DNA of 64,000 nt from Sphingobium herbicidovorans (lineage in GTDB: Bacteria; Pseudomonadota; Alphaproteobacteria; Sphingomonadales; Sphingomonadaceae). A program made the translations under genes and the position numbers. Under the pieces are notes generated by a model. The model did no database searches. It saw nothing but the letters and a program-made list of their open reading frames with translations, and was not told the origin of the DNA. This document shows positions 1 to 64,000 of this stretch, piece by piece; the stretch's first letter is position 1, and every line of letters starts with the position of its first letter. The stretch is taken from NCBI RefSeq assembly GCF_002080435.1, contig NZ_CP020538.1, forward strand, positions 1,674,001 to 1,738,000, read 5' to 3'.

Positions 1-517
1 CATAGGCCCCCGCAAAGCCGTGGCTTGTGGCGAGCGCAATCTGACTCCGGCCGTTGGATGCGCCTCCCCCTTCGCTGTTCGTGACGCCGGAGACGGCGCG
101 CGCGGCTTCCTCCACCTCCAGGGCACGTTCGCGGAGCAAGGCCGGTTCGGGGTCGCTGGGATCGGCAAGGTCAAGCGCGGGGAGCGCGTCGCGCAACAGC
201 CGGTCCTCCGGAGCAAGGCCGGCATAAGGATCCTCGGGCGCCTCGCGCGCCATGGCGATGCAACGATCGACCAGCGTGCCGAGCGTCGCGGCGTTCATAT
301 CCGATGCGGCGATGCTGGCGGAACGCTGGCCGATGAATATGCGCAGGCCGATCTCCTCGCCTTCCGACCGCTCGACATCCTCAAGAGCGCCCAGGCGGAC
401 CGCCACGGTAGTGGATGCGTTGCAGGCGTAGATGGCGTCGGCAGCGTCAGCCCCCGCCCTGCGCGCCGCCGCCACCAGATCCTGGGCGCGGGACTGGGCT
501 TCTTCTAGGCTGAGCAT
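1..517 (-). CDS. pmbA: TldE/PmbA-like metalloprotease-family protein, N-terminal part
   Basis: Reading the minus strand from an ATG at 517 gives an uninterrupted frame that leaves the window at position 1. It starts MLSLEEAQSRAQDLVAAARR and continues with a segment on being exposed to a GLRIFIGQ-type strand, then SDM and a segment RCIAMAREAPEDPYAGL. This is the usual N-terminal layout of the PmbA (TldE) half of the TldD/TldE protease, which matures small peptides and degrades antitoxins in the cytoplasm. About 172 codons are visible; the family is about 450 residues. The catalytic partner TldD is not in the window. The next gene upstream on the same strand is nudC, 40 bp away, so the two may be cotranscribed. 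Identification is from family memory. Confidence 0.75.
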   Translation of the reverse strand, partial: MLSLEEAQSRAQDLVAAARRAGADAADAIYACNASTTVAVRLGALEDVERSEGEEIGLRIFIGQRSASIAASDMNAATLGTLVDRCIAMAREAPEDPYAGLAPEDRLLRDALPALDLADPSDPEPALLRERALEVEEAARAVSGVTNSEGGGASNGRSQIALATSHGFAGAY

Positions 518-557
518 GGGTGCGGGGCGTTCCTGCTAAGGGTTCGGGCCTTGGGCC

Positions 558-1478
558 TTACGCGCTTGGTTCGGAGGGGGCAACCTGCGCATCGACCCAA
601 TATTTGAGCAGATGCCAGGCGACAGCCATCGGCTGCGGACAGATGAAGGGCGCGTTGATATCCTTTGCCAGCGCGGCGCGGACGCCATCGACGTTGCACC
701 AGAAAGCATGCTCGATCTCGGTTTCGTCGAGCGCCAGCGCATCATCGTCGGCCTGCGCGATGCAGGCGATCATCAGCGAAGAGGGAAAGGGCCAGGGCTG
801 GCTCGTCACATAGCGAATCGAATGGACGCTGACGCCCGCTTCTTCCTTGATCTCACGGGCAACGGCCTCTTCGATCGTCTCCCCCGGCTCGATGAACCCG
901 GCAAGAGCGGAATAAAAGCCCTGCGGCCAGCTATGCTGTCGGCCCACCAGAACACGGCCGCGATGTTCGGCGAGCATGATGACCACCGGATCGACGCGAG
1001 GAAAATGTTCAGCGTCACAGGTGCCGCATCGGCGCGCCCAGCCTGCCTTTTCTGGTCGGGTGCCCGCGCCGCATACCGAACAATAGGGATGGCGTCCGTG
1101 CCAGTGGACCAAACTGCGCGCGGCGCCGTAAAGTGCAACTTCGTCGGCGGGCACTTCGGCGACGATCGAGCGGCTACGCGGGCTGGGCACGAAATTGCTG
1201 CCCACCTCGGCGGCAAGGCGGACAAAGATGGGCCGTTTCCCTGCCTCCAAGCCGAGCAGAAGATGATCCCCGACCTGTGCTTCCGGGCCGATCGGCTCCA
1301 TCAGCAAGTGGCCATCGAGAGTGACGGGATCGAGTCCGTCAAGGACCAGGCAGCGCGCGTCCGGCGAGGCGAAAGCCTGGGCCACGAGTTCCGGTTTCAC
1401 GCGAATATGGTCTGCTCGGTCGAGCCGTCCGCCAACAAAGCCGAGCTGCTCAGGGGCGGAGTTTTCAAGGCCGGGCAT
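558..1478 (-). CDS. nudC: NAD(+)/NADH diphosphatase NudC
   Basis: A Nudix hydrolase that cleaves NADH/NAD+ to NMN(H) and AMP and, in characterised bacteria, removes NAD caps from RNA. The 306-residue protein has a zinc ribbon with C133, C136, C151 and C154, a complete Nudix box around residues 193-215 (GFIEPGE then REIKEEAGV), and the NudC hallmark SQPWPFPSS at 226-234. The length is normal. Its start overlaps the end of mutY by 14 bp, so the two minus-strand genes are probably translated from one message. The product is cytoplasmic. All signature residues are present. Confidence 0.93.
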   Translation of the reverse strand: MPGLENSAPEQLGFVGGRLDRADHIRVKPELVAQAFASPDARCLVLDGLDPVTLDGHLLMEPIGPEAQVGDHLLLGLEAGKRPIFVRLAAEVGSNFVPSPRSRSIVAEVPADEVALYGAARSLVHWHGRHPYCSVCGAGTRPEKAGWARRCGTCDAEHFPRVDPVVIMLAEHRGRVLVGRQHSWPQGFYSALAGFIEPGETIEEAVAREIKEEAGVSVHSIRYVTSQPWPFPSSLMIACIAQADDDALALDETEIEHAFWCNVDGVRAALAKDINAPFICPQPMAVAWHLLKYWVDAQVAPSEPSA

Positions 1479-2535
1479 GCTGTGCGCTCTCCTTCATTAC
1501 CGCGTCCGCGGCACGGCGGAATAGGGTAGGCAGTCCCGCATCCCCGATCCGGGCGAGCGGCCACCACTCGCCTTCCCCCGGCGGCTGACAGTTTTCCGTC
1601 ACATGAGCGACATGGACAGTCAACGCCAGCGAGAAATGGGTGAAAATATGGGCCACGGGAGCAGCAAGCGCACGCCACTGAGCGGTCATAGGCGGGGTGG
1701 GGTCAGGAGCGGCTTCCCAATCAGACGAAGGCAGCGCGCGCATGCCGCCAAGCAGGCCCTTTGCCGATCGACGAACCAACCAGACATGACCGTCCGGACG
1801 CTCGATCCACCAGCCATGGCCAAGACGATGCGGTCTGATTTTCTTGGCGGCTTTGACAGGGAAGGCGGCGGGATCGGCCGTGAGCACAGCCGCGCAGTCG
1901 GTGCGCAGGGGACAAATGCCGCAGGCGGGCGCCCGTGCCGTGCAGATGGTCGCACCAAGATCCATCACGGCCTGGGCGAAGTCACCCGCGCGGGTTTCAG
2001 GCGTGATGCTGTCAGCCGCTGCACGAATGGCGGGCCGGGCGTTGGGCAGCGGTATGTCAATGGCGAACAGCCGGGCAACGACCCGCTCGACATTGGCATC
2101 GACGACCACCGCTCGACGACCAAAGGCAATGGCAGCGACAGCGGCGGCGGTATAGGCCCCTACTCCGGGAAGATCACGCAGGCCATCTTCCGTATCGGGA
2201 AAAGCGCCGTCACGCTCGTTCGCGACGGCGCGGGCGCAAGCGAGGAGATTGCGGGCGCGGGCATAATAACCAAGTCCGGCCCAGGCAGCCATGACGTCAG
2301 CATCATCCGCTGCAGCAAGGGCTTCAACGCTGGGCCAGCGCTCCGTGAACTTCGTGAAATAGGGGATGACTGCGGCGACCGTGGTCTGCTGAAGCATCAC
2401 CTCGGACAACCATACACGATAGGGGTCGGCGGCATTGGCGCCCGGTGGCGCGCGCCAAGGCAGACGACGCGCGCGGACGTCATAATGCCCCAGCAGATCT
2501 TCCGCTATTTTCTTGGTGTTCCCCTCGACGCGCAT
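1465..2535 (-). CDS. mutY: A/G-specific adenine DNA glycosylase MutY
   Basis: Removes adenine mispaired with 8-oxoguanine in base-excision repair. Residues 41-52 contain the catalytic glutamate (E45 in SEVMLQQT), residues 120-140 the helix-hairpin-helix (LPGVGAYTA), D146 lies in VVDANVER, and the four iron-sulfur cysteines are C198, C205, C208 and C214. The C-terminal region resembles the Nudix-like 8-oxoG recognition domain. The 356-residue length is normal. It is transcribed divergently from the DUF721 gene, leaving only 26 bp between the two starts, and overlaps nudC downstream. Confidence 0.95.
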   Translation of the reverse strand: MRVEGNTKKIAEDLLGHYDVRARRLPWRAPPGANAADPYRVWLSEVMLQQTTVAAVIPYFTKFTERWPSVEALAAADDADVMAAWAGLGYYARARNLLACARAVANERDGAFPDTEDGLRDLPGVGAYTAAAVAAIAFGRRAVVVDANVERVVARLFAIDIPLPNARPAIRAAADSITPETRAGDFAQAVMDLGATICTARAPACGICPLRTDCAAVLTADPAAFPVKAAKKIRPHRLGHGWWIERPDGHVWLVRRSAKGLLGGMRALPSSDWEAAPDPTPPMTAQWRALAAPVAHIFTHFSLALTVHVAHVTENCQPPGEGEWWPLARIGDAGLPTLFRRAADAVMKESAQHARP

Positions 2536-2561
2536 GGCTGCCCTATGCCATTAAGCGGACG

Positions 2562-3104
2562 ATGACGGAACGCCCCGCAGCACCCAAATTGAAAAGCCGC
2601 CCTGCCGCAGCCGCAGAGCGTCCGCGCGTAGGCGGACCCAGGCAGATCGCCGACCTTATGCCGCAGATCGGCGCGGCGGCTTTTCGCAAGTTCGGCTTCG
2701 TGCAATCCAGCATCGTCACCCGCTGGGCCGAGATCGTCGGAGCGCATTATGCGGAAATATCCGAACCCGAGTCGATCCGCTTTCCTGTCGGCAAAAAGGC
2801 GGGCGGCACCTTGCAACTGACAGTCATGAGCGGCCACGCCCCGATGGTGCAGCATGTGCTGCCCGACATCATTGACAGGGTGAACCGTTTCTTTGGCTAT
2901 GCCGCCGTCGCCAAGGTGACGATGAAGCAGGGCCAGGTGCATCGGTCCTCCCCCGAACGCAGGCCTCCGCCGCGCAACTTGAAGCCGATGCCGGTCGAAC
3001 TGGGTGACTCGCTGCGGGATATCGGGGATCCGGAACTGCGTGCGGTGCTTGAATCGCTCGCACAGGGGCTTGCCAATTCCAGTGGCTTGCCGAAGATCAG
3101 TTAA
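2562..3104 (+). CDS. DUF721 domain protein (DciA-like)
   Basis: A 180-residue basic protein with the DUF721 core: a helical stretch with FGFVQSSIVTRWAEIVG, then strands ending in a segment about being bound (QLTVMSGHAPMVQHVLPDII). DUF721 proteins include DciA, a loader of the replicative helicase DnaB in bacteria lacking DnaC. That role is known for some members and is only inferred here. The ATG at 2562 is preferred over an upstream in-frame start at 2445, because the longer version would run into mutY and adds a sequence unlike the family. The C-terminus is proline/arginine rich and probably disordered. Confidence 0.8.
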   Translation: MTERPAAPKLKSRPAAAAERPRVGGPRQIADLMPQIGAAAFRKFGFVQSSIVTRWAEIVGAHYAEISEPESIRFPVGKKAGGTLQLTVMSGHAPMVQHVLPDIIDRVNRFFGYAAVAKVTMKQGQVHRSSPERRPPPRNLKPMPVELGDSLRDIGDPELRAVLESLAQGLANSSGLPKIS

Positions 3105-3184
3105 AGAATGGCCGGGCGCATTTCCGGATAGGCCCGGCGCGAATTCAACAGCCGTACAGGGGCGGCGCCTCAATGGACTATCGC

Positions 3185-3856
3185 ATGACGAAATTTCGAT
3201 TGGCCGTCCTCGCCCTTGCCGTCTCGCCCGGCGTCCTGATTGCGGCGCCCGCCACCAACTGGATCAGCCGCGTGGCCCTGTCGCCGATCGGCGGACATGT
3301 GCTGGGCAATCCGGCTGCTCCAACCAAGCTGGTCGAATATGTCAGCTACACTTGTTCCCACTGCGCATATTTCGTTGGAGAGGCGAGTGCGCCGTTGAAG
3401 GCGAACTATGTGAAGGGCGGCAAGGTCAGTGTCGAGGTGCGCAATGCGGTGCGCGACAAATATGACCTGACCGCTGCACTGCTCGCGCGCTGTGGTGGAA
3501 CCGCCCGCTTCTTCGGCAATCATGAGGCGCTGTTCGCCAATCAGGAAGCCTGGATGACGCAATTGCAGGCCTATGACCGGGGCGCGGCCAAGCCCTCCGA
3601 ACAGGTCGCGGCACTTCGCGATATCGGACGAAATACGGGGCTCTACACGCTGATGGGCAAGCGCGGCTTCACGCCTGCGCAGTTGGACGCCTGCATCGCG
3701 AACCCGGGGGCGATGAAGCAGATTTTGGCGATGACGGACGAAGCATGGAACAAGATCAAGATTGGCGGCACGCCAGCATTCACCGTCAACGGTGCGATTG
3801 CGGGCGGATCAAGCTGGGCGACGTTGCGCGATGCATTGCCCGCCGTCGCACAGTGA
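3185..3856 (+). CDS. DsbA-family thioredoxin-like protein (periplasmic)
   Basis: Starts with a signal peptide (MTKFRLAVLALAVSPGVLIAA) and has a thioredoxin fold with the active site CSHC in YVSYTCSHCAYF, about 55 residues in. A cis-proline loop (GGTPAFTVNG) lies near the C-terminus and a helical insertion occupies the middle. It belongs to the DsbA/DsbG-like group, so it likely oxidises or isomerises disulfides in the periplasm. A second homologue follows 47 bp downstream with the same active site, forming a tandem pair ahead of smc. The start at 3185 rather than 3173 places the positive residues correctly for a signal peptide. Confidence 0.85.
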   Translation: MTKFRLAVLALAVSPGVLIAAPATNWISRVALSPIGGHVLGNPAAPTKLVEYVSYTCSHCAYFVGEASAPLKANYVKGGKVSVEVRNAVRDKYDLTAALLARCGGTARFFGNHEALFANQEAWMTQLQAYDRGAAKPSEQVAALRDIGRNTGLYTLMGKRGFTPAQLDACIANPGAMKQILAMTDEAWNKIKIGGTPAFTVNGAIAGGSSWATLRDALPAVAQ

Positions 3857-3903
3857 ACTAAACCCCCATCATCCTGAAGCTCGACAATCGGAGCCCTGCC
3901 GCA

Positions 3904-4638
3904 GTGAAAGCCTTTTCCGGACTTGCCATGATCGCCCTGTCGCTGACCCTTTCGGCCTGCGGGCAAAAGGACGCGACCAATTCCACCGCTGGCGAACCGG
4001 TCGCCGCTGTTGCCGCACCCGCGGGAACAAGCTGGTCCGCCACGGTCACGCAGACCCCCGAGGGTGGATTCGTGATGGGCAACCCCCAGGCGAAATTGAA
4101 GCTGGTCGAATATGCGTCCTACACGTGCAGCCATTGCCGCGATTTTGCGGTCGAAGCTTCCGAGGAAATCCGCAAGATCGTCGATAGCGGCAAGATGAGC
4201 TACGAGCTGCGCAACTTCGTACGCGATCCTATCGATATTTCGACGGCCCTGCTTGCCCGTTGTGGCGGCAAGGACGTCTTCTATCCGATCAGCGATCAGT
4301 TTTTCGCAAACCAGAATGCGATGTTCGAACAGGCGCAGGGTCTGGGCGATGCCAAATATCAGCAGCTGATGAGCGCGCCACCGGCACAGCGGTTCGGCCT
4401 GCTCGCCGAAGCGGTGGGTCTTCTCGATTTTGCCAAGCAGCGCGGTATCGCCGAGGATCAGGCGAAGCAATGCCTGGCCGACACCGCTGCTGCCGAGAAG
4501 CTGGCCAAGGGCGTCGAAACGGCCAGCAGTCAGTATAAGATCGAAGGCACGCCGACCTTCATCCTCAACGATGTGAAGATCGACGATGTCGCTACTTGGG
4601 CGGCCTTGCAGCCCAAGTTGAAGGAAGCGGGTATCTGA
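3904..4638 (+). CDS. DsbA-family lipoprotein-type thioredoxin
   Basis: Second member of the tandem DsbA-like pair, 244 residues with a GTG start. The N-terminus ends in a lipobox (LSLTLSAC), so the protein is probably membrane-anchored on the periplasmic side, unlike its soluble neighbour. The redox motif is CSHC in YASYTCSHCRDF, and the cis-proline loop is GTPTFILND. The middle helical domain is longer than in the first copy. The shared blocks LVEYxSYTCSHC and LLARCGG show that the pair arose by duplication. Substrates cannot be inferred from sequence. Confidence 0.85.
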   Translation: MKAFSGLAMIALSLTLSACGQKDATNSTAGEPVAAVAAPAGTSWSATVTQTPEGGFVMGNPQAKLKLVEYASYTCSHCRDFAVEASEEIRKIVDSGKMSYELRNFVRDPIDISTALLARCGGKDVFYPISDQFFANQNAMFEQAQGLGDAKYQQLMSAPPAQRFGLLAEAVGLLDFAKQRGIAEDQAKQCLADTAAAEKLAKGVETASSQYKIEGTPTFILNDVKIDDVATWAALQPKLKEAGI

Positions 4639-4733
4639 TTGAAACGAGGGGGGCGGACAATCTGGATCGAGCATCCCGTTGAACGACGGGCGGTGCAATG
4701 CTGCCCCGGCCTTGCCCCCTACGTGCCGTTCCC

Positions 4734-7700
4734 ATGCAGATAAAACGGCTCAAACTGTCTGGCTTCAAAAGTTTCGTCGATCAGACGGAACTGCGGATCG
4801 AACCAGGCCTGACCGGCATTGTCGGACCCAACGGCTGCGGCAAGTCGAACCTGCTTGAAGCTATCCGCTGGGTGATGGGCGAATCCAGCGCCAAGTCGAT
4901 GCGCGGCGGCGGCATGGAGGATGTGATCTTCGCAGGCACATCAACCCGCCCGCAGCGCGACTTTGCTGAAGTATCCCTGCTGACCGTCCAGGAACAGGGC
5001 GAACTGTTCAACGCGGTAGAGGTTGGCGCGGACGGCGAGTTGGAGGTGACGCGCCGGATCGAGCGCGGCGCCGGCAGCGCCTACAGGGCCAATGGCCGCG
5101 ACGTACGGGCCAAGGATGTCGCCCTGATCTTCGCTGACGCGGCCACCGGTCCGCACAGTCCTGCCCTGGTGAGCCAAGGGCGGATCGCCGCCGTCATCGC
5201 GGCGCGACCGCAGGAGCGGCGCGCCATGCTGGAAGAAGCGGCGGGCATTTCCGGCCTGCATGTCCGGCGCAAGGATGCCGAGCAGAAGCTGCGCGCGGCC
5301 GAAGCCAATCTGGTGCGTCTGGACGAAATTCTCACGGACATGGAGGCGCGAGCGAGCAGCTTGCGGAGACAGGCCAAGGCGGCCGAGCGATATATCAAGC
5401 TGTCCGAGCAAATCCGGGTAGCCGAAGGGCGCGTGATCTTTGCCCGCTGGCGCGAGGCGGCGGCGAGCGCCGATGCCGCGCGCAGGGAAGCGGCAGACGC
5501 CGAGAGCGCGGTGAGTGTCGCACAGGAAGCGCAGGCGGCAGCGGCGGCCCATGCCAATGCGGCGGTGGGCGCACTGGCCGCCCGGCGCGTGGCGGCGCAG
5601 GTCGCACGGGACGAAGCGAATGAGGCGGGGCACCGGCTCACGACGCTGCGGACCGAGCGTGATGGCGTGGTGCGCCGCCTGCATGATCTCGCTCAACAGG
5701 CCGAACGGCTGGAGGAAGATCGCGCGCGCGAAGGCACGTTGGCCAACGACGCGGCTGAGGCGATCGCACGGCTGACCGATGAGATTTCGGCGCTCAAGAA
5801 ACGGATCGCTGAAACCGACATGATGCGGCCCGACTTCGCCGGCCGCATCGCACGCGCAGAAGATGCCGCGCGCGACGCGGAGCTGGACCTTGCCAAGGCA
5901 ATGGCGCGGCAGGCGGGAGAACAGGCAGAGTTGCGCGTTGCCGAAGCCGCGCTGGTGGCCGCACAGACCCGGCTGGAACGGGCGGAACGCGAAGTGGCCA
6001 AGCTGGAAGGCGAAGCGAACGGACTACCCGACGCCGCGCCGCTGGAGGCAAAACGGGCAGAAGCAGAGGCGGCACAGGAACAGTCGAGCGTAGAACGGGA
6101 CGCCGCCGAGTTGGCAATCGCTGCCGCGGAAGCGGCGCGGCAAGTAGCGGCCGAGGAACGCGCTGCCGCTGAAACGGCGCTGGCATCCGCGCGCGCAGGA
6201 TTAGCCGCACTCGACAGCGAGGCGGCGGCACTCAAACGCGCCGTAGAAGGCGGAGCCGGACGGGCGCGCGCGCTTGACCAGCTGACCGCGGAACCGGGCT
6301 ATGAGCGAGCGTTGGCGGCGGCCTTGGGTGATGATCTGGAGGCGCCGGTAGGCGCGCAGGGAATGCGCCGGTGGACCGGAGCGGCGACATTGGCGGACGA
6401 CCCGGCCTTGCCTGCGGGCTGCCCTGCGCTCGCGGACCATGTAAAGGCGCCTGCGGAACTGGCGCGGCGGCTGCGCCAGGTTGCGATCGTGGAGAAGGAT
6501 GAGGGACAGGCGCTGGCCGTAGGACAGCGCCTCGTGACCCGCGATGGCCAGTTGCGCCGCTGGGACGGCTATTTCGCGGCGGAGGGCGGTGCGGCAGCGG
6601 CAGAGCGGCTGATCCGGTTGAACCGCCTGGAAGCAATTGCAGCGGCGCGACCGGCGGCAACCGGAGACGTCGCGACGGCGCTTTCAGCGCAGGACAGCGC
6701 AGCCCAGCGCGAGCGCGAGGCGACGGAGGCCCTGGCCCGCGCAAGAACCCAGCTTGGCAGCGCGGATCAGCGATTGCGGGCCGCCTTGCGGGCAGCAGAT
6801 GAGGCTGCGACGGCGCTGGAACGGCTTTCAGGACGGCGCGAGGCGATCGAGGAGCGGCTGGCGGAAGCGCGGGCGGACCTGGCCGGCGCGCGGGGTGAAC
6901 ATGACAAGGCGCAGACCGGGCGTGCGGTGTTGCCGGATGGAAACGAGACGCGGGCGCTGGTCGCCACGCTGAGCCAGGCAAGCGAAAAGGCCCGGATGGC
7001 GGTTAGCCAGCTACAGGCGGATCAGGCGCTTGCAGACCGTGCGCTGGCAAGCGACCAGGAGCGCATGGCTGCCGCAGACGCGGAGGCTAAGGGCTGGCGG
7101 GCGCGAGCAGGTGAAGCGGCGAAGCGAATCGCCGCCATGGTGGAACGTGAGGACGCCATCGCGGCGGAACAGGCCCAATTGGCAGAGAAGCCCGATGGCC
7201 TGACTGCGGCAATCACGGCGCTGTCCGAACAAGGCGCTGGCCTCGCTGAAGCGGCCGAGGCGGCGCGGCGGGCGGAGAGCGAGGCGGAACACGCGCTGCG
7301 AATTGCCGAGGGGCGGGTAGCCCAGGCCGGTGAGGCATTAGCGCAGGCGCGCGAGCGGCGCGCCACCGCTGCAGCGCGAGCCGAGGCAGCGGACGAGAAG
7401 CGGGTCGAGGCAAACAGGCTGTCAGGCGAGCGATTCGAATGCCCTCCACCAGTCCTGCCCGAAAAATTGGGCTTTGGAAGCCCAGAGGTCCGGACCGCGC
7501 AGAGCGAGCAGGCGGAGCATGACCGGCTGGTTGCCGAGCGCGAGCGCATCGGGCCGGTCAACCTGGTCGCGGCGCAAGAGCTGGAGGAGTTAGAGACGAC
7601 GCAAGCCACCAGCCGCGCCGAAAGCGAGGAACTGACTCAGGCGATCAATCGGCTGCGCGGGTCGATCGGTAGCCTCAATCGTGAAGGACGGCAGCGGCTG

Positions 7701-8174
7701 CTGGCCGCATTCGAGGCGGTGGACGGTCATTTCCGGCGGCTGTTCACGACCCTTTTCAATGGCGGGCAGGCGCATCTGGAGTTGATCGACAGTGACGATC
7801 CACTGGAAGCGGGCCTGGAAATCATGGCCCAGCCGCCGGGCAAGAAATTGGCCGCCCTGACATTACTGTCCGGCGGCGAGCAGGCATTGACGGCCGTGGC
7901 TCTGATCTTCGGGCTGTTCCTGACCAACCCCGCACCGATCTGCGTGCTGGACGAGGTGGATGCACCGCTGGATGACGCCAATGTCGAGCGTTTCTGCGAC
8001 CTTCTGGACGTGATGGTAGGACAGACCGACACACGATACCTGATCGTCAGCCATAACGCCGTAACGATGGCGCGGATGCATCGCTTGTTCGGCGTCACCA
8101 TGGTTGAACGCGGCGTGAGCCGGCTGGTGTCCGTCAATCTGGGCGGGGCCGAAGCCCTGCTGGCGGCGGAATAG
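4734..8174 (+). CDS. smc: Chromosome segregation protein SMC
   Basis: The condensin ATPase that compacts and segregates the chromosome. The N-terminal head has Walker A GPNGCGKSN at residues 31-39. Two long alanine/glutamate/arginine-rich coiled coils flank a hinge in the middle. The C-terminal head has the signature LLSGGEQ and Walker B ICVLDEVDAPLDD. The length of 1146 residues is typical of alphaproteobacteria. An in-frame ATG at 4698 would add 12 residues, but MQIKRLKLSGFKSF at 4734 is the conserved SMC beginning. Partners ScpA and ScpB are not nearby. Confidence 0.96.
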   Translation: MQIKRLKLSGFKSFVDQTELRIEPGLTGIVGPNGCGKSNLLEAIRWVMGESSAKSMRGGGMEDVIFAGTSTRPQRDFAEVSLLTVQEQGELFNAVEVGADGELEVTRRIERGAGSAYRANGRDVRAKDVALIFADAATGPHSPALVSQGRIAAVIAARPQERRAMLEEAAGISGLHVRRKDAEQKLRAAEANLVRLDEILTDMEARASSLRRQAKAAERYIKLSEQIRVAEGRVIFARWREAAASADAARREAADAESAVSVAQEAQAAAAAHANAAVGALAARRVAAQVARDEANEAGHRLTTLRTERDGVVRRLHDLAQQAERLEEDRAREGTLANDAAEAIARLTDEISALKKRIAETDMMRPDFAGRIARAEDAARDAELDLAKAMARQAGEQAELRVAEAALVAAQTRLERAEREVAKLEGEANGLPDAAPLEAKRAEAEAAQEQSSVERDAAELAIAAAEAARQVAAEERAAAETALASARAGLAALDSEAAALKRAVEGGAGRARALDQLTAEPGYERALAAALGDDLEAPVGAQGMRRWTGAATLADDPALPAGCPALADHVKAPAELARRLRQVAIVEKDEGQALAVGQRLVTRDGQLRRWDGYFAAEGGAAAAERLIRLNRLEAIAAARPAATGDVATALSAQDSAAQREREATEALARARTQLGSADQRLRAALRAADEAATALERLSGRREAIEERLAEARADLAGARGEHDKAQTGRAVLPDGNETRALVATLSQASEKARMAVSQLQADQALADRALASDQERMAAADAEAKGWRARAGEAAKRIAAMVEREDAIAAEQAQLAEKPDGLTAAITALSEQGAGLAEAAEAARRAESEAEHALRIAEGRVAQAGEALAQARERRATAAARAEAADEKRVEANRLSGERFECPPPVLPEKLGFGSPEVRTAQSEQAEHDRLVAERERIGPVNLVAAQELEELETTQATSRAESEELTQAINRLRGSIGSLNREGRQRLLAAFEAVDGHFRRLFTTLFNGGQAHLELIDSDDPLEAGLEIMAQPPGKKLAALTLLSGGEQALTAVALIFGLFLTNPAPICVLDEVDAPLDDANVERFCDLLDVMVGQTDTRYLIVSHNAVTMARMHRLFGVTMVERGVSRLVSVNLGGAEALLAAE

Positions 8175-8210
8175 CGGCTCCAGGACGGCAACGAAGTCGG
8201 GTATCGCGCT

Positions 8211-9659
8211 TCAAGAACGCGTTTTCATCCGTCGAAAAAGACCTCTGGCGGTCGTCGGCTCGAACATTTCCGCAGAGCCTTCCGGGTCGAGTACTTCGTT
8301 TTCGGCCAGCCATGCCTGCACATCATTGAGATCGGGCGTGACAAAGGGACGCAGGGTGCGGCCTGGCTTGTCGCGCAGTTCCTCTATGCCGGCGATCAAC
8401 CCTCGCTCGGCGATAACGGCAGCGACACGTTCGAGAGGCAAGTCGAGATGCTCCGCGACAAGATCATCTCGTATCTTGCGGATCTGGTTTTGATGGCCAT
8501 TGTTGGCGGGCAGGCTTGTGTCGATCGTGACATCGCATTCGGTGTCCAGCCGCATCGAGCGGTTGTTCATGTTGGAAGAACCGACGCGGATGGCGCGGTC
8601 ATCGACAATGAGGACCTTGGCATGGACATAGATGGGCTCGCCACGCACCGTGAAGGGGTGGTAAAGCCGGAATTTGCCATATGTGTCCCGCGCGCGAAGC
8701 GCCTCGACCAGCCGGGCACGGGCGGTATCCATTGCCTGTTGTTCGAGCCAGCCATCGGCCTGTTCAGGGTTGATGATGACGATGTCCGGCCCATTAGGGT
8801 CACCCAGACGCGCGGCAATAGCCTCCGCGATCCTGCGCGACGCGAAATATTGGCTTTCCGCGTAGATGCTATGCTTTGCCGAGGCGATCTGGCTCAGATA
8901 CAGCTTTTCAATCTCGATCAGCGGTTCCTGGTCGTCCATCTCAGGAGCGGAGCGCGAGATCGCGACGTCGACCTGTTCAAACTGCACTGCAAGCGCATCT
9001 GGCCAACAGTCGTGATAGCCCAGAACCGGCTCCAGATCATCGCCGCCCGCCCCCTTCCAGCGGGCGCGGGCATGGTGGCCCAGAGCCATCGCCACATCCC
9101 CCTGCAACGCTGTGGTCGCGTCATGCCAGGGGCCGTATGCCGTGCCGTCCGGATGATGGCGGCCGGGATCGCCGTCGCGATGATGGCGCGTGTCCCAGCG
9201 GTCAGCCGTCATATCGATACCGCCGCAGAAGGCGAAGCAATCGTCGATCACCACGATTTTCTGATGATGCGATGCCGCAGGCGGGTGATGACTGTCCAGC
9301 TTCACATGAATGCGCTTGTGCGCCATCCACTTGACGGTGGTGAAGAGGTTTGTGGGCTGCGCCATCGACTTCATGGCGCCGATGTCCCAGCGCAGCAGGA
9401 AAATCTCCAGCTCTGGATTACGCTCGACCAGCCAGCTTATAAAATCGCCGATGATGACGGGCGCGCCATCCTTCGCCTCATCCTCACGGATCAGACTGAT
9501 GGCGGCATCGAAATCCCATCCGATCAACATGATGCGCCGCTTCGCCTTCAGCATTGCCGCACGGGCGTGGCGGAAATAGGGATCGGCGTCGATGATGACG
9601 CTCGCCTTCGTGGCGCGGGCAATGCGCCAGCAGTCCTGGCCCTCGTTCGGCGCGCTCAT
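8211..9659 (-). CDS. Phospholipase D-family protein (cardiolipin synthase-like)
   Basis: A 482-residue protein with two HKD motifs: the first with H132, K134 and D139 (HHQKIVVIDD), the second in VHAKVLIVDD followed by GSSNMNNRS. The second is characteristic of PLD/cardiolipin synthase enzymes that transfer phosphatidyl groups. No clear signal peptide or membrane segment is visible, although one hydrophobic stretch (IMLIGWDF) lies near residue 45. The N-terminus overlaps the stop of ubiA by 4 bp, so it is translationally coupled to that gene. Whether it is a synthase or a hydrolase cannot be told from motifs. Confidence 0.85.
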   Translation of the reverse strand: MSAPNEGQDCWRIARATKASVIIDADPYFRHARAAMLKAKRRIMLIGWDFDAAISLIREDEAKDGAPVIIGDFISWLVERNPELEIFLLRWDIGAMKSMAQPTNLFTTVKWMAHKRIHVKLDSHHPPAASHHQKIVVIDDCFAFCGGIDMTADRWDTRHHRDGDPGRHHPDGTAYGPWHDATTALQGDVAMALGHHARARWKGAGGDDLEPVLGYHDCWPDALAVQFEQVDVAISRSAPEMDDQEPLIEIEKLYLSQIASAKHSIYAESQYFASRRIAEAIAARLGDPNGPDIVIINPEQADGWLEQQAMDTARARLVEALRARDTYGKFRLYHPFTVRGEPIYVHAKVLIVDDRAIRVGSSNMNNRSMRLDTECDVTIDTSLPANNGHQNQIRKIRDDLVAEHLDLPLERVAAVIAERGLIAGIEELRDKPGRTLRPFVTPDLNDVQAWLAENEVLDPEGSAEMFEPTTARGLFRRMKTRS

Positions 9660-10558
9660 ACGCTGCCCACCACGAGGCAGCCCAGGAACATCAGCAACCC
9701 GGCAAAGCGGTTGGACCGGAATTTAACCAGGGGATCGAGGCCGTCCTCCTTGAGCGTTGCAACCTGCCAGACAAGATGGACGGCCATCGGCAGCAGTGCG
9801 GCGAGAACCAGCAACTGCGGCCGGACCTGCCAGAGAGCCGCTGCCCAGAATAACAGGGAAAGGAGGTAACATAGCATCACCCCCGCGCGGACATGCCGAC
9901 CCATCGACAGGGCGCTTGATCCGATACCGATCAACGCATCATCCTCCCGATCCTGAAGCGCATAGATGGTGTCATAACCAACAACCCAGAAGATAGTGCC
10001 GCAGTAGAGCAGCATGCCCGGAGCAGTGAGCGCGCCGCTGACTTCGCTCCAGCCCACAAGCGCGGCCCAGGAGAATACCAGACCGAGCCAGACCTGCGGC
10101 CAACCGGTGATCCGCTTCATGAACGGATAGGCGGCGACGAGCGCCAGGCTGCCGAGCGACACGATTTGGGCATAAAGGCGAAGCTGTAAAAGCACGAGGA
10201 GGCCCGCGAGGCAAAGCAGAAGGAGCCAGGCCCATGCAGTCTTGACGGAAATGGCGCCGCTGGCGAGCGGACGGGCAGCCGTGCGCGCCACCTTCCGGTC
10301 GAGGTCGCGATCGACAATGTCATTGAAGACGCAGCCCGCGCCGCGCATGGCGATGCTGCCAAGGAGCAGCCAGAAAATGAGCGACCAACGCTCCCCTGCC
10401 CCGCCAGCAAGCCCTACCGCCCAGGCGCCGGGCCAGAAGAGCAGCCACCACCCTATGGGCCGGTCAAAACGGGCGAGCAGCGCCAGCGCGCGCGGCGTCG
10501 GCGGCAGACTGGCCAGCAAACCGCGAGCTTGTGTATCGGGGACGATCGTCTGGCTCAC
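9656..10558 (-). CDS. ubiA: 4-hydroxybenzoate polyprenyltransferase UbiA
   Basis: Attaches the polyprenyl chain to 4-hydroxybenzoate in ubiquinone synthesis at the inner membrane. The 300-residue protein has about eight to nine hydrophobic segments and both aspartate motifs that bind Mg-diphosphate: NDIVDRDLD near residue 98 and YDTIYALQDREDD near residue 200. The RPLASG block between them is also conserved. It lies immediately before the phospholipase D-like gene with a 4-bp overlap and is divergent from rsmE. Confidence 0.95.
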   Translation of the reverse strand: MSQTIVPDTQARGLLASLPPTPRALALLARFDRPIGWWLLFWPGAWAVGLAGGAGERWSLIFWLLLGSIAMRGAGCVFNDIVDRDLDRKVARTAARPLASGAISVKTAWAWLLLLCLAGLLVLLQLRLYAQIVSLGSLALVAAYPFMKRITGWPQVWLGLVFSWAALVGWSEVSGALTAPGMLLYCGTIFWVVGYDTIYALQDREDDALIGIGSSALSMGRHVRAGVMLCYLLSLLFWAAALWQVRPQLLVLAALLPMAVHLVWQVATLKEDGLDPLVKFRSNRFAGLLMFLGCLVVGSV

Positions 10559-10654
10559 CTTGTCTCCGTTCGCCCTGACTTGTCGAAGGACTTTCCTTCC
10601 TCTTTAGAGAAACGATGGGCTTGGACAAGCCACGCCCAAACGGAGTGCATGGAT

Positions 10655-11401
10655 ATGACCGCAACCCCTGCCTGGCCGCCGCAAAGCGCCCCGCGTCTGC
10701 ATGTCGAAACGCAGCTGGGCGAAGGCGTCGCCGTACCGGTCGATGGCAATCCGGCTCATTATCTGATCAGCGTCATGCGCATAAAGGCTGACGATATCGT
10801 GTTGCTGTTCGATGGGCGATCGGGCGAATGGGCGGCGCGGGTCCGCGACCTCCGGAAGCGCGATCTGGTGCTGGAATGCGTGAGCCGGACCAGGCCGCTG
10901 GAGGATGCGCCGGATTTCTGGCTGTGCTGCGCGCCAATCAAGAAGGGAAGGATCGACCTGATCGCCGAAAAGGCTTGCGAACTGGGTGTGGCGAGACTGC
11001 AACCGGTGCTGACCCGGCGCGCCGTCGTGGACAAGCTCAATCTCGACCGACTGCACGCCCATTTGGTCGAGGCGGCCGAACAGTGCGGGCGCACCGCGCT
11101 GCCGGACCTTTGCGCCATGGTGAAGCTGGATGCCCTGTTGCGCGATTGGCCCGGCGACCGCTGGCTTTTCTTCGCTGATGAGACGGGGGGCGAGCCGCTG
11201 GTGGATGCGCTGCGCACTCATCCCGGCGCTGCGGCCTTCCTGATCGGGCCGGAGGGGGGCTTTGATCCCGCCGAGCGGGGCGCGATCCGCGCCGTGACGA
11301 AGGCGGTGCCCGTATCGCTGGGGCCGCGCATATTGCGAGCGGAGACAGCAGCGATCGCCGCCACTGCTGCCTGGATGACACTGAACGGAGACTGGCAATA
11401 G
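10655..11401 (+). CDS. rsmE: 16S rRNA (uracil-1498-N3)-methyltransferase RsmE
   Basis: Methylates U1498 of 16S rRNA with SAM. It is a SPOUT-fold protein of 248 residues. The C-terminal knot motifs IGPEGGFDPAE and LGPRILRAETA are both present, and the N-terminal PUA-like part includes HYLISVMRIKADD. Starts exist at 10649 and 10655. The second is better spaced from the GGAG at 10642-10645. It precedes gshA by about 100 bp on the same strand. Confidence 0.93.
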   Translation: MTATPAWPPQSAPRLHVETQLGEGVAVPVDGNPAHYLISVMRIKADDIVLLFDGRSGEWAARVRDLRKRDLVLECVSRTRPLEDAPDFWLCCAPIKKGRIDLIAEKACELGVARLQPVLTRRAVVDKLNLDRLHAHLVEAAEQCGRTALPDLCAMVKLDALLRDWPGDRWLFFADETGGEPLVDALRTHPGAAAFLIGPEGGFDPAERGAIRAVTKAVPVSLGPRILRAETAAIAATAAWMTLNGDWQ

Positions 11402-11498
11402 TTGCATTCCGAAATGGGATTGCCGCAGCCCTATACGCAACCTATTTGTGCCCCGCGCGCTGTTATTGACGCGCTGGGGGGACAGGCTAAGGCGGGGC

Positions 11499-12872
11499 AT
11501 GAGCACCAGGACAGACTCAGGGGGCGCAGACCCCGTAATCGAGAGCCGCGAGCAGTTGATCGCGGCCTTTTCCAAAGGCGAAAAGCCCAAGGAACGCTGG
11601 CGCATCGGCACTGAGCATGAGAAGTTCGTGTATGCCAAGAACGACCATCACGCCCCATCCTATGACGAACAGGGCGGCATACATACGCTGTTGATCGGCC
11701 TTACGCGCTATGGCTGGAACCCGGTGTTCGAGGGCGAGAATATCATCGCGCTGTCGGGCCGCGATGGGACAGTCAGCCTCGAGCCCGCTGGACAACTCGA
11801 ATTGTCGGGCGCCCCGCTCGAAAACCTGCACCAGACCTGCATGGAGACCGAGCGTCATCTGGAACAGGTGAAATATGTCGGCGACATGCTGGGCCTGGGT
11901 TTTCTGGGCCTGGGCATGTGGCCGGACAAGCGGCGGGACGCACTGCCGATCATGCCCAAGGGGCGCTACGACATCATGCTGCGCCACATGCCGCGCGTGG
12001 GCTCCATGGGCCTCGACATGATGCTGCGGACCTGCACCATCCAGACCAATCTCGACTATAGCACCGAAGCAGACATGGTGCAGAAGTTCCGCGTTTCGCT
12101 GGCTCTGCAACCGCTGGCGACGGCGCTGTTCGCAAATTCGCCCTTCACCGAGGGCAAGCCTAACGGCATGCTGTCCTATCGCAGCCATATCTGGTCCGAT
12201 ACCGATCCGCATCGCACAGGCATGCTGCCTTTCGTGTTCGAAGAAGGCTTCGGCTACGAACGCTATGCCGACTATGCGCTCGATGTGCCCATGTATTTCG
12301 TGTACCGGGACGGCCGCTATATCGATGCTGCGGGCCTTAGTTTCCGCGATTTCCTTGATGGAAAACTGTCCGTCCTGCCGGGCCAGAAGCCGACGGAAAA
12401 GGATTGGGAGGATCATCTGTCCACCGCCTTTCCCGAGGTACGGTTGAAGAGCTTCCTGGAAATGCGCGGGGCCGACGGCGGGCGCGCCGATCGGATCACC
12501 GCGCTCCCGGCATTCTGGGTCGGCCTGCTCTACGAACAGGGCGCGCTGGATGCGGCATGGGACATGGTCAAGGACTGGAGCATGGAAGAGCGGCAAGCGC
12601 TGCGCGACGCGGCGCCCAGTCAGGCCCTGGATGCCCCGGTGCCCGGCGGTCGCAAGCTGCGAGATATTGCTGGGGATGTTCTAGACATCAGCCGCAGCGG
12701 CCTGAAGGCGCGGGCGCGACTGAACGGCGCGGGCGACAACGAAACCGCCTATCTTGCGCCACTTGACGAGATCGCCGCCGCCGGGCGCACCCATGCCGAG
12801 CATCTGCTGGAACGCTATCATGGCGAATGGGCAGGCGACCTTTCCCGGATCTATGCCGAGGAAAGCTATTAG
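11499..12872 (+). CDS. gshA: Glutamate-cysteine ligase, proteobacterial/plant type
   Basis: First enzyme of glutathione synthesis. The 457-residue protein has blocks typical of the plant-type family: IGTEHEKFVY near residue 40, GRDGTVSLEPAGQLELSGAP near residue 90, and TCTIQTNLDYSTEADM near residue 185. The start at 11499 follows a purine-rich stretch; the longer frame from 11448 is not conserved in character. The product supplies glutathione used by the GloA/GloB pair encoded at 18.3-19.5 kb. Confidence 0.93.
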   Translation: MSTRTDSGGADPVIESREQLIAAFSKGEKPKERWRIGTEHEKFVYAKNDHHAPSYDEQGGIHTLLIGLTRYGWNPVFEGENIIALSGRDGTVSLEPAGQLELSGAPLENLHQTCMETERHLEQVKYVGDMLGLGFLGLGMWPDKRRDALPIMPKGRYDIMLRHMPRVGSMGLDMMLRTCTIQTNLDYSTEADMVQKFRVSLALQPLATALFANSPFTEGKPNGMLSYRSHIWSDTDPHRTGMLPFVFEEGFGYERYADYALDVPMYFVYRDGRYIDAAGLSFRDFLDGKLSVLPGQKPTEKDWEDHLSTAFPEVRLKSFLEMRGADGGRADRITALPAFWVGLLYEQGALDAAWDMVKDWSMEERQALRDAAPSQALDAPVPGGRKLRDIAGDVLDISRSGLKARARLNGAGDNETAYLAPLDEIAAAGRTHAEHLLERYHGEWAGDLSRIYAEESY

Positions 12873-12875
12873 TCG

Positions 12876-14174
12876 TTATTCGGCGGGCTGGGGCACCGGG
12901 GCCGTACGCCCCCGGCCCGTTGCCCAGGCAACAAGGCGAGGCACGGGACCGTTACGGTCCATCCATTCGCTATAGGCGCGATAGTGCGGATCGGACAACA
13001 GATGCGCTTCCTCCGTCCGCGCGCGCCAATAATAGACGGCGTTGGTTACCGCCAGCATGGCGCAGTTGCGTACCATGTCGGTAAGGCTGCCCGACACCGT
13101 GAGGAAGGGCAGCGCCGAAAACCACCAGAAGAGATTCTTCGAAAGATAGGCGGGGTGACGCGTCCAGCGATAAGGACCATGAGTCAATATGCCGCGATGG
13201 GTAAGGTTGGAGAAGCGAATGCCGAACACCACCGTCGCCCAGGCGTAGACGGCGGTCAACAGCACCAGCCAGCCGCCTAGCAACCATTGCAGCAACGTGT
13301 GGCCCTGCGTCCAGACGTCCCATTCCGCGCCGCCCGCATGATAGTCGAGCGGGCCGCCCCCGCCCATCAGCACAAAGGGCGGATAGCAGATAAGCGCGGC
13401 AAGCCAGCCCGCAAGCGCCGGATTTGCCGAGCGGATGTGGGAATCCAGCGGCTTGCAAGTCAACAGATAGCCTACCGTCGCCATGCAGACATCGACCATG
13501 AACATGACAGCGATCAGAAAGGCAGCGAGATTCACTGGGTTCGCGAAGACGTGATCGAACCGCCAATCGACGACGCTGGCAAAGTTTCCCGGCACAATCG
13601 ATAGCATGAAAGCAAGGAAGAAGCCCTTCACCGCCCACGCGCGGGCGTGATCGGCGACTTGCGCCATATCCGGCTTGCCCGCCGCTCCGCCGATCACCCA
13701 AAGGCCGAACGCGTAGGTGGCGTCCTTAGGATCGACAAGCCGCCTGTCTAACCAGACAACATATGGAATGGAGAATAAAACGAGCCACGGCGCTGCATCC
13801 ATGAACAGGTTCATCGAAAAGCGATAATTGCCAGTCCAATACCAGCGCGCCAGACAATAAAAGATCGCGATTCCCATCCAGGTCGCCCAGAGACCAGCGA
13901 TCTTCACCAAGCTAATGTCCAGGACGGCCCGCCACGCGCGGGGCGGGCCCTGCCAATCTATGCCGGTGGACGGGTTGCGGTGCACCTTGTCCACCAGCAA
14001 CGACCACAGGACCATCGGCAGCCCGCAGGCCAGGATAGCTGCCAGGCCAGCATTAGGCCCGTTCATGCCGAAATGTCGCGCGACGAGCGTCCACAGGCCC
14101 AGCCCCGCCAAACCGGAGAGACCTACGCCATGGCTTACGGCGGAACGGGGACAGGAATCGGCCTGGCTGGGCAT
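12876..14174 (-). CDS. Membrane methyltransferase, isoprenylcysteine/phosphatidylethanolamine methyltransferase-like
   Basis: A 432-residue polytopic membrane protein with roughly ten hydrophobic segments. The C-terminal block has the ICMT/PEMT signature: GILTHGPYRWTRHPAYLSKN, then a hydrophobic helix, then DPHYRAYSEWMDRNG. These features suit a SAM-dependent methyltransferase acting on a lipid or prenyl-type substrate in the membrane. The long N-terminal hydrophobic half is unusual for PEMT and its role is unknown. The start at 14174 is chosen because upstream in-frame sequence back to 14327 is low-complexity and would overlap ruvA. It converges on gshA with 3 bp between the two stops. Confidence 0.7.
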   Translation of the reverse strand: MPSQADSCPRSAVSHGVGLSGLAGLGLWTLVARHFGMNGPNAGLAAILACGLPMVLWSLLVDKVHRNPSTGIDWQGPPRAWRAVLDISLVKIAGLWATWMGIAIFYCLARWYWTGNYRFSMNLFMDAAPWLVLFSIPYVVWLDRRLVDPKDATYAFGLWVIGGAAGKPDMAQVADHARAWAVKGFFLAFMLSIVPGNFASVVDWRFDHVFANPVNLAAFLIAVMFMVDVCMATVGYLLTCKPLDSHIRSANPALAGWLAALICYPPFVLMGGGGPLDYHAGGAEWDVWTQGHTLLQWLLGGWLVLLTAVYAWATVVFGIRFSNLTHRGILTHGPYRWTRHPAYLSKNLFWWFSALPFLTVSGSLTDMVRNCAMLAVTNAVYYWRARTEEAHLLSDPHYRAYSEWMDRNGPVPRLVAWATGRGRTAPVPQPAE

Positions 14175-14317
14175 TCGGCGCTTATGCCGGGGAAAGGTAA
14201 GCAAGCGATGAAGGCTCCTTAACCCTGAATTGCAGAGCGACGGTGCGGCTAACGCTTTTGACTGGCGCGAAGCCCAAGAGGCTGTAAAGAACAGACCATG
14301 ACCAAAGGGCGCGGGAC

Positions 14318-14926
14318 ATGATCGCAAAACTCAAGGGGCGGTTGGACAGCACCGGTATCGACCATGCCATCATCGACGTGGGCGGCGTAGGCTATCTGGT
14401 CGGGGCGTCGTCCCGAACCTTGTCGGCGCTCGGGCCGGCAGGCGAAGCAGTGACGGTATACACCGAAATGCTGGTGTCCGAAGATTCGATCCGGCTGGTC
14501 GGCTTCGCGCGCGGCGAGGAGCGGGACTGGTTCCGCCTGTTGATCGGCGTTCAGGGCGTCGGGTCGCGCGTGGCGCTGGCGATACTATCGGCGCTGGAGC
14601 CCGCAGAACTGCATCGCGCCATCGCTACCGGTGACAAAGCGATGGTGGCGCGGGCCAATGGCGTAGGCCCCAAGCTCGCGCTGCGAATCGTAAACGAACT
14701 GAAGGATAAGATCGGCGCCGCGCCGGGGGCAGGCGCCGTACTCGGCGGAGGCATGACGCCGGTTGCCGCAGGAGGACTTGGCGCAGACGCAATTTCGGCG
14801 CTGCAGAATCTGGGCTTCAAACCAGCCGAGGCGAGCAGTGCGGTAGCACAGGCGGAAGAAGAACTGGGCGAGGACGCGACACTGGATGCTCTGGTGCGGC
14901 TGGCGCTCAGGAAGGCGGCGAAGTGA
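14318..14926 (+). CDS. ruvA: Holliday junction branch migration protein RuvA
   Basis: The 202-residue tetrameric junction-binding subunit of the RuvAB motor. The N-terminal OB fold reads [10 protein letters not shown] with VGGVGYLV; helix-hairpin-helix motifs include [16 protein letters not shown] and [16 protein letters not shown]; the C-terminal domain III, which contacts RuvB, contains [12 protein letters not shown]. The length is normal. ruvB follows 40 bp downstream, as in most bacteria; ruvC is not in the window. Confidence 0.96.
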
Positions 14927-14966
14927 CACGCGTTCGGTACTGCAGCAGTGACAGGGACAGGCGCGC

Positions 14967-15985
14967 ATGAGCGAGGATCGGCTGGTCGCATCTACCCGGC
15001 GCGTCGAAGATGTAGATGCGGCGCTGCGACCAAAATCGCTGACAGAGTTTATCGGGCAGCAGGCAGCTCGTGAAAATCTGCGTGTGTTTATCGAAGCCGC
15101 GCGGCAGCGCGGGGACGCGCTGGACCATGTGTTGTTCTTTGGCCCCCCGGCCTTGGCAAGACGACTTTGGCGCAGATCGTGGCAAAGGAAATGGGCGTGG
15201 GATTCCGCGCCACATCAGGACCGGTAATCGCCAAATCGGGCGATCTGGCGGCGCTCCTCACCAATCTGGACGAGGGCGACGTACTGTTCGTGGACGAGAT
15301 CCACAGGCTTAATCCTGCGGTCGAGGAAGTGCTGTATCCCGCAATGGAGGATCGTGCGCTCGACCTGATGATCGGCGAGGGACCTTCGGCGCGGTCGGTG
15401 CGGATCGATCTGCCGCGCTTCACCCTTGTGGGGGCGACGACGCGGCAGGGTTTGCTGACGACGCCGCTGCGCGACCGTTTCGGCATTCCGGTACGACTGC
15501 AATTCTACACGGTCGACGAACTGGAGTTGGTGGTGCGGCGTGCGGCGCGACTGCTGAACCTCGGCATCACCTCCGACGGTGCGATCGAAATCGCTCGACG
15601 GTCGCGGGGCACGCCGCGTATTGCCGGACGGCTGCTGCGCCGGGTGCGCGATTTCGCCAATGTCGCGGGCGTGGAAGCAGTGGACGCCAAGGCAGCCGAT
15701 TCCGCGCTGAGCCGATTGGAGGTCGATCATCTGGGCCTCGACCTCATGGACCGCCGATATCTTATGATGATCGCCGACATCTATCGTGGCGGTCCGGTCG
15801 GCGTGGAAACTTTGGCGGCTGGCCTGTCCGAGCCGCGAGACACGGTCGAGGAGGTGATAGAGCCCTATCTGATCCAGCTCGGTCTTATAGCCCGCACCGC
15901 GCGAGGGCGCTGCCTTAATGGACCAGGGTGGAAACATCTCGGCATCAATCCGCCCGCCGGGCTCCAGGACGGGCTATTCGACTGA
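14967..15985 (+). pseudogene. ruvB: Holliday junction helicase RuvB, frameshifted as read
   Basis: ATPase motor of the RuvAB branch migration complex. The frame from 14967 reads normally up to VLFFGPP and then becomes nonsense. The frame from about 15150 continues with the rest of RuvB ([10 protein letters not shown], the Walker B block [11 protein letters not shown], and the arginine-rich C-terminus). The break falls in Walker A at a C run of six (15143-15148). Seven C would restore GPPGLGKTT and a 339-residue protein of normal size. The gene is otherwise intact, with no other lesion. Because RuvB is widely conserved, a base-call or assembly error is the simplest reading, but a real mutation cannot be excluded. 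Confidence 0.9.
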
Positions 15986-16076
15986 AAATGCGTGGCCGTT
16001 ACGGCCCGGCCCGGTTATAGCGCGTCGAGATGCGGATGCGCGCGGGTGACGCGCTCCCGGATAGGAGTTACGCGGC

Positions 16077-17854
16077 TTGCGGGCGATCGAACGATATCCC
16101 AATCTGGTGACCATGTTCTTCGCACGAGCGAAGGAAATGGGCGACTTACCCTTTCTGTGGCACAAAGCCGCTGGCAGCTGGCGGCCGCTCAGCTGGACCG
16201 AGGCTGCACAGCAGGTCGCAAGTCTTGCTGCAGCGCTGCGCGCCCAGGGGTTAAAGCCCGGCGATCCGGTGATGCTGGTCAGCGAGAACCGGCCAGAATT
16301 CTGCATCGCCGATCTGGCCATCATGGCGGCGGGATGCGTTACCGTGCCGACCTACACCACCAACACGACACGCGATCACCAACATATCCTGACCGACAGC
16401 GGCGCGCGCGCGGTAATCGTATCGACTGCAAAGCTGGCTCAGGCGCTGATGCCGGCCGTGCTGCGTTCGCAGGCAAGCTTCGTGGTCGGCATGGAGCCGT
16501 TAAGGAGCGTGCAGGGCAATGTGTCCTGCCATCTGTGGGCCGACCTGATCGCGTCGCACATCGCCGACCCGGACGCCTGCGCGGCGGAGCAGACGGCGGG
16601 GCGTGAAGACCTGGCATGCATCATATACACCAGCGGCACCGGCGGCGCGCCGCGTGGAGTGATGCAGCACCATGGTGCTATCCTGTGCAATATCGAGGGC
16701 GCAGGAAAGCTGATGGCGGAGGATTTCGGCTGGGATGACGAGGTTTTCCTGTCTTTCCTGCCGCTATCCCACGCCTATGAGCATAGCGGCGGCCAATTCC
16801 TGCCGATCATGCTGGCCGGGCAGATCTATTATGCGGAAGGGTTGGAGAAGCTCGCCAGCAATATCGAGGAGGCACGTCCCACGATCATGGTGGTCGTGCC
16901 CCGGCTGTTCGAGGTCTTGCGCGCCCGCATCATCAAGTCGATCGAAAAGCAGGGGAAATTCCCAGCCTGGCTACTGTCCCAGGCGCTGCGGATTGCGGCC
17001 AAAGAACAGAAGGGTCAGGGATCGATTGGCGACCTGCCGATGAAGCTGCTGCTCGGCCGGACGCTTAAACCCAAGATCGCGCAGCGCTTCGGCGGCCGGA
17101 TGAAGGCGCTGGTATCGGGCGGCGCGCCGCTCAATCCCGATGTTGGCCTGTTCTTCGACGCCATGGGACTGACACTGTTGCAGGGCTATGGCCAGACAGA
17201 GGCTGGACCGGTGGTCAGTTGCAACCGGCCAAGCGCAGGCATCGCCATGGACACGGTCGGCCCGCCATTGGAGGGTGTCGAGGTAAAGATCGCCGAAGAT
17301 GGCGAGATATTGGTGCGCGGTGAGCTGGTGATGCACGGCTATTGGCGCAACAGCACAGAAACCGAGAAGGCGCTGAAGGACGGCTGGCTGCATACCGGCG
17401 ACATTGGCGAAATCGATGCCAAAGGGCGGATCCGTATCACCGACCGCAAGAAGGACCTGATCGTCAACGACAAGGGCGACAATGTCTCCCCCAGAAGGTC
17501 GAAGGCATGCTGACTCTCCAGCCGGAGATCGGGCAGGCGATGGTCTATGGCGACCGGCGGCCGCACCTGGTGGGCCTGCTGGTGCCCGACGCGGAATGGA
17601 CGCGCGAGTGGGCGGCCGCGCAGGGCCGGAACGCTGACGATTTAGCAGGCAATGCAGCTTATCTGGCGGCATTGAGGGCCGCAGTCGATCGAGTAAACGC
17701 TGACCTTTCCGTCACCGAACGGGTGCGCCGCTTTCTCCTCAGCGACGAGCCGTTCACCATCGAAAATGGCGAGATGACACCTTCGATGAAGATCCGGCGG
17801 CATGTCATTCGTGCGCGATATCACGACCGTCTGGACGCGCTCTACAAGGGCTGA
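16077..17854 (+). pseudogene. Long-chain acyl-CoA ligase (AMP-forming), frameshifted as read
   Basis: Activates fatty acids to acyl-CoA via an acyl-adenylate. The first frame (TTG start at 16077) carries the AMP-binding motif YTSGTGGAPRGV near residue 185, the GYGQTEAGP block near residue 375 and DGWLHTGDIGE near residue 440. It stops at 17513. The second frame to 17854 continues the same protein (KVEGMLTLQPEIGQAMVYGD and the C-terminal lysine region). Adding one C to the run of five at 17488-17492 joins them as NVSPQKVEG and gives 592 residues. The lesion has the same form as that in ruvB. Confidence 0.85.
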
Positions 17855-17858
17855 CCGC

Positions 17859-18260
17859 TCATTGGTCGGGGCTGCGGTAGGGCGTGAAGGAACCCAGCGC
17901 ACAGCCGCCCGTGATGGAACCGGTCACAAGGTCGGCGCTCCTGGCGATGTCGCCCCGGCAGTATTGCGAGCCGGTTGGTCTGATCACCAGCGTGTCACCC
18001 CGGCCGAGGCCCGTACAGCTTCCGATCAGATCATTGCGATACACCAGTCGGCCGCTGACCCGGTAGAGCAGAACGGACTCGTTGATCGCGGTGAGGCTGG
18101 CCTGGGGATAGCGGTTGACGCAGCTTACAGGTTCGCCCGCAACCTTGCCTTCCAGCGCTGCTTCCAACCGTGCCGCCTCCTTTTCAGTGAGACGGGAAGG
18201 CTCATTGCCGCCAGCGCACGCCGCCAAAATCAGCGGAGCGAGAAATATGCATTTCCGCAT
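17859..18260 (-). CDS. Small predicted lipoprotein of unknown function
   Basis: A 133-residue protein with a lipoprotein signal (MRKCIFLAPLILAAC), so it is likely anchored in the envelope. The mature part has a charged helix (LTEKEAARLEAALEG) and a C-terminal region with four cysteines (SCVNRY, GSCTGLG, YCRGD, GGCALG) that could form two disulfides in the periplasm. No family was recognised. It converges on the acyl-CoA ligase with only 4 bp between stops and lies upstream of a 50-bp gap to gloB on the same strand. Confidence 0.6.
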   Translation of the reverse strand: MRKCIFLAPLILAACAGGNEPSRLTEKEAARLEAALEGKVAGEPVSCVNRYPQASLTAINESVLLYRVSGRLVYRNDLIGSCTGLGRGDTLVIRPTGSQYCRGDIARSADLVTGSITGGCALGSFTPYRSPDQ

Positions 18261-18310
18261 GGCACTTCTCCAGCTTCCATCCCCGCAACGATGAAATAAC
18301 GCCGCAGACG

Positions 18311-19033
18311 TCAGGCTGTATCCTTGGCGGCGCGGCGCCGCGCCAATTCGCCCACATCACCCGCGCGCATGAAAACATTGGTCGCGCGCTCCTGCCCGAT
18401 GGTGGTCGGCACGGTCGCTTCGCCGCGCGCGCGCGCCGCATTCACCTGCGTCATCCGTGCGACCAGAGCCTCGTTTTCAGGCTCAATGGTCAGAGCAAAA
18501 CGACCGTTGCCTTGCGTATATTCATGGGCGCAATAAACGATCGTGTCATCCGAGAGGGCTGCAAAACGGGCCATATTGGAGAACATCTGATCCGCCGTTC
18601 CTTCGAACAGCCGACCACAACCCATGGCGAAGAGCGTGTCACCTACAAAGATCAAGCCGTCACCCGGCAGATGGTAGGCGATGTGTCCTGCGGTATGGGC
18701 CGGAACTTCCATGACGGTCGCGACATGATCGCCGATGCAGACTTGATCGCCCTCCCCGACCTGTACGTCCAGCGTCCCGATCTTCGCCGCTTCCGCTCTT
18801 GGCCCGGTGATGCGGCAACCCGTCACAGCCTTGATTGCGGCATTGCCGCCCACATGGTCGCCATGCCAATGGGTGTTCCAGATCTGGCTGATCGTCCAGC
18901 CGTGCGCGGCGGCCGCGTCCAGCACAGGTTCGGCCACGGCGGGATCGACCACAACGGTCTCACTGCTGAGTTCGTCATGCAACAGCCAGACGTAATTGTC
19001 GGCCAGTACGGGAACGCGAACAACCTGCAGCAT
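18311..19033 (-). CDS. gloB: Hydroxyacylglutathione hydrolase (glyoxalase II)
   Basis: Hydrolyses S-D-lactoylglutathione to lactate and glutathione, the second step of methylglyoxal removal. The 240-residue metallo-beta-lactamase fold has the metal motif THWHGDHVGG near residue 52, a following AHTAGHIAY histidine, the aspartate in FVGDTLFAMGCGRLFEG, and CAHEYT. The start at 19033 gives the canonical MLQVVRVPVLADNYVWLL opening. gloA lies 4 bp upstream on the same strand, so the glyoxalase pair is one operon. Confidence 0.95.
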   Translation of the reverse strand: MLQVVRVPVLADNYVWLLHDELSSETVVVDPAVAEPVLDAAAAHGWTISQIWNTHWHGDHVGGNAAIKAVTGCRITGPRAEAAKIGTLDVQVGEGDQVCIGDHVATVMEVPAHTAGHIAYHLPGDGLIFVGDTLFAMGCGRLFEGTADQMFSNMARFAALSDDTIVYCAHEYTQGNGRFALTIEPENEALVARMTQVNAARARGEATVPTTIGQERATNVFMRAGDVGELARRRAAKDTA

Positions 19034-19037
19034 GAGC

Positions 19038-19472
19038 TTACCAGACGCCGGTATTAGGCATGGATGCCCACGGTTCTGCGGGAGCCAGATATCCGTCCTG
19101 CAGCAATTCGATCGAAATATTGTCCGGCGTGCGGACAAAGGCCATATGACCATCCCGTGGCGGCCGGTTGATGGTAACGCCCGCATCCATCAGCCTCTGG
19201 CAGACATCGTAGATATTATCGACGCGGTATGCGAGATGGCCGAAATTGCGACCCTCACCGTAGGTTTCGGCCGGAGAGCCATCTTCAGGCGGCCAGTTAT
19301 AAGTCAGTTCGACCTGCGCCCCTTCGTCTCCTGGTGCCGCGAGAAACACCAGGGTGAACCGGCCATTTTCATTATCAACGCGCTTTTGCTCCTGAAGCCC
19401 AAGCAGGTTAAAGAAGCAGACGGTGCGATCGATGTCGGTCACGCGGATCATGGTGTGGAGATATTTGGTCAC
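19038..19472 (-). CDS. gloA: Lactoylglutathione lyase (glyoxalase I), VOC family
   Basis: Isomerises the methylglyoxal-glutathione hemithioacetal. The 144-residue protein has two VOC repeats with the expected metal ligands: H in KYLHTMIRV, E in AQVELTYNW, H in FGHLAYRV and E in ISIELLQDG. The start is taken as GTG at 19472, preceded by GGAG six bases upstream. In-frame sequence further upstream to 19895 is not GloA-like and would overlap the next gene. The gene is followed immediately by gloB. Confidence 0.93.
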   Translation of the reverse strand: MTKYLHTMIRVTDIDRTVCFFNLLGLQEQKRVDNENGRFTLVFLAAPGDEGAQVELTYNWPPEDGSPAETYGEGRNFGHLAYRVDNIYDVCQRLMDAGVTINRPPRDGHMAFVRTPDNISIELLQDGYLAPAEPWASMPNTGVW

Positions 19473-19574
19473 GCTTCGCTCCGTTCGCCGCCATAAGCAA
19501 CGGTTCATCTCTTGAGAGGCAGGAATATTCCCCAAGATAGGATGGCGCAGGCTTGGTGGAAAGAGGAGAGGCAG

Positions 19575-20279
19575 ATGGGTCTTGAGTATCGCGACAAGGT
19601 GCTGCTGGGCTGTGCCGGATTGCTGGCGCTGGGCGTGGTAAGCGGCGGCTATCTGCTCGGTGATGGGCTGAAGCGCGCAAAGGCCGCCGATCGCTCTGTC
19701 ACCGTTCGGGGCCTGGCGGAACGCAATGTCACCGCAGACCTCGCCACCTGGTCTATCAGCTATGCGGCTACGGGGTTCGACCTGCCCGCCGTAAGGGCGG
19801 AGATCGACAACAATACGAAGGAATTGAAAGCCTATTTCGCGGGCCTTGGCTTTAAGCCAGACGCGCTGACGCCCACGGGCGCGGGCGTTAATCAATATAT
19901 CAACAATGGCGTAAACACGATCACCATTACCCAGCGGATGCTGCTGCGCACGACCGACATCGCGCTCGCGCAGCGGGCAGTGGCGCAGCAGTTCGACCTA
20001 GTCCGGCGCGGCGTAACGCTGCAGGAAGGGTCGGGCATGCGCTACAGCTTCACCAAGCTCAATGATGTCAAACCGCCAATGGTGGCGGCCGCAACGAAGG
20101 ACGCCCGGGCAGCGGCGGAGCAGTTCGCGCGCGACAGCGGCGCGAGTGTCGGCGGTATCAAAAGCGCGACGCAAGGCTATTTTTCGATCGAGCCGCGCGA
20201 CGGCGAAGCGGACGGGTCGAGCGATACGCCCTACAAGAAGGTAAGGGTTGTCACGACCGTCGATTTTTACCTGAATTGA
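19575..20279 (+). CDS. SIMPL (DUF541) domain protein
   Basis: A 234-residue protein with an N-terminal hydrophobic anchor or signal (VLLGCAGLLALGVVSGGYLLG) and a SIMPL domain marked by SVTVRGLAERNVTADLATW and a C-terminal KKVRVVTTVDFYL strand. Members are periplasmic or envelope proteins of poorly defined function, linked in some bacteria to stress and signalling. The ATG at 19575 has a good purine-rich site (GAGGAGAGG) upstream. It is divergent from gloA and convergent with the TPR gene. Confidence 0.8.
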   Translation: MGLEYRDKVLLGCAGLLALGVVSGGYLLGDGLKRAKAADRSVTVRGLAERNVTADLATWSISYAATGFDLPAVRAEIDNNTKELKAYFAGLGFKPDALTPTGAGVNQYINNGVNTITITQRMLLRTTDIALAQRAVAQQFDLVRRGVTLQEGSGMRYSFTKLNDVKPPMVAAATKDARAAAEQFARDSGASVGGIKSATQGYFSIEPRDGEADGSSDTPYKKVRVVTTVDFYLN

Positions 20280-20286
20280 CGCCCGG

Positions 20287-21174
20287 TCAATTGCGGTCAG
20301 CTTTTCCGGCAGGCGGCACTGCGACCGACAAACGGGTGAGGTTGTCGGCAGCAGCTTTGCCGGCGGTGGACTGGGGAGCCAGTGCTACCGCCCGCTGCCA
20401 TGCCGAACGGGCGATGTCGGGGTGATCGGTCAGCACTGCGATATTGCCTTCCTCCAATGCGACGGAGGCGTCATCGGGTGACATCTGCACCGCCCGGGCG
20501 ATATGGGCCTGAGCCAGCTTCAACTCTCCCGAGCGGCGAGCCAGTGTCGCCGAAAGCAGCCAGGCGAGCGGGTCTTGCGGCACCTGCGTCAGCGCAGCGT
20601 CGAGGGAGTCCCGCGCCGCCTTCGCATCGCCCAGTGCGACCAGCGCGCGAGCCTGGTCCAGTTGTGTCTCACCCTTTTCGATGCCGTCGGGCAGCCCTCT
20701 TGCCAGTGCTGCGTCAAAGCTGGTCCGCGCCTTCGCCGCATCGCCCGACGCAAGGGCGGCATTGCCAGCCTGCGCCCACAAGCGAGCGCCCTGCGCCATC
20801 TCGCCAGAGCGCTCAGCCTCGTCAGCCCCCTGTTCGAAGGCTACAATGGCGGGAGCCCAACGTTCTGCCTGCGCATAGGCAAAGCCCATGCAATGGCGAG
20901 CATAGAAGCTTCCACCCTCCAGCCGCCATTTCTGAGCGAAAGCGACAGCCTGATCAGGCGATTCCATCGCTTGGTCGAGGCAGGCCTGAAAAGGCTCTAC
21001 AAATTTTTCCGGGACCGGAATGCGAGCCCCTGCCGCTGCAGAGCCCTGCGTTGATGCTGGAGTGCGCGGCGCAACAGCCGCCCCCTTTTCCTTCTTCGGA
21101 CGGTTCATGATCGCCTCGATCTCAGGATCATAGCTTTGCGGCATCACAAGCAGCAAGGGGAGGAATAAGACCAT
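20287..21174 (-). CDS. Tetratricopeptide-repeat protein
   Basis: A 295-residue protein with a short hydrophobic start (MVLFLPLLLVMP), suggesting export or membrane anchoring, then an alanine/proline linker and TPR-like helices from about residue 60 to 280 (for example GFAYAQAERWAPAIVAFEQGA, LARGLPDGIEKGETQLDQAR, LLSATLARRSGELKLAQAHI). TPRs mediate protein contacts. The partner is unknown. The start overlaps the stop of the upstream hydrolase by one base (TGATG), so the two are translationally coupled. Confidence 0.75.
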   Translation of the reverse strand: MVLFLPLLLVMPQSYDPEIEAIMNRPKKEKGAAVAPRTPASTQGSAAAGARIPVPEKFVEPFQACLDQAMESPDQAVAFAQKWRLEGGSFYARHCMGFAYAQAERWAPAIVAFEQGADEAERSGEMAQGARLWAQAGNAALASGDAAKARTSFDAALARGLPDGIEKGETQLDQARALVALGDAKAARDSLDAALTQVPQDPLAWLLSATLARRSGELKLAQAHIARAVQMSPDDASVALEEGNIAVLTDHPDIARSAWQRAVALAPQSTAGKAAADNLTRLSVAVPPAGKADRN

Positions 21175-21929
21175 CAGAAAGTATCCAAAAGGCTGCTGAG
21201 CGTGCGGATGAGCAACGCGATGTCGCCGTCGCGAGACAGGCGATGATCGCCGTCCTTAATCAGCAGCGTCTGCACATCATATGAACGCAGGCGCTGTGCC
21301 AGCCGCACCGCCGTCTGCCAAGGCACATCGCGATCCTCCTGCCCCTGAAGCAGGCGTACAGGGCAATCGATCGCAATCTCCGCTCCAAGCAGCCGCAGTG
21401 CCTGCCCCGACTGCCAAAAGGCCAGCGTCGTCACCAGTCCCTCGTCGCCATAGGGTGTTGGCTCGATAATTTGGCCCTCCGTCGACAGCAACGCCTTGTC
21501 CGCATCACTGAATCCCCATTCAGTGAAATCTGGAGCGGCAGCGATACCGACCAGCCCAGCCACCCGCTCTGGCCGCACAAGCGCGATGAGCAATGCAATC
21601 CAGCCGCCCATCGAAGACCCCACGAGCAGCAGTGGCCCATGCGTCAGCGAATCGATCAGCAGTAGCGCATCGTCGCGCCAGCTTGCGAGCGTACCGTCGG
21701 AGAAGCTGCCCTCACTGGCGCCATTACCAGCATAGTCGAGTCGCAGAATCGCCCGCCCGGTCTTCGCCGCCCACGCGTCCAGTGCGACCGCCTTACCGCC
21801 TTCCATATCAGACATATAGCCGGGAAGAAAAACGATGGTTGGCCCAGTTCCTGCCCGATGCCGGTATGCGAGCCGGACCCCGTCGGGGCGAGCGAAGAAA
21901 GCGGGCGGCGCGGCTTGGCATGGGTCCAT
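21174..21929 (-). CDS. Alpha/beta hydrolase (ABHD10-like)
   Basis: A 251-residue alpha/beta hydrolase with nucleophile elbow GSSMGGW (S near residue 106), oxyanion region FLPGYMSDMEGG, acid residue in LQGQEDRDVPW and catalytic histidine in DGDHRLSR. The LDYAGNGASEG block and overall length resemble ABHD10/palmitoyl-thioesterase-like serine hydrolases. The substrate cannot be predicted. It is the first gene of a two-gene unit with the TPR protein and lies just before tRNA-Leu on the opposite strand. Confidence 0.75.
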   Translation of the reverse strand: MDPCQAAPPAFFARPDGVRLAYRHRAGTGPTIVFLPGYMSDMEGGKAVALDAWAAKTGRAILRLDYAGNGASEGSFSDGTLASWRDDALLLIDSLTHGPLLLVGSSMGGWIALLIALVRPERVAGLVGIAAAPDFTEWGFSDADKALLSTEGQIIEPTPYGDEGLVTTLAFWQSGQALRLLGAEIAIDCPVRLLQGQEDRDVPWQTAVRLAQRLRSYDVQTLLIKDGDHRLSRDGDIALLIRTLSSLLDTF

Positions 21930-22073
21930 GGGGCTGTCTCCACTGAAAGAAGGATGCGTCTGGTTCGCGCCAATAGAAGCTGGAGCGCGGAAAACCAGAA
22001 AGGAAGCAAAATAATGGCAGGCGCGCGATTGACAGGGTGAGGACCAGCAGCTAATCGCGCCGTCCTACCCCGT

Positions 22074-22160
22074 GCCCAGATGGCGGAATTGGTAGACGCA
22101 CCAGCTTCAGGTGCTGGCGATCGCAAGGTCGTGGAGGTTCGAGTCCTCTTCTGGGCACCA
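22074..22160 (+). tRNA. tRNA-Leu (anticodon CAG)
   Basis: An 87-nt tRNA with acceptor stem GCCCAGA / TCTGGGC, a CCAGC-TTCAGGT-GCTGG anticodon arm giving anticodon CAG, a long variable arm as expected for leucine tRNA, a T arm with GGTTCGAGTCC, and an encoded CCA end. It is the last clear core feature before the integrase and is the probable attachment site of the island. Confidence 0.96.
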
Positions 22161-22335
22161 CTTTGCCTTCCGGAATCGTCCGGAGGCGTCCAGCAAGTGA
22201 CTGGTTTAGCAGCATTTTCTGATTGAGAATCGCCGGATAACGTCCGGTGATATCCAGGCGAGACCGTCAGCAGCACCGTCATTTGACGGTGTTTTTGACA
22301 GTCCTGGATCGACCCGGCTTTGCTGGGAAAGAACG

Positions 22336-23565
22336 ATGCTCACTCATATCCAGATTGTGGCGGCAAAGCCTGCCGCGAAGCCCTACCAACTGCGCGATTC
22401 GAGAGGTCTTTATCTCTCAATTAGACCGAATGGGTCGAAACTCTGGCGTGTCGACTACAGCTACCTCGGCAAAAGAAAGACCCTTCACCTCGGACCATGG
22501 CCTGAAGTTAGCCTCGCAGACGCGCGCGTCCGGCGCGATGAGGCGCGAAAGCTGGTTGCCGCCGGCACTGACCCATCAGTCGAGAAAAAGCGTGCCCGTA
22601 TCGCCGCGAAATACGCGAGCGCTAATACGTTCAAGGATGTTGCCAAGGAATGGCTCGTAAAATGCGAGCGCGACGGCCTCGCGCCTGTCACGATCGACAA
22701 GATCAGTTGGCTGCTTGCCAAGGCCTATCCCCTAATCGGAAGCCTGCCGATCGCGCAGATCACGCCTCACGAAGCGCTTGCCGTCCTCCGCAAGGTCGAG
22801 GCCACAGGCGCATATGAGAGCGCTCGTCGCATGCGGAGCGTTCTGAGCCGAGTATTCCGCTATGGCGTCGCGACCGTCCGATGCGACAAGGACGTTGCTG
22901 CCGATCTACGCGGCGCAATCGCTACTCCCAAGGCCAAGCATTTTGCCGCCCTGACGAAGCCGTCCGAAGTCGGTGTCCTACTCAGGGCCATTGACGGCTA
23001 CGACGGGAAGGACGTGACACGCATGGCGCTGCGATTGTCTCCGCATGTGCTTCTGCGTCCTGGCGAACTCAGGCAGGCGGAGTGGACCGACATTGATGTG
23101 GAGGAGGCTATCTGGTCGATACCGGCGGAAAGGATGAAGATGCGCCGGCCACACCGAGTGCCGCTATCTCGACAGGTACTCGAGATGCTCACGGAACTGA
23201 GGGAGTTGACCGGCCATAGGAAGCATATGTTTCCCTGCTTCGGAAAGCCCCGCAAAGCTATGTCCGAGAATGCTGTGAACCAAGGCCTGCGGCGGCTTGG
23301 CTACACCACGAACGAAATGACCGCGCATGGCTTTAGGGCTATGGCTGCCACGCTGTTGAACGAAATGGGCGAATGGAATCCCGATGCGATCGAGCGACAG
23401 CTTGCGCATGTGGATACGAATCAGGTTCGACGAGCCTATGCGCGCGGCGAATATTGGGACGAGCGCGTAGGCATGATGCAGCATTGGTCGGACTATCTCG
23501 ATAAGCTGCGGGATGGAGGACAGGTACTTCGTCCGGTGTTCGGAGCAAAACCTATGACGGGTTGA
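22336..23565 (+). CDS. Tyrosine integrase, P4/prophage type (DUF4102)
   Basis: A 409-residue integrase with an N-terminal arm-binding domain (LRDSRGLYLSIRPNGSK, then LGPWPEVSLADAR) and a C-terminal catalytic domain. The catalytic set is Arg I in LLRPGELRQAEW, His/Arg in HGFRA, then His in QLAHV and the tyrosine in RAYARGEY. P4-type integrases usually recombine at the 3' end of tRNA genes. This one begins 175 bp after tRNA-Leu and points away from it, the usual layout. It is the likely integrase of the island that starts here. No excisionase is adjacent; AlpA-like proteins are encoded at 31 kb and 54 kb. Confidence 0.92.
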   Translation: MLTHIQIVAAKPAAKPYQLRDSRGLYLSIRPNGSKLWRVDYSYLGKRKTLHLGPWPEVSLADARVRRDEARKLVAAGTDPSVEKKRARIAAKYASANTFKDVAKEWLVKCERDGLAPVTIDKISWLLAKAYPLIGSLPIAQITPHEALAVLRKVEATGAYESARRMRSVLSRVFRYGVATVRCDKDVAADLRGAIATPKAKHFAALTKPSEVGVLLRAIDGYDGKDVTRMALRLSPHVLLRPGELRQAEWTDIDVEEAIWSIPAERMKMRRPHRVPLSRQVLEMLTELRELTGHRKHMFPCFGKPRKAMSENAVNQGLRRLGYTTNEMTAHGFRAMAATLLNEMGEWNPDAIERQLAHVDTNQVRRAYARGEYWDERVGMMQHWSDYLDKLRDGGQVLRPVFGAKPMTG

Positions 23566-23974
23566 GGTTTAAACGCTGCGGGGATCAGGTAAAAATGTTT
23601 CCCGCAGGGTGTGAACCGCCAGTAATTTAGCGGAAAAAAGCCTGCTATGGCGGATGAATGTTTGCGAAATCTGACTTTCCCCTCCGAATATCCTCTTAAA
23701 AAATACAACTCAAGAAGTCGCCATTCTTAGCCAGCGAGAATAGGTAAGCGGGGATCGTCGCTTCATGGGCCGGGTGCCATTGATGCAGAAGTTGAAATCG
23801 CGCGGCGAGGACCGCCGGTTTCACGACCGTAGGGTTGAAGCGCACCTGGCGGAAGGCGACCGACTGGCGTGGAACCTGACCAGCGGCGTGGACGGGTTCA
23901 TGAACACCGAAAGCGAATGCACGGTGACGCTTTGGGATGAATAGAGTGCAGCTCAATGCGCCCCTAGTTCTCCC
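23566..23974. other. Intergenic stretch after the integrase
   Basis: About 400 bp separate the integrase from hsdS. A 59-codon plus-strand frame (23765-23944, ATG start, ends TLWDE) and an 86-codon minus-strand frame overlap here. Neither has a recognised family or a convincing ribosome site. The sequence upstream is more AT-rich than the flanks. Nothing further can be supported. Confidence 0.3.
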
Positions 23975-25114
23975 TCAGCCGAACACCTCGTTGAGCAACG
24001 CCGGCAGCAACTGATCGAGATGCGCCGTAGCTTCGGCCTGAGTGGCCTTGGCGGCGCGTGCTTTGGACTGGAGGCTGTCAAACCAGAGTTGGGCGTCGAG
24101 TGATGGCACCGGCACAGAGATCTTGGGGAGCAGCTTCGTAGAGAGGGTCTTGTTGCGGACCATCGTGCCCGGCGATGCTTTCAGCACCTCGCGATGACCG
24201 TCCTCAGTCGTGAAGTAATAGTATAGGAACTCCGGCGACATCCGACTACTGTCGGCCTGACAGGTCAGCATGCGGTGGTTGCCAACCGCTCCTGCGTGGC
24301 TGCTTTGCGCCAAGCCCGTCGCCTGTTCCCAAGCCATGAGATTGCTAAAGACCAGATCGCCCTGTTCGACCCAGAACAACTTTTGCCAATCGAAGTCTGA
24401 CCCCAAAACCTGCCGACGTTCGAACAAGCCGCGGTAGAAGCTGCGAACGCCGATTTCCCTATAGACTTGTGCAGGATCGATCACGACCGGGCGGCGCACC
24501 AGCGGCGCGATTTCACCCATGGTCACGCGCGGTGCGTCCGCGATGATCCGAGCAAAGGCGGCGCGCATGGTGGCCTCGACTTCCGATACCATTGCCGTCG
24601 CTGCGTTTCCTCGCGCGGCGATCGCTGCCGCGGCTTGATCCAACCTGTTGACGATGGCTTGCTGTTCCGTGGTCGTTGGCAAAGGGATGGACTGCGCCAG
24701 AAATCTGCTTTCTTTGAGCCTGACCCTGTTCGTGCTGCCTTCACTTGCGCTCTTGCAGATTGCAATAAACCATCCCGTCCGTGCCACCCACGCGACGAAT
24801 TCGGGCAGAGCCTTGTCGGGGTCGACATTGAAAGCTGGGAAGTCGTTCGACACGACTGCGCCATCCAATTCGGCGGGAACGATGCCGAATGCACCGTGGC
24901 GGGCGTCGATCTTGGAAATCACGAACTGATTGGTCGAAACACGGTTCTGCTGCGCGGCAGCGATTTCTGAACCCTTGACGCGCCCGCGAAGCGCGAGGCC
25001 CTTGCCCCATAGGCGAGCCGTCACCTGCGCATAGGTTTGATCTGGGTCCAGTTGGATCCGATCTGTATTCGGCCAGAGCAATTCACCCAAAGGGACTGAG
25101 GGCCAACGGCTCAT
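23975..25114 (-). CDS. hsdS: Type I restriction system specificity subunit HsdS
   Basis: A 379-residue DNA-recognition subunit. It shows two target-recognition regions, each followed by a conserved helical spacer. The first repeat ends in LPTTTEQQAIVNRLDQAAAAIAARG, and the second ends in a PVPSLDAQLWFDSLQSKARAAK helix. The N-terminal SRWPSVPLGELL is a typical HsdS opening. The DNA site cannot be read from sequence. The start overlaps the hsdM stop by 4 bp. The gene ends the hsdR-hsdM-hsdS unit. Confidence 0.9.
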   Translation of the reverse strand: MSRWPSVPLGELLWPNTDRIQLDPDQTYAQVTARLWGKGLALRGRVKGSEIAAAQQNRVSTNQFVISKIDARHGAFGIVPAELDGAVVSNDFPAFNVDPDKALPEFVAWVARTGWFIAICKSASEGSTNRVRLKESRFLAQSIPLPTTTEQQAIVNRLDQAAAAIAARGNAATAMVSEVEATMRAAFARIIADAPRVTMGEIAPLVRRPVVIDPAQVYREIGVRSFYRGLFERRQVLGSDFDWQKLFWVEQGDLVFSNLMAWEQATGLAQSSHAGAVGNHRMLTCQADSSRMSPEFLYYYFTTEDGHREVLKASPGTMVRNKTLSTKLLPKISVPVPSLDAQLWFDSLQSKARAAKATQAEATAHLDQLLPALLNEVFG

Positions 25115-26673
25115 GCAAAAGCCTGCTGCGACACAAGTTCGCGAAGCTCGTCCAGCAGCGCCAGAACTTCACTTTCCTTGGTGAAGGCTGCCTCGACAAT
25201 CTCCGCCGGTGTTCGATGATCCTCGGCGGCTTTGGCGTTGGGATTCTTGATGTCGAGATTGACCGCAACGACCTGCCCACCGGCATCCCGCTCGATGAGA
25301 GAGGGGCCATCCACCAGCCATGCGCGCGGGTCCTCGCCCCGCGTATCCCACCACGCGCTCAAATCCGCCAGATCGGCGGACTGCAACGGCGCGGTCTTCG
25401 AATACTTCCGTCGGCCATTGGGGGCTGGTTGTTCCCAATAGGCAATCGGCCCGGTGGGGCCGGTGGTGTCGAAGAACAGCAGGTTGGCCGCAATGTCAGT
25501 GTAAGGGGCGAAGACACCCTCGGGCAGGCGCACGATGGTGTGGAGGTTGAACTTTTCCAGCAGGTCCGCCTTGATCCGCGCGGCGACGCCAGTGCCGAAC
25601 AGCGTGCCGTGCGGCACGACCACGGCGGCGCGGCCCTGGCCCTTGCGTTTCAGCCGTCGCATGATCAGTTGCAGGAACAACTGCGTGGTTTCCGCCGTGC
25701 GGCGGTCATCGGGAAAGTTGGAAAGGATGCCCGCCTCTTCCTCGCCGCCAAATGGCGGATTGGTCAGGATCACATTGACCCGTTCCCGCTCGCCGATTTC
25801 GGTCAGGCGGAAGCGCAGCGCATTGCCGGGATCAATCTCGGGCGCTTCCAGCCCGTGCAGCAGCAGGTTCATCTGCGCCAGCAGGAAGGGTAGAGACTTG
25901 GCCTCTATGCCCGCAAGGCTACCTGACTGAAGCTGATTGCGCCGTTCCACGGTGTCCGCCTGAAGCGCCATGTGCGTGAAGGCTTCGGTGAGGAAGCCGC
26001 CGGTGCCGCAAGCCGGATCAAGCACGGTCTCGCCGATGGTAGGGTTGATCCGCTCAACCATGAAGCGGACAACTGCGCGCGGCGTGTAGAACTCGCCGCT
26101 GTCACCCGCCGCATCGCGCATTTCGCGCAGCAGCGTTTCATATAGCCGCCCGAGGGTGTGCATTTCCTCGGAACTGTCGAAGTGGATGGCGTTGATCAGG
26201 TTGATCACATCACGCAGCAGATAGCCGCTTTCCATGCGGTTAGTGACACCGCGAAACACGGTCGCAATCACGTCGCGCCGGTCGCGTCCGCCATTTGTCC
26301 CGCGCAGCGCGCGCAGATAGGCGAAGAGGCCAGGACCTTCGCTGCCATCCGGCAACGTGGTCTTTTCGGCGGTTATAAAAGTCAGCAAATCCGGCCCGGT
26401 AATGCCGTCCTTGTCCGCCGCCCAATCCCGCCAGCGATACGGCGGTTCTATGGCTGAGGCGAACGCGCTGCCTGCCAGCTCGGCCTCGTCCTGATGCATC
26501 CGTTCAAGGTCATCGAGGAACTTGAGGAACATGATCCACGTCAGCACCGGCAGCCGATCAAGATCCCCATTCAGCCCCTTGTCCTTCCGCATGATCTTGC
26601 GGGCGGACTTGACGATAGAATCAAGGCGCTGGGCCGTGGTTTGGGGAGCAGTGGTCTTCGGGGCGCGGGCCAT
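25111..26673 (-). CDS. hsdM: Type I restriction system methyltransferase subunit HsdM
   Basis: A 520-residue N6-adenine methyltransferase with an N-terminal helical domain (LDSIVKSARKIMRKDKGL), SAM motif I DPACGTGGF near residue 218 and the catalytic motif NPPF in ILTNPPFGG near residue 305. FYTPRAVVRFMVE precedes motif I as usual. With HsdS it forms the modification enzyme. It lies between hsdR (18 bp upstream) and hsdS (4-bp overlap). Confidence 0.95.
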   Translation of the reverse strand: MARAPKTTAPQTTAQRLDSIVKSARKIMRKDKGLNGDLDRLPVLTWIMFLKFLDDLERMHQDEAELAGSAFASAIEPPYRWRDWAADKDGITGPDLLTFITAEKTTLPDGSEGPGLFAYLRALRGTNGGRDRRDVIATVFRGVTNRMESGYLLRDVINLINAIHFDSSEEMHTLGRLYETLLREMRDAAGDSGEFYTPRAVVRFMVERINPTIGETVLDPACGTGGFLTEAFTHMALQADTVERRNQLQSGSLAGIEAKSLPFLLAQMNLLLHGLEAPEIDPGNALRFRLTEIGERERVNVILTNPPFGGEEEAGILSNFPDDRRTAETTQLFLQLIMRRLKRKGQGRAAVVVPHGTLFGTGVAARIKADLLEKFNLHTIVRLPEGVFAPYTDIAANLLFFDTTGPTGPIAYWEQPAPNGRRKYSKTAPLQSADLADLSAWWDTRGEDPRAWLVDGPSLIERDAGGQVVAVNLDIKNPNAKAAEDHRTPAEIVEAAFTKESEVLALLDELRELVSQQAFA

Positions 26674-26691
26674 GGTATTCCTTATCGATTA

Positions 26692-29096
26692 TCAGGCCGC
26701 ATAGAGTGCTTCGGTCAATTCCGCCACCGCCTCGCGCATGGCCTGCGGGCCGCCAAACAGGCGCGCAATCTCGCTGGGATTGCCGAAGTCGGAAATGGGC
26801 TGAACCTTGAGCGCCTGAGGCAAGGACAACTGGTCAGGCCCGGTCGCGGCGTATTTTTCCAGCAGGGCATCGATAACGCGCCGCGCCTCTTCGCCGTAAC
26901 GCTGGAACAGATCGGGCTCCTTGGCGCGCAATCGCTGGGCGCGTTCCGTTCGTGTGGTGAGCGGTGCATTCCAGGCAAGATGACACAGCAGATCGAACGG
27001 ATCGTCATCGGGCCTGCCTGCATCGAGCTGGAGCGCGACAAGATCGATCCCGCGTTCGGCCAGTGCATTGATAATTGCCCCGCGCTTGTCCGGGATGGCC
27101 CATTCTGCGCGGAAGGTCGCTGGAGTGGGAAACAACGTCCGCACCTTCTCGTCTGTCCAGTCGGTGAGCTTGCGGCATGTCAGCCGCTTGCCGTCAGAAT
27201 CCAGATCATAGACGAGATGTGCGACGACTTCGACTTCGCCGCCATCGACGTAAAGTTTGCGGGGCAGGCTTCGGGTTCATCGGGCGGCAGCGTTGTGGTT
27301 CCATCCCCACCTTCTGAGGAATCCACAGGGCTTTCCGGCTCGCTCTCGTCGGTTGAGACGACTTCGCCTTCGGCGTCGATCTCGGTTGTGATTTCATCGG
27401 CGGGTTCACCATCGAAGGCCGGATCGGCGAACTTCTCGGTAGCTGTGCCGGTGTAATCGAGAATGTTGAACCACAGTTTCCCGTAGTCCTCGCGCAGCCG
27501 CGTGCCGCGCCCGATGATCTGTTTGAACTCCGCCATGGAGCCTACGACCCGCGCCAGCGCGACATTCTTGCAGGTGGGGGCATCAACGCCGGTCGTCAGA
27601 AGCTGCGATGTGGTGAGGATGACCGGCGTTTCGGACTCCACGTCCTGAAACGTGCTCAGCTTACCTTTGCCGATGTCGCCTTCGTCAGAGGTCACCCGCG
27701 TGACGTAGTCGGGATACTTCGCCACCATATCGGAATTCAGATTGATCAGCGCCTGCCGCATCTCGCTCGCATGGTCCTGATCAACGCAGAATACGATGGT
27801 CTTGGCGAAGCGATCGGTGTTCTTGAGGAAGTCTGTCAGATGCCGGGCAATGGCCTCGGTCCTCGACCGCAACGCGACGATGCGTTCGAAGTCTTTTGTC
27901 TGGTATTCCTCGTCGGGAATTTCGCGCCCGTATCGATCCAGTTCCCCGGCCCCCGGCCGCCAGCCAACGGCGTCGAGATCGGTGACAATACGATGCACGC
28001 GGTAGGGCGCAAGGAAGCCATCGTCGATCCCCTGCGCGAGCGAGTACGTGTAAAGGGGCTTCTGGAAATAGGCATAGGTGTTGCGGCTCTCTTCCCGCAA
28101 TGGCGTGGCCGTCATTCCCAGCTGATAGGCGGGTTCAAACCATTCCAGAATTTCGCGCCACGAACTGTCCGACCGCGCACTGCCCCGGTGGCATTCATCG
28201 ATGATGATGAGGTCGAAGAAGTCCTGTGCGAATTCCTTGTATAAACCGGGGCGGTTCTCGTCGCGTGCGATGGCCTGATAGGTCGAAAAGTAGATGTCGC
28301 GGCCATGGCTGATCGCGTTTGCGCCCAGCTTCCAGCGCGCATCGCCAAACGGGGCAAAGGTCTTGTCCTTGGGATCGTCGACCAGAATATTGCGGTCAGC
28401 CAGAAACAGGATTTTGGGCTTGCGGTGATCGCCCCGCTTATTCCAACCGGCCGACCAAAGCCGCCAACAGAGCTGGAATGCGACGGCGGTCTTCCCGGCC
28501 CCGGTACAGAGGTTTAGCAGGGCGCGGCGTTGCTCGCCCAAGATTGCTTCCATTGCCCGGTTGACGGCAATCTCTTGGTAGTACCTGAGTGGCCGTTCCG
28601 GATCGGGAAATCCCGCTGATAGCAGCTTGGCGGAATCGGCACTCGAGATTGCTAACTGGGTTTCGAGACGGGACCAAAGTTCGCGCGGTGTCGGAAAATC
28701 GCTGCGCGAAACCTCGGTTCCCAGCGCGAGATCGATTTCGATGATGTCCCGGCCGTTGCTGGCATAGGCGAACCGAACGCCAAGCACTTCGGCATAGTTC
28801 TTCGCTTGCTGAACGCCGTCCTGGGCTGAGCGATAACCTGCCTTGGCCTCAATCACTGCGATCGGATAATCGGACCGATAGCGCAGGATGTAGTCCGCTC
28901 GTTTCCGTGTCCCTCGGCGTGCTACTCCACCCACGAAGAGAACGCGTCCATCCGTGAAAGTCCGCTGTTCCTGAATCGCACAAGGTGCATCATCCCAGCC
29001 AGCGGTTTGCAGCTTGGGCAAAATGTATTTTCGGCAGGTGTCAGCTTCGGTATTCATTTTGCTTGACTCATTCGCTGAACAACATGGGATTGGCAA
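26692..29096 (-). pseudogene. hsdR: Type I restriction endonuclease subunit HsdR, frameshifted as read
   Basis: ATP-dependent translocase and nuclease of the type I system. The frame from 29096 has a PD-(D/E)xK nuclease (RYRSDYPIAVIEAKAG), Walker A NLCTGAGKTAVAF, the DECH box IIIDECHRGSAR and helicase motifs to about residue 610, then stops at 27180. The C-terminal domain continues in another frame from 27144 to 26692 (VRTLFPTPATFRAEW, then ALERGIDL-type segment), and the linking segment KLYVDGGEVEVVAHLVYDLD is also in that frame. Restoring one G to the run of four at 27261-27264 joins them into 801 residues. As read, restriction would be lost while modification remains. Confidence 0.88.
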
Positions 29097-29476
29097 CTAG
29101 CGGCGAGAATTCGGATGCTTGGTCGTTGTATCTCGAACCCGTGACCATTCAAGAAATCATCCCCTTCCATTAACTGATGACGCCCCTGACCGAACCCGGA
29201 CAGGCACTAAAACGTGCACTCATGCGGACCGTATTGCCGCCCAGCGGAAGGCTGCCTGCACCACTGCTTCGAGTGACGTTTCGCTCGCTCTGCCCGGTAC
29301 ACGCCTGCCCGTGCCCAGCCTTATCGAGGCTCAGTCAAGAGGATGGTCGCGGGTTTATTCGCGCAAAAGTCCCTCTAGCGTAATGGGTCGGTAGCTCGCC
29401 ATCATCCCGTCTCCCCGCTTCAGGTTCGTGTTTGGCTCTGACTTTGAGGGATAAGACAGGACGCGGCGATTGGACA
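29097..29476. other. Intergenic stretch upstream of hsdR and the DUF3883 gene
   Basis: About 380 bp lie between two divergent genes, so it should hold both promoters. No convincing coding frame, repeat or hairpin was seen. A clear promoter could not be assigned by eye. Confidence 0.4.
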
Positions 29477-30343
29477 ATGCCGTCTTCCATGGTAGCCGGA
29501 GGCATGGCGGGCAGCGATAGTCGAGGGTCGGACTGGTCGGATCAGGAGATTGATCTGATCGTCGCAGACTATTTTGCGATGCTCCAAATGGAGCTGGCTG
29601 GGCAGACGTTCGTCAAATCGCATCGAAACATGGCGCTACAGCAATTGATCAGCCGCTCCCACGCGTCGATCGAGTTCAAGCATGGCAATATCAGCGCTGT
29701 ATTGGAGCGATTGGGCTTGCCCACGATCAAGGGTTACAGGCCGCGCGAGAATTTCCAGGGTGCGTTGATCGAGGGGGTGGGGCGCTATCTTGGAACCCCC
29801 GGTCGGCCTGAAGCTCTCGTGGCATTCAGCGAAGCGGTCGCGGTTGAAACCCCTGTCATGCTTCCGATCGTCGACGCGCCGCCGCTCTCACATGTGGAGA
29901 AGCCGAGCACGCGGCCGCTTGAGCGCCTCGTCCGCAAGTTCGATCCGGCCGTGCGGGATGCGCGCAACCGATCGCTGGGGCTGCGCGGAGAGGAGCGAGC
30001 GTTCCATGCCGAGAGAGAACGCCTCTCCGCTGTGGGCAGGGAGGATCTTGCTCGGAAGGTGCGCTGGGTCTCGCAGGAAGATGGCGATGGCGCAGGCTAT
30101 GACATTCGCTCCTATGCCCATGATGGCCAGGAACGGTTGCTTGAGGTCAAGACCACGCTTGGACATGCGCGGACGCCCTTCTACCTGTCGAGCAATGAAC
30201 TGGCCTTCTCGCAGGAGCGGCCGGAGGCCTTCAAGCTCCTGCGCGTCTATGACTTTGCGCGATCGGCCAAGGCTTTCGAGCTGGAACCGCCATTGACCGA
30301 TCATGTCGCGCTGTTGCCGACCGCTTATCGAGCCAGTTTTTGA
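29477..30343 (+). CDS. DUF3883 domain protein (putative defence nuclease-like)
   Basis: A protein of about 288 residues. The N-terminal half (DWSDQEIDLIVADYFAML) is a helical DNA-binding-like region seen before DUF3883. The C-terminal half carries the domain: GYDIRSYAHDGQERLLEVKTTLGHARTPFY, with a D..EVK pattern typical of restriction-endonuclease-like folds, then LSSNELAFSQERPEAF and LLRVYDF. DUF3883 is found in restriction and anti-phage proteins. No enzyme activity is proven here. It lies directly upstream of a toxin/antitoxin pair and next to a type I system, so a defence role is likely. Start candidates are 29432, 29477 and 29489. Confidence 0.7.
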   Translation: MPSSMVAGGMAGSDSRGSDWSDQEIDLIVADYFAMLQMELAGQTFVKSHRNMALQQLISRSHASIEFKHGNISAVLERLGLPTIKGYRPRENFQGALIEGVGRYLGTPGRPEALVAFSEAVAVETPVMLPIVDAPPLSHVEKPSTRPLERLVRKFDPAVRDARNRSLGLRGEERAFHAERERLSAVGREDLARKVRWVSQEDGDGAGYDIRSYAHDGQERLLEVKTTLGHARTPFYLSSNELAFSQERPEAFKLLRVYDFARSAKAFELEPPLTDHVALLPTAYRASF

Positions 30344-30386
30344 TGCCGGTCGGGCTTGGCGCGGCGGTATGTCCGGTCGCGTTCGA

Positions 30387-30965
30387 CTATAGCAGATCGA
30401 TATGCTCTTTAAGCATCGAAGCCAGTTTGGGCAGCCCCTTGCGCTGGAGTTCGAAAATGAATTCGCCCGGCGTAAAGGGAGGGTTCTGGTAGTCCTGCCG
30501 CATGTTGCGCAGGGTGGACAGGGCATCGCCTGGATACAGTTCGAACGTGCTGCTCAGAAAATCGTCGGGCGTCACCGCCGTGATGCCGAACGGCGCCAGC
30601 GCCTCGTCCGGGAAATCCTTGAGGTTTTCGGTGACGATATGTTCGGCACCTGTTCGGATCGCAGTCGCCAGAACATGGCGGTCATCAGGATCAGGCAGGA
30701 TCAGTGCTGGCATGAGGCTTTCTCCGCCCGTCACGCAGCTTTCAGGAAATGCCCGTTCCATGGCCGCCATCTGCGCCCGGATGCTCGCCTCGAAATCCGG
30801 ACGCCTCTCGAGCAGGTTACGCGTCCATTCGTCCATGATCGTGGGCGACCAGCGCGCGCGGAACAGCCCTGCCTCGGCGAAGCGAAGCAGGGCATCCCTG
30901 ACCCGGAAGGGGTAGAGGACGTTGGCGTCTAGCACGACGACAAATCTGTCCGCGATCTCACTCAA
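30387..30965 (-). CDS. PIN-domain toxin
   Basis: A 192-residue PIN domain with acidic residues in VVVLDANVLYP near residue 12 and LPDPDDRHVLATAIRTGAEHIVTENLKDFP near residue 105, consistent with a metal-dependent RNase. It is encoded downstream of, and overlaps by 4 bp, an HTH protein, the usual layout of a type II toxin-antitoxin operon with the antitoxin gene first. The protein is longer than VapC (about 130 residues), placing it in the larger PIN group. The RNA target is unknown. Confidence 0.82.
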   Translation of the reverse strand: MSEIADRFVVVLDANVLYPFRVRDALLRFAEAGLFRARWSPTIMDEWTRNLLERRPDFEASIRAQMAAMERAFPESCVTGGESLMPALILPDPDDRHVLATAIRTGAEHIVTENLKDFPDEALAPFGITAVTPDDFLSSTFELYPGDALSTLRNMRQDYQNPPFTPGEFIFELQRKGLPKLASMLKEHIDLL

Positions 30966-31411
30966 TCGGCGTCAAACTCCTGGCCAAGGCGCTGGAGTTC
31001 CGTCAGGGCGCTGCGCCGAACCTTATCCCTCTTGGCCTTGTAAGCCAGGAGTTCGTTGGCGCGTATTCTGCGGTGAGAGCCGACCTTGTGGTAGCCGATC
31101 GCGCCTTCGTCCAGCAGCTTTACCAAGAAAGGGCGAGAGACGTTGAGAAGGTCTGCCGCCTCTTTCGTGGTAAGTTCCGCGCCATAGGGGACGAGCGTGA
31201 TCATCTCGCCGCGTCCGACATGGGTCAGGACGTCGAGCATGAGCTGTCCCAGAGGTGCCGGAAGCTCGACCTGGACCTGGTCGCCATTCTTCTGCACGCT
31301 GAACGGCAGACCGTCGGGGGTGAGCGCCTTGGCCAGAAGACGTGCGGCTTCGGAGGCCGCGCGGACCTCGTTTTCCGTAGGCGGCCGCTCGGAAAGCGCT
31401 TGCTCGCTCAT
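30962..31411 (-). CDS. HTH (AlpA/excisionase-like) antitoxin
   Basis: A protein of 149 residues. The C-terminal half has an excisionase-type helix-turn-helix: ELTTKEAADLLNVSRPFLVKLLDEGAIGYHKVGSHRRI. The N-terminal half is acidic/helical with QVQVELPAPLGQLML. It precedes and overlaps the PIN toxin gene, so it is best read as its antitoxin and autoregulator. An alternative start at 31423 adds METD. The HTH type is used by several antitoxin families. Confidence 0.75.
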   Translation of the reverse strand: MSEQALSERPPTENEVRAASEAARLLAKALTPDGLPFSVQKNGDQVQVELPAPLGQLMLDVLTHVGRGEMITLVPYGAELTTKEAADLLNVSRPFLVKLLDEGAIGYHKVGSHRRIRANELLAYKAKRDKVRRSALTELQRLGQEFDAD

Positions 31412-31677
31412 GTCAGTCTCCAATGTGGCTTGGGGTGGATGATAGATATATAGTGGATCGTCGTCTTAAACGCAATAAGTGCAATGGATGAAATAACTGT
31501 AAATGACATGGTTCCAGATTGGCTGCTGCGAATATCGGCTTTCCTCCGATGGGACGGGAGGATCCTGCGCGAGTATGTCGGCGCCCAACAGGCATCGGCA
31601 CCGGCAAAGCCTCTCATTCTGGGCTTTTTGCCTCATACTATCAGGAACCATATGGTCGGCCTGCGCGTCCGTCCGCC

Positions 31678-32010
31678 ATGGCAGAACCGACGATCATCGA
31701 CATTGCGCACAGTCTCGGGCGTGAAGAAGCAAAGCGCCGCATGGAAAGCCGGGTTGGCAAGCTGGCATCGCATATTCCAGGCGGCGCGGCGACCGTCACC
31801 TCGTCCTGGCCGAGCGCCGACCGCATGGCCCTGACCGTGTCGACCATGGGCGTCGAGGTGCCATGCACCATCGATGCGGAGGATAGGCGGCTTCGCGTTA
31901 CGCTTCATCTTTCCGGCATACTGAGTCTAGTGGCTGGACCAATTGCAGCGGTGGTCCGGCAGCAGGGCGAACGACTGATGCTGGACGATCGTTCGACGAC
32001 CCAGGCCTAG
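31678..32010 (+). CDS. Polyhydroxyalkanoic acid system family protein
   Basis: A 110-residue protein resembling the PHA granule-region family, with the segment GREEAKRRMESRVGKLASHIPGGA and a C-terminal hydrophobic stretch (LSLVAGPIAAVV). Family members occur next to polyhydroxyalkanoate genes but have no established biochemical role. No such genes are present here. The ATG at 31678 is internal to a longer open frame that has no family similarity upstream. It stands alone in the island between the antitoxin and parB. Confidence 0.6.
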   Translation: MAEPTIIDIAHSLGREEAKRRMESRVGKLASHIPGGAATVTSSWPSADRMALTVSTMGVEVPCTIDAEDRRLRVTLHLSGILSLVAGPIAAVVRQQGERLMLDDRSTTQA

Positions 32011-32367
32011 CGTCGTCCGGAGGAAGATTTGGCGTCCCCTGCGGGCCGCGCTCTGTTCCGCTTCGCTTCACCGAGCCAGCTTCGCCTGTCTCGTCCTTTC
32101 AGGCGACGATCGCTGACGCACGATCCCTGCTGGATCGTGACGGACATCGCTTAGGCGCGATGGCGTGGGCCCGGTCCGGACTGGCGGTGTGGGCGTCGCT
32201 TCCCTCTAGGCCCGTCGGGGCGAGCGGCAAGCCGGCCTGTGGCGCGGCTCCTTCACTGACGTTCCAGTCCTTGCGGATGCAGCTCGCCGCTTGTCCGGGC
32301 CTTCCGGTGCGCTCTTGCCGCCCACCCCGCCTTTCCGGGGTCCGGTGTCTGGCAAGGAGTAAGGAAG
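32011..32367. other. Non-coding stretch before parB, containing leader copy A
   Basis: No gene is seen. The right half is copy A of the repeated structured leader described separately (32183-32345). The left half contains TTCCGCTTCGCTTCACC-type GC-rich sequence and the block GGCGCGATGGCGT, which is also upstream of copy B. A purine-rich AAGGAGTAAGGAAG lies directly before the parB ATG. Confidence 0.6.
32183..32345 (+). repeat. Structured leader repeat, copy A (upstream of parB)
   Basis: First of three related non-coding segments. The outer arms are GGCGGTGTGGGCG (32183-32195) and CGCCCACCCCGCC (32319-32331), which pair with one mismatch across about 123 nt. Inside are CCCTCTAG and GATGCAGCTCGCC, both conserved in the other copies. 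It ends about 20 nt before the parB ATG. Confidence 0.6.
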
Positions 32368-34170
32368 ATGGAACTCAAGCATATCGACATTGCCTGCCTC
32401 TCGGTCTCGCCTGCGAACATGCGGGGCGTAAAGAAGGCACCGGACCTGACCAATATCCTGCCGTCCGTTCGGGCGCGGGGTGTCTTGGTGCCGCTGATCG
32501 TGAGACAGAATGGCAGTCCTACCACCTACGAGATTGTCGCGGGCAAACGGCGCTACCATGCCGCGCTGATCGTGGCGCAGGAGGAGGGGAGCGTTGAGCC
32601 GCTGCCTTGTGCCGTGATGGAGGCGGGGGACGACGCGGCGGCGCTGGAGGCGTCTCTGATCGAGAATATCGCCCGGCTCGATCCCGATGAGGTGACCCGG
32701 TGGGAGACGTTCACGCGGCTGGTCAGGGAAGGTCGGTCGCCAGAGGATATCTCGCTGACCTTTGGTTTGACCGCCTTGCAGGTGAAGCGGACGCTGGCCT
32801 TGGGCAATCTGCTGCCGCGCATTCGCCACCTCTATCGCAGCGATACGATCGACGCCGTGACCGTGCGGCATCTGACCCTCGCGTCCAAGGCCCGCCAGCG
32901 TGAATGGCTGGCGCTGCTGGACGATGAGGATGCGCGTCCGCCTATGGGGCATTATGTGAAGGCTTGGCTGCTGGGTGGCAGCGCCATCGCCACCGATAAA
33001 GCGCTGTTCGACCCGGCGGGCTATACCGGCGGGATCGTTGCCGACCTGTTTGGCGATCACAGCTATTTCGCCGATGTCGACCTGTTCTGGCAGATGCAGG
33101 AGGCGGCCATTGCCGAGAAGGTCGAAGCGTTACGCGACGCAGGGTGGCAGGATGTTGCCGTCATGGCGCGGGGTGATGCTTTTTATGCGTGGGAGCATGA
33201 GCGTTGCCCCAAGGCCAAGGGCGGGCGGGTCTATGTCAGCATGGGTCATGGCGGCGATGTCAGCTTTCATGAGGGCTATGTAACCCTCAAGGAGGCGCGC
33301 AGGCTGGAACAGGGCGGCAGCGTCGAGAAGGCGGTTCGGCCCGAACTCTCCGCGCCGCTGGCCAGCTATGTCGATCTCCATCGCCATGCCGCCGTGCGGG
33401 CTAAGGTCGCGGCTGCGCCAGCCATCGCCCTGCGGCTGATGGTCGCCCATGCCATTGCGGGATCGTCGCTGTGGCGCGTGGACGTCGCTTCACAGCGGGG
33501 CGCGAGTGATGCGGTCACCGAAAGCGTCGAGAATTGCGCATCGGAAGCGGATTTCGACAAGGAACGGCGGATCGCGCTCAACCTGCTGGGCCTCAATCCC
33601 GACACGCCGACCGTGACCGGCCACACCTATGATCGGGAGCTGATCCCGCTCTATCTGCGACTGCTCGACCTCGATGACGCCATGGTGATGGGCATCCTCG
33701 CCATCGTCATGGGCGAAACGCTGGAAGCGGGGTCGGCGCTGGTCGAACTGCTGGGCGTCCAGTTGAATATCGACATGGCTTCATGCTGGCAGGCCGACGA
33801 CGTTTTGCTGGACCTTATCCGCGACCGGGAAGTGATGGGCCATGTCCTTGCCGATGTGGCGGGGAAGGAAGCCGCGTCGGCCAATGCCGGGGCGACCGCG
33901 AAGGTGCAGCGGCAGATCGTGCGGGATTGTCTCGCCGGGACCAACGGCCGGGAGAAGCGGGAGGGCTGGGTGCCGCGCTGGATGGCCTTTCCGCCCTCGG
34001 CCTACACCGAGCGGGGCGGGATCGGCCGCGTCGAGCGGTGGGAAGCGGTCTCGCCGTTGCTCGAGGGGCAGGAGGCGCAGGAGCCCGAGCGGGGCGAACC
34101 GCAAACGGCGGATGCGACCGAGGATCATCAGAACATCGCGGAAGATGAACCCGTCCCGCAGGCTGCTTGA
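32368..34170 (+). CDS. ParB/RepB/Spo0J-family protein
   Basis: A 600-residue protein with an N-terminal ParB CTPase domain (LVPLIVRQNG, AGKRRYHAAL, SLIENIARLDPDEVTRWETF) followed by a ParB-type helix-turn-helix (DISLTFGLTALQVKRTLALGNLLP). The long C-terminal part is specific to large ParB-like proteins of mobile elements. It may act in element maintenance or regulation of transfer genes. No ParA is adjacent, so classical partition is unproven. The strong purine-rich site and leader copy A lie upstream; ardC follows about 470 bp later behind leader copy B. Confidence 0.85.
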   Translation: MELKHIDIACLSVSPANMRGVKKAPDLTNILPSVRARGVLVPLIVRQNGSPTTYEIVAGKRRYHAALIVAQEEGSVEPLPCAVMEAGDDAAALEASLIENIARLDPDEVTRWETFTRLVREGRSPEDISLTFGLTALQVKRTLALGNLLPRIRHLYRSDTIDAVTVRHLTLASKARQREWLALLDDEDARPPMGHYVKAWLLGGSAIATDKALFDPAGYTGGIVADLFGDHSYFADVDLFWQMQEAAIAEKVEALRDAGWQDVAVMARGDAFYAWEHERCPKAKGGRVYVSMGHGGDVSFHEGYVTLKEARRLEQGGSVEKAVRPELSAPLASYVDLHRHAAVRAKVAAAPAIALRLMVAHAIAGSSLWRVDVASQRGASDAVTESVENCASEADFDKERRIALNLLGLNPDTPTVTGHTYDRELIPLYLRLLDLDDAMVMGILAIVMGETLEAGSALVELLGVQLNIDMASCWQADDVLLDLIRDREVMGHVLADVAGKEAASANAGATAKVQRQIVRDCLAGTNGREKREGWVPRWMAFPPSAYTERGGIGRVERWEAVSPLLEGQEAQEPERGEPQTADATEDHQNIAEDEPVPQAA

Positions 34171-34179
34171 GCGAGACGC

Positions 34180-34270
34180 TGGCAGGCGGCGGTGACCTGT
34201 CGCCTGCCATTTCGCCATGACGCCCCCCCTTTTTGGGGGGATTGAAATTTTGCGGGCGGCGGAGCCGCCC
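34180..34270 (+). terminator. Hairpin cluster after parB (candidate terminator)
   Basis: Three consecutive perfect inverted repeats: TGGCAGGCG/CGCCTGCCA (34180-34209), a C6/G6 hairpin with a T5 loop (34224-34240), and GGGCGGC/GCCGCCC (34254-34270) followed by GGCTTCTT. Termination of parB is inferred; the T tracts are not canonical. Confidence 0.45.
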
Positions 34271-34448
34271 GGCTTCTTGGCAGCGAAACAAGGACCGCAG
34301 CTGAGACGAACTAACAGTTGGCTTTGTTGGGCGAACGTGCGCCACGGGAATGCGGAGCGCTGCGAAAGGCAGCGCGACGGGTCTGACAGCGGACACCGCG
34401 CGATGGGCGCGATGGCGTCTGGGCAATGTCTGATCGGCCAGTCGGCGC

Positions 34449-34620
34449 GGCGGGGGTGGGCGTCACTGCCCTCTAGTCCCCCCGCGGCGTGCCGCAAGTC
34501 GGGGCGATGCCCCAACTCCTCCACTCCTGTTGCGGCCCCCTGGGTGCAGCCCGCCTCATGTCGGTGGGCCTGCCGGTCCGCTCCTGCCGCCCACCCCCGC
34601 CACTCCGGCGGCCGGTGCGA
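34449..34620 (+). repeat. Structured leader repeat, copy B (upstream of ardC)
   Basis: Second copy. The 14-nt arms GGCGGGGGTGGGCG (34449-34462) and CGCCCACCCCCGCC (34588-34601) are fully complementary. The same internal CCCTCTAG and GGGTGCAGCCCGCC are present. The ardC ATG is at 34640 after an AAGGAGGAAGG ribosome site. Confidence 0.65.
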
Positions 34621-34639
34621 TGCGGGAAGGAGGAAGGAC

Positions 34640-35359
34640 ATGGGATATCAGGCCAAGACCGCGCGCGCAGGCGCTACCCTCTATAGCGAGGTGACCGACC
34701 GGATCGTCGCGCAGATCGAGGAAGGCATCCTGCCATGGGTGGGGCCATGGGATGATGGCAAGGCGGCGCTGGGCCTGCCGCGCAATGCCGGAACGGGGCG
34801 GCGCTATTCGGGGATCAATGTGCTGATCCTGTGGCACCGGTTGTTCGAGCAGGGCTATGGTTCGCAGCGCTGGCTGACCTACCGGCAAGCGCAGGCACTG
34901 GGCGGCAATGTCCGCAAGGGCGAGCAGGGTACGACGGTTTGCTATGCCGATAGGTTCACGCCCAAGGATGGGGAGAATATCCCGATCGGGCCGGATGGCG
35001 AGCCGCGACGGATTGCTTTTCTCAAGCGCTTTACCGTGTTCAACCTCGACCAGTGCGATGGTCTGGAGGACATGGCATCCTCCCCCGTCACGACATGGAA
35101 CAAGGCCCTCATCATCCCCCGCGCGCAGATGCTGATCGAGGCGACAGGCGCTGATATCCGGGTCGGCGGCGGGGAAGATTATGCCCCGCAGGACGATTAT
35201 ATCCACGTGCCCCGGCCCGAACATTTCCATGAGCCGATCAACTGGTTTCGGACAGCCCTGCATGAGCTGGGGCATTGGACGGGGCATCGTTCACGGCTGG
35301 ATCGTCTGCCCGATAGCGGCTTTGGCAGCCCCGCCTATGCGCGGGAGGAGCTGGTTGCC
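34640..35359 (+). pseudogene. ardC: ardC, first fragment (antirestriction protein, interrupted)
   Basis: 240 residues of an ArdC-type protein: the N-terminal ssDNA-binding domain (VTDRIVAQIEEGILPW, GRRYSGINVLILW, RKGEQGTTVCYADRF) and the zincin-like motif HELGH at 208-212. ArdC proteins protect incoming plasmid DNA. The normal sequence ends at EELVA, where the 10.1-kb transposon begins, and foreign codons run to a stop at 35398. The rest lies at 45454-45543 and 49447-49557. The rebuilt protein is about 305 residues, normal for the family. Confidence 0.85.
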
Positions 35360-35360
35360 T

Positions 35361-35373
35361 TATCTGGACAGTC
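35361..35373 (+). repeat. Left terminal inverted repeat of the mercury transposon
   Basis: TATCTGGACAGTC matches the reverse complement of the right end (TATCCTGACAGTC) at 11 of 13 bases. It sits one base inside the ardC junction. Confidence 0.7.
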
Positions 35374-35555
35374 TGCGCCGTCCGCAACATTGCAGTAAGG
35401 TCGGCGATGGACGCCCACGGTAGGCAGTAATCAGGCTGGCCGTAGCGCTGACCCAAGAGCTGGCGGAGGCCAGCCTGATAGCTGCCGGGCCATAGCGCGC
35501 ATCGGTGTGAAGGTCAGCTTCCGGGTGGGGGGTCCGGGGGGAGGGCTTCGCGCCG

Positions 35556-36905
35556 GTGTCGATCATTACTGTTTGCGAGCGTCGCGAGGCCAGGGGCCTC
35601 GATGCGCATGTGCCGCTGATCCAGCGCGACGACGCGCTCTACGATCCCGATCTGGATCGCTTCTTTCTCGACCTGCCGCTGTCGGGCGTCCGCTCGCGGC
35701 ACTCGCTTCGCGCCTACGCCTATGATGTCGTAGTCTGGCTTCGTTTTCTCGATGCCTGCGGCAAGACCGTGTGGGCTGCGACCCGCGACGATGTCGACGC
35801 CTATCATCGTGAGCGACGCCGCGACGATGCCGATCACCGGATAACGGCGGCAAGCTGGAACCGCGCCGTCGCCAGCCTCGATCGCCTTTACCGTTGGGGC
35901 GAGCAGCAAGGGTTGATCGCCGACGCGCCGTTCAGCCGCCGCGCCGTGTGGCGACCGGCGCAAGGTGGCCGTCGCGGCATGATCGCGGCGCGCAACGATG
36001 CCTATGAACGTGTCGCCAGGCGATCGGATGTCCGGTTCGTCACGATGGACGACTACCGCATTTTCCGCGAGGTCGGCCTGCGCGGGCTCACCCCTGACGG
36101 CACGGAGCGCCCCGGCGCTCGCGACCGTAATGGGCTGCGCAACGCGCTGTTCGCGGATCTTCTCGTCACCACCGGCCTGCGCCTCGAAGAGGCGTCGGGC
36201 TTGCTCACCGTCGAGCTCGCGGCGATCGACCGCGAGGACGGTGACGTCCAACAACTTTGGTTGCCCCTTCCGCCGCCGCTCACCAAGGGCGACCGCGGAC
36301 GCAGCGTTCTGGTCCCACGCCGGCTGCTTCGTCAGATCGCCGCCTATGTCGCGGTCGAGCGCGCCGCGGGCGTGGCCAAGTTCGCCGCGCGCGACGGTGC
36401 GGCCAGCTTCGACCGACCGATCCCTGTCACCCGCGCCGGTCTCGACCGCATGCGCGATATCTGCACCCCGGAGGAACGATGCCGCCTGATCCTGTGCGAC
36501 GAGGATGGAACGCCCCGCGAGCCGGCGGCGCTATGGCTGACCGAGGTCGGCCAGCCTGTCCGCCCCAACTCGTGGGAGGTGATCTTCACCCGCGCCTGCA
36601 AGCGGTGCGCACAGAACGGCTTCCCGCTGTCGATCAGCCCGCACCAGCTTCGCCACGCCTTCGCAGTCCATATGCTCGCCTTGCTGATCCAGCAGCGGCT
36701 GCGCGAAGCGGCATTGCCGGTGGGGCCGGTGGAGAGCTATCGGCTGATCCTGGGCGACCCGCTGCAACAGGTGCAACGCCTGCTTGGCCACGCCAGCCTC
36801 ACCACCACCTATATCTACCTCGACCATATCGCGACCCGCGCCGATACGGTGGACGCGGCCGTCGAGGAGCTGCTGGCGTTACTGCCGGGGCCGCAAGGCG
36901 TATGA
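35556..36905 (+). CDS. Tyrosine recombinase 1 of the large trio
   Basis: A 449-residue site-specific recombinase with GTG start and GGGGGAGGG just upstream. The N-terminal core-binding domain reads SLRAYAYDVVVWLRFLD. Catalytic residues are all visible: Arg in TTGLRLEEA, His-x-x-Arg in HQLRHAFA, His in LLGHASLTTTY and the tyrosine in YIYLDHI. This looks like the fully active member of the trio. Its stop overlaps the next start (ATGA). Confidence 0.9.
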   Translation: MSIITVCERREARGLDAHVPLIQRDDALYDPDLDRFFLDLPLSGVRSRHSLRAYAYDVVVWLRFLDACGKTVWAATRDDVDAYHRERRRDDADHRITAASWNRAVASLDRLYRWGEQQGLIADAPFSRRAVWRPAQGGRRGMIAARNDAYERVARRSDVRFVTMDDYRIFREVGLRGLTPDGTERPGARDRNGLRNALFADLLVTTGLRLEEASGLLTVELAAIDREDGDVQQLWLPLPPPLTKGDRGRSVLVPRRLLRQIAAYVAVERAAGVAKFAARDGAASFDRPIPVTRAGLDRMRDICTPEERCRLILCDEDGTPREPAALWLTEVGQPVRPNSWEVIFTRACKRCAQNGFPLSISPHQLRHAFAVHMLALLIQQRLREAALPVGPVESYRLILGDPLQQVQRLLGHASLTTTYIYLDHIATRADTVDAAVEELLALLPGPQGV

Positions 36906-38689
36906 GCGGGCGTCCCCGCAAGGGCCGGCCTGTCGCCTTTGCGCCGATCACGCCGGAGCGATCGCAGCCCGATCCTGTGCTCGGCCTCAAGTTCACCATC
37001 GAGGCGCGGCATGGCGGAACGGTCCTAGTCGATATGACCGGGCTCGATCCTCGCCCACTCGCCATCGCTTTCGCCGGTGCGCTGCGTCGATCGGCGGCGC
37101 TCGGCGGCCCCATCGGTGCGGCCAGCGTCATCAAGCAGTATGTTCAGGTCTATCGCCACTTCTTCGCCTGGCTTGGCGATGATGCGCCGGAGGTGACCGG
37201 CGTCAACGACCTGCGCGCAGTCCATATCGATGGCTTTGCGTCCGCGCTCGAACGGCGTGGGATGGGCGCGATCCACCGGCACATAACGGTCGGCAAGGTC
37301 ATCAACACGCTGCGCGCGATCGAGGCAGACCGGCCCGATCGGATCGCGCCCGACCTGCATGAGCGGCTGCGCTACACGCTGGCCACTTCGGCGGGCCGCT
37401 CGACCCCGCGCGATGCCTATAGCCCCTTCGTCGCCCGCGCGCTGCGCGACGCCGCGAGGGCCGATATCGAAGCGATGCTTCGCCGCCTCGGCGCCGACGA
37501 CCGCACTGATGAGGGCGACCCTGTCGTCGCCAGGGCGCGCGCCGATGTCGAAGCGATCATCGCGCGGCAGGGCTTTATCGTCGCAGACCAGCCCGCGCTG
37601 AAGCGCCTCTATTTCATGCGCATGCGGCGCGGATTGCCGATCAGCACGCTCATCGACGACCTGCATGGCCGCCATCATCTGCTCGCGCGCGATCTGCCGG
37701 CGCTGCTCGTGCTGCTCACGCTCGATACCGGCCTCGAGCCGGAGTGCCTGAAGACGCTGACCGTGGATTGTCTCACCAACCCGCATGCCGGCACGGTGGA
37801 GCTGCGCTATCTGAAGCGCCGCGCCCGCGGTGCCGAGCACAAGAGCATGCGGGTCCGCGATGGTGGTAGCGGCACACCCGGCGGCCTCATGCGTCGCCTG
37901 ATCGACGTCACCGCCGTCGCACGCGAGCATCTGACCGACGATTGCCTCTGGCTCTATCACAACGTTGGCGGCCTTCGCGCCGGCATCGTCGATCCCAAGT
38001 TCCAACTCGCCGCCTGGGCTCGTCGCCATGGTATCGCCGGCGATGATGGGAAGCCGCTCCATCTGCTGCTTTCCCGGCTGCGCAAGACCCACAAGGCGTT
38101 ATGGTACACCAAGACCGAGGGGCATATGGCCCGCTTCGCGGTCGGTCACACCCGCGAGGTTGCGGCGCGCCACTATGCCGATCTGCCGTCGCTCCGGCCG
38201 TTGCACGAGGCGGCCGTCGCCGATGCCTTCCGCGCAGCGGTCGCTGCGGCGATGCCGACCGTGCTTCCACCCACCGCCGAGCAGGCGCTGCGCGAAGCGC
38301 CCGAACAGGTCGCGTCGCTGATGTCGGCTGATACGGTGGGTCCGGTGCTCGACGGCGAACAGGATGTCTGGCTCGCCGCCTGCGCGGGCTTCCATAGCAG
38401 TCCTTTCGCCGAGCCCGGTTCGCCCTGCGCGCAGCCCTTCTGGGGCTGCCTCGATTGTCCCAACGCCGTCATCACCGCGCGCAAGCTCCCCGCGATCCTC
38501 GCCTTTCTCGCGTTCGTCGAAGAGCAGCGATGCAGCCTGCCGGCGAGCGACTGGGCCGCCAAGTTCGGCCGCGTCCACACCCGGATCACGGTCCAGGTCC
38601 TGCCGGTCTTCTCCGATGCCGTTATCGCCGAAGCGCGCCGGCAGATGGGGAGCGAACGGCTCTATCTGCCGCCGGAGGCACGCGCATGA
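36902..38689 (+). CDS. Tyrosine recombinase 2 of the large trio (degenerate active site)
   Basis: A 595-residue recombinase-like protein. The N-terminal part resembles a core-binding domain (IKQYVQVYRHFFAWLGDD). At the Arg I position it reads DTGLEPECL, so the catalytic arginine is replaced by E279. A later block has LSRLRKTHKAL, with Ser instead of the usual His, and GHTREVAARHYADL, with His and Tyr. A cysteine cluster (SPCAQPFWGCLDCPNA) may bind zinc. It probably acts as an accessory protein rather than a full recombinase. The ATG overlaps the preceding gene. A longer frame from 36257 is rejected. Confidence 0.75.
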   Translation: MSGRPRKGRPVAFAPITPERSQPDPVLGLKFTIEARHGGTVLVDMTGLDPRPLAIAFAGALRRSAALGGPIGAASVIKQYVQVYRHFFAWLGDDAPEVTGVNDLRAVHIDGFASALERRGMGAIHRHITVGKVINTLRAIEADRPDRIAPDLHERLRYTLATSAGRSTPRDAYSPFVARALRDAARADIEAMLRRLGADDRTDEGDPVVARARADVEAIIARQGFIVADQPALKRLYFMRMRRGLPISTLIDDLHGRHHLLARDLPALLVLLTLDTGLEPECLKTLTVDCLTNPHAGTVELRYLKRRARGAEHKSMRVRDGGSGTPGGLMRRLIDVTAVAREHLTDDCLWLYHNVGGLRAGIVDPKFQLAAWARRHGIAGDDGKPLHLLLSRLRKTHKALWYTKTEGHMARFAVGHTREVAARHYADLPSLRPLHEAAVADAFRAAVAAAMPTVLPPTAEQALREAPEQVASLMSADTVGPVLDGEQDVWLAACAGFHSSPFAEPGSPCAQPFWGCLDCPNAVITARKLPAILAFLAFVEEQRCSLPASDWAAKFGRVHTRITVQVLPVFSDAVIAEARRQMGSERLYLPPEARA

Positions 38690-40848
38690 CCACGCCCGTC
38701 CATGCCCTCGTGCCCGCGTTCGACGATCGCCCTGTGCTGGCGAGCGCGCCGCTCAAGGCGGGCCATGCCCGCGAGGAGCTGTCGCACGTCGGCGACCCGA
38801 CCTGGGATCTCGGTCCCGCCGTCTTCCGCGAGAACGCTCGGCGCTGCCACGTCACCGTGCATTTCGACGTGCTCGAACATGCCGATGTGCAGGCGGCAAT
38901 GCGCGCCTATCTCTACGCCCGCCTCAACGTCGGTCTTCCCGGCTACCACCCGAAGCTGCCGCCCGCCAGCATCCGACAGGCATTCAACCGGGCTCGCCGG
39001 TTCTTCGCCTTCGCGCGCGAGCGGCTTGGGCGGCTCGACCTGGGCCGCATCGATCAGGCGCTGATCGACGCTTATGCGCGCCACCTGCGGGATGATTCAG
39101 CGCGGCGCCCCGTCATCGTCGGCCAGCTCTTGCAGGTGGTCACCGATCTCTACCATCTCCGGGATCACCTGCCTGGAGGCGGTTTCGGGTTCGAGCCGTG
39201 GGCCGGGCAAGCGGCTGCGCGCGTCGCCGGATATCGGCATGTGCGCGAGAACCGCACCCCACGCATGCCGGAGGAGATTGTCACGCCGCTGCTCGCCTGG
39301 TCGCTGCGCTATGTCACGACCTTCGCGACCGATATTCTGGCGGCTCGGGTCGCGCTCGATCGGCTCGAGGCAGTCCGCGCTCGGCTGCTCGCCGCCGAAC
39401 GCGGACTGCCTGATGCAGAGCGCCGCCTGCGGCAGCGCGCGCGCCTCGAGCGCTATCTCGCGCGCCGAGCCCGGCAAGGACGCGGCGTGCCCATCTGGAC
39501 GACGGCACACAACGGCGCCACGCGCATCGATCCCCTCACCGGGGATGCAACCCCGCCGATCAACGCCCATCTCCTCCATTTGCATGCCGGCATCGATGCC
39601 GTCGCCGAGCCGGCCATGCATCTCATGCTCACTACCGGCGCACCGGATGTCATTCGCGAAGCGGTTGCATCGCTTGGTACCGAGGTCGGCGGCATGGACA
39701 CGCCGATCTCGATCGCTCCCGAGAGCGGTCGGCCATGGCGTGCCCGCTTCGACGTGAAGACCCTAGCGATCGAGGAGCGGATGCTGCAGGCCGCCGCCTA
39801 TATCGTATGCGCCTATCTGACCGGCATGCGCGACTGCGAGGTCCAGGCGATGCGGCGCGGCTGCCTCTCGATCGCGCGCAGCGAAGACGGCCTGATCGAG
39901 CGGCAACGCGTCCGATCGACCCTCTACAAGCGCCGATCGAGCGCCGGTGAGTCGGCGAGCTGGGTGACGATCGAACCGGTGGCCGAGGCGATCACGGTGC
40001 TCGAACGGCTGTCGGAACACGCGGCACGGAAGACTGGAAGCGACACGCTCTGGCCGGTGCTTCGTCCCCGCGCTGTCACCAAGACGCATCTGTCGAGCGA
40101 GGTGGTCCGCCAGCTCAACGCCTTCCGCGACCACCTCAACACCGTCTTCGGCAGCCCCGATGCGCCGGTCATCCCACCCGGCCCCGATGGCAAGCCGTGG
40201 CGCATCACGACGCGGCAGTTCCGGCGCACCATCGCGTGGCACATCGCCAACCGTCCGTTCGGCACCATCGCCGGCATGATCCAGTACAAGCATGCCTCGG
40301 TCGCCGCTTTCGAGGGCTATGCCGGGACCAGTGGATCGGGGTTTCGCGCAGAGGTCGAGGCGCAGCGCCGGCTCGGTCAGATTGACGATCTGCTGGACTA
40401 TTTCGACCGGCGGCAGGGCGGCGCATCACTCGGCGGACCGGCGGGACCACGCATCGCGCGGACCCTCGACGATGCCGCCGTTAAGCTCGGGCCACTGCCC
40501 GCCATGATCGCCGATCGGGCCCGCCTGCGCGTCATGCTCGCCAGCGTCGCGCGCACCTTCCATGTCGGCCCGCTCGCGGATTGCTTCTTCGATCCCGCGA
40601 CCGCGCTCTGCCTCAAGCGCGTGACGACCCCCGATCCCGCGCAGCCGCTTACCGCCCTGTGCGAACCGACCCGCTGCCCCAACGCCTGCATCACCGCCCG
40701 CCACAGACCGGCCTGGGAACGTGCGGCGGCCGATGCCCGGGCGCACTTACGCGAACGGCGCATCTCCGACCTCCAGCGTCAGGCGCTCCAGCGCGAGCTT
40801 GATCGCCTGACCGCGGTGATTGCCGGGATCGACCCTCCCGCGCCGTAG
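38686..40848 (+). CDS. Tyrosine recombinase 3 of the large trio
   Basis: A 720-residue protein overlapping the previous gene by 4 bp (ATGA). The N-terminal part has a core-binding segment (IRQAFNRARRFFAFARERL). The catalytic region has LTGMRDCEVQAM (Arg I present), RQFRRTIAWHI (Arg II), then YKHASVAAFEGYAG (His and Tyr). A C-terminal cysteine cluster (ALCEPTRCPNACITARH) matches that of recombinase 2 and may bind zinc. The large size suggests a role in synapsis or targeting. Confidence 0.78.
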   Translation: MTTPVHALVPAFDDRPVLASAPLKAGHAREELSHVGDPTWDLGPAVFRENARRCHVTVHFDVLEHADVQAAMRAYLYARLNVGLPGYHPKLPPASIRQAFNRARRFFAFARERLGRLDLGRIDQALIDAYARHLRDDSARRPVIVGQLLQVVTDLYHLRDHLPGGGFGFEPWAGQAAARVAGYRHVRENRTPRMPEEIVTPLLAWSLRYVTTFATDILAARVALDRLEAVRARLLAAERGLPDAERRLRQRARLERYLARRARQGRGVPIWTTAHNGATRIDPLTGDATPPINAHLLHLHAGIDAVAEPAMHLMLTTGAPDVIREAVASLGTEVGGMDTPISIAPESGRPWRARFDVKTLAIEERMLQAAAYIVCAYLTGMRDCEVQAMRRGCLSIARSEDGLIERQRVRSTLYKRRSSAGESASWVTIEPVAEAITVLERLSEHAARKTGSDTLWPVLRPRAVTKTHLSSEVVRQLNAFRDHLNTVFGSPDAPVIPPGPDGKPWRITTRQFRRTIAWHIANRPFGTIAGMIQYKHASVAAFEGYAGTSGSGFRAEVEAQRRLGQIDDLLDYFDRRQGGASLGGPAGPRIARTLDDAAVKLGPLPAMIADRARLRVMLASVARTFHVGPLADCFFDPATALCLKRVTTPDPAQPLTALCEPTRCPNACITARHRPAWERAAADARAHLRERRISDLQRQALQRELDRLTAVIAGIDPPAP

Positions 40849-41017
40849 ACCACCCCGGCTGTTGGCGGAGTCCTGCGCCGGTCGGCGCGCCCGCGCAACG
40901 GCTTCGCCGTCCTTCGCTTCGCTGCGGCCCTGACGGGTGCGCGAGCCCCCCTGTGCCCGGCGCGAACGGGCCTCCGCCGCCGGGGATGGTCCCCGGCGCG
41001 AGAACGGAGAACATATC
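40849..41017. other. Non-coding stretch before the second ardC
   Basis: 169 bp of GC-rich sequence containing CCGGGGATGG / CCCCGGCGCG-type inverted segments and an AGAACGGAGA site before the ATG at 41018. It has only weak likeness to the structured leader repeat. Confidence 0.35.
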
Positions 41018-41881
41018 ATGTCAGCCTCACCACGCTCAGACGTCTACGCTCGCGTCACGCAAGCGATCGTCGACGCCATCGAAGCCGGCACCGGCACCTG
41101 GCGCATGCCGTGGCATCATTTTGGCGCCGACGTCACCCGCCCGACCAACGTCGCCAGCGGCAAGCCCTATCGCGGCATAAATACGATCTCGCTCTGGGCG
41201 GCCGCCTATGGCAGCGGCTACGCGAGCGGGGTCTGGGGCACCTATCGCCAGTGGCAGGCGCTCGGCGCGCAGGTCCGCAAGGGCGAGCACGCCAGCCTCG
41301 GCGTCCTCTGGAAGGAGTTTCGCGCGAAGGGTGACGACGCCGGCGGCGATGACGACCATCGACGGCTTTTCGCCAAGGCGTTCAGCCTGTTCAACGCCGA
41401 TCAGGTCGATGGCTACGCGCCCGAACCGGCGCCGGACCTGCCTGAGAGCGAACGCCTCGCCGCCGCCGAAGCCTTCATCGCCGCGCTCGGCATCGATACT
41501 GTCTACGGCTCGGCCAGCGCCTATTATCATATCGCCGAAGACCGCATTCACATGCCGGATTTCAGCGCCTTCCACGATGCCCACGGCTTCTACGCCACCC
41601 ACATTCACGAAGCGGCTCATGCCAGTGGCGCAGCCCATCGGCTTGACCGGGATTTCAGCGCCAAGTGGACCAGGCACGCGCTCGCCATGGAGGAAGCGAC
41701 CGCCGAACTGACCGCATCGTTCCTGCTCGCCGATCTTGGGATCGCGCACGAACCGCGACCCGATCATGCGGCCTACATCGCCTCCTGGCTGCAACTGCTC
41801 AAGGACGAGCCTCGGGCGATCTTCACCGCGGCGAGCAAGGCGCAGGCGGCAGCCGACTGGATGCACGCCCGACAGCCGTAA
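41018..41881 (+). CDS. ardC: ArdC-like antirestriction protein (cargo copy)
   Basis: A 287-residue ArdC-type protein with the N-terminal binding domain (VTQAIVDAIEAGTGTWRMPW, YRGINTISLWAAAY, QVRKGEHASLG) and zincin motif HEAAH at 197-201 in place of HELGH. A downstream acidic segment (EEATAELTASFLLADLG) is complete. Only the general plan is shared with the interrupted backbone ardC. It probably protects the element from restriction after transfer. It is transcribed toward merR, which is on the opposite strand. Confidence 0.85.
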   Translation: MSASPRSDVYARVTQAIVDAIEAGTGTWRMPWHHFGADVTRPTNVASGKPYRGINTISLWAAAYGSGYASGVWGTYRQWQALGAQVRKGEHASLGVLWKEFRAKGDDAGGDDDHRRLFAKAFSLFNADQVDGYAPEPAPDLPESERLAAAEAFIAALGIDTVYGSASAYYHIAEDRIHMPDFSAFHDAHGFYATHIHEAAHASGAAHRLDRDFSAKWTRHALAMEEATAELTASFLLADLGIAHEPRPDHAAYIASWLQLLKDEPRAIFTAASKAQAAADWMHARQP

Positions 41882-41884
41882 TGC

Positions 41885-42307
41885 TCACGCGACCCGCACT
41901 TCGGCGCCAAGTGTGTCGAGCAGCGGACAGCCCGGATCCCGACCGGCATCGCAGGCGCGCACCGAGTCGGCCAGAACCCGTTCCATCCGCTTGAGGTCCG
42001 CGATCCGCGCGCGTACGTCCTTCAGGTGCGACGCCGCGAGCTCGCGCACCTCGGCGCAGGAGGCCTGACCGCCAACCGCGAGTCCGAGCAAGGCGCGTAC
42101 CTCGTCCAGGGTAAAGCCCAGCTCCCTCGCGCGGCGCACGAAGCCCAGGCGAGCCACGTCCTCCCGGCCATAGCTGCGGTAGCGGCCCCGCCGCGGCGGA
42201 GCGGGCAGCAGCCCGATCCGCTCGTAATAGCGGATCGTCTCGATGTTGCATCCGGTGCGGCGTGAGAGTTCGCCGATCTGGATCGCGCCGGTTGCGGCCA
42301 TCCCCAA
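41885..42307 (-). CDS. merR: Mercury-responsive regulator MerR
   Basis: A 140-residue MerR-family regulator with an N-terminal winged HTH (IQIGELSRRTGCNIETIRYYERIGLLP) and three cysteines for Hg(II), C84, C119 and C127, matching the usual MerR layout. It is divergent from merT, with the operator-promoter between them. It should repress, and with mercury activate, the mer genes by the DNA-distortion mechanism. An alternative start is 42301. Confidence 0.92.
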   Translation of the reverse strand: MGMAATGAIQIGELSRRTGCNIETIRYYERIGLLPAPPRRGRYRSYGREDVARLGFVRRARELGFTLDEVRALLGLAVGGQASCAEVRELAASHLKDVRARIADLKRMERVLADSVRACDAGRDPGCPLLDTLGAEVRVA

Positions 42308-42315
42308 AATACCTC

Positions 42316-42346
42316 TTGAGTCTGTAGTCGCTACAGATGTTAGGAC
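42316..42346 (+). promoter_or_regulatory. mer operator-promoter
   Basis: A -35 TTGAGT (42316-42321) and a TAGGAC -10 (42341-42346) are separated by 19 bp, the long spacing typical of MerR-controlled promoters. The spacer carries the dyad CTGTAG-TCG-CTACAG (42322-42336), the expected MerR site. Confidence 0.85.
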
Positions 42347-42375
42347 AGCTCAATGCCCGCCACAAGGAGTCGCCC

Positions 42376-42735
42376 GTGACCCAGACGCCAAGCCCGCCTA
42401 AGGGGATCGGCACCGCCACGCTCACGCTGGCGGGGATCGCTGCGGCGTTCGGCGTCGCCGCCTGCTGTGCGCTGCCGATCCTCTTCGCATCCGCCGGGAT
42501 CGGCGCAGCTTGGCTCGGCGGCGTGGCCATTGTCGCCGCGCCGTATCGCACGCCGCTTCTCCTCATTGGCGCATTGTGCCTGCTTGCCGGCGCGGCGCTG
42601 CTGTTGCGCCAGCAAGTTACGGCGGCGCGCTGTGGGCCGGGCGGCATATGCACGCCGCGCTGGATGCGTGTTCTCACGCTCATCGGATTGCTGCTCGGTG
42701 CGGCCCTGCTCTGGGCAGGCTATCGCTATGTCTGA
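42376..42735 (+). CDS. merT: Mercuric ion transporter MerT
   Basis: A 119-residue inner-membrane protein with three hydrophobic segments. The first contains the paired cysteines in AACCALPILFASAG, and the loop after segment 2 has CGPGGICTP. It takes up Hg(II) for reduction inside the cell. The GTG start at 42376 has an AAGGAGT site five bases upstream. No merP is adjacent. It overlaps the next gene by 8 bp. Confidence 0.9.
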   Translation: MTQTPSPPKGIGTATLTLAGIAAAFGVAACCALPILFASAGIGAAWLGGVAIVAAPYRTPLLLIGALCLLAGAALLLRQQVTAARCGPGGICTPRWMRVLTLIGLLLGAALLWAGYRYV

Positions 42736-42952
42736 TGCCACCCCCGAGCTGCGCTCGACGCTGACCTGTCCCCACTGCGGTCATCGGGCGACGGAGACCA
42801 TGCCGACCAATGCCTGCCAGTATTTCTACGACTGCCGGGGTTGCGGCGCGGTCCTCAAGCCCAAGCCGGGCGATTGCTGCGTCTATTGCTCCTACGGCGA
42901 CGTGCCCTGTCCGCCGATCCAGGAGAGCGGCGGCAAGGCGTGCTGCGGCTGA
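42728..42952 (+). CDS. GDCCVxC domain protein
   Basis: A 74-residue cysteine-rich protein: two CPHCG/CRGCG zinc-ribbon pairs, then GDCCVYCSYGDVPCPPIQ and a terminal CC. This family is known by the GDCCVxC motif, sometimes with selenocysteine, and is often near metal genes. It probably binds metal or is a redox partner. It could substitute for MerP in handling mercury, but that is inference. It overlaps merT and precedes merB by 12 bp. Confidence 0.8.
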   Translation: MSDATPELRSTLTCPHCGHRATETMPTNACQYFYDCRGCGAVLKPKPGDCCVYCSYGDVPCPPIQESGGKACCG

Positions 42953-42964
42953 GGAGGGCGGGCG

Positions 42965-43744
42965 ATGGCGCGCGCATCATCCGCTGAAGCCGCCTTTGGA
43001 TCGACGGTTACATTTCCCGGCGGTGCCGTTGTCCCGGACTGGAGCGCAGTCACAACACCCAGCGCCCGCGCAGCCCTGACGGCACTGTTCGCGGCGTTCA
43101 TCGGTTCGAAGTGGCGCGGGATGGACGGCGTCGAGGAGCGGGTCCGGCGCGCCGTGCTTCAAGCCTATGCTGCCGATGGTCGCTCGCCGGTGCCGGCACA
43201 GATCGCCGCCGCATCGGGACTCCCCTCCGGCGAGGTCGGCTCGGCCCTGCAGCGGCTCGCCGGGCGCGATCTCGTGGTCCTCGACGGCGCGGGCCGGGTG
43301 ACCGGCGCCTATCCGTTCACCGACGGCCCCAGCGAACATCAAGTCGAAGTCAGCGGAGTGACCATGAGCGCCATGTGCGCCATCGACGCGTTGGGGATCG
43401 GCGCCATGCTGGAGCGGGACTGCATGATCCGCTCGGCCTGCCGCCAGTGCCGGCGCACGCTCGCCATCCATACCCCCAGCCGCGGCCGCGAGCTGGAAGA
43501 GGTTGAGCCGGGCGCGATCGTCGTCTGGTCCGGCCGTCGCTATGCCAGTGGCTGCGCGGCATCGTCGCTCTGCACCTTGCAGGCCTTCTTCTGCGATGAC
43601 GATCATCTGGCGGCCTGGTGCGCGAGCGGTCCGGTCGGAGCCGATGACGGCATTCGTCTGTGCCTGGCCGAAGCGCTCGAGGTTGGGCGCGCGATTTTTG
43701 CGCCGATGCGGATGGAGATGCGACCATGGCTTCCTACGACCTGA
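42965..43744 (+). CDS. merB: Organomercurial lyase MerB
   Basis: Cleaves carbon-mercury bonds, giving Hg(II). The 259-residue protein contains the active pair C138 and D141 in MSAMCAIDALG and later cysteines C197 and C203 (GCAASSLCTLQAFFC), matching the C96/D99/C159 set of MerB. The block GAYPFTDGPSEHQV is also typical. Its N-terminus is longer than in most MerB. The stop lies inside the next gene, 19 bp past its start. Confidence 0.85.
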   Translation: MARASSAEAAFGSTVTFPGGAVVPDWSAVTTPSARAALTALFAAFIGSKWRGMDGVEERVRRAVLQAYAADGRSPVPAQIAAASGLPSGEVGSALQRLAGRDLVVLDGAGRVTGAYPFTDGPSEHQVEVSGVTMSAMCAIDALGIGAMLERDCMIRSACRQCRRTLAIHTPSRGRELEEVEPGAIVVWSGRRYASGCAASSLCTLQAFFCDDDHLAAWCASGPVGADDGIRLCLAEALEVGRAIFAPMRMEMRPWLPTT

Positions 43745-45075
43745 TCGTCATCGGCAGTGGCACGGCAGCGCAGGTCGCGGTCGGCCGGGTCCGTGCCGCT
43801 GGATGGTCCGTCGCCGTCATCGATCACCGTCCGTTCGGCGGCACCTGTGCGCTGCGTGGCTGCGATCCCAAGAGGATGCTGGTCAGCGGCGAGGAAGCGA
43901 TCGACGCGGCAAGGCGCATGGCCAGACATGGCGTCGACGGCACGCTGGCGATCGACTGGCCCGACCTGATGGCGTTCAAGCGGACCTTCACCGATCCGAT
44001 CCCCGCCAAGCAGGCGCACCGCTACGCCGAGCTCGGTGTCGACGCATTACACGGTGTTGCTCGCTTTGCCGGCCCAGACACGATCGTGGTGGAAGGCCGG
44101 ACATTGCGGGCCCGCCATATCCTGATCGCCAGCGGCGCGCGTCCAGTCCCGCTCGGCATTCCGGGCGAAGATCTGGTGAGCACAAGCGATGCGTTCCTGG
44201 AGCTTCAGGCCCTGCCGCGCCGGATCGTGCTGATCGGCGGCGGCTATGTCGCTGCGGAGTTCTCGCATCTGGCGGCCCGAGCGGGCGCAGAGGTCACCAT
44301 CCTACAGCGGGCCGAGCGGCTCCTGCCGCACTTCGATCCCGACCTGGTGGGCTGGCTGACGCCCCGGTTCGAGGCGCTCGGCATCCGCGTCGAGACCGGT
44401 GCCACCGTTACCCGGGTCGAGCGCAGCGGGAGCGGTCTGCTGGTCCACGCCGAGCGCCAGGGCGAGCCTGATCTCAGCGTCGCCGCCGATCTCGTCGTTC
44501 ATGCCGCCGGGCGCGGTCCTGACCTCAAGGCGCTCGACCTGTCCGCCGGCGAGGTGGCGGTGCAGGACGGGCGCCTGCAGCTCGACGCGCATCTGCGGAG
44601 CATTTCCAACCCGCGGGTCTATGCCGCCGGCGACGCTGCCGGAGTCGGGCCGCGGCTGACGCCGGTGTCCAGCCACGATGCCAAGGTAGTTGCCGCCAAC
44701 CTCCTGGATGGCCCGACGCACCAGCCGGACTATCGCGGCGTGCCGAGCGTGGCCTTCACTCTGCCGCCGATCGCCGCCGTCGGACTGTCAGAGGAGGCGG
44801 CGCGCCGCGGCGGCGTCGCGCTCCGGGTCAACGCAGCCTCGACGCCAGACTGGTTCACCGCCCGCCGCCTCGCCGAGCCGGTCTACGGCCATAAGCTGCT
44901 GATCGACGAGGACACGGACCTCATCCTCGGCGCGCATCTCGTGGGGCCGAACGCCGACGAGGTAATCAACGTTTTCGGTCTGGCAATCCGCCACGGCCTC
45001 ACCGCGGCCGATCTTCGCTCCACCATGTTCGCCTATCCGACCGGCGCCTCCGACGTCGGCTACATGCTGACTTAA
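43726..45075 (+). CDS. merA: MerA-like FAD/NAD(P) disulfide oxidoreductase
   Basis: A 449-residue flavoprotein of the glutathione reductase/MerA group. It has an FAD motif GSGTAA at 10-15, redox-active cysteines C41 and C46 in GGTCALRGCDPKR, the NADH-binding VLIGGGYVAAEF and a C-terminal interface (AFTLPPIAAVGLSEEAA). It lacks the N-terminal metal domain and the C-terminal vicinal cysteines of MerA (it ends GYMLT). It is named here from position after merB. Reduction of Hg(II) is likely but unproven, and another disulfide reductase role is possible. Confidence 0.75.
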   Translation: MASYDLIVIGSGTAAQVAVGRVRAAGWSVAVIDHRPFGGTCALRGCDPKRMLVSGEEAIDAARRMARHGVDGTLAIDWPDLMAFKRTFTDPIPAKQAHRYAELGVDALHGVARFAGPDTIVVEGRTLRARHILIASGARPVPLGIPGEDLVSTSDAFLELQALPRRIVLIGGGYVAAEFSHLAARAGAEVTILQRAERLLPHFDPDLVGWLTPRFEALGIRVETGATVTRVERSGSGLLVHAERQGEPDLSVAADLVVHAAGRGPDLKALDLSAGEVAVQDGRLQLDAHLRSISNPRVYAAGDAAGVGPRLTPVSSHDAKVVAANLLDGPTHQPDYRGVPSVAFTLPPIAAVGLSEEAARRGGVALRVNAASTPDWFTARRLAEPVYGHKLLIDEDTDLILGAHLVGPNADEVINVFGLAIRHGLTAADLRSTMFAYPTGASDVGYMLT

Positions 45076-45096
45076 CGCACGAGCGCCACTGCCATG

Positions 45097-45124
45097 GCGG
45101 CCGATCCCTCGCGCGATCGGCCGC
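45097..45124 (+). terminator. Strong hairpin after the merA-like gene
   Basis: GCGGCCGATC (45097-45106) pairs perfectly with GATCGGCCGC (45115-45124) with an 8-nt loop. No T tract follows, so it may stabilise the mRNA end. Confidence 0.45.
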
Positions 45125-45169
45125 TTCGCGATGCATGTCGATGCGGGCTGTCGCCCGCCATTAAGCGGA

Positions 45170-45198
45170 CGCCGCTTGCGCGGCGGCTCCGATTTTTT
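45170..45198 (+). terminator. Candidate intrinsic terminator of the mer operon
   Basis: CGCCGC-TTGC-GCGGCG (45170-45185) is followed by T6 at 45193-45198. A second hairpin, GCGGGC/GCCCGC, lies at 45143-45158. Confidence 0.5.
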
Positions 45199-45213
45199 GG
45201 CCTCTCCCTCGAT

Positions 45214-45370
45214 GCGGGAGTGGTCGGCGCTCCCTGCTAGGCCCGCCGCGGCGCGCTGCAAGCCTCGGCTTCGCCGGGCTGCTCCATTTCATTTCGCCCC
45301 TGCGGGTGCAGCCCGCCGCTTCAGCAGGCCTCTCCGGTCGCTCTCGCCGCCCACCCCCGCCTCGGGGGAG
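45214..45370 (+). repeat. Structured leader repeat, copy C (right end of transposon)
   Basis: Third copy. The 16-nt arms GCGGGAGTGGTCGGCG (45214-45229) and CGCCGCCCACCCCCGC (45345-45360) pair with two mismatches. Internal CCCTGCTAG and GGGTGCAGCCCGCC are retained. It is not followed by an intact gene. Confidence 0.6.
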
Positions 45371-45439
45371 GCCATGGGGCTTTTGGGCAGTGCTGGAGGC
45401 AACCGATGGTTTTCACCTTCCAACCGCCATTTTGGGCTG

Positions 45440-45452
45440 GACTGTCAGGATA
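45440..45452 (-). repeat. Right terminal inverted repeat of the mercury transposon
   Basis: GACTGTCAGGATA is the partner of 35361-35373; 11 of 13 bases agree after reverse complement. ardC resumes at the next codon. Confidence 0.7.
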
Positions 45453-45453
45453 T

Positions 45454-45543
45454 GTGGCCGAAATGGCGAGCGCTTTTCTCTGCGCGGAGCTGGGTATCGT
45501 GCCGACCGTGCACCACGCCGATTATCTGGGCGCATGGCTCGCC
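45454..45543 (+). pseudogene. ardC: ardC, middle fragment
   Basis: Thirty codons in register with the first fragment: VAEMASAFLCAELG then VPTVHHADYLGAWLA. This is the usual helical segment after HELGH. It is cut on the left by the mercury transposon and on the right by the RIT element; a stop codon (TAA at 45544) follows at once. The third piece is at 49447. Confidence 0.85.
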
Positions 45544-45566
45544 TAATGTCGAGCTGCCCATTACTC

Positions 45567-45615
45567 CAGTAATCGCGAGGTGACAGTAATGTGAAGGAAC
45601 GGAGTTCGGGCTGCG
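45567..45615 (+). repeat. RIT left inverted repeat (49 bp)
   Basis: Begins CAGTAATCGCGAGGTGACAG and ends GTTCGGGCTGCG. It matches the reverse complement of 49395-49443 at 46 of 49 positions. Confidence 0.9.
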
Positions 45616-45654
45616 CTACTCTGCGGCGATCCGAGCCCCGTCCTGCACATTATT

Positions 45655-46656
45655 TCAGAGGGTATCGAGCCAGGCGAGCAGGCTCGCATCCCGCTTCCAT
45701 GACGGCTGACACGCTGCTGCTGGAACGCCGACGTGTTCGAGCGCCTTTCGCTTGGTTTCCAGATTGGCTTGGGCGTAGTGGCTGGTCGTATCGAGGCTGA
45801 CGTGCCCGAGCCAACTGCGGATGACGGTAATATCGACGCCGGACGAGACGAGGTGGACAGCGGTCGCATGGCGGAAGCTGTGCGGGGTCACGTGCTTCGA
45901 CCGCAGCGTGGGGACTATCTTAGCGGCGGCCTGGACGTATGATGCGAGTTTGAACCGTACACCCGATGCGCCAAGCGGTTCGCCATAGCGATTGACGAAG
46001 AGCCGATCGCTCGGTGCCCTTGGCTGCCTGTCCAAGAGTTTCTTCAACAACGTCACCGTTTCCGGCCAGAGCGGACTGATGCGTTCCTTACGCCCTTTGC
46101 CGTAAAGGCGCACGCAATGCGGCGCTTCGAACCGGATCGCATCGGGACGTAAATCGAGCGCTTCCTGGATGCGTGCGCCGCTGTTGTACAGGAAGGATAA
46201 CAGCGCGTGGTCACGCATTCCCTCCAGCGTTGATCGGTCGGGTTGTGCGAGGATCGCTTCGACCTCATTCGGCTCAAGATAACAGGGCGCAGGGATCGCT
46301 CCCCGTTTTATCGGGACGGCAAGAACCTCGGCGCATTGGGCGATATATGTTGGCTCTTTACCCGCCACGAAGCCGAAGAAGCTGCGGATGGCGGCAAGCC
46401 GGCAGTTGCGCGTGCCGATCGTGCCTTTCCGCTCATGTTCCGCATGGGCCAGGAACGCGCCGAGCTCACCGGCGGTGAGATCGGCCAGCGCAACCGCCGC
46501 TACTCCACCACCTTTTCGTGCAGCGACGAACCGGAGGAACAACCGCCAGGTGTCACGATAGGACCGGATGGTATGGACGGACGCGTTGCGCTGCTCGGCC
46601 AGCCACTCATGGAAGAAGGCGCGCAGCAGGGCGGGGAACGGATCGATCTTTCTCAT
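45655..46656 (-). CDS. RIT tyrosine recombinase, third gene
   Basis: A 333-residue recombinase with core-binding domain (VHTIRSYRDTWRLFLRFV) and complete catalytic set: Arg in NSGARIQEA, HSFRHATAV, LGHVSLDTTSHYAQ. The start at 46656 overlaps the preceding gene by 4 bp. The longer frame from 46839 is an overlap artefact. It is the shortest of the three proteins and the last in the operon. Confidence 0.9.
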   Translation of the reverse strand: MRKIDPFPALLRAFFHEWLAEQRNASVHTIRSYRDTWRLFLRFVAARKGGGVAAVALADLTAGELGAFLAHAEHERKGTIGTRNCRLAAIRSFFGFVAGKEPTYIAQCAEVLAVPIKRGAIPAPCYLEPNEVEAILAQPDRSTLEGMRDHALLSFLYNSGARIQEALDLRPDAIRFEAPHCVRLYGKGRKERISPLWPETVTLLKKLLDRQPRAPSDRLFVNRYGEPLGASGVRFKLASYVQAAAKIVPTLRSKHVTPHSFRHATAVHLVSSGVDITVIRSWLGHVSLDTTSHYAQANLETKRKALEHVGVPAAACQPSWKRDASLLAWLDTL

Positions 46657-48017
46657 GCCCGCGCCTCCTGCGTTATATTGAGGCAGGCGGCGCCGATCAT
46701 GCGGAACCTCTCGCTTGCTTCCTGCATCAGGTCCTGCGTGACCGTGATGTAGACCAGCGTCGAGTTGATATCCCGATGCCCAAGATAAGTTGCAAGGAAC
46801 GGCAGCCTGTCCTGGGGATTGATGCCGGACCGATACCATTGAAGCATCCGGTTCACGACCATCGAGTGCCGCAGGTCATGGATGCGCGGTCCGGTTTTTC
46901 CCGATGGTGGTTTGAACCCAGCACGGCGAAGGATATCGACAAGCATCCAGCTAACCGCTGCGGGGCTGTAGCGGTTATTGGATTGGTCGTGCCAGAACAA
47001 CCCCGATTGGGGATACTGCGGCCCGCCGGCACGCCCTCTATCCTCGATATAGGCACGCAGTTCGACCATCACGCTATCGGGCAACGGCAAGATTCTGGTC
47101 TTGAAGAACTTCGTTTCGCGGATTGTGATCGTACCGTTTTCGAGGTCCACGTCCCCAAGGTCGAGGCGTGCTATCTCACTACGGCGCAGCCCCGCGCAAT
47201 AGGCCAGCAGCAGCATGGTATAAATGGCCATTGGCCGCAGCGGCGCGCGCGGTGATGGGTAGGACCGCGCGATGTCCAACATGCGCTGCACATCGGCGGG
47301 GCTGTAAATATGCGGCTTGCGATAATGCCGTGCCACTTCCTTCAGCGGCCGTGTATTGGGCCGACGCACTGGCAGGCTCGGGTCCCGATGCCGGAGAGCC
47401 TTGGCCAATGCCTGTTTGAGTCTTTCGCATTCGGCCGCATGATTGCGGGTGGACTTGGCCTCCGCCCAATGTTCCAGCATCACCGCTAACGGCTTGGTTG
47501 CCAGCTCCGGATTCGCCTGGAGGAACCGATCGAACCGAAGGAACCATGCGCGTTGGGTCGTATAGCGATAGCCCCTGTTGCGCATCAGCGCGATATGATC
47601 GCGCATGATCTCGCCAAGCACGCTGCCGAAGGGCTTGGGCCGACGCAGTGCGGCAAGAGCATGATCCGGCATAGGTGCTATCAGCGCCCGCCAGATTGGC
47701 TTGCTATGTTCGACGCCGTATTCGCTGCGCAGGTCCGCGATGGGGTTGCGGGCGATCAGGTTCACTTCGACCAGATGGTCGAGAAAGCGATCAACGATCC
47801 GGGTACGATGCAACAAGGTGGAGGGGTGCCAGCGCGCTCCCCATTCCCGCAGCCACGCCTCCAGTGTCGACCGGTCGATGACCGGATGGCGCTCAGCCAC
47901 TTCCCGGAAGCCATTCAGGACCTGGCGATAATAAATGTGGCTGATCTTGCTCCGCAACCGCAGCGTCGCCAGATACCTGGTGATGACGGCACGATCAGGA
48001 TTGGGCAACGCGGTCAT
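46653..48017 (-). CDS. RIT tyrosine recombinase, second gene
   Basis: A 454-residue recombinase. The catalytic set is complete: Arg in CAGLRRSEI, Lys region ETKFFKTRILPL, HDLRHSMVV, and YLGHRDINSTLVYI with the tyrosine. The N-terminal half is a core-binding domain. It overlaps both neighbours by 4 bp, indicating coupled translation. RIT recombinases are thought to act together; their exact roles are not established. Confidence 0.9.
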   Translation of the reverse strand: MTALPNPDRAVITRYLATLRLRSKISHIYYRQVLNGFREVAERHPVIDRSTLEAWLREWGARWHPSTLLHRTRIVDRFLDHLVEVNLIARNPIADLRSEYGVEHSKPIWRALIAPMPDHALAALRRPKPFGSVLGEIMRDHIALMRNRGYRYTTQRAWFLRFDRFLQANPELATKPLAVMLEHWAEAKSTRNHAAECERLKQALAKALRHRDPSLPVRRPNTRPLKEVARHYRKPHIYSPADVQRMLDIARSYPSPRAPLRPMAIYTMLLLAYCAGLRRSEIARLDLGDVDLENGTITIRETKFFKTRILPLPDSVMVELRAYIEDRGRAGGPQYPQSGLFWHDQSNNRYSPAAVSWMLVDILRRAGFKPPSGKTGPRIHDLRHSMVVNRMLQWYRSGINPQDRLPFLATYLGHRDINSTLVYITVTQDLMQEASERFRMIGAACLNITQEARA

Positions 48018-49306
48018 GCCAGCACCTCCGATCCCGGCACATCAAGAGCGATTGCCCTCAGATCCTCGGTGGCCAGCTTGAGATAGGGGATTGTGGATTC
48101 GCTCGATCGATGTCCGAGCAGGTCGCCGATCACCTTTTGCGGCACCGACGCGCGCAGCAGTTCGACGGCCCTGGCGTGGCGGAAGATGTGAGGGCCGCAT
48201 TTTCCTGGCGGCTTGATCCCGGCAGCCCACAGCCGCCGTCGCACTTCGCTATGCAGGTCTTGCAGGGGCCGGTACGGCGCACGCGAGCGGATAAAGATTT
48301 CCCGCCTGTCTGTCTCAGGGCGTCCATGCCGTAAATAGTCGAGCAATGCCTCGCCAACCGGCGCCATCAACGGCAGGTACGAACAAGCGCCGGTTTTTGT
48401 ATGCCGGATGCGCAAGGATTCCGCACGCCAGTTGACGTCCTCCAACAGGAGATTGCGGATTTCACCGGAGCGCAGCCCATAGGTCGCCAGCAGTTGCAAT
48501 ATGGCATAATCACGCAGCCCTTTGGGCGAGGTGTCGCGCCTCGTGATTTCCAGGACGGCCGCAATCTGGTCACGGCCCAATGTCGAAGGCACGCCTTCAT
48601 AGGCGTACAGCACCGGGCCTACGACATGACCCGTGAGATCGGCGGCGACGTACCCCATGCGGTGCATGTAGCGCAGCAGCGAGCGAAGGCGTTCAGCGAC
48701 ATCCTTTAAGGACCGACGGCTCAGACCCGGCGCGCGCATGTCCATGTAGAGATCGATGTCCCGCACGCTCAGTTCCATGACGCTCGCCGTTCCGCCGTGA
48801 TCGAGCTGCCATGCCAGAAAGTGACGCGCTTCCCACATCAGCGCGTAGATACTTGCACGGGCCAGGCCGCGGTCCTCATGCAGCCAGCGATCATATTCGC
48901 AGCATATCGCGTGCCGAACCGTCGCCTCTGGTCCGATCACTTCCGGTTCAGGCGGCCATTTGCCTTGGGCGAGGCGCAGCAACGCGTGGATTCCTGAGCG
49001 AGGGATCGCGTGCCACCGTGACGCGGGTGCTCGGTCATGACGCTTGCGAAAGCACCGGATTGCGTGGTGCAGATATTGTTCGATCTGGGGCGGCTTCACC
49101 GCCGCCACGTCCAGCTTCCGCCGTGCCAGGTATTGGAGAAAGCCGCGCGCGTAGCTGCAATAATTGGCCGCTGCCACCGGGCTATATTTCTGTCGGGCAA
49201 GGTCTTCCGCAAGCCTGGCGATCAATTCTTCATCGGGACTTAGCATCATTGGCTCCTCAGTCGGTTCGACGACCGCTGAGGTTCGCAACGTACTGGCTCC
49301 AGTCAA
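48014..49306 (-). CDS. RIT tyrosine recombinase, first gene
   Basis: A 430-residue recombinase with Arg in TYGLRSGEI, Lys in RHTKTGACS, HIFRHARAV and LLGHRSSESTIPYLK. Two later methionines at residues 20 and 21 could also be the start, since the first 19 residues are not conserved in character. It is the promoter-proximal gene; its promoter should lie within 49307-49394. It overlaps the second gene by 4 bp. Confidence 0.88.
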   Translation of the reverse strand: MTGASTLRTSAVVEPTEEPMMLSPDEELIARLAEDLARQKYSPVAAANYCSYARGFLQYLARRKLDVAAVKPPQIEQYLHHAIRCFRKRHDRAPASRWHAIPRSGIHALLRLAQGKWPPEPEVIGPEATVRHAICCEYDRWLHEDRGLARASIYALMWEARHFLAWQLDHGGTASVMELSVRDIDLYMDMRAPGLSRRSLKDVAERLRSLLRYMHRMGYVAADLTGHVVGPVLYAYEGVPSTLGRDQIAAVLEITRRDTSPKGLRDYAILQLLATYGLRSGEIRNLLLEDVNWRAESLRIRHTKTGACSYLPLMAPVGEALLDYLRHGRPETDRREIFIRSRAPYRPLQDLHSEVRRRLWAAGIKPPGKCGPHIFRHARAVELLRASVPQKVIGDLLGHRSSESTIPYLKLATEDLRAIALDVPGSEVLA

Positions 49307-49394
49307 ATAATGCGGATCCTTCCGCCTTCCGTCAGCAATGAAAAATAATGCTCAGCACTGTAGTTCGATTATCGCTGAAATTCTGCGGTTTTAA

Positions 49395-49443
49395 CGCAGC
49401 CCGAACCTCGTTCCTTCACATTACCGTCACCTCGCGATTACTG
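49395..49443 (-). repeat. RIT right inverted repeat (49 bp)
   Basis: Begins CGCAGCCCGAAC and ends CGCGATTACTG, the partner of 45567-45615 with three differences. Confidence 0.9.
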
Positions 49444-49446
49444 TCC

Positions 49447-49557
49447 GTCCTGCGCGAGGACAGCAAGGCGATCTTTCGCGCCGCCAGTCAGGCGAGCAAA
49501 GCAGCGGATTATCTCTTGGCCTTCGAAGGCGACGAAATCGGGGAGGAGGCGGCATGA
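49447..49557 (+). pseudogene. ardC: ardC, last fragment
   Basis: The C-terminal end of the backbone ArdC: VLREDSKAIFRAASQASKAA followed by DYLLAFE and a stop at 49557. It is the normal terminus of ArdC proteins. It continues the middle fragment after the RIT element and overlaps the next gene by 4 bp, the relic of translational coupling. Confidence 0.85.
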
Positions 49558-49778
49558 CGCGCGTCACCCTGTCGCCGACAGATCGGGAGCGGCTGCGCGC
49601 CGCCCTCTCTGATCTGCCGGTCCTGTCCCGGATCGTCTATCTGCTGCATGCCCGCGATGGGCGCAGCTTTGCCGAGATCGCCTTCCTGATCGGGGCGGAC
49701 ATCAACGCCGTGGAAATCCATCTTGCCCGGGCACTGGAGCAGCTGATGAGCGCGCTCGACGGAGAGGCCGACCCCTGA
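49554..49778 (+). CDS. Small sigma-factor region 4-like protein
   Basis: A 74-residue protein with a sigma-70 region 4-like helix-turn-helix: LSDLPVLSRIVYLLHARDGR then SFAEIAFLIGADINAVEIHL. It has no region 2, so it is not a full sigma factor. It could be a regulator or anti-sigma-like piece of the element. It starts inside the last codons of ardC, so it was coupled to that gene; with ardC broken its expression may be changed. Confidence 0.65.
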   Translation: MTRVTLSPTDRERLRAALSDLPVLSRIVYLLHARDGRSFAEIAFLIGADINAVEIHLARALEQLMSALDGEADP

Positions 49779-49850
49779 TTGTCTCAATTTGACGGCCTTC
49801 TTCCATCTTCATTTGGTGGAAGGGGCCTGAGCGGTTAGGAAGAATTCCGC

Positions 49851-50765
49851 ATGCGTACCGACCTTGATCATCTCCCTCCCACCAAGCAGCGAGAGCTGGA
49901 GCGCGTCCTCCAGATCCTGTTCGAGGAGTTCGGGGACGCGCACAGCGAGGCCAAGGGACGCAGGCGGCTGGGGCGGATCGTCAAGATCATCCTCTATGGC
50001 AGCCATGCGCGCGGCGGCTGGGTGGATGAACCCCATACCGCCAAGGGCTATGTCTCGGACTTTGATCTCCTGATCATCGTCAACCAGAAGGAACTGACCG
50101 AGCGCGACACCTATTGGGCCGCCGCCGAGCAGCGGCTCAACGCCGAATATGCCGTGCGCGGAGCGCTACGCACCCCGGTCAACTTCATCGTTCATTCGCT
50201 CCAGCAGGTGAACCAGGGCCTTGCCCATGGACGCTTCTTCTTCATGGACATCGCCCGCGACGGGATCGCCCTCTATGAGGCGGATGACCGCGAGCTTGCC
50301 AGCCCCAAGCCGAAGTCGCCCGCCGACACGCTGGCGATGGCGAAGGAATATTTTGAGGAGTGGTATCCCAGCGCCGGCGAGTTCTTCGACGACTTCCGAG
50401 CCAATCTTGATCGCGGCCGATGCAAGAAAGCTGCCTTTGAGCTGCACCAAGCCGCTGAACGGCTCTACCACTGCGTCCTTCTCGTCAGCACTTTCTACAC
50501 CCCACACAATCACAATATCGGCTTCCTGCGCACGCAGGCCGAGCGCCTGGATGTCCGCCTGCGAGATGTATGGCCCATGGCGAACCGCAAGGAGCGGGGC
50601 ATGTTCGAGAAGCTCAAGGACGCCTATGTGAAGGCGCGCTACTCCAAACATTATCGCATCAGCGAGCAAGAGCTGAGCTGGCTTGGCGAACGCGTCGAGG
50701 AACTGGGCCGCGTCGTCCATATCGTCTGCAGCGCGAAGATCGCACAGCTCGAACAGGCCCTCTAG
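49851..50765 (+). CDS. MNT-HEPN fusion protein (nucleotidyltransferase plus HEPN)
   Basis: A 304-residue protein. The N-terminal minimal nucleotidyltransferase has ILYGSHARGGW near residue 48 and the metal pair in VSDFDLLI near residue 70. The C-terminal HEPN domain begins near residue 175 and has helices AAFELHQAAERLYHCVLLV and RLRDVWPMANRKERGMF. In two-gene MNT-HEPN systems the transferase AMPylates the HEPN RNase as antitoxin. Here both are fused. A stress or defence role is inferred; the HEPN RNase motif RxxxxH is not evident. Confidence 0.78.
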   Translation: MRTDLDHLPPTKQRELERVLQILFEEFGDAHSEAKGRRRLGRIVKIILYGSHARGGWVDEPHTAKGYVSDFDLLIIVNQKELTERDTYWAAAEQRLNAEYAVRGALRTPVNFIVHSLQQVNQGLAHGRFFFMDIARDGIALYEADDRELASPKPKSPADTLAMAKEYFEEWYPSAGEFFDDFRANLDRGRCKKAAFELHQAAERLYHCVLLVSTFYTPHNHNIGFLRTQAERLDVRLRDVWPMANRKERGMFEKLKDAYVKARYSKHYRISEQELSWLGERVEELGRVVHIVCSAKIAQLEQAL

Positions 50766-51157
50766 CGGATCGCAAATTCCTTCAGCGCGCGCAGGTCGCG
50801 GTTGATCCATTTGGTACCCCGCGCGAACATCTCGTCATCCATGCCCGGCTGACGGAAGAGCGTCAGCATGACCTCTGAGCCCTCGCCATTCTGGATGACG
50901 CGCAGCGGCACATGGACCTCCTTGCCCTCGCCGGTATCGACCCAATGATCCATCACCCCATAGTCATTATGGGGCGTGAAACGGATCGTGATCGCCCCCT
51001 CCGGACCATCGGCAAGCCACTTGCCATCCTCGTTTCGCATGTCCGATTCCGCTAGACCGGACGCCCATTTGGGAAAGACCTCGGGCCGCCAGATCGCCTC
51101 GTAAAGGTCGCGCCAGTTGCGGTCGATCGAGATGCTGTAGGTGCGCGACGGCAGCAT
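50762..51157 (-). CDS. SRPBCC-fold protein
   Basis: A 131-residue protein with a START/SRPBCC-like ligand-binding pattern (YSISIDRNWRDLYEAIWRPEVFPKWASGL, then VMLTLFRQPGMDDEMFARGTKW). The function is unknown; such proteins bind hydrophobic ligands. The stop overlaps the end of the MNT-HEPN gene on the opposite strand by 4 bp. Confidence 0.65.
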   Translation of the reverse strand: MLPSRTYSISIDRNWRDLYEAIWRPEVFPKWASGLAESDMRNEDGKWLADGPEGAITIRFTPHNDYGVMDHWVDTGEGKEVHVPLRVIQNGEGSEVMLTLFRQPGMDDEMFARGTKWINRDLRALKEFAIR

Positions 51158-51431
51158 GGGGATGGTCCATTTGATTGGGTTGGGAAGCCGAACCGCTAGC
51201 GCCCCGTCTGACCCTTGTCACTCCCTGCCTCCAGCCGCAACATGTCGATTCTGGCGGGTTCGGCATGCGATCGACTCTCTCCCGCTTAGGCCGCCCATGA
51301 GGGCTTGATGGCGGTCGCAGCGGGCAAGCCGCTGCGGCATGGCTGACGCATCGGCACAAGGCCGTATTGTAATGCACCGTACGCACGGGTGCTGCGCCGG
51401 AAAGTCGCATTATAACAATGGATTATGCCGT

Positions 51432-51443
51432 ATGACGCGTCAT
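51432..51443. promoter_or_regulatory. Palindrome ATGACGCGTCAT
   Basis: A perfect 12-bp palindrome. A near copy (ATGACGGGTCAT) lies 101 bp downstream at 51533-51544. Two spaced palindromes suit an RHH operator. Confidence 0.45.
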
Positions 51444-51532
51444 GCGTGGGATACGGTTTGTGTCCTACGCGCGTGACAGAGCCGGTTGGCATCTGGCGGC
51501 AAGTGATTGATCCAGCGCGGAAAGATGCGCGT

Positions 51533-51544
51533 ATGACGGGTCAT
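51533..51544. promoter_or_regulatory. Second copy of the ATGAC-N2-GTCAT motif
   Basis: ATGACGGGTCAT, one centre base away from a perfect palindrome; partner of the site at 51432. Confidence 0.4.
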
Positions 51545-51628
51545 ATCCTTGTTCATTCTCGGGCCTGATCACCGATCGATGAGCCGCTGCCCGATTGTTG
51601 CGGCCGATGGCGGTCATTCTGCGGCAAT

Positions 51629-51670
51629 CGGCACGTCAGTGCCCTGAACCGGCACCTCATTGCCCTGGCC
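51629..51670 (+). repeat. Tandem 21-bp repeat
   Basis: CGGCACGTCAGTGCCCTGAAC is followed directly by CGGCACCTCATTGCCCTGGCC. Each unit has a small hairpin (GGCAC/GTGCC in the first). It lies about 70 bp before the RHH start. Confidence 0.5.
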
Positions 51671-51741
51671 GATGCGCGGCTGTCCGCCTTGCGCTACAGC
51701 CATGCATGGCGGGCCAGTCCAGTGTGAAGGACAGCTCAAAC

Positions 51742-52089
51742 ATGCGAACATTGTCGATCAGGATCAATGACGCCCTGCACCGCAGGCTGCGCCTTCGCGC
51801 CTATGGCGCCAATCTCTCCGTCTCGGAGTTCCTGCGGCCCCTCATCGAGGACGCCGCCGTCCCCGGTGGCCGCTACGCCTATACCGGCCAGGACGAACTG
51901 CTGGGCGTCGCGCTCCAGACCTACGCGCTGCTCGCGGAAATGGCGGCGCAGCAGTCGGGTGGCATCGTTGAACGGGCGCTCGCCGCCTCCCGCGCGATGT
52001 TGCGGGAGCGGGGGCTGCTCGACCCCGAAGAAGAGGCGGCGAGCGGCATGCGGCCCACCTTCCTGGGGAAGGAAGGTCGCGCGCCATGA
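51742..52089 (+). CDS. Ribbon-helix-helix mobilization/accessory protein
   Basis: A 115-residue protein. Residues 1-35 read TLSIRINDALHRRLRLRAYGANLSVSEFLR, a typical RHH DNA-binding fold as in plasmid mobilization and relaxosome accessory proteins. The rest is helical (LLAEMAAQQSGGIVERALAASRAM). It overlaps the coupling protein gene by 4 bp, so it probably works with it in DNA transfer. No relaxase is present in the window. The start at 51742 is preferred over a longer frame from 51595. Confidence 0.75.
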   Translation: MRTLSIRINDALHRRLRLRAYGANLSVSEFLRPLIEDAAVPGGRYAYTGQDELLGVALQTYALLAEMAAQQSGGIVERALAASRAMLRERGLLDPEEEAASGMRPTFLGKEGRAP

Positions 52090-54040
52090 GTATCTTCCGC
52101 AACGACACGCTGGGTTCCTGGACCAGGGGCGGTCAGGCGACCGTCCACAATGTCCGGATGACCACCCAGGTCTTCAAACAGTCCGCGCTCGCGGGCCTCG
52201 TCCTCTGGGTCCTGCTCACCCTATGGCTGGTCTATGAGGTGCTGCATCAGACGACCCGGATCCTGCTTGGCAAGATGGCCGAGGCCTGGTTCCAGCTCTA
52301 TGTTGTCGGCAGTCCCTCCAGCCCCGTCCTGTTCACCGCGCCCGGGGGACGACAATATTGGGTACGGGCCGACGAACTGCTGCGGTCCGGCATCGCCAGG
52401 GATGCTGCCGGCGAGCTTCTCTACAGCCTCAAGCTGGTCGGCAGCTGCACGGCGATCTTCGTCCTCATCATGCTGTTCGCCGCCTGGTATTATTTCACCG
52501 TCTCGGGGCGAGGGCTGGGCTCCAACCAGTTCCTGCGCGGGGCGAGCTTTGCCACGGTCAGGCAGTTGCGGCGGCGCTTGAGGGGCATGGCAAAGGGATG
52601 TCTGAGCGTGGGCGGGATCGCGATTCCCGCCGCCTATGAGCCCGAGCATATCCTGCTGAGTGGCGCCCCGGGAACGGGCAAGACCAATATCCTGCACGCC
52701 ATGCTCGAGGGCATCCGCAAGGAGGGCAAGCGCGCCATCGTCTATGATACCGCCGGGACCTTCGTGGAGCGCTTCTATCGCCCCGGGCGGGACATCATCC
52801 TCAATCCCTTCGACACCCGTTCGGCGCGCTGGTCGCCCTGGTTCGATGTTCCCCTCGACTATCATTATGATCAGATCGCAGAGTCCGTCGTGCCCGATGG
52901 CGGCAAGGACCCGTTCTGGGCAAAGTCCGCGCGCGGCACGCTGGTCGCGGTCATGCGCACCCTCGTCCATCAGGACCGGATGCGGGTCTCTGCGCTCCTC
53001 GACATCATCACCCGCTCGGGCCTCAAGATCCTTGCCCAGTTCGTCGAGAATACTGACGGCGCGGCGTTCGTCTCCGCCGAGGGCGAGCGCACTTCGGCGG
53101 GTATCCAGGCGGAACTGGCCTCAGTCCTGCGGGGCTTCCGCTATCTCGACGACACCGATGAAGGGCTGTCGATCCGCGACTGGGTCACGATCGAGGAGGA
53201 TGACAGCTGGCTCTTCATCACGGTGAAGGCCGACCAGCTGCCGACCCTTCGTCCGCTCATCACCATGTGGCTCGACATCGCCATCAACGCGATCATGAGC
53301 ATGGCCCCCGATCAGCAGCGCCGCCTCTTCTGCGTCATTGACGAACTCCCCTCACTGCAGCGCCTGCCATCGCTCTCCGACTTCCTGGCACGCGCACGAA
53401 AATATGGCGGGTGCGGCATATTGGGGTTCCAGTCCTATCCGCAGCTTGAAGCCACCTATGGGCGGCAGGAGGCAGCGGCGCTCACCGGCTACTGCTCGAC
53501 CTGGATCGCGCTGCGCGCCAACGATACGCCGACGGCCCGCCATATCTCCGACAATCTGGGACAGGTGGAGCAGGTCGAGGCCAATGAGGGCATGTCCTAT
53601 GGCGTGAACGACATGCGCGACGGGGTGAACCTGTCGCGCGTGCAGGTGACGCGGCCACTGGTGATGCCGACCGAGATCGTCAACCTCCCCAACCTTACCG
53701 GCTATCTCCGGTTCGGGCGCGATCTTCCGGTGGTGCGGTTCACCGACCGCTACCGGCACGGACGCCTGCTCGAGCCGGCCTATATCGATCGCGCGGCGCC
53801 GGGGATCAGGCTGGATGCGGCGAGCGAAGAGGCAGCGTGCCAGACGACACATCAGCCCCGACGCCGAAATCCTTTGTTCCGCCGATCAAGCCCGATGGTG
53901 AACCCACGCGGGTTGATCGGAACGCGGCGGAAAAAATCCCTGCGCCGCACACCGGTCTCATCGGCCCCCGCAGTGAACGCAGTTCCATTCGTCAGCAGGG
54001 GCGGCCCAATGGGCCGTTCCGACCCTCCAACCCTGCATAG
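52086..54040 (+). CDS. Type IV secretion coupling protein (TraD/TrwB-like), possibly frameshifted near its end
   Basis: A hexameric ATPase that feeds the DNA-protein substrate into the conjugation pore. Two membrane segments are at residues 35-52 and 113-138; Walker A is GAPGTGKT at 193-200; Walker B is LFCVIDELPSL near residue 415; and LLTV-type helicase blocks follow (GYCSTWIALRANDT). As read the frame runs to 54215 with low-complexity arginine-rich sequence that overlaps the next gene. A different frame from 53837 to 54040 gives a plausible proline-rich tail (PDDTSAPTPKSF). One added C near 53836 would join them into 651 residues. Confidence 0.8.
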
Positions 54041-54069
54041 CCTTATCATCCATGAAAGGACGTCATGTC

Positions 54070-54318
54070 ATGCACAGAATTACTCGCAACAGAGATTCCC
54101 GACTGGTAGCTGCGCCACCTTCGCCCGAGCAAAAGGATCATGTCATCGCACCGCTCAGCGTCCGTATCGCTATGGCGGTGAAGATGACCGGCATTGGCCG
54201 ATCCAAGCTGTATGAGCTGATCCAGGAGGGGGAGGTAGAGATCGTCAAGATTGGATCGGCAACGTTGATACCCATCGCTAGTCTTGAGCGATTGTTGGAG
54301 CGCCATAAGAAATGCTGA
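54070..54318 (+). CDS. AlpA/excisionase-like HTH protein
   Basis: An 82-residue protein whose C-terminal half is a helix-turn-helix of the excisionase type: IAMAVKMTGIGRSKLYELIQ then VKIGSATLIPIASLERLL. Such proteins control excision or transfer in integrative elements. An upstream start at 54052 gives six more residues. It may be the excision factor for the tRNA-Leu integrase at 22.3 kb, which is inference. Confidence 0.7.
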   Translation: MHRITRNRDSRLVAAPPSPEQKDHVIAPLSVRIAMAVKMTGIGRSKLYELIQEGEVEIVKIGSATLIPIASLERLLERHKKC

Positions 54319-54642
54319 CGTCCCCGCATGGCCAGCATGGTCCTACTTGGGGGTCTGCATATGGCGAGGGATGGGACATTCGCTACGGTCGGCTTCCAAG
54401 TCATGAACTCAGTGAAGCTGACGTTAGCGAAGGATGGCAGCGTATCTACTTCGCGTCAGACACCCGTCATGTGGAGATCAGGACCCTCTCAGTTTCAGCG
54501 ATCAACAGGTCCAAGCTATGCAAATCAGGTCTACGGATGTGCAATTCGACGAATCGCGCGCAGAAATGCCGCGTATAGCAAGGTGCTAACATGTCTCATC
54601 GAGTAACCTCATTCCTCTTGTATCGTTTCAGCTACGTGAACT
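54319..54642. other. Intergenic stretch, no gene seen
   Basis: 324 bp. Two overlapping frames of about 90 codons are present but have no recognised family and different composition. The sequence is less GC-rich than its neighbours. Nothing else is supported. Confidence 0.35.
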
Positions 54643-55032
54643 ATGAAAATGAGACCGGGGGTTATCTTGAAAATCACTAGTTTCCAGAAGCGGGTTGAGG
54701 AATGGCTGAAGGCATGTTTTCCTGCCGCAGTGCGGTCCGACCGTGCTGAGCGTACACATCGCTTTCTTGAGGAAGCGCTGGAACTTGCTCAGGCGAACGG
54801 ATGCTCGCGTGAGGATGCCGCAGCGTTGGTGCAGTATGTCTATGACCGGCCAATTGGGCGTCCCGATCTAGAGGTGGGCGGCACGATGGTGACCCTTGCC
54901 GCACTGTGCAGTGCTTCCGCCATCAACATGGACGAAGCTGGCGATCGGGAGCTTGTGCGTAATTGGGAAAGGATCGACCAGATCCGCGCGAAGCAGGCGT
55001 CCAAGCCTCACGGGTCGCCCCTGCCGCAATGA
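54643..55032 (+). CDS. MazG-like nucleotide pyrophosphohydrolase
   Basis: A 129-residue protein with the helical pattern of MazG-like NTP pyrophosphohydrolases: RFLEEALELAQANG then EVGGTMVTLAALCSASAINMDEA. Conserved Glu pairs could bind metal. Members hydrolyse NTPs or dNTPs and are common on phages and mobile elements. A later in-frame start near 54664 is also possible. It precedes a toxin-antitoxin pair by 38 bp on the same strand. Confidence 0.6.
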   Translation: MKMRPGVILKITSFQKRVEEWLKACFPAAVRSDRAERTHRFLEEALELAQANGCSREDAAALVQYVYDRPIGRPDLEVGGTMVTLAALCSASAINMDEAGDRELVRNWERIDQIRAKQASKPHGSPLPQ

Positions 55033-55069
55033 TGCTCGCTTCGACGCGCCGGATGGCAGCCTTTCCGGT

Positions 55070-55420
55070 ATGCCGATTGATCTCCACGATCTGCGAGGCG
55101 CCGTGCTGAACGTCTCCTTCAGGACAGAAGAGCTCAAAAACGTCTGCACTAGGATCGAAGAGGCTCAGAGCCAATTCGGTCCGCATGCGGCAGCGGAATT
55201 GCACGAGCTTCTAGCCGAAGCGGAGTCCTTCTTGACTACCGACGAACTGATAGATTTTCGCGACGGTGAATTTTTGGAGGGGGATTCCCTTTCCTTCTCG
55301 TTCGGTTCACACTACCGGGCAGCGTTCAAGGCGGTGGGCGAAAATCTACCACGTGCAGATAATGGTAGTGTCGCTTGGGGGCAGGTGCGTAGAATTATGC
55401 TGATCGAGATTTCGCAATGA
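55070..55420 (+). CDS. HigB-like (RelE-family) toxin
   Basis: A 116-residue protein with a RelE/HigB-type layout: VSFRTEELKNVCTRIEEAQS near the N-terminus and the closing strand VRRIMLIEIS. HigB toxins are ribosome-dependent RNases. Its stop overlaps the start of the metallopeptidase gene by 4 bp. The toxin-first order is that of HigBA. Catalytic residues are not clear. Confidence 0.6.
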   Translation: MPIDLHDLRGAVLNVSFRTEELKNVCTRIEEAQSQFGPHAAAELHELLAEAESFLTTDELIDFRDGEFLEGDSLSFSFGSHYRAAFKAVGENLPRADNGSVAWGQVRRIMLIEISQ

Positions 55421-56520
55421 CGAAGGTCGAAGTTCAGCCGTTTGACAAGGACTGGTTCTCCCGACCGGGTGACAGCGTCCTGTCGGCGATGCGTCGACGC
55501 CGGGTTTCTCCGAGCGCCGTTGCTGAACGCCTTGCAGGCGGAATGCCCCAGTTGCGCGAGATACTCAGTGGCTTCGGCGGAATTGACGACGAAGCAGCGT
55601 CGGCACTGTCCAGCACTGTCGGCGGATCGATCCCATTCTGGATTTCTCGCCAAGAGAAGTATCAGAAATCTCTTTCCCAAGCCGTTGAGCAGCTGCCTGC
55701 AGAGGAAGCGGATGCCTGGCTGGAACAGATTCCCACTCCAGGCCCCAAGCGACGGATCACCGCGAACACGCGGACGACTGAGCTTGAACGCCGCCTCGCC
55801 TATTTCGGCGTCAGCACCCTCAAGTCTTGGGATGCGCGCTATGGTCCGAACCAGCGCGTAGCGCGATTTCGGCGTTCGCTTACGTTCACTGCACACGACG
55901 GCGCCACGTCCCTGTGGCTGCGTGAGGGAGAGCTTGAGGCGAACCTCCGCCAGACCGAGGCTTGGTCGCGCGAGGAATTGAACGAACGCCTGTCGGACAT
56001 CCGTGCGCTTTCCAGGATAAGGAAGCCTTCCCGTTTTCTGAAGCCCCTAGCCGCGCTCCTGGCCGGATGTGGAGTGGCCCTTGTAATCGTGAAAGCTCCG
56101 CAGGGCTGCCGTGCAAGCGGCGCGAGCCGCATGATTGCGCCCGATAAGGCCATGATCCTCATGAGCTTCCGTCATCGTGCGGACGATCAGTTCTGGTTTA
56201 CCCTTTTCCACGAGATCGGACATCTGCTGCTTCATGAAGGCGCGCCCTTCGTGGACGTCGAGGGAATGGACGTCGCTGACGATCCTCAGGAGCGCGAAGC
56301 CAACGAATTCGCGGCAACGATTATCGTTCCGAAGTTTAGGGAGGCCGAGCTCGAGAGCCTTCCGGCGCGTGACGAGCCCATCCGCCGCTTTGCCGTGTCG
56401 CTCGGGGTGTCCCCGGGAATGATTCTCGGCCAGCTCCAGCATCGAGGCATTGTGCCGCACGGAGTCCTGCGCAGACTGCGGCGCCACTGGACGTGGGAAG
56501 AAATCTTCGCCGAGGACTAA
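55417..56520 (+). CDS. XRE-like HTH plus ImmA/IrrE metallopeptidase
   Basis: A 367-residue protein. Residues 20-70 resemble a HigA-like helix-turn-helix (RRRRVSPSAVAERLAGG). The C-terminal peptidase has HEIGH at 265-269 and a downstream acid in EREANEFAATIIVP. It is coupled to a HigB-like toxin, so it is probably its antitoxin with a peptidase domain. Peptidase activity against a repressor, as in ImmA, is possible. Confidence 0.75.
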   Translation: MTKVEVQPFDKDWFSRPGDSVLSAMRRRRVSPSAVAERLAGGMPQLREILSGFGGIDDEAASALSSTVGGSIPFWISRQEKYQKSLSQAVEQLPAEEADAWLEQIPTPGPKRRITANTRTTELERRLAYFGVSTLKSWDARYGPNQRVARFRRSLTFTAHDGATSLWLREGELEANLRQTEAWSREELNERLSDIRALSRIRKPSRFLKPLAALLAGCGVALVIVKAPQGCRASGASRMIAPDKAMILMSFRHRADDQFWFTLFHEIGHLLLHEGAPFVDVEGMDVADDPQEREANEFAATIIVPKFREAELESLPARDEPIRRFAVSLGVSPGMILGQLQHRGIVPHGVLRRLRRHWTWEEIFAED

Positions 56521-56560
56521 GTGCTAGCGCTCGTGGCGAGAACGGTGTTGGCTGTTCAGT

Positions 56561-57487
56561 TCACCCCTTGAAGTGCTGAAACACCGTGGGCGTTTTCTGC
56601 CAGTTGCAGATGGAGTCCTCTAGCACCTCCATCCCGACGCTCAGATCAGCGTCGAGGTCATCGAGCCATGCCTGGAGCGTGGCTGGTGAGACTTCCGCCT
56701 TGGGATCACCTTCGAACAACAGCTTCAGGCCCGATTTCGGTCCGGTCGCGTTCTGAAGGTATGCCGTCCCTGCTTCAGCGGGGATGAACTGATACCGCGA
56801 CAACATGGACACCCAGTCGAAGCGCCCCAGCCGTCCGAACCCCTTAACGGGCAAGCCGTGATAGAAGGCGTCGAAGATGACGTGTGGGTCGTTGCCTGCG
56901 TCCAGAACAGTCTGCGAAAAGAGCGTCCTGTGATCGCCTGCGGCGTTTACCCAGTTCACGTAGGTTACGATGGCAGGGCCCATCGGCCGGTTCGTGTCCG
57001 GATCTAGGCTTTCATACTTCCTGTGGTTGCCGAACTTCCCGCCGACTGCCTGCCAGTTGGCAGCCAGCCATTGCTCGAAGGCTGCCGGATCGGCGCTCAC
57101 AGACGCCCAGTCCCATTGTCCAGCGCCGAGGCGGCCATAGATGTCACGCAGACGATGCCACCCACCGATCTCCGGCTTCGCCAGATAGACCATGAGGAAG
57201 ATCAGCCAGGCGGCTTCATCATAGGCGTTCTGCTGGAGCAGATGGACGACGCCGAGCTCGGCCTCGAAGGCAGCTGAGTTCGGATCCGCCCGATCGGGAT
57301 TGATCGGGCCACGTCGCTGAATCATCCTGAAATAGTCCTCGCGCCGGATGCTGGCGATCATCTGCATCGCCAGCGTGTCACGGGCGCGGGGATCGGCAAT
57401 ACCTGGTAACTCGCGGATGTTCTGATGATGCTGGAGTAGAAGATCCGAAATTTCTTCCTTACGCGCCTGACGTTGCGGCCACTTCAT
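56561..57487 (-). CDS. Putative alpha-glutamyl/putrescinyl thymine pyrophosphorylase-like protein
   Basis: A 308-residue protein. Blocks such as LLLQHHQNIRELPGI, RLGRFDWVSMLSRY and EAGTAYLQNATGPKSGLKLL resemble the AGPT-PPlase families predicted in thymine hypermodification (DNA glycosylase-like fold). The match is from memory and not certain. It begins directly after the stop of the thymidylate-synthase-like gene (TGA-ATG), so they are one unit. The pair suggests modification of thymine in DNA, as in some phages. Confidence 0.5.
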   Translation of the reverse strand: MKWPQRQARKEEISDLLLQHHQNIRELPGIADPRARDTLAMQMIASIRREDYFRMIQRRGPINPDRADPNSAAFEAELGVVHLLQQNAYDEAAWLIFLMVYLAKPEIGGWHRLRDIYGRLGAGQWDWASVSADPAAFEQWLAANWQAVGGKFGNHRKYESLDPDTNRPMGPAIVTYVNWVNAAGDHRTLFSQTVLDAGNDPHVIFDAFYHGLPVKGFGRLGRFDWVSMLSRYQFIPAEAGTAYLQNATGPKSGLKLLFEGDPKAEVSPATLQAWLDDLDADLSVGMEVLEDSICNWQKTPTVFQHFKG

Positions 57488-58173
57488 TCAAGCTTGCTCC
57501 ACTTTCACTTTCGCTGCTGCTCGACGGGCAGCCTCTGATTTTCGCTCCCGCTGATCTTCGATAAAGCTGTGGTAGAAATTGTTACGCATACGTGCTGATA
57601 TTTCCATGATTTCCTGGTCGTCTCTGGCGAAGTTGATCTGGAGCAGCCGGGCTAAGTCTGCCCAATAGTCCTCGCCCAGCTCGGCGTCTGGGTCGGATTC
57701 CTCATTGACCCTCGCCTTCCGCTCGAACGCGAGCAGTTTCCCGATCATGACGAATGGCTCCGACCCTGGCATCGCCGGCATCTCGGCAGCGCGCTGATAC
57801 CCTTCGCTGATGTACTGCTCCGCTTTTCCCCTATCGGAATCGTACAGGTGCATGCTGCCGACCATGTGGGTGTACTCGCCTACTTCGAGGCCGAGTTCGC
57901 TCGCCACCAGTTCCTGGATCACGGTGAAGCAAAAGACGTCGTGGGGGAGGCCCAGATAAGCGTCGTTCGAGCGCATCATGGCGGTCATGTGCAGGAGGCC
58001 GCCGCGTCGATGGAATTGAAGGCCCAAGGTACACGGAATGTCTACGTCGGTAAGCAGGTCGGCCGCATCATAAAGCTGGATAACTGCCCGACGACTACCG
58101 TCTTTCCGCCTCATTATCTCGATGACCTGTTCCAGCTGGTCGAATCCATGCCTTGTTCGGATACGCGGTCCGT
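57488..58173 (-). pseudogene. Thymidylate synthase-like protein, N-terminus lost
   Basis: A ThyA-fold protein. The visible part starts at NGPRIRTRHGFDQLEQVIE and has SRRAVIQLYD, the catalytic-cysteine block DIPCTLGLQF, MRSNDAYLGLP and YTHMVGSMHLYDSD. It resembles archaeal or phage-type TS or dUMP hydroxymethylase. About 40-100 N-terminal residues are missing. A hybrid frame beginning at 58243 in the IS gives 251 residues, but its first 23 residues are IS sequence. Activity is doubtful. Confidence 0.75.
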
Positions 58174-58203
58174 TGATCTGCCCCCCGCTGAGTGGCCCAG
58201 AGA
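58174..58203 (+). repeat. IS left inverted repeat
   Basis: TGATCTGCCCCC is followed by CGCTGAGTGG. It pairs with the end at 59419-59448, with a one-base gap. Confidence 0.8.
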
Positions 58204-58236
58204 CTATGATAGTCTGGACCACGAAGGGGACATTGA

Positions 58237-58515
58237 ATGCCAAGCAAGAAGCACAAGCCGGAAGAGATCATCGGCAAGCTGCGTGAAGTTGAGATTGTGC
58301 TGGCGCAGGGGGCGTCGACCGCTGAGGCGTGCCGCCGGATTGGGGTCAGCGAGCAGACCTATTATCGCTGGCGCAAAGAATATGGCGGGCTGAAGACCGA
58401 CCAGGCGCGGCGGATGAAGGATCTGGAGAGAGAGAACCAGCGGCTGCGTCGGGCGATCTCGGACCTGACGCTGGACAAGCTGATCCTGCAGGAGGCTGCA
58501 CGGGGAAACTTCTGA
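58237..58515 (+). CDS. IS3-family OrfA
   Basis: A 92-residue protein with an HTH ([20 protein letters not shown] then [20 protein letters not shown]) and a leucine zipper ([20 protein letters not shown]). It binds the IS ends and regulates transposition, and is the N-terminal part of the OrfAB transposase. It is intact. Confidence 0.9.
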
Positions 58516-59414
58516 GCCCCGCGCGGCGACGGCGCTGCATCGATCATCTGCGACGAGAGCTTCCAGTCCGGGTGTCTGAGAGACGGATATGCCGGGTGCT
58601 GGGCCAGCATCGATCGACACAGCGCAAGGTGCCGCGTGGGGCGGATGACGAACAGGCGCTGACCGAGGACATCGTCGCCTTGGCGAAGCAATATGGTCGT
58701 TATGGTTACCGCCGGGTGACGGCGCTGCTGTGCCATGCGGGGTGGACGGTGAACCATAAGCGGGTTGAGCGTATCTGGCGGCGTGAGGGACTGAAGGTTC
58801 CGCCGCGCCAGCCAAAGCGGGGACGCCTGTGGCTCAACGATGGATCATGTATCCGCCTGCGGCCCGAGTATCCGGGGCATGTATGGGCTTACGACTTCGT
58901 CGAAGGGCGGACGCATGATGGCCGCAAGTTCCGCATCCTGACCATCATCGACGAGGCGAGCAGAGAATGCCTGGCGCTCATTGTCGCACGGCAGCTCCGC
59001 CACGAAGACGTGCTGGCCGCCTTGGCCGACCTGTTCATCACGCGTGGCCCGCCAGCGAATATCCGGTCCGACAATGGCAGCGAATTTGTCGCGACAGCTG
59101 TCCAGAAATGGCTGGGGCAGATCGGCGTGAAGACGCTCTACATCGCACCGGGATCACCATGGGAGAATGGCTATAACGAAAGCTTCAACGGGTCGCTTCG
59201 CGACGAACTGCTCAACGGCGAGATCTTCTACAGCCTCGCAGAGGCCAAGGTGCTGATCGAAGCATGGCGGCGGCATTACAACACCGTCCGCCCTCATAGC
59301 AGCCTGGGCTACCGACCACCGGCACCGGAAACGGCGACACCGCCATATCCGGCCTCCGGTTCCGCTTCGCTCCACCTCCACCCGGATATGGCGCCAGCGG
59401 TTTTAATCCACTAA
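58507..59414 (+). CDS. IS3-family OrfB (transposase catalytic part)
   Basis: An rve-type DDE transposase. The catalytic residues are in WAYDFVEG (D), [10 protein letters not shown] (D) and the glutamate in [14 protein letters not shown]. The typical [14 protein letters not shown] follows. The frame is -1 to OrfA and lacks an independent strong start, so it is made by frameshifting. It is intact, so the IS is probably still active. Confidence 0.88.
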
Positions 59415-59418
59415 CAAA

Positions 59419-59448
59419 CCAATCGGTCCACTCGGTGGGGGCAGATCA
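59419..59448 (-). repeat. IS right inverted repeat
   Basis: It ends GGGGGCAGATCA, the reverse complement of the left end TGATCTGCCCCC. Confidence 0.8.
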
Positions 59449-60298
59449 AAAATAGCAGCAGAAAATCACGGAGCGGCGCGAGACGCGCCGCGATCGTCTC
59501 GCGATAGGGCGTCGAGGCCAGAGAAATCCCTGCCAGCAGCCCGCCGACCTCCTTGCCCAGCCCTACCAATTCACCCACGGCCGCGAATATGGCCGCCAAG
59601 GCGATAGCTGAGATCATCATGAGTTCAGGTGCCTGCGCCAGCCGCTCCGTCAGGGGATTGGCAAGGAACCGGACGAAAAGGATGACCATTACGACCATCG
59701 CGCCGCCGGACAAAACAACCGACAGGAGGCCCTCAGCCCCCTCAGCTTCTCCGGCCGAACCGATCCCGATCGCTGACAGAACTATCATCGCCAGCACCAC
59801 GACCAGATCCTGCACGATCAGGAAACCGAGCGCGATCTGGCCGTGCAGGGCATCGATCTCGCGCTTGTCGGACAGAAGCTTTACGATGATGATGGTCGAG
59901 GAAAAGGTGAGTGCGACGGCGACATAGAGGCTTGTCACATGCCCCAAACCGAGCCCAAGGCCGATCAGATAGCCGAAAACAGACGTAAACAAGACCTGGC
60001 CAAGACCGGTAAAAAGCGAAACCGTCCCAAGGGAACGCACCAATTTAACGTCGAGCTTGATGCCGACGAGAAATAGTAGCAGCGCGATTCCCAGCTCCGA
60101 GAGCAGCTTGACCTGCTCCGCAGACTGCACGAGGCCCAAAGCCGAAGGGCCGGCAATGAGACCCACTGCGATAAAGCTGACGATGAGCGGCTGGCGGAGA
60201 ACTATTCCAAGGAAACCCACGACAGCCGCCAGTACCAGCAAAGCAGCGATCTCGCCGAAGGTAGATTGAACGATAAATTCCATCGGACTCCCTGACAT
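59449..60298 (-). pseudogene. Kef-type cation/proton antiporter, C-terminus lost
   Basis: The N-terminal 283 residues of a CPA2 antiporter (MEFIVQSTFGEIAALLVLAA, GLIAGPSALGLV, TFSSTIIIVKLLSDK) with about nine membrane segments. It runs into the IS at LRDFLLLF and ends with foreign codons at 59411. The rest (further segments and the RCK/TrkA domain of typical Kef) is absent. The start may be 60298 or 60283. It is likely non-functional. Confidence 0.85.
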
Positions 60299-60470
60299 TT
60301 TCGGTGCTCATCACTGCTCTTGGCGGGCGCGAGCGCTTCCCGATCCCACGAAAACGGAGCAGCAGCTTACTAGGCAAGCCGTATTAACACCTACAGACCT
60401 GCTATGGTGATCGGTCTTAGCCTCAGCATTCTGTGCATCCCGTTCGGCGTCAAACGAGGAGAGGTAGAAA

Positions 60471-62864
60471 ATGGCATTCGGGCAATCGGACCCGTCCGTT
60501 GTTTGGCTTGAGAAGCTGAGCATTGGCGACATTCCATCTGTCGGGGGCAAGAACGCCTCGCTTGGTGAACTCGTCTGCCAGCTCGGCAGCGCCGGCGTGC
60601 GCGTTCCCAGCGGTTTTGCGACCACCGCGTCGGCTTTTCGGGACTTCGTGAAACTCAACGCTCTCGAACCCGCCATGCGCGAACACATCCAGTGTTACCG
60701 TTCCGGGCAGGAGACTCTACAGGATGCCGGGCATGCCATCCGGGAACTCATGCTGGCGAGCAGGCTGCCCGACGACCTCGCCGATCAGATCCGCTCCGCC
60801 TACGGCCTTCTCGCCCAACGGACGCAATCGCGCGATCCGGCCGTAGCCGTGCGCAGCAGCGCGACGGCCGAGGATCTTCCGGATGCGAGCTTTGCCGGAC
60901 AGCACGAGACCTTCCTTAACATCCGCGGCGAAGCGGCATTGATCGACGCCTGCCTGCGTTGCTTCGCCTCGCTCTTCACCGACCGTGCGATCAGCTATCG
61001 CGAAACGAAGGGCTTCGATCATTTCGCGGTCGCGCTTTCAGTAGGCGTGCAGCAGATGGTCCGCTCCGACCTGGCCGGCTCGGGGGTCATGTTCACCATC
61101 GACACGGAATCCGGATTTCCCGGCGTCGCCACGATCAGCGCGGCTTGGGGGCTTGGCGAAACCATCGTGCAGGGGGCCGTGAACCCGGACCACTACGTCG
61201 TGTTCAAGCCGCTGCTGGAGAACTCCGCCGCGCGCCCGATCATCGAGAAGACGCTGGGCGACAAGGCCATCCGCATGATCTACGCGGAGGAAGGCGGCCG
61301 GCAGACCCGGATCGTTGCCTCCACTCTCGCCGAGCAACAGTCTTTCGTGCTGAACGACGACGAAATCCTCGAGCTTGGACGATGGGCGGTGGCCGTGGAG
61401 AGCCACTATGGCCGGGCAATGGATCTGGAGTGGGCCAAGGATGGCAGCAACGGGCTTCTCTACCTCGTTCAGGCCAGGCCGGAAACTATTCACGGAGGTC
61501 TCGGACAGGCGAGCTTCCGCCGATACATCTTCAAGTCCGATGCCCAGCCGATATTGTCAGGCGTGTCCATCGGCAGCGCTGCCGCAAGCGGCCAAGTCTG
61601 CCTTATTCACAACGCATCGGATATCGCCCATTTCCAGGACGGTGCAATTCTGGTCACCGGCAATACCGATCCCGATTGGGTCCCGATCATGAAGCGGGCA
61701 GCCGGGATCGTCACCGATCGCGGCGGCAGCACCAGTCACGCCGCGATCGTCAGCCGAGAGCTTGGCGTTCCGGCCGTCGTCGGCACCGGCACAGCGACAT
61801 CCATCCTGCGCGATGGACAGGAGATCACGCTTTCGTGCGCAAGCGGCGACAAGGGGCTGATCTTTGAAGGCCTGCTCGATTTCACGGTCGAAGACATCGA
61901 TCTTTCGGCCATTCCGGAAACCCGCACCGAGGTCATGCTCAATATCGCTGATCCGGCGGCAGCGTTCCAGTGGTGGCGGTTGCCAGCCAAGGGCGTGGGC
62001 CTTGCCCGGATGGAATTCATCATCAACAGCCTGATCAAAGTCCACCCGATGGCGCTGCTGCATCCGGAACGGGTCTCCGCCACCGACAATCGCCAGATCC
62101 AGGAACTGGTCCGGGGCCACGCAGACCCCGCCGACTATTTCGTCGATATGCTGGCGCGCGGCATTGGCCGCCTGGCCGCGCCGTTCTTTCCCCACCCCGC
62201 AATCGTCCGCCTTAGTGATTTCAAGACCAACGAATATGCGCACCTTATCGGCGGCGATGCCTTCGAACCGCACGAAGAAAATGCCATGCTCGGCTTCCGC
62301 GGCGCCTCGCGTTACTACGATGAGCGCTACCGCGAGGGCTTCGCGCTGGAATGCCGGGCGCTGCGCAAGGTTCGCGAGGAGATGGGCTTTGCCAACGTGA
62401 TCGTGATGGTGCCCTTCTGCCGAACCCCGGCGGAGGCCGACCGTGTGCTCGCCGTGATGGCCGAAAACGGGCTGCGCCGGGGATCGGACGAGCTGCAGAT
62501 ATACATGATGTGCGAAATCCCCTCCAACGTCATTCTCGCGGAGCAATTTGCCCAGCGGTTCGATGGCTTCTCGATCGGATCGAACGATCTCACCCAGTTG
62601 CTGCTCGGCGTCGACCGCGACTCCGAGCTGCTTGCCGCCATGTTCGACGAACGCGATCCGGCGGTGATGCACGCAATCGCCGAAGCAATCCGCAAGGCGC
62701 ACACCGCTGGCATCAAGATCGGCATCTGCGGCCAGGCGCCCAGCAACTATCCCGAATTCGCCGAATTTCTCGTCCGCGAAGGGATCGATTCAATCTCGCT
62801 CAATCCCGACAGCTTCGTGAAGACCTGTTCCGCCATAGCTGCAGCGGAGGTTCCTGCCCCATGA
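60471..62864 (+). CDS. ppsA: Phosphoenolpyruvate synthase
   Basis: Makes PEP from pyruvate and ATP for gluconeogenesis. The 797-residue protein has an N-terminal ATP-binding domain (VGGKNASLGEL, VRSSATAEDLPDASFAGQ), the phosphohistidine in DRGGSTSHAAIVSREL near residue 424 and a C-terminal PEP domain with SIGSNDLTQ and the active Cys in GICGQAPS. The length is normal. It lies in the island, between a truncated antiporter and a broken lactate permease, so it may be imported. Confidence 0.93.
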   Translation: MAFGQSDPSVVWLEKLSIGDIPSVGGKNASLGELVCQLGSAGVRVPSGFATTASAFRDFVKLNALEPAMREHIQCYRSGQETLQDAGHAIRELMLASRLPDDLADQIRSAYGLLAQRTQSRDPAVAVRSSATAEDLPDASFAGQHETFLNIRGEAALIDACLRCFASLFTDRAISYRETKGFDHFAVALSVGVQQMVRSDLAGSGVMFTIDTESGFPGVATISAAWGLGETIVQGAVNPDHYVVFKPLLENSAARPIIEKTLGDKAIRMIYAEEGGRQTRIVASTLAEQQSFVLNDDEILELGRWAVAVESHYGRAMDLEWAKDGSNGLLYLVQARPETIHGGLGQASFRRYIFKSDAQPILSGVSIGSAAASGQVCLIHNASDIAHFQDGAILVTGNTDPDWVPIMKRAAGIVTDRGGSTSHAAIVSRELGVPAVVGTGTATSILRDGQEITLSCASGDKGLIFEGLLDFTVEDIDLSAIPETRTEVMLNIADPAAAFQWWRLPAKGVGLARMEFIINSLIKVHPMALLHPERVSATDNRQIQELVRGHADPADYFVDMLARGIGRLAAPFFPHPAIVRLSDFKTNEYAHLIGGDAFEPHEENAMLGFRGASRYYDERYREGFALECRALRKVREEMGFANVIVMVPFCRTPAEADRVLAVMAENGLRRGSDELQIYMMCEIPSNVILAEQFAQRFDGFSIGSNDLTQLLLGVDRDSELLAAMFDERDPAVMHAIAEAIRKAHTAGIKIGICGQAPSNYPEFAEFLVREGIDSISLNPDSFVKTCSAIAAAEVPAP

Positions 62865-62865
62865 T

Positions 62866-63085
62866 GCATCCGCTGCGGCAACCTGAAACCCGCCGAAAAG
62901 GATGTTAGAAGCCGTGACTGACCCGGCGATGAAGGACCCGAGGGAACCACCAGCGGAACCGCTGCCGGCCAAGTCGGCCCTAGGACGGCTGCCGAAGATT
63001 TGGCCAGCGTGTCAATCATGCCGCCGTGAATCATGATCCGGGAAAACAGCAGGACAGAGACCAGCGCGAGGGCGACTGAAGGTGC
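62866..63085 (-). pseudogene. L-lactate permease fragment (LldP family)
   Basis: Two minus-strand frames together give recognisable LldP/LctP sequence: SRIMIHGGMIDTLAKSSAAV in one and LGSFIAGSVTASNILFGGFQ in the other, in the right order for the C-terminal half of the permease. It is frameshifted between them and has no start, so it is a relic. Confidence 0.7.
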
Positions 63086-63300
63086 CGACGGACCGCAACT
63101 GCTAATGACGGCCAGAGGACAGTCCGGCTCGCCGCCCGGATGATGACCACACGGACAAGAGCTAAAAGCAGCACCTGCCCGATCGCCTGTCGGTCGGCGC
63201 GCCGCTCAATCCGTTGCGGGCGGACACGCTCTATTCACAGGGCGCCGAAGGCTATGTGGATATCAGACGCTCGCCAAGGCGGGCTGACGGGATGTGAAAA

Positions 63301-63331
63301 GGGGCCGCCAGAGCAGTGGCGGCCCCTTTTT
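63301..63331. terminator. Intrinsic terminator (bidirectional)
   Basis: GGGGCCGCC (63301-63309) and GGCGGCCCC (63318-63326) form a perfect 9-bp stem with an 8-nt loop, followed by T5 and preceded by A4. It lies 22 bp past the ribH stop and suits termination from both sides. Confidence 0.85.
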
Positions 63332-63353
63332 ACTATGTCTTTGCGACTGACGA

Positions 63354-63776
63354 TCAGGCGCTGAATTTCTCACGCAGCGCGAGCATGGCGATGGCCGCCT
63401 TTGCGGCCTCCCCACCCTTGTCCTTTTCATCGGAACGAGCGCGGGTCAGGGCCTGAGCCTCATTTTCCACCGTCAGGATGCCATTGCCGATCGGGATGCC
63501 GTCCATGCTGAGCGCCATCAGACCGCGCGCGCTCTCGTTCGACACGACTTCGAAATGATAGGTTTCCCCGCGAATGACCACCCCGATCGCGATGAAGCCG
63601 TCATAGCGCCCGGTTTCCGCCGCAAGCGCCACCGCACCGGGGATTTCCAGCGCGCCGGGCACCGTTACGACTTCATATTTGTGCCCTTCCGCCTCCAGCG
63701 CGGCCACGGCGCCCTCGATCAGCAGATCGTTGAGATGAGTGTAGAAGCGGGCTTCAACGATCAGGAATTTCGCCAC
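63354..63776 (-). CDS. ribH: 6,7-dimethyl-8-ribityllumazine synthase RibH
   Basis: Penultimate step of riboflavin synthesis. The 140-residue protein has [29 protein letters not shown] with the catalytic histidine, and [14 protein letters not shown]. The length is normal. It follows the ribB-type gene by 15 bp on the same strand, so they form a riboflavin operon, read toward the island border. Confidence 0.95.
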
Positions 63777-63791
63777 GGCCGTATATCCTTT

Positions 63792-64000
63792 TTATTGCTC
63801 TACGGACCGCTGCCCAACCACGGCGAGGTCATAGCCGTCAAGCGCGATCAGGCTGTGATGCGTGTTGCTGAGCAGGATCATGTCATGGACGCCGAGTTCG
63901 GCCAGGATCTGCGCGCCCACGCCATAGTCGCGAAGCTCATCCATGCCGCTGCCGGGTTGCCCTGCATGATGGCGCAGGATGCGGCTGACAAAGTCCACCG
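63792..64000 (-). CDS. RibB/RibBA-type riboflavin enzyme, C-terminal part
   Basis: The last 68 codons of a protein that enters from the right: ELRDYGVGAQILAELGVHDM then LIALDGYDLAVVGQRS. This matches the end of the GTP cyclohydrolase II-like domain of RibBA/RibB proteins. The N-terminal DHBP synthase part would lie outside. It is the upstream gene of the ribH unit. Confidence 0.75.
   Translation of the reverse strand, partial: VDFVSRILRHHAGQPGSGMDELRDYGVGAQILAELGVHDMILLSNTHHSLIALDGYDLAVVGQRSVEQ

Follow-up and report, generated by a model that had tools for sequence, protein, structure and literature searches.

A covarying element before parB and ardC in Sphingobium herbicidovorans as a probable structure of the transferred DNA strand

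The element that occurs in three copies in a 64,000-nt stretch of Sphingobium herbicidovorans DNA (contig NZ_CP020538.1, positions 1,674,001 to 1,738,000; in the following the window) is probably a DNA structure of the strand transferred in conjugation and not primarily an RNA. It may well serve as an Frpo-like single-stranded-DNA promoter for the early expression of establishment genes, a function that we consider rather probable and that is deduced from sequence and predicted structure. The covarying fold, the preference for the complementary strand, the agreement with the strand of relaxases, the fixed spacing of two hexamers and the gene context are computed observations, and the position of nic is supported less firmly than fold, strand, spacing and context.

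Position, gene context and covariation of the element

The first-pass annotation had described three copies of about 160 nt at 32183-32345, 34449-34620 and 45214-45370, and these are real, with limits that model R1 sets slightly wider (Table 1). The outer complementary arms and internal blocks that had been noted are present, the arms comprising 12-13 bp, and the second block of copy 1 is GGATGCAGCTCGCC. The mean column identity of the three-copy alignment is 76%, and at least four further matches lie outside the window in the same genome. Two copies indeed stand before parB and ardC; the third had been described as inside a transposon, but this transposon is inserted in ardC and has copy 3 at its right end, so that this copy also precedes ardC sequence.

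Table 1. Features of the window; copies 1 to 3 belonged to the R1 seed, their R1 scores thus being scores of seed members, and E-values of models R1 and R2 are only rough.
Feature	Position	Strand	Basis and remarks
Copy 1	32180-32358	+	R1 149.4 bits, R2 130.8 bits; parB start codon 9 nt downstream
Copy 2	34447-34628	+	R1 127.2 bits, R2 117.5 bits; ardC start codon 11 nt downstream
Copy 3	45211-45385	+	R1 112.3 bits, R2 117 bits; transposon right end, start codon 20 nt downstream
ParB-like protein, 600 aa, behind copy 1	32368-34170	+	Pfam ParB_N 2.3e-13
ardC N-terminal part, interrupted by the transposon after ...REELVA	34640-35398	+	Pfam ArdcN 9.2e-41, partial MPTase-PolyVal
Diverged core before the transposon's own ardC	40892-40943	+	R2 31 bits, E 4e-4, model positions 45-99
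Complete ArdC of the transposon	41018-41881	+	Pfam ArdcN and MPTase-PolyVal on ORF 40937-41881; start codon picked by eye
Short ORF behind copy 3	45406-45546	+	Translation
-35-like TTGCCG, copy 1, folded-strand arm	32225-32230	-	Aligned positions
-10-like TAGAGG, copy 1, internal loop, 16 nt from -35	32203-32208	-	Aligned positions
-35-like TTGCGG, copy 2	34492-34497	-	Aligned positions
-10-like TAGAGG, copy 2	34470-34475	-	Aligned positions
-35-like TTGCAG, copy 3	45256-45261	-	Aligned positions
-10-like TAGCAG, copy 3	45234-45239	-	Aligned positions

The interruption of ardC was judged against the uninterrupted ArdC of another locus (L025). Behind copy 3, the transposon end supplies a new start to the ArdC remnant: the short ORF begins with a start from the transposon end (MVFTFQPPFWAGLSGYV) and continues with the leftover C-terminal codons of ArdC (AEMASAFLCAELGI...), and similar starts are found at loci L035, L037, L052, L059, L127, L133 and L155. 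The diverged core before the transposon's own ardC consists of junction, hairpins and linker only, and relatives carry the same core.

Homologues upstream of similar genes, for which a search of genomes had been proposed, were found, and they form a family with covariance support. It is present in 107 of the 397 genomes of the Sphingomonadaceae, the family of the window, and rare elsewhere in the Alphaproteobacteria. At least 120 of the 158 members stand before ArdC- or ParB-type starts, the other 38 being those not called by motifs, many of which, by eye, reflect an ORF picked in the wrong frame. The start codon mostly follows 4-20 nt past the element, and a mobile element can hold several copies. 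Frpo-type promoters likewise immediately precede genes of the leading region or of establishment. A pattern scan of genome contigs returned 114 stretches, among them stretches from Actinomycetes and others that are likely chance.

In the predicted fold, P1, an internal loop, P2 and P3 make up a rod of about 35 base pairs, and at its tip a three-way junction bears two small hairpins, P4 and P5. That pairing is kept despite base changes, as the first-pass annotation had proposed, was borne out by shuffle tests. In 23 distinct sequences from the genus of the window, 91.1% of the cells pair versus 83.8% in shuffles and two-sided changes occur in 16 of 46 pairs, neither of which was reached by any of 500 shuffles; the pair-type count was matched by 50 of the 500. 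With 98 distinct sequences, in an alignment biased toward the model to which it had been fitted, 91.6% pair versus 78.9% in shuffles, two-sided changes occur in 39 of 46 pairs and covariation is 0.292 versus 0.089, and again 0 of 500 shuffles reach any of these values. When partners are slid by 1-3 columns, pairing in the 98 sequences falls to 40-47%.

The folding strand and the transferred strand

The selected fold is most likely that of the complementary strand, i.e. the template strand of the downstream gene, and not that of the mRNA strand, since the mismatches in sense-strand stems are mainly A.C, U.C and C.C and not G.U, G.A and G.G. With pair columns 131-184, where 84 of 98 rows have G.U, excluded from all asymmetry counts, the sense-strand stems of 41 representatives more than 20% apart contain 64 A.C versus 18 G.T, 60 T.C versus 2 G.A, and 32 C.C versus 7 G.G. 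A separate count that includes these columns has totals of 121 G.U and 137 A.C. When P1 is left out, 54 representatives give 60 versus 16, 60 versus 5 and 22 versus 6 for the same three comparisons, and on a per-sequence basis 45 of them lean to C-mismatches and 3 to G-mismatches (36, 7 and 11 ties for A.C versus G.T alone). The asymmetry persists at 80 versus 20 if each position and ordered type is counted once. A tRNA control, small with its 11 predictions of 8 distinct tRNAs, gave 10 G.T and no A.C.

Folding energies point in the same direction. With DNA energies, the complement is more stable in all 67 representatives, on average by -5.8 kcal/mol versus -2.0 in shuffles, which means that shuffles, too, favour the complement by 2.0 kcal/mol. 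In case of the window, the folding strand of copy 1 would be the minus (template) strand; DNA folding of copy 1 is near-equal for both strands (-48.5 vs -46.0), with z -2.88 for the minus and z -2.64 for the plus strand, and the minus strands of copies 2 and 3 fold with z -3.63 and z -3.73.

The orientation of relaxases in relatives suggests that the template strand of these genes is also the transferred strand, as would be required of an Frpo-type promoter. In 80 of the 107 genomes, cases within 40 kb of the element were searched, and 15 of 16 relaxases share the strand of the element (PF03432 7/7, TrwC 8/9), the lone TrwC on the opposite strand being a truncated relaxase piece (genome G192). 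The same search gave no relaxase near the window's own element, whose transfer strand is a presumed one. In four of five plasmids, the gap that precedes the mob genes has a nic-like sequence on the minus (template) strand, and none of the five has one there on the plus strand. The strict consensus YATCCTGY accounts for two of the five; two more, which have one sequence in common, match a pattern that was relaxed after they had been missed, and pHSL1 fits neither version. By chance, about 0.1 matches per gap are expected from whole-stretch counts. As plasmids and genomes are related, the orientation cases are not independent.

Promoter-like hexamers and alternative readings

On the arm of the folded strand, a TTGCNG-like and a TANARG-like hexamer are separated by 16 nt, and only when the single strand is folded do they point toward the gene. 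Among 100 aligned rows, 98 have TTG, 96 TTGC, all 100 the 16-nt spacer, 98 an A at -11 and 74 TANA. The promoter motif score on this arm reaches z +2.99 in 50 representatives, as compared to z -0.9 on the element's sense strand. The -35-like hexamer spans the three-way junction, and the -10-like hexamer is unpaired in the internal loop and lacks the T at -7. Distant members have CAGGAC or CAGATC in place of the -10, and since the -10 varies, a regular expression for the two motifs succeeds in no more than 88 of 158 sequences, 85 of which have 17 nt between CTAG and GCAA. Junction and unpaired linker persist in distant members longer than the -10 region. For comparison, passages of PMC8144410 give TTGaCgS / GCtANAWC as the RpoD consensus of Caulobacter.

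A mechanism can be envisaged in which the template strand of parB and ardC enters the recipient single-stranded during conjugation and folds into the rod with its three-way junction cap, which would mimic double-stranded promoter DNA. One arm of the rod would act as non-template strand with TTGC(A/G/C)G, 16 nt and TANARG, and the other would be the template that runs into the gene. The host RNA polymerase could bind and start within the rod, so that parB, ardC and similar establishment genes would be transcribed before second-strand synthesis. As the hexamers face away from the gene in double-stranded DNA, expression would end after conversion. More tentatively, and with less than even confidence, we suggest that conjugative elements of Alphaproteobacteria possess a separate family of single-strand DNA promoters without sequence relationship to Frpo, with junction and conserved unpaired linker as dedicated recognition module. 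The transposon that inserts in ardC would then carry promoter and new start codon at its right end, and the interrupted establishment operon would thereby keep its early expression after each jump.

What alternatives exist for a single-strand promoter? The element could act as single-strand initiation site (ssi/sso) of the transferred strand, its hairpin priming the second strand and its proximity to genes being secondary. Mismatches, energies and relaxases agree equally with such a site, the persistence of junction and linker beyond the -10 region would suit it, and Frpo is reported in passages of PMC7690428 to do both jobs. Priming alone, however, needs neither a placement mostly 4-20 nt before the starts of a few gene types nor several copies per mobile element, and hexamers at fixed promoter spacing speak against it as well, which makes this reading unlikely.

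Quite unlikely, too, is a leader RNA in the 5' untranslated region of the sense strand, riboswitch-like or autoregulated by ParB or ArdC. It would sit right before a Shine-Dalgarno-like sequence, covariation is strong, and as RNA the sense strand folds better than shuffles (mean z -1.98 in 67 representatives), if only moderately so for the three single copies (z -2.87, -1.64 and -1.42). A sense leader should, however, keep G.U over A.C in the stems of the mRNA strand, and the contrary was found, with the one G-U column pair excluded; even with RNA energies, the complement is more stable in 55 of 67 representatives. Moreover, the 200 nt upstream of 50 representatives, scored for sigma-70-type promoters only, carry such signals at shuffle level (z -0.22). 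Rfam gave no match to any of the three copies at gathering level, and up to E 10 nothing around copies 1 and 2 and only a chance-level miRNA match at copy 3. From the earlier list of options, a transfer-linked regulatory element is supported by gene context, relaxase orientation and homologues, whereas the leader RNA is disfavoured by the strand, upstream and Rfam evidence.

A structured RNA of antisense polarity, made from the complementary strand and running away from the gene, would correspond to the strand selected to fold, but it would need a promoter within the beginnings of unrelated genes (parB, ardC, DUF3768). In addition, G.T and G.A are about equally frequent on the complement, whereas mismatches in RNA stems are usually led by G.U, and we regard this reading as very improbable. 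A cruciform or a protein-binding site in double-stranded DNA, such as an operator, a partition or an integration site, would fit the inverted-repeat character and the mobile context. It predicts no strand preference where the mismatch asymmetry is strong, and the element has a fixed orientation to gene and start codon; this reading is hardly credible. A terminator was rejected by eye, as no T run follows the element, and context and strand polarity led to the rejection of an integron attC-like site or a cruciform. Two further ideas that arose by eye, a possible anti-Shine-Dalgarno pairing of the pyrimidine linker with the ribosome site and a possible alternative hairpin that overlaps the 3' arm of P1, carry less weight in view of the strand evidence.

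Relation to known systems

The proposed single-strand promoter resembles Frpo/ssi of F, ColIb-P9 and related plasmids in preceding establishment genes including anti-restriction genes, in a stem-loop of the transferred strand (here predicted), which in Frpo rebuilds -35 and -10 boxes and here may do so, in inactivity as double-stranded DNA (likewise a prediction for Sphingobium), and in occurring in more than one copy per mobile element, F having Frpo1 and Frpo2 according to passages of PMC9849209. It differs in its alphaproteobacterial hosts, in being GC-rich, in the predicted status of its promoter function, and in having a three-way junction and a size of about 175 nt as compared to the 328-bp Frpo region mentioned in PMC7690428. 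Blastn of copy 1 against 20,395 E. coli records gave no match, and by this search the element is not classed with Frpo/ssi on sequence.

The EGeRS of pLS20 plasmids are similar in being repeated elements before establishment genes, and ardC is named 37 times in the text of that paper (PMC8708921). Its authors deem single-strand promoters highly unlikely there, since passages of the paper identify the nicked strand as the non-template strand; in contrast, nic-like sequences of the present family, where found, are on the template strand. Cis-regulatory RNA families of Rfam share the conserved covarying structure before start codons, but none of them matched, and the folding strand is here the complement.

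Single-strand promoters described in the passages of the literature examined come from enterobacterial plasmids, and the published scans mentioned there mainly used BLAST with few known sequences, apart from one case of a consensus-box search within four islands (PMC11541004, PMC12826799). If the promoter reading is true, zygotic gene expression would extend to the Alphaproteobacteria, and ParB-type and ArdC-type proteins as well as DUF3768 would be early-acting genes. The family, with its covariance support and strand-polarity test, would provide a search model for further members, and mismatch polarity may be a general means to separate single-strand DNA elements from RNA elements.

Shared fold and covariation

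The three copies of the element in the window have in common an outer stem (P1) of 12-13 bp, found both by reading and in the alignment; the outer complementary arms described in the first-pass annotation are present. Together with a second stem (P2, AGGCCCGTCG type) and a third (P3, GGCGGGCTGCA/TGCAGCCCGCC type), P1 forms a rod, and at the junction all copies carry a hairpin, P4, preceded by a nearly invariant GCAA, an unpaired pyrimidine-rich linker and a small hairpin, P5.

The earlier claim that pairing is kept although bases differ is borne out by two alignments, both with pairing above shuffles and changes on both sides of pairs. In A2, a plain MAFFT alignment of sequences from the window's genus, but also the source from which the structure was read, paired cells amount to 91.1% versus 83.8% in shuffles, both sides changed in 16 of 46 pairs, and the pair-type count was reached by 50 of 500 shuffles. 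In A3 (103 matches, 98 distinct), which was fitted to the covariance model R1 and therefore leans to the structure, the values are 91.6% versus 78.9%, with both-side changes in 39 of 46 pairs and a covariation of 0.292 versus 0.089.

The linker between P4 and P5 (copy 2: 34518-34531) belongs to the best conserved regions, with three positions at 99-100% in 67 representatives. A diverged, smaller version in the window (40892-40943) and in L074, L075 and L089-L091 keeps mainly the junction, P4, linker and P5, and precedes ArdC-type or other genes. This retention suggests a junction core with a role of its own.

Folding strand and promoter-like hexamers

The stems of RNA drift via G.U, whereas those of the element, read on the sense strand (that of the gene behind it), drift via A.C instead. 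Among 41 representatives, A.C mismatches number 64 versus 18 G.T, T.C 60 versus 2 G.A, and C.C 32 versus 7 G.G, the pair of columns 131-184 being omitted, which the folding program wrote as G-U in 84 of 98 rows; with these columns included, the raw totals are 121 G.U and 137 A.C (98 rows). A59 and T184 are each present in all 67 representatives, and it is more likely that these two pair than that columns 131-184 form a G-U. The asymmetry is not caused by the hyperconserved P1 arm, because it persists without P1 (A.C/G.T 60/16, T.C/G.A 60/5, C.C/G.G 22/6): C-mismatches then outnumber G-mismatches in 45 of 54 sequences, with the reverse in 3, and for A.C against G.T alone 36 sequences favour A.C and 7 G.T, with 11 ties. 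When each position and ordered type is counted once, the counts are 80 and 20 among 38 sequences separated by 20%, and 36 and 7 among 11 separated by 30%. On the complement, the template strand, the same A.C, T.C and C.C mismatches read G.T, G.A and G.G, which are better tolerated in DNA. With DNA energies, the complement is the stabler strand in 67/67 representatives, the margin being 5.8 kcal/mol versus 2.0 for shuffled sequences; RNA energies give the same preference in 55/67, and the mean z of the complement is lower with both. As DNA, the complements of copies 1, 2 and 3 have z values of -2.88, -3.63 and -3.73; the sense strand of copy 1 folds nearly as well (-2.64).

We read the element as a probable Frpo-like promoter that would act on single-stranded DNA. 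In 100 A3 rows (those of 160 nt or longer, which drops 3), its candidate non-template arm shows TTG 98 times and TTGC 96 times; an A stands at -11 in 98 rows, TANA occurs in 74, and the spacer is 16 nt in all 100. The Caulobacter RpoD consensus is TTGaCgS and GCtANAWC (PMC8144410). In 50 representatives, a simple sigma-70 score of the folded arm lies 2.99 sd over mononucleotide shuffles, and it is not above shuffles in the 200 nt upstream or on the element's sense strand. In double-stranded DNA, the hexamers point opposite to the gene. Against the promoter reading, the -10-like hexamer lies within an internal loop and is without T at -7, the -35-like hexamer stands at the junction, and in diverged members TTGC is retained, yet 15-17 nt further on they show CAGGAC, CAGGAA, CAGATC or less. 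The leader RNA considered in the first-pass annotation, taken as a sense-strand RNA, is disfavoured by the A.C drift and by the shuffle-level upstream score; the regulatory or transfer-linked site proposed alongside it gains from relaxases lying mostly on the element's strand.

Literature on single-strand promoters, establishment genes and RpoD was consulted in part (PMC9849209, PMC11541004, PMC7690428, PMC12826799, PMC8708921, PMC8144410); among the matches listed, mostly open access, titles and abstract openings mention no such element in Sphingomonadales or other Alphaproteobacteria.

Genes behind the element and its distribution

Homologues stand upstream of similar genes: at least 120 of 158 hits (some loci overlapping) precede ArdC- or ParB-type genes. 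The gene behind begins with an ArdC N-terminus in 61, belongs to one of two ParB types in 52 and is an ArdC C-terminal fusion in 7. The other 38 are uncalled, many of them, as judged by eye, because the script chose an ORF in the wrong frame. Called start codons lie mostly 4-20 nt past the model end. Weaker copies were seen just before DUF3768 genes in two plasmids (L179:16226-16400, L296:32349-32523); DUF3768 would then be a candidate early gene.

At the Rfam gathering level, a tRNA is the only match in the window; up to E 10, nothing matches around copies 1 and 2, and copy 3 yields a single miRNA match no better than chance (18 bits versus a cut-off of 71, E 0.66). The covariance-model and genome search proposed earlier did find relatives. 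Of 100 relatives, 16 carry the element according to a pattern search, all 16 in the window's genus. R1, built from 23 distinct sequences, detected it in 107 of 397 family genomes (spread over 40 of 96 genera; up to 6 candidates were scored in each genome), in 8 of 385 genomes from the class and in 12 of 299 from a phylum sample. All four counts include the own genome. The seven other class genomes represent seven families, some matches being weak or partial, and all 12 of the phylum sample belong to the window's class. Blastn matched 14, 9 and 18 plasmid records for copies 1, 2 and 3, from Sphingobium, Rhizorhabdus, Novosphingobium, Sphingomonas, Tardibacter, Mesorhizobium and Paracoccus, the last covering just 19% of the query; E. 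coli genomes gave no blastn match. One genome, Sphingobium sp. DEHP117 (G060; L015, L027, L032), has six places with an identical 51-nt core, and this suggests spread of the type along with a mobile element.

Transfer strand, transposon and neighbours

In the examined plasmids, most parB, ardC, ssb and DUF3768 genes share one orientation, towards mobC and the relaxase; in pHSL3 a relaxase remnant lies upstream, yet on the same strand, and stretches L297 and L298 hold no relaxase. With the genes on plus, a nic-like YATCC(T/G)GY is found on the minus strand of the interval preceding the mob genes in pCFD-2-3, S. baderi unnamed4, pEP2 and pHSL3, on the plus strand of this interval in no plasmid, and on neither strand in pHSL1. 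As the strict YATCCTGY occurs in pCFD-2-3 and pHSL3 alone and the other two have one common sequence, the nic support amounts to two to three independent cases. Matches to the covariance model R2 in ten plasmid stretches, oriented by their main match, lie 17/17 on one strand. For 80 of the 107 matching family genomes, the element was compared by hand with relaxases no more than 40 kb away on its contig; among the matches listed, PF03432 relaxases are on the element's strand and downstream in 7/7, and TrwC relaxases on its strand in 8/9, 3 downstream and 5 upstream. The five upstream cases are taken for integrated elements in which the circle closes the gap, and the single opposite-strand case is a truncated relaxase piece. 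For the window's element, the nearest relaxase found on the contig is more than 200 kb off.

Features of the window around the element
Feature	Coordinates	Strand	Remarks
Copy 1	32180-32358	+	before parB
Copy 2	34447-34628	+	before ardC
ardC N-terminal part	34640-35398		ends ...YAREELVA; Pfam ArdcN and partial metallopeptidase domain
Transposon	35399-45405		inserted within ardC; integrase, two large ORFs, own complete ArdC, mercury genes
Integrase of transposon	35556-36905
Smaller, diverged version	40892-40943
Copy 3	45211-45385	+	transposon right end
Three tyrosine recombinase genes	45655-49306	-	overlapping; Pfam Phage_integrase on all three
TraD-type gene	52086-54215		window's element
Thymidylate-synthase-like and pyrophosphorylase genes	56561-58243	-	adjoining

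The third copy does lie inside the transposon, at its right end, and, beyond what had been claimed, it also precedes ArdC codons: copy 3 is followed by a new start, MVFTFQPPFWAGLSGYV, reading into AEMASAFLCAELGI, the rest of ArdC, which is itself cut short. The right end supplies the residual ArdC codons with a new element and start codon. The transposon's complete ArdC is preceded by a diverged element core, and MerB and a pyridine nucleotide-disulphide oxidoreductase are also encoded. Its two large ORFs have no Pfam match; judged by their order, they are the counterparts of genes annotated 'hypothetical protein' and 'integrase' in plasmid records. Plasmids of Rhizorhabdus, Mesorhizobium, Tardibacter and other Sphingobium have a similar arrangement of integrase genes, an ArdC-type gene, and the element and/or an ArdC-type remnant. 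By description, the closest named elements with three integrases are the GInts (PMC5385486).

The three recombinase genes follow immediately on the ArdC remnant, which stops prematurely at that point. We take this trio to be possibly a recombinase-in-trio element. Further on, the thymidylate-synthase-like gene adjoins one for an alpha-glutamyl/putrescinyl thymine pyrophosphorylase, both of DNA hypermodification families.
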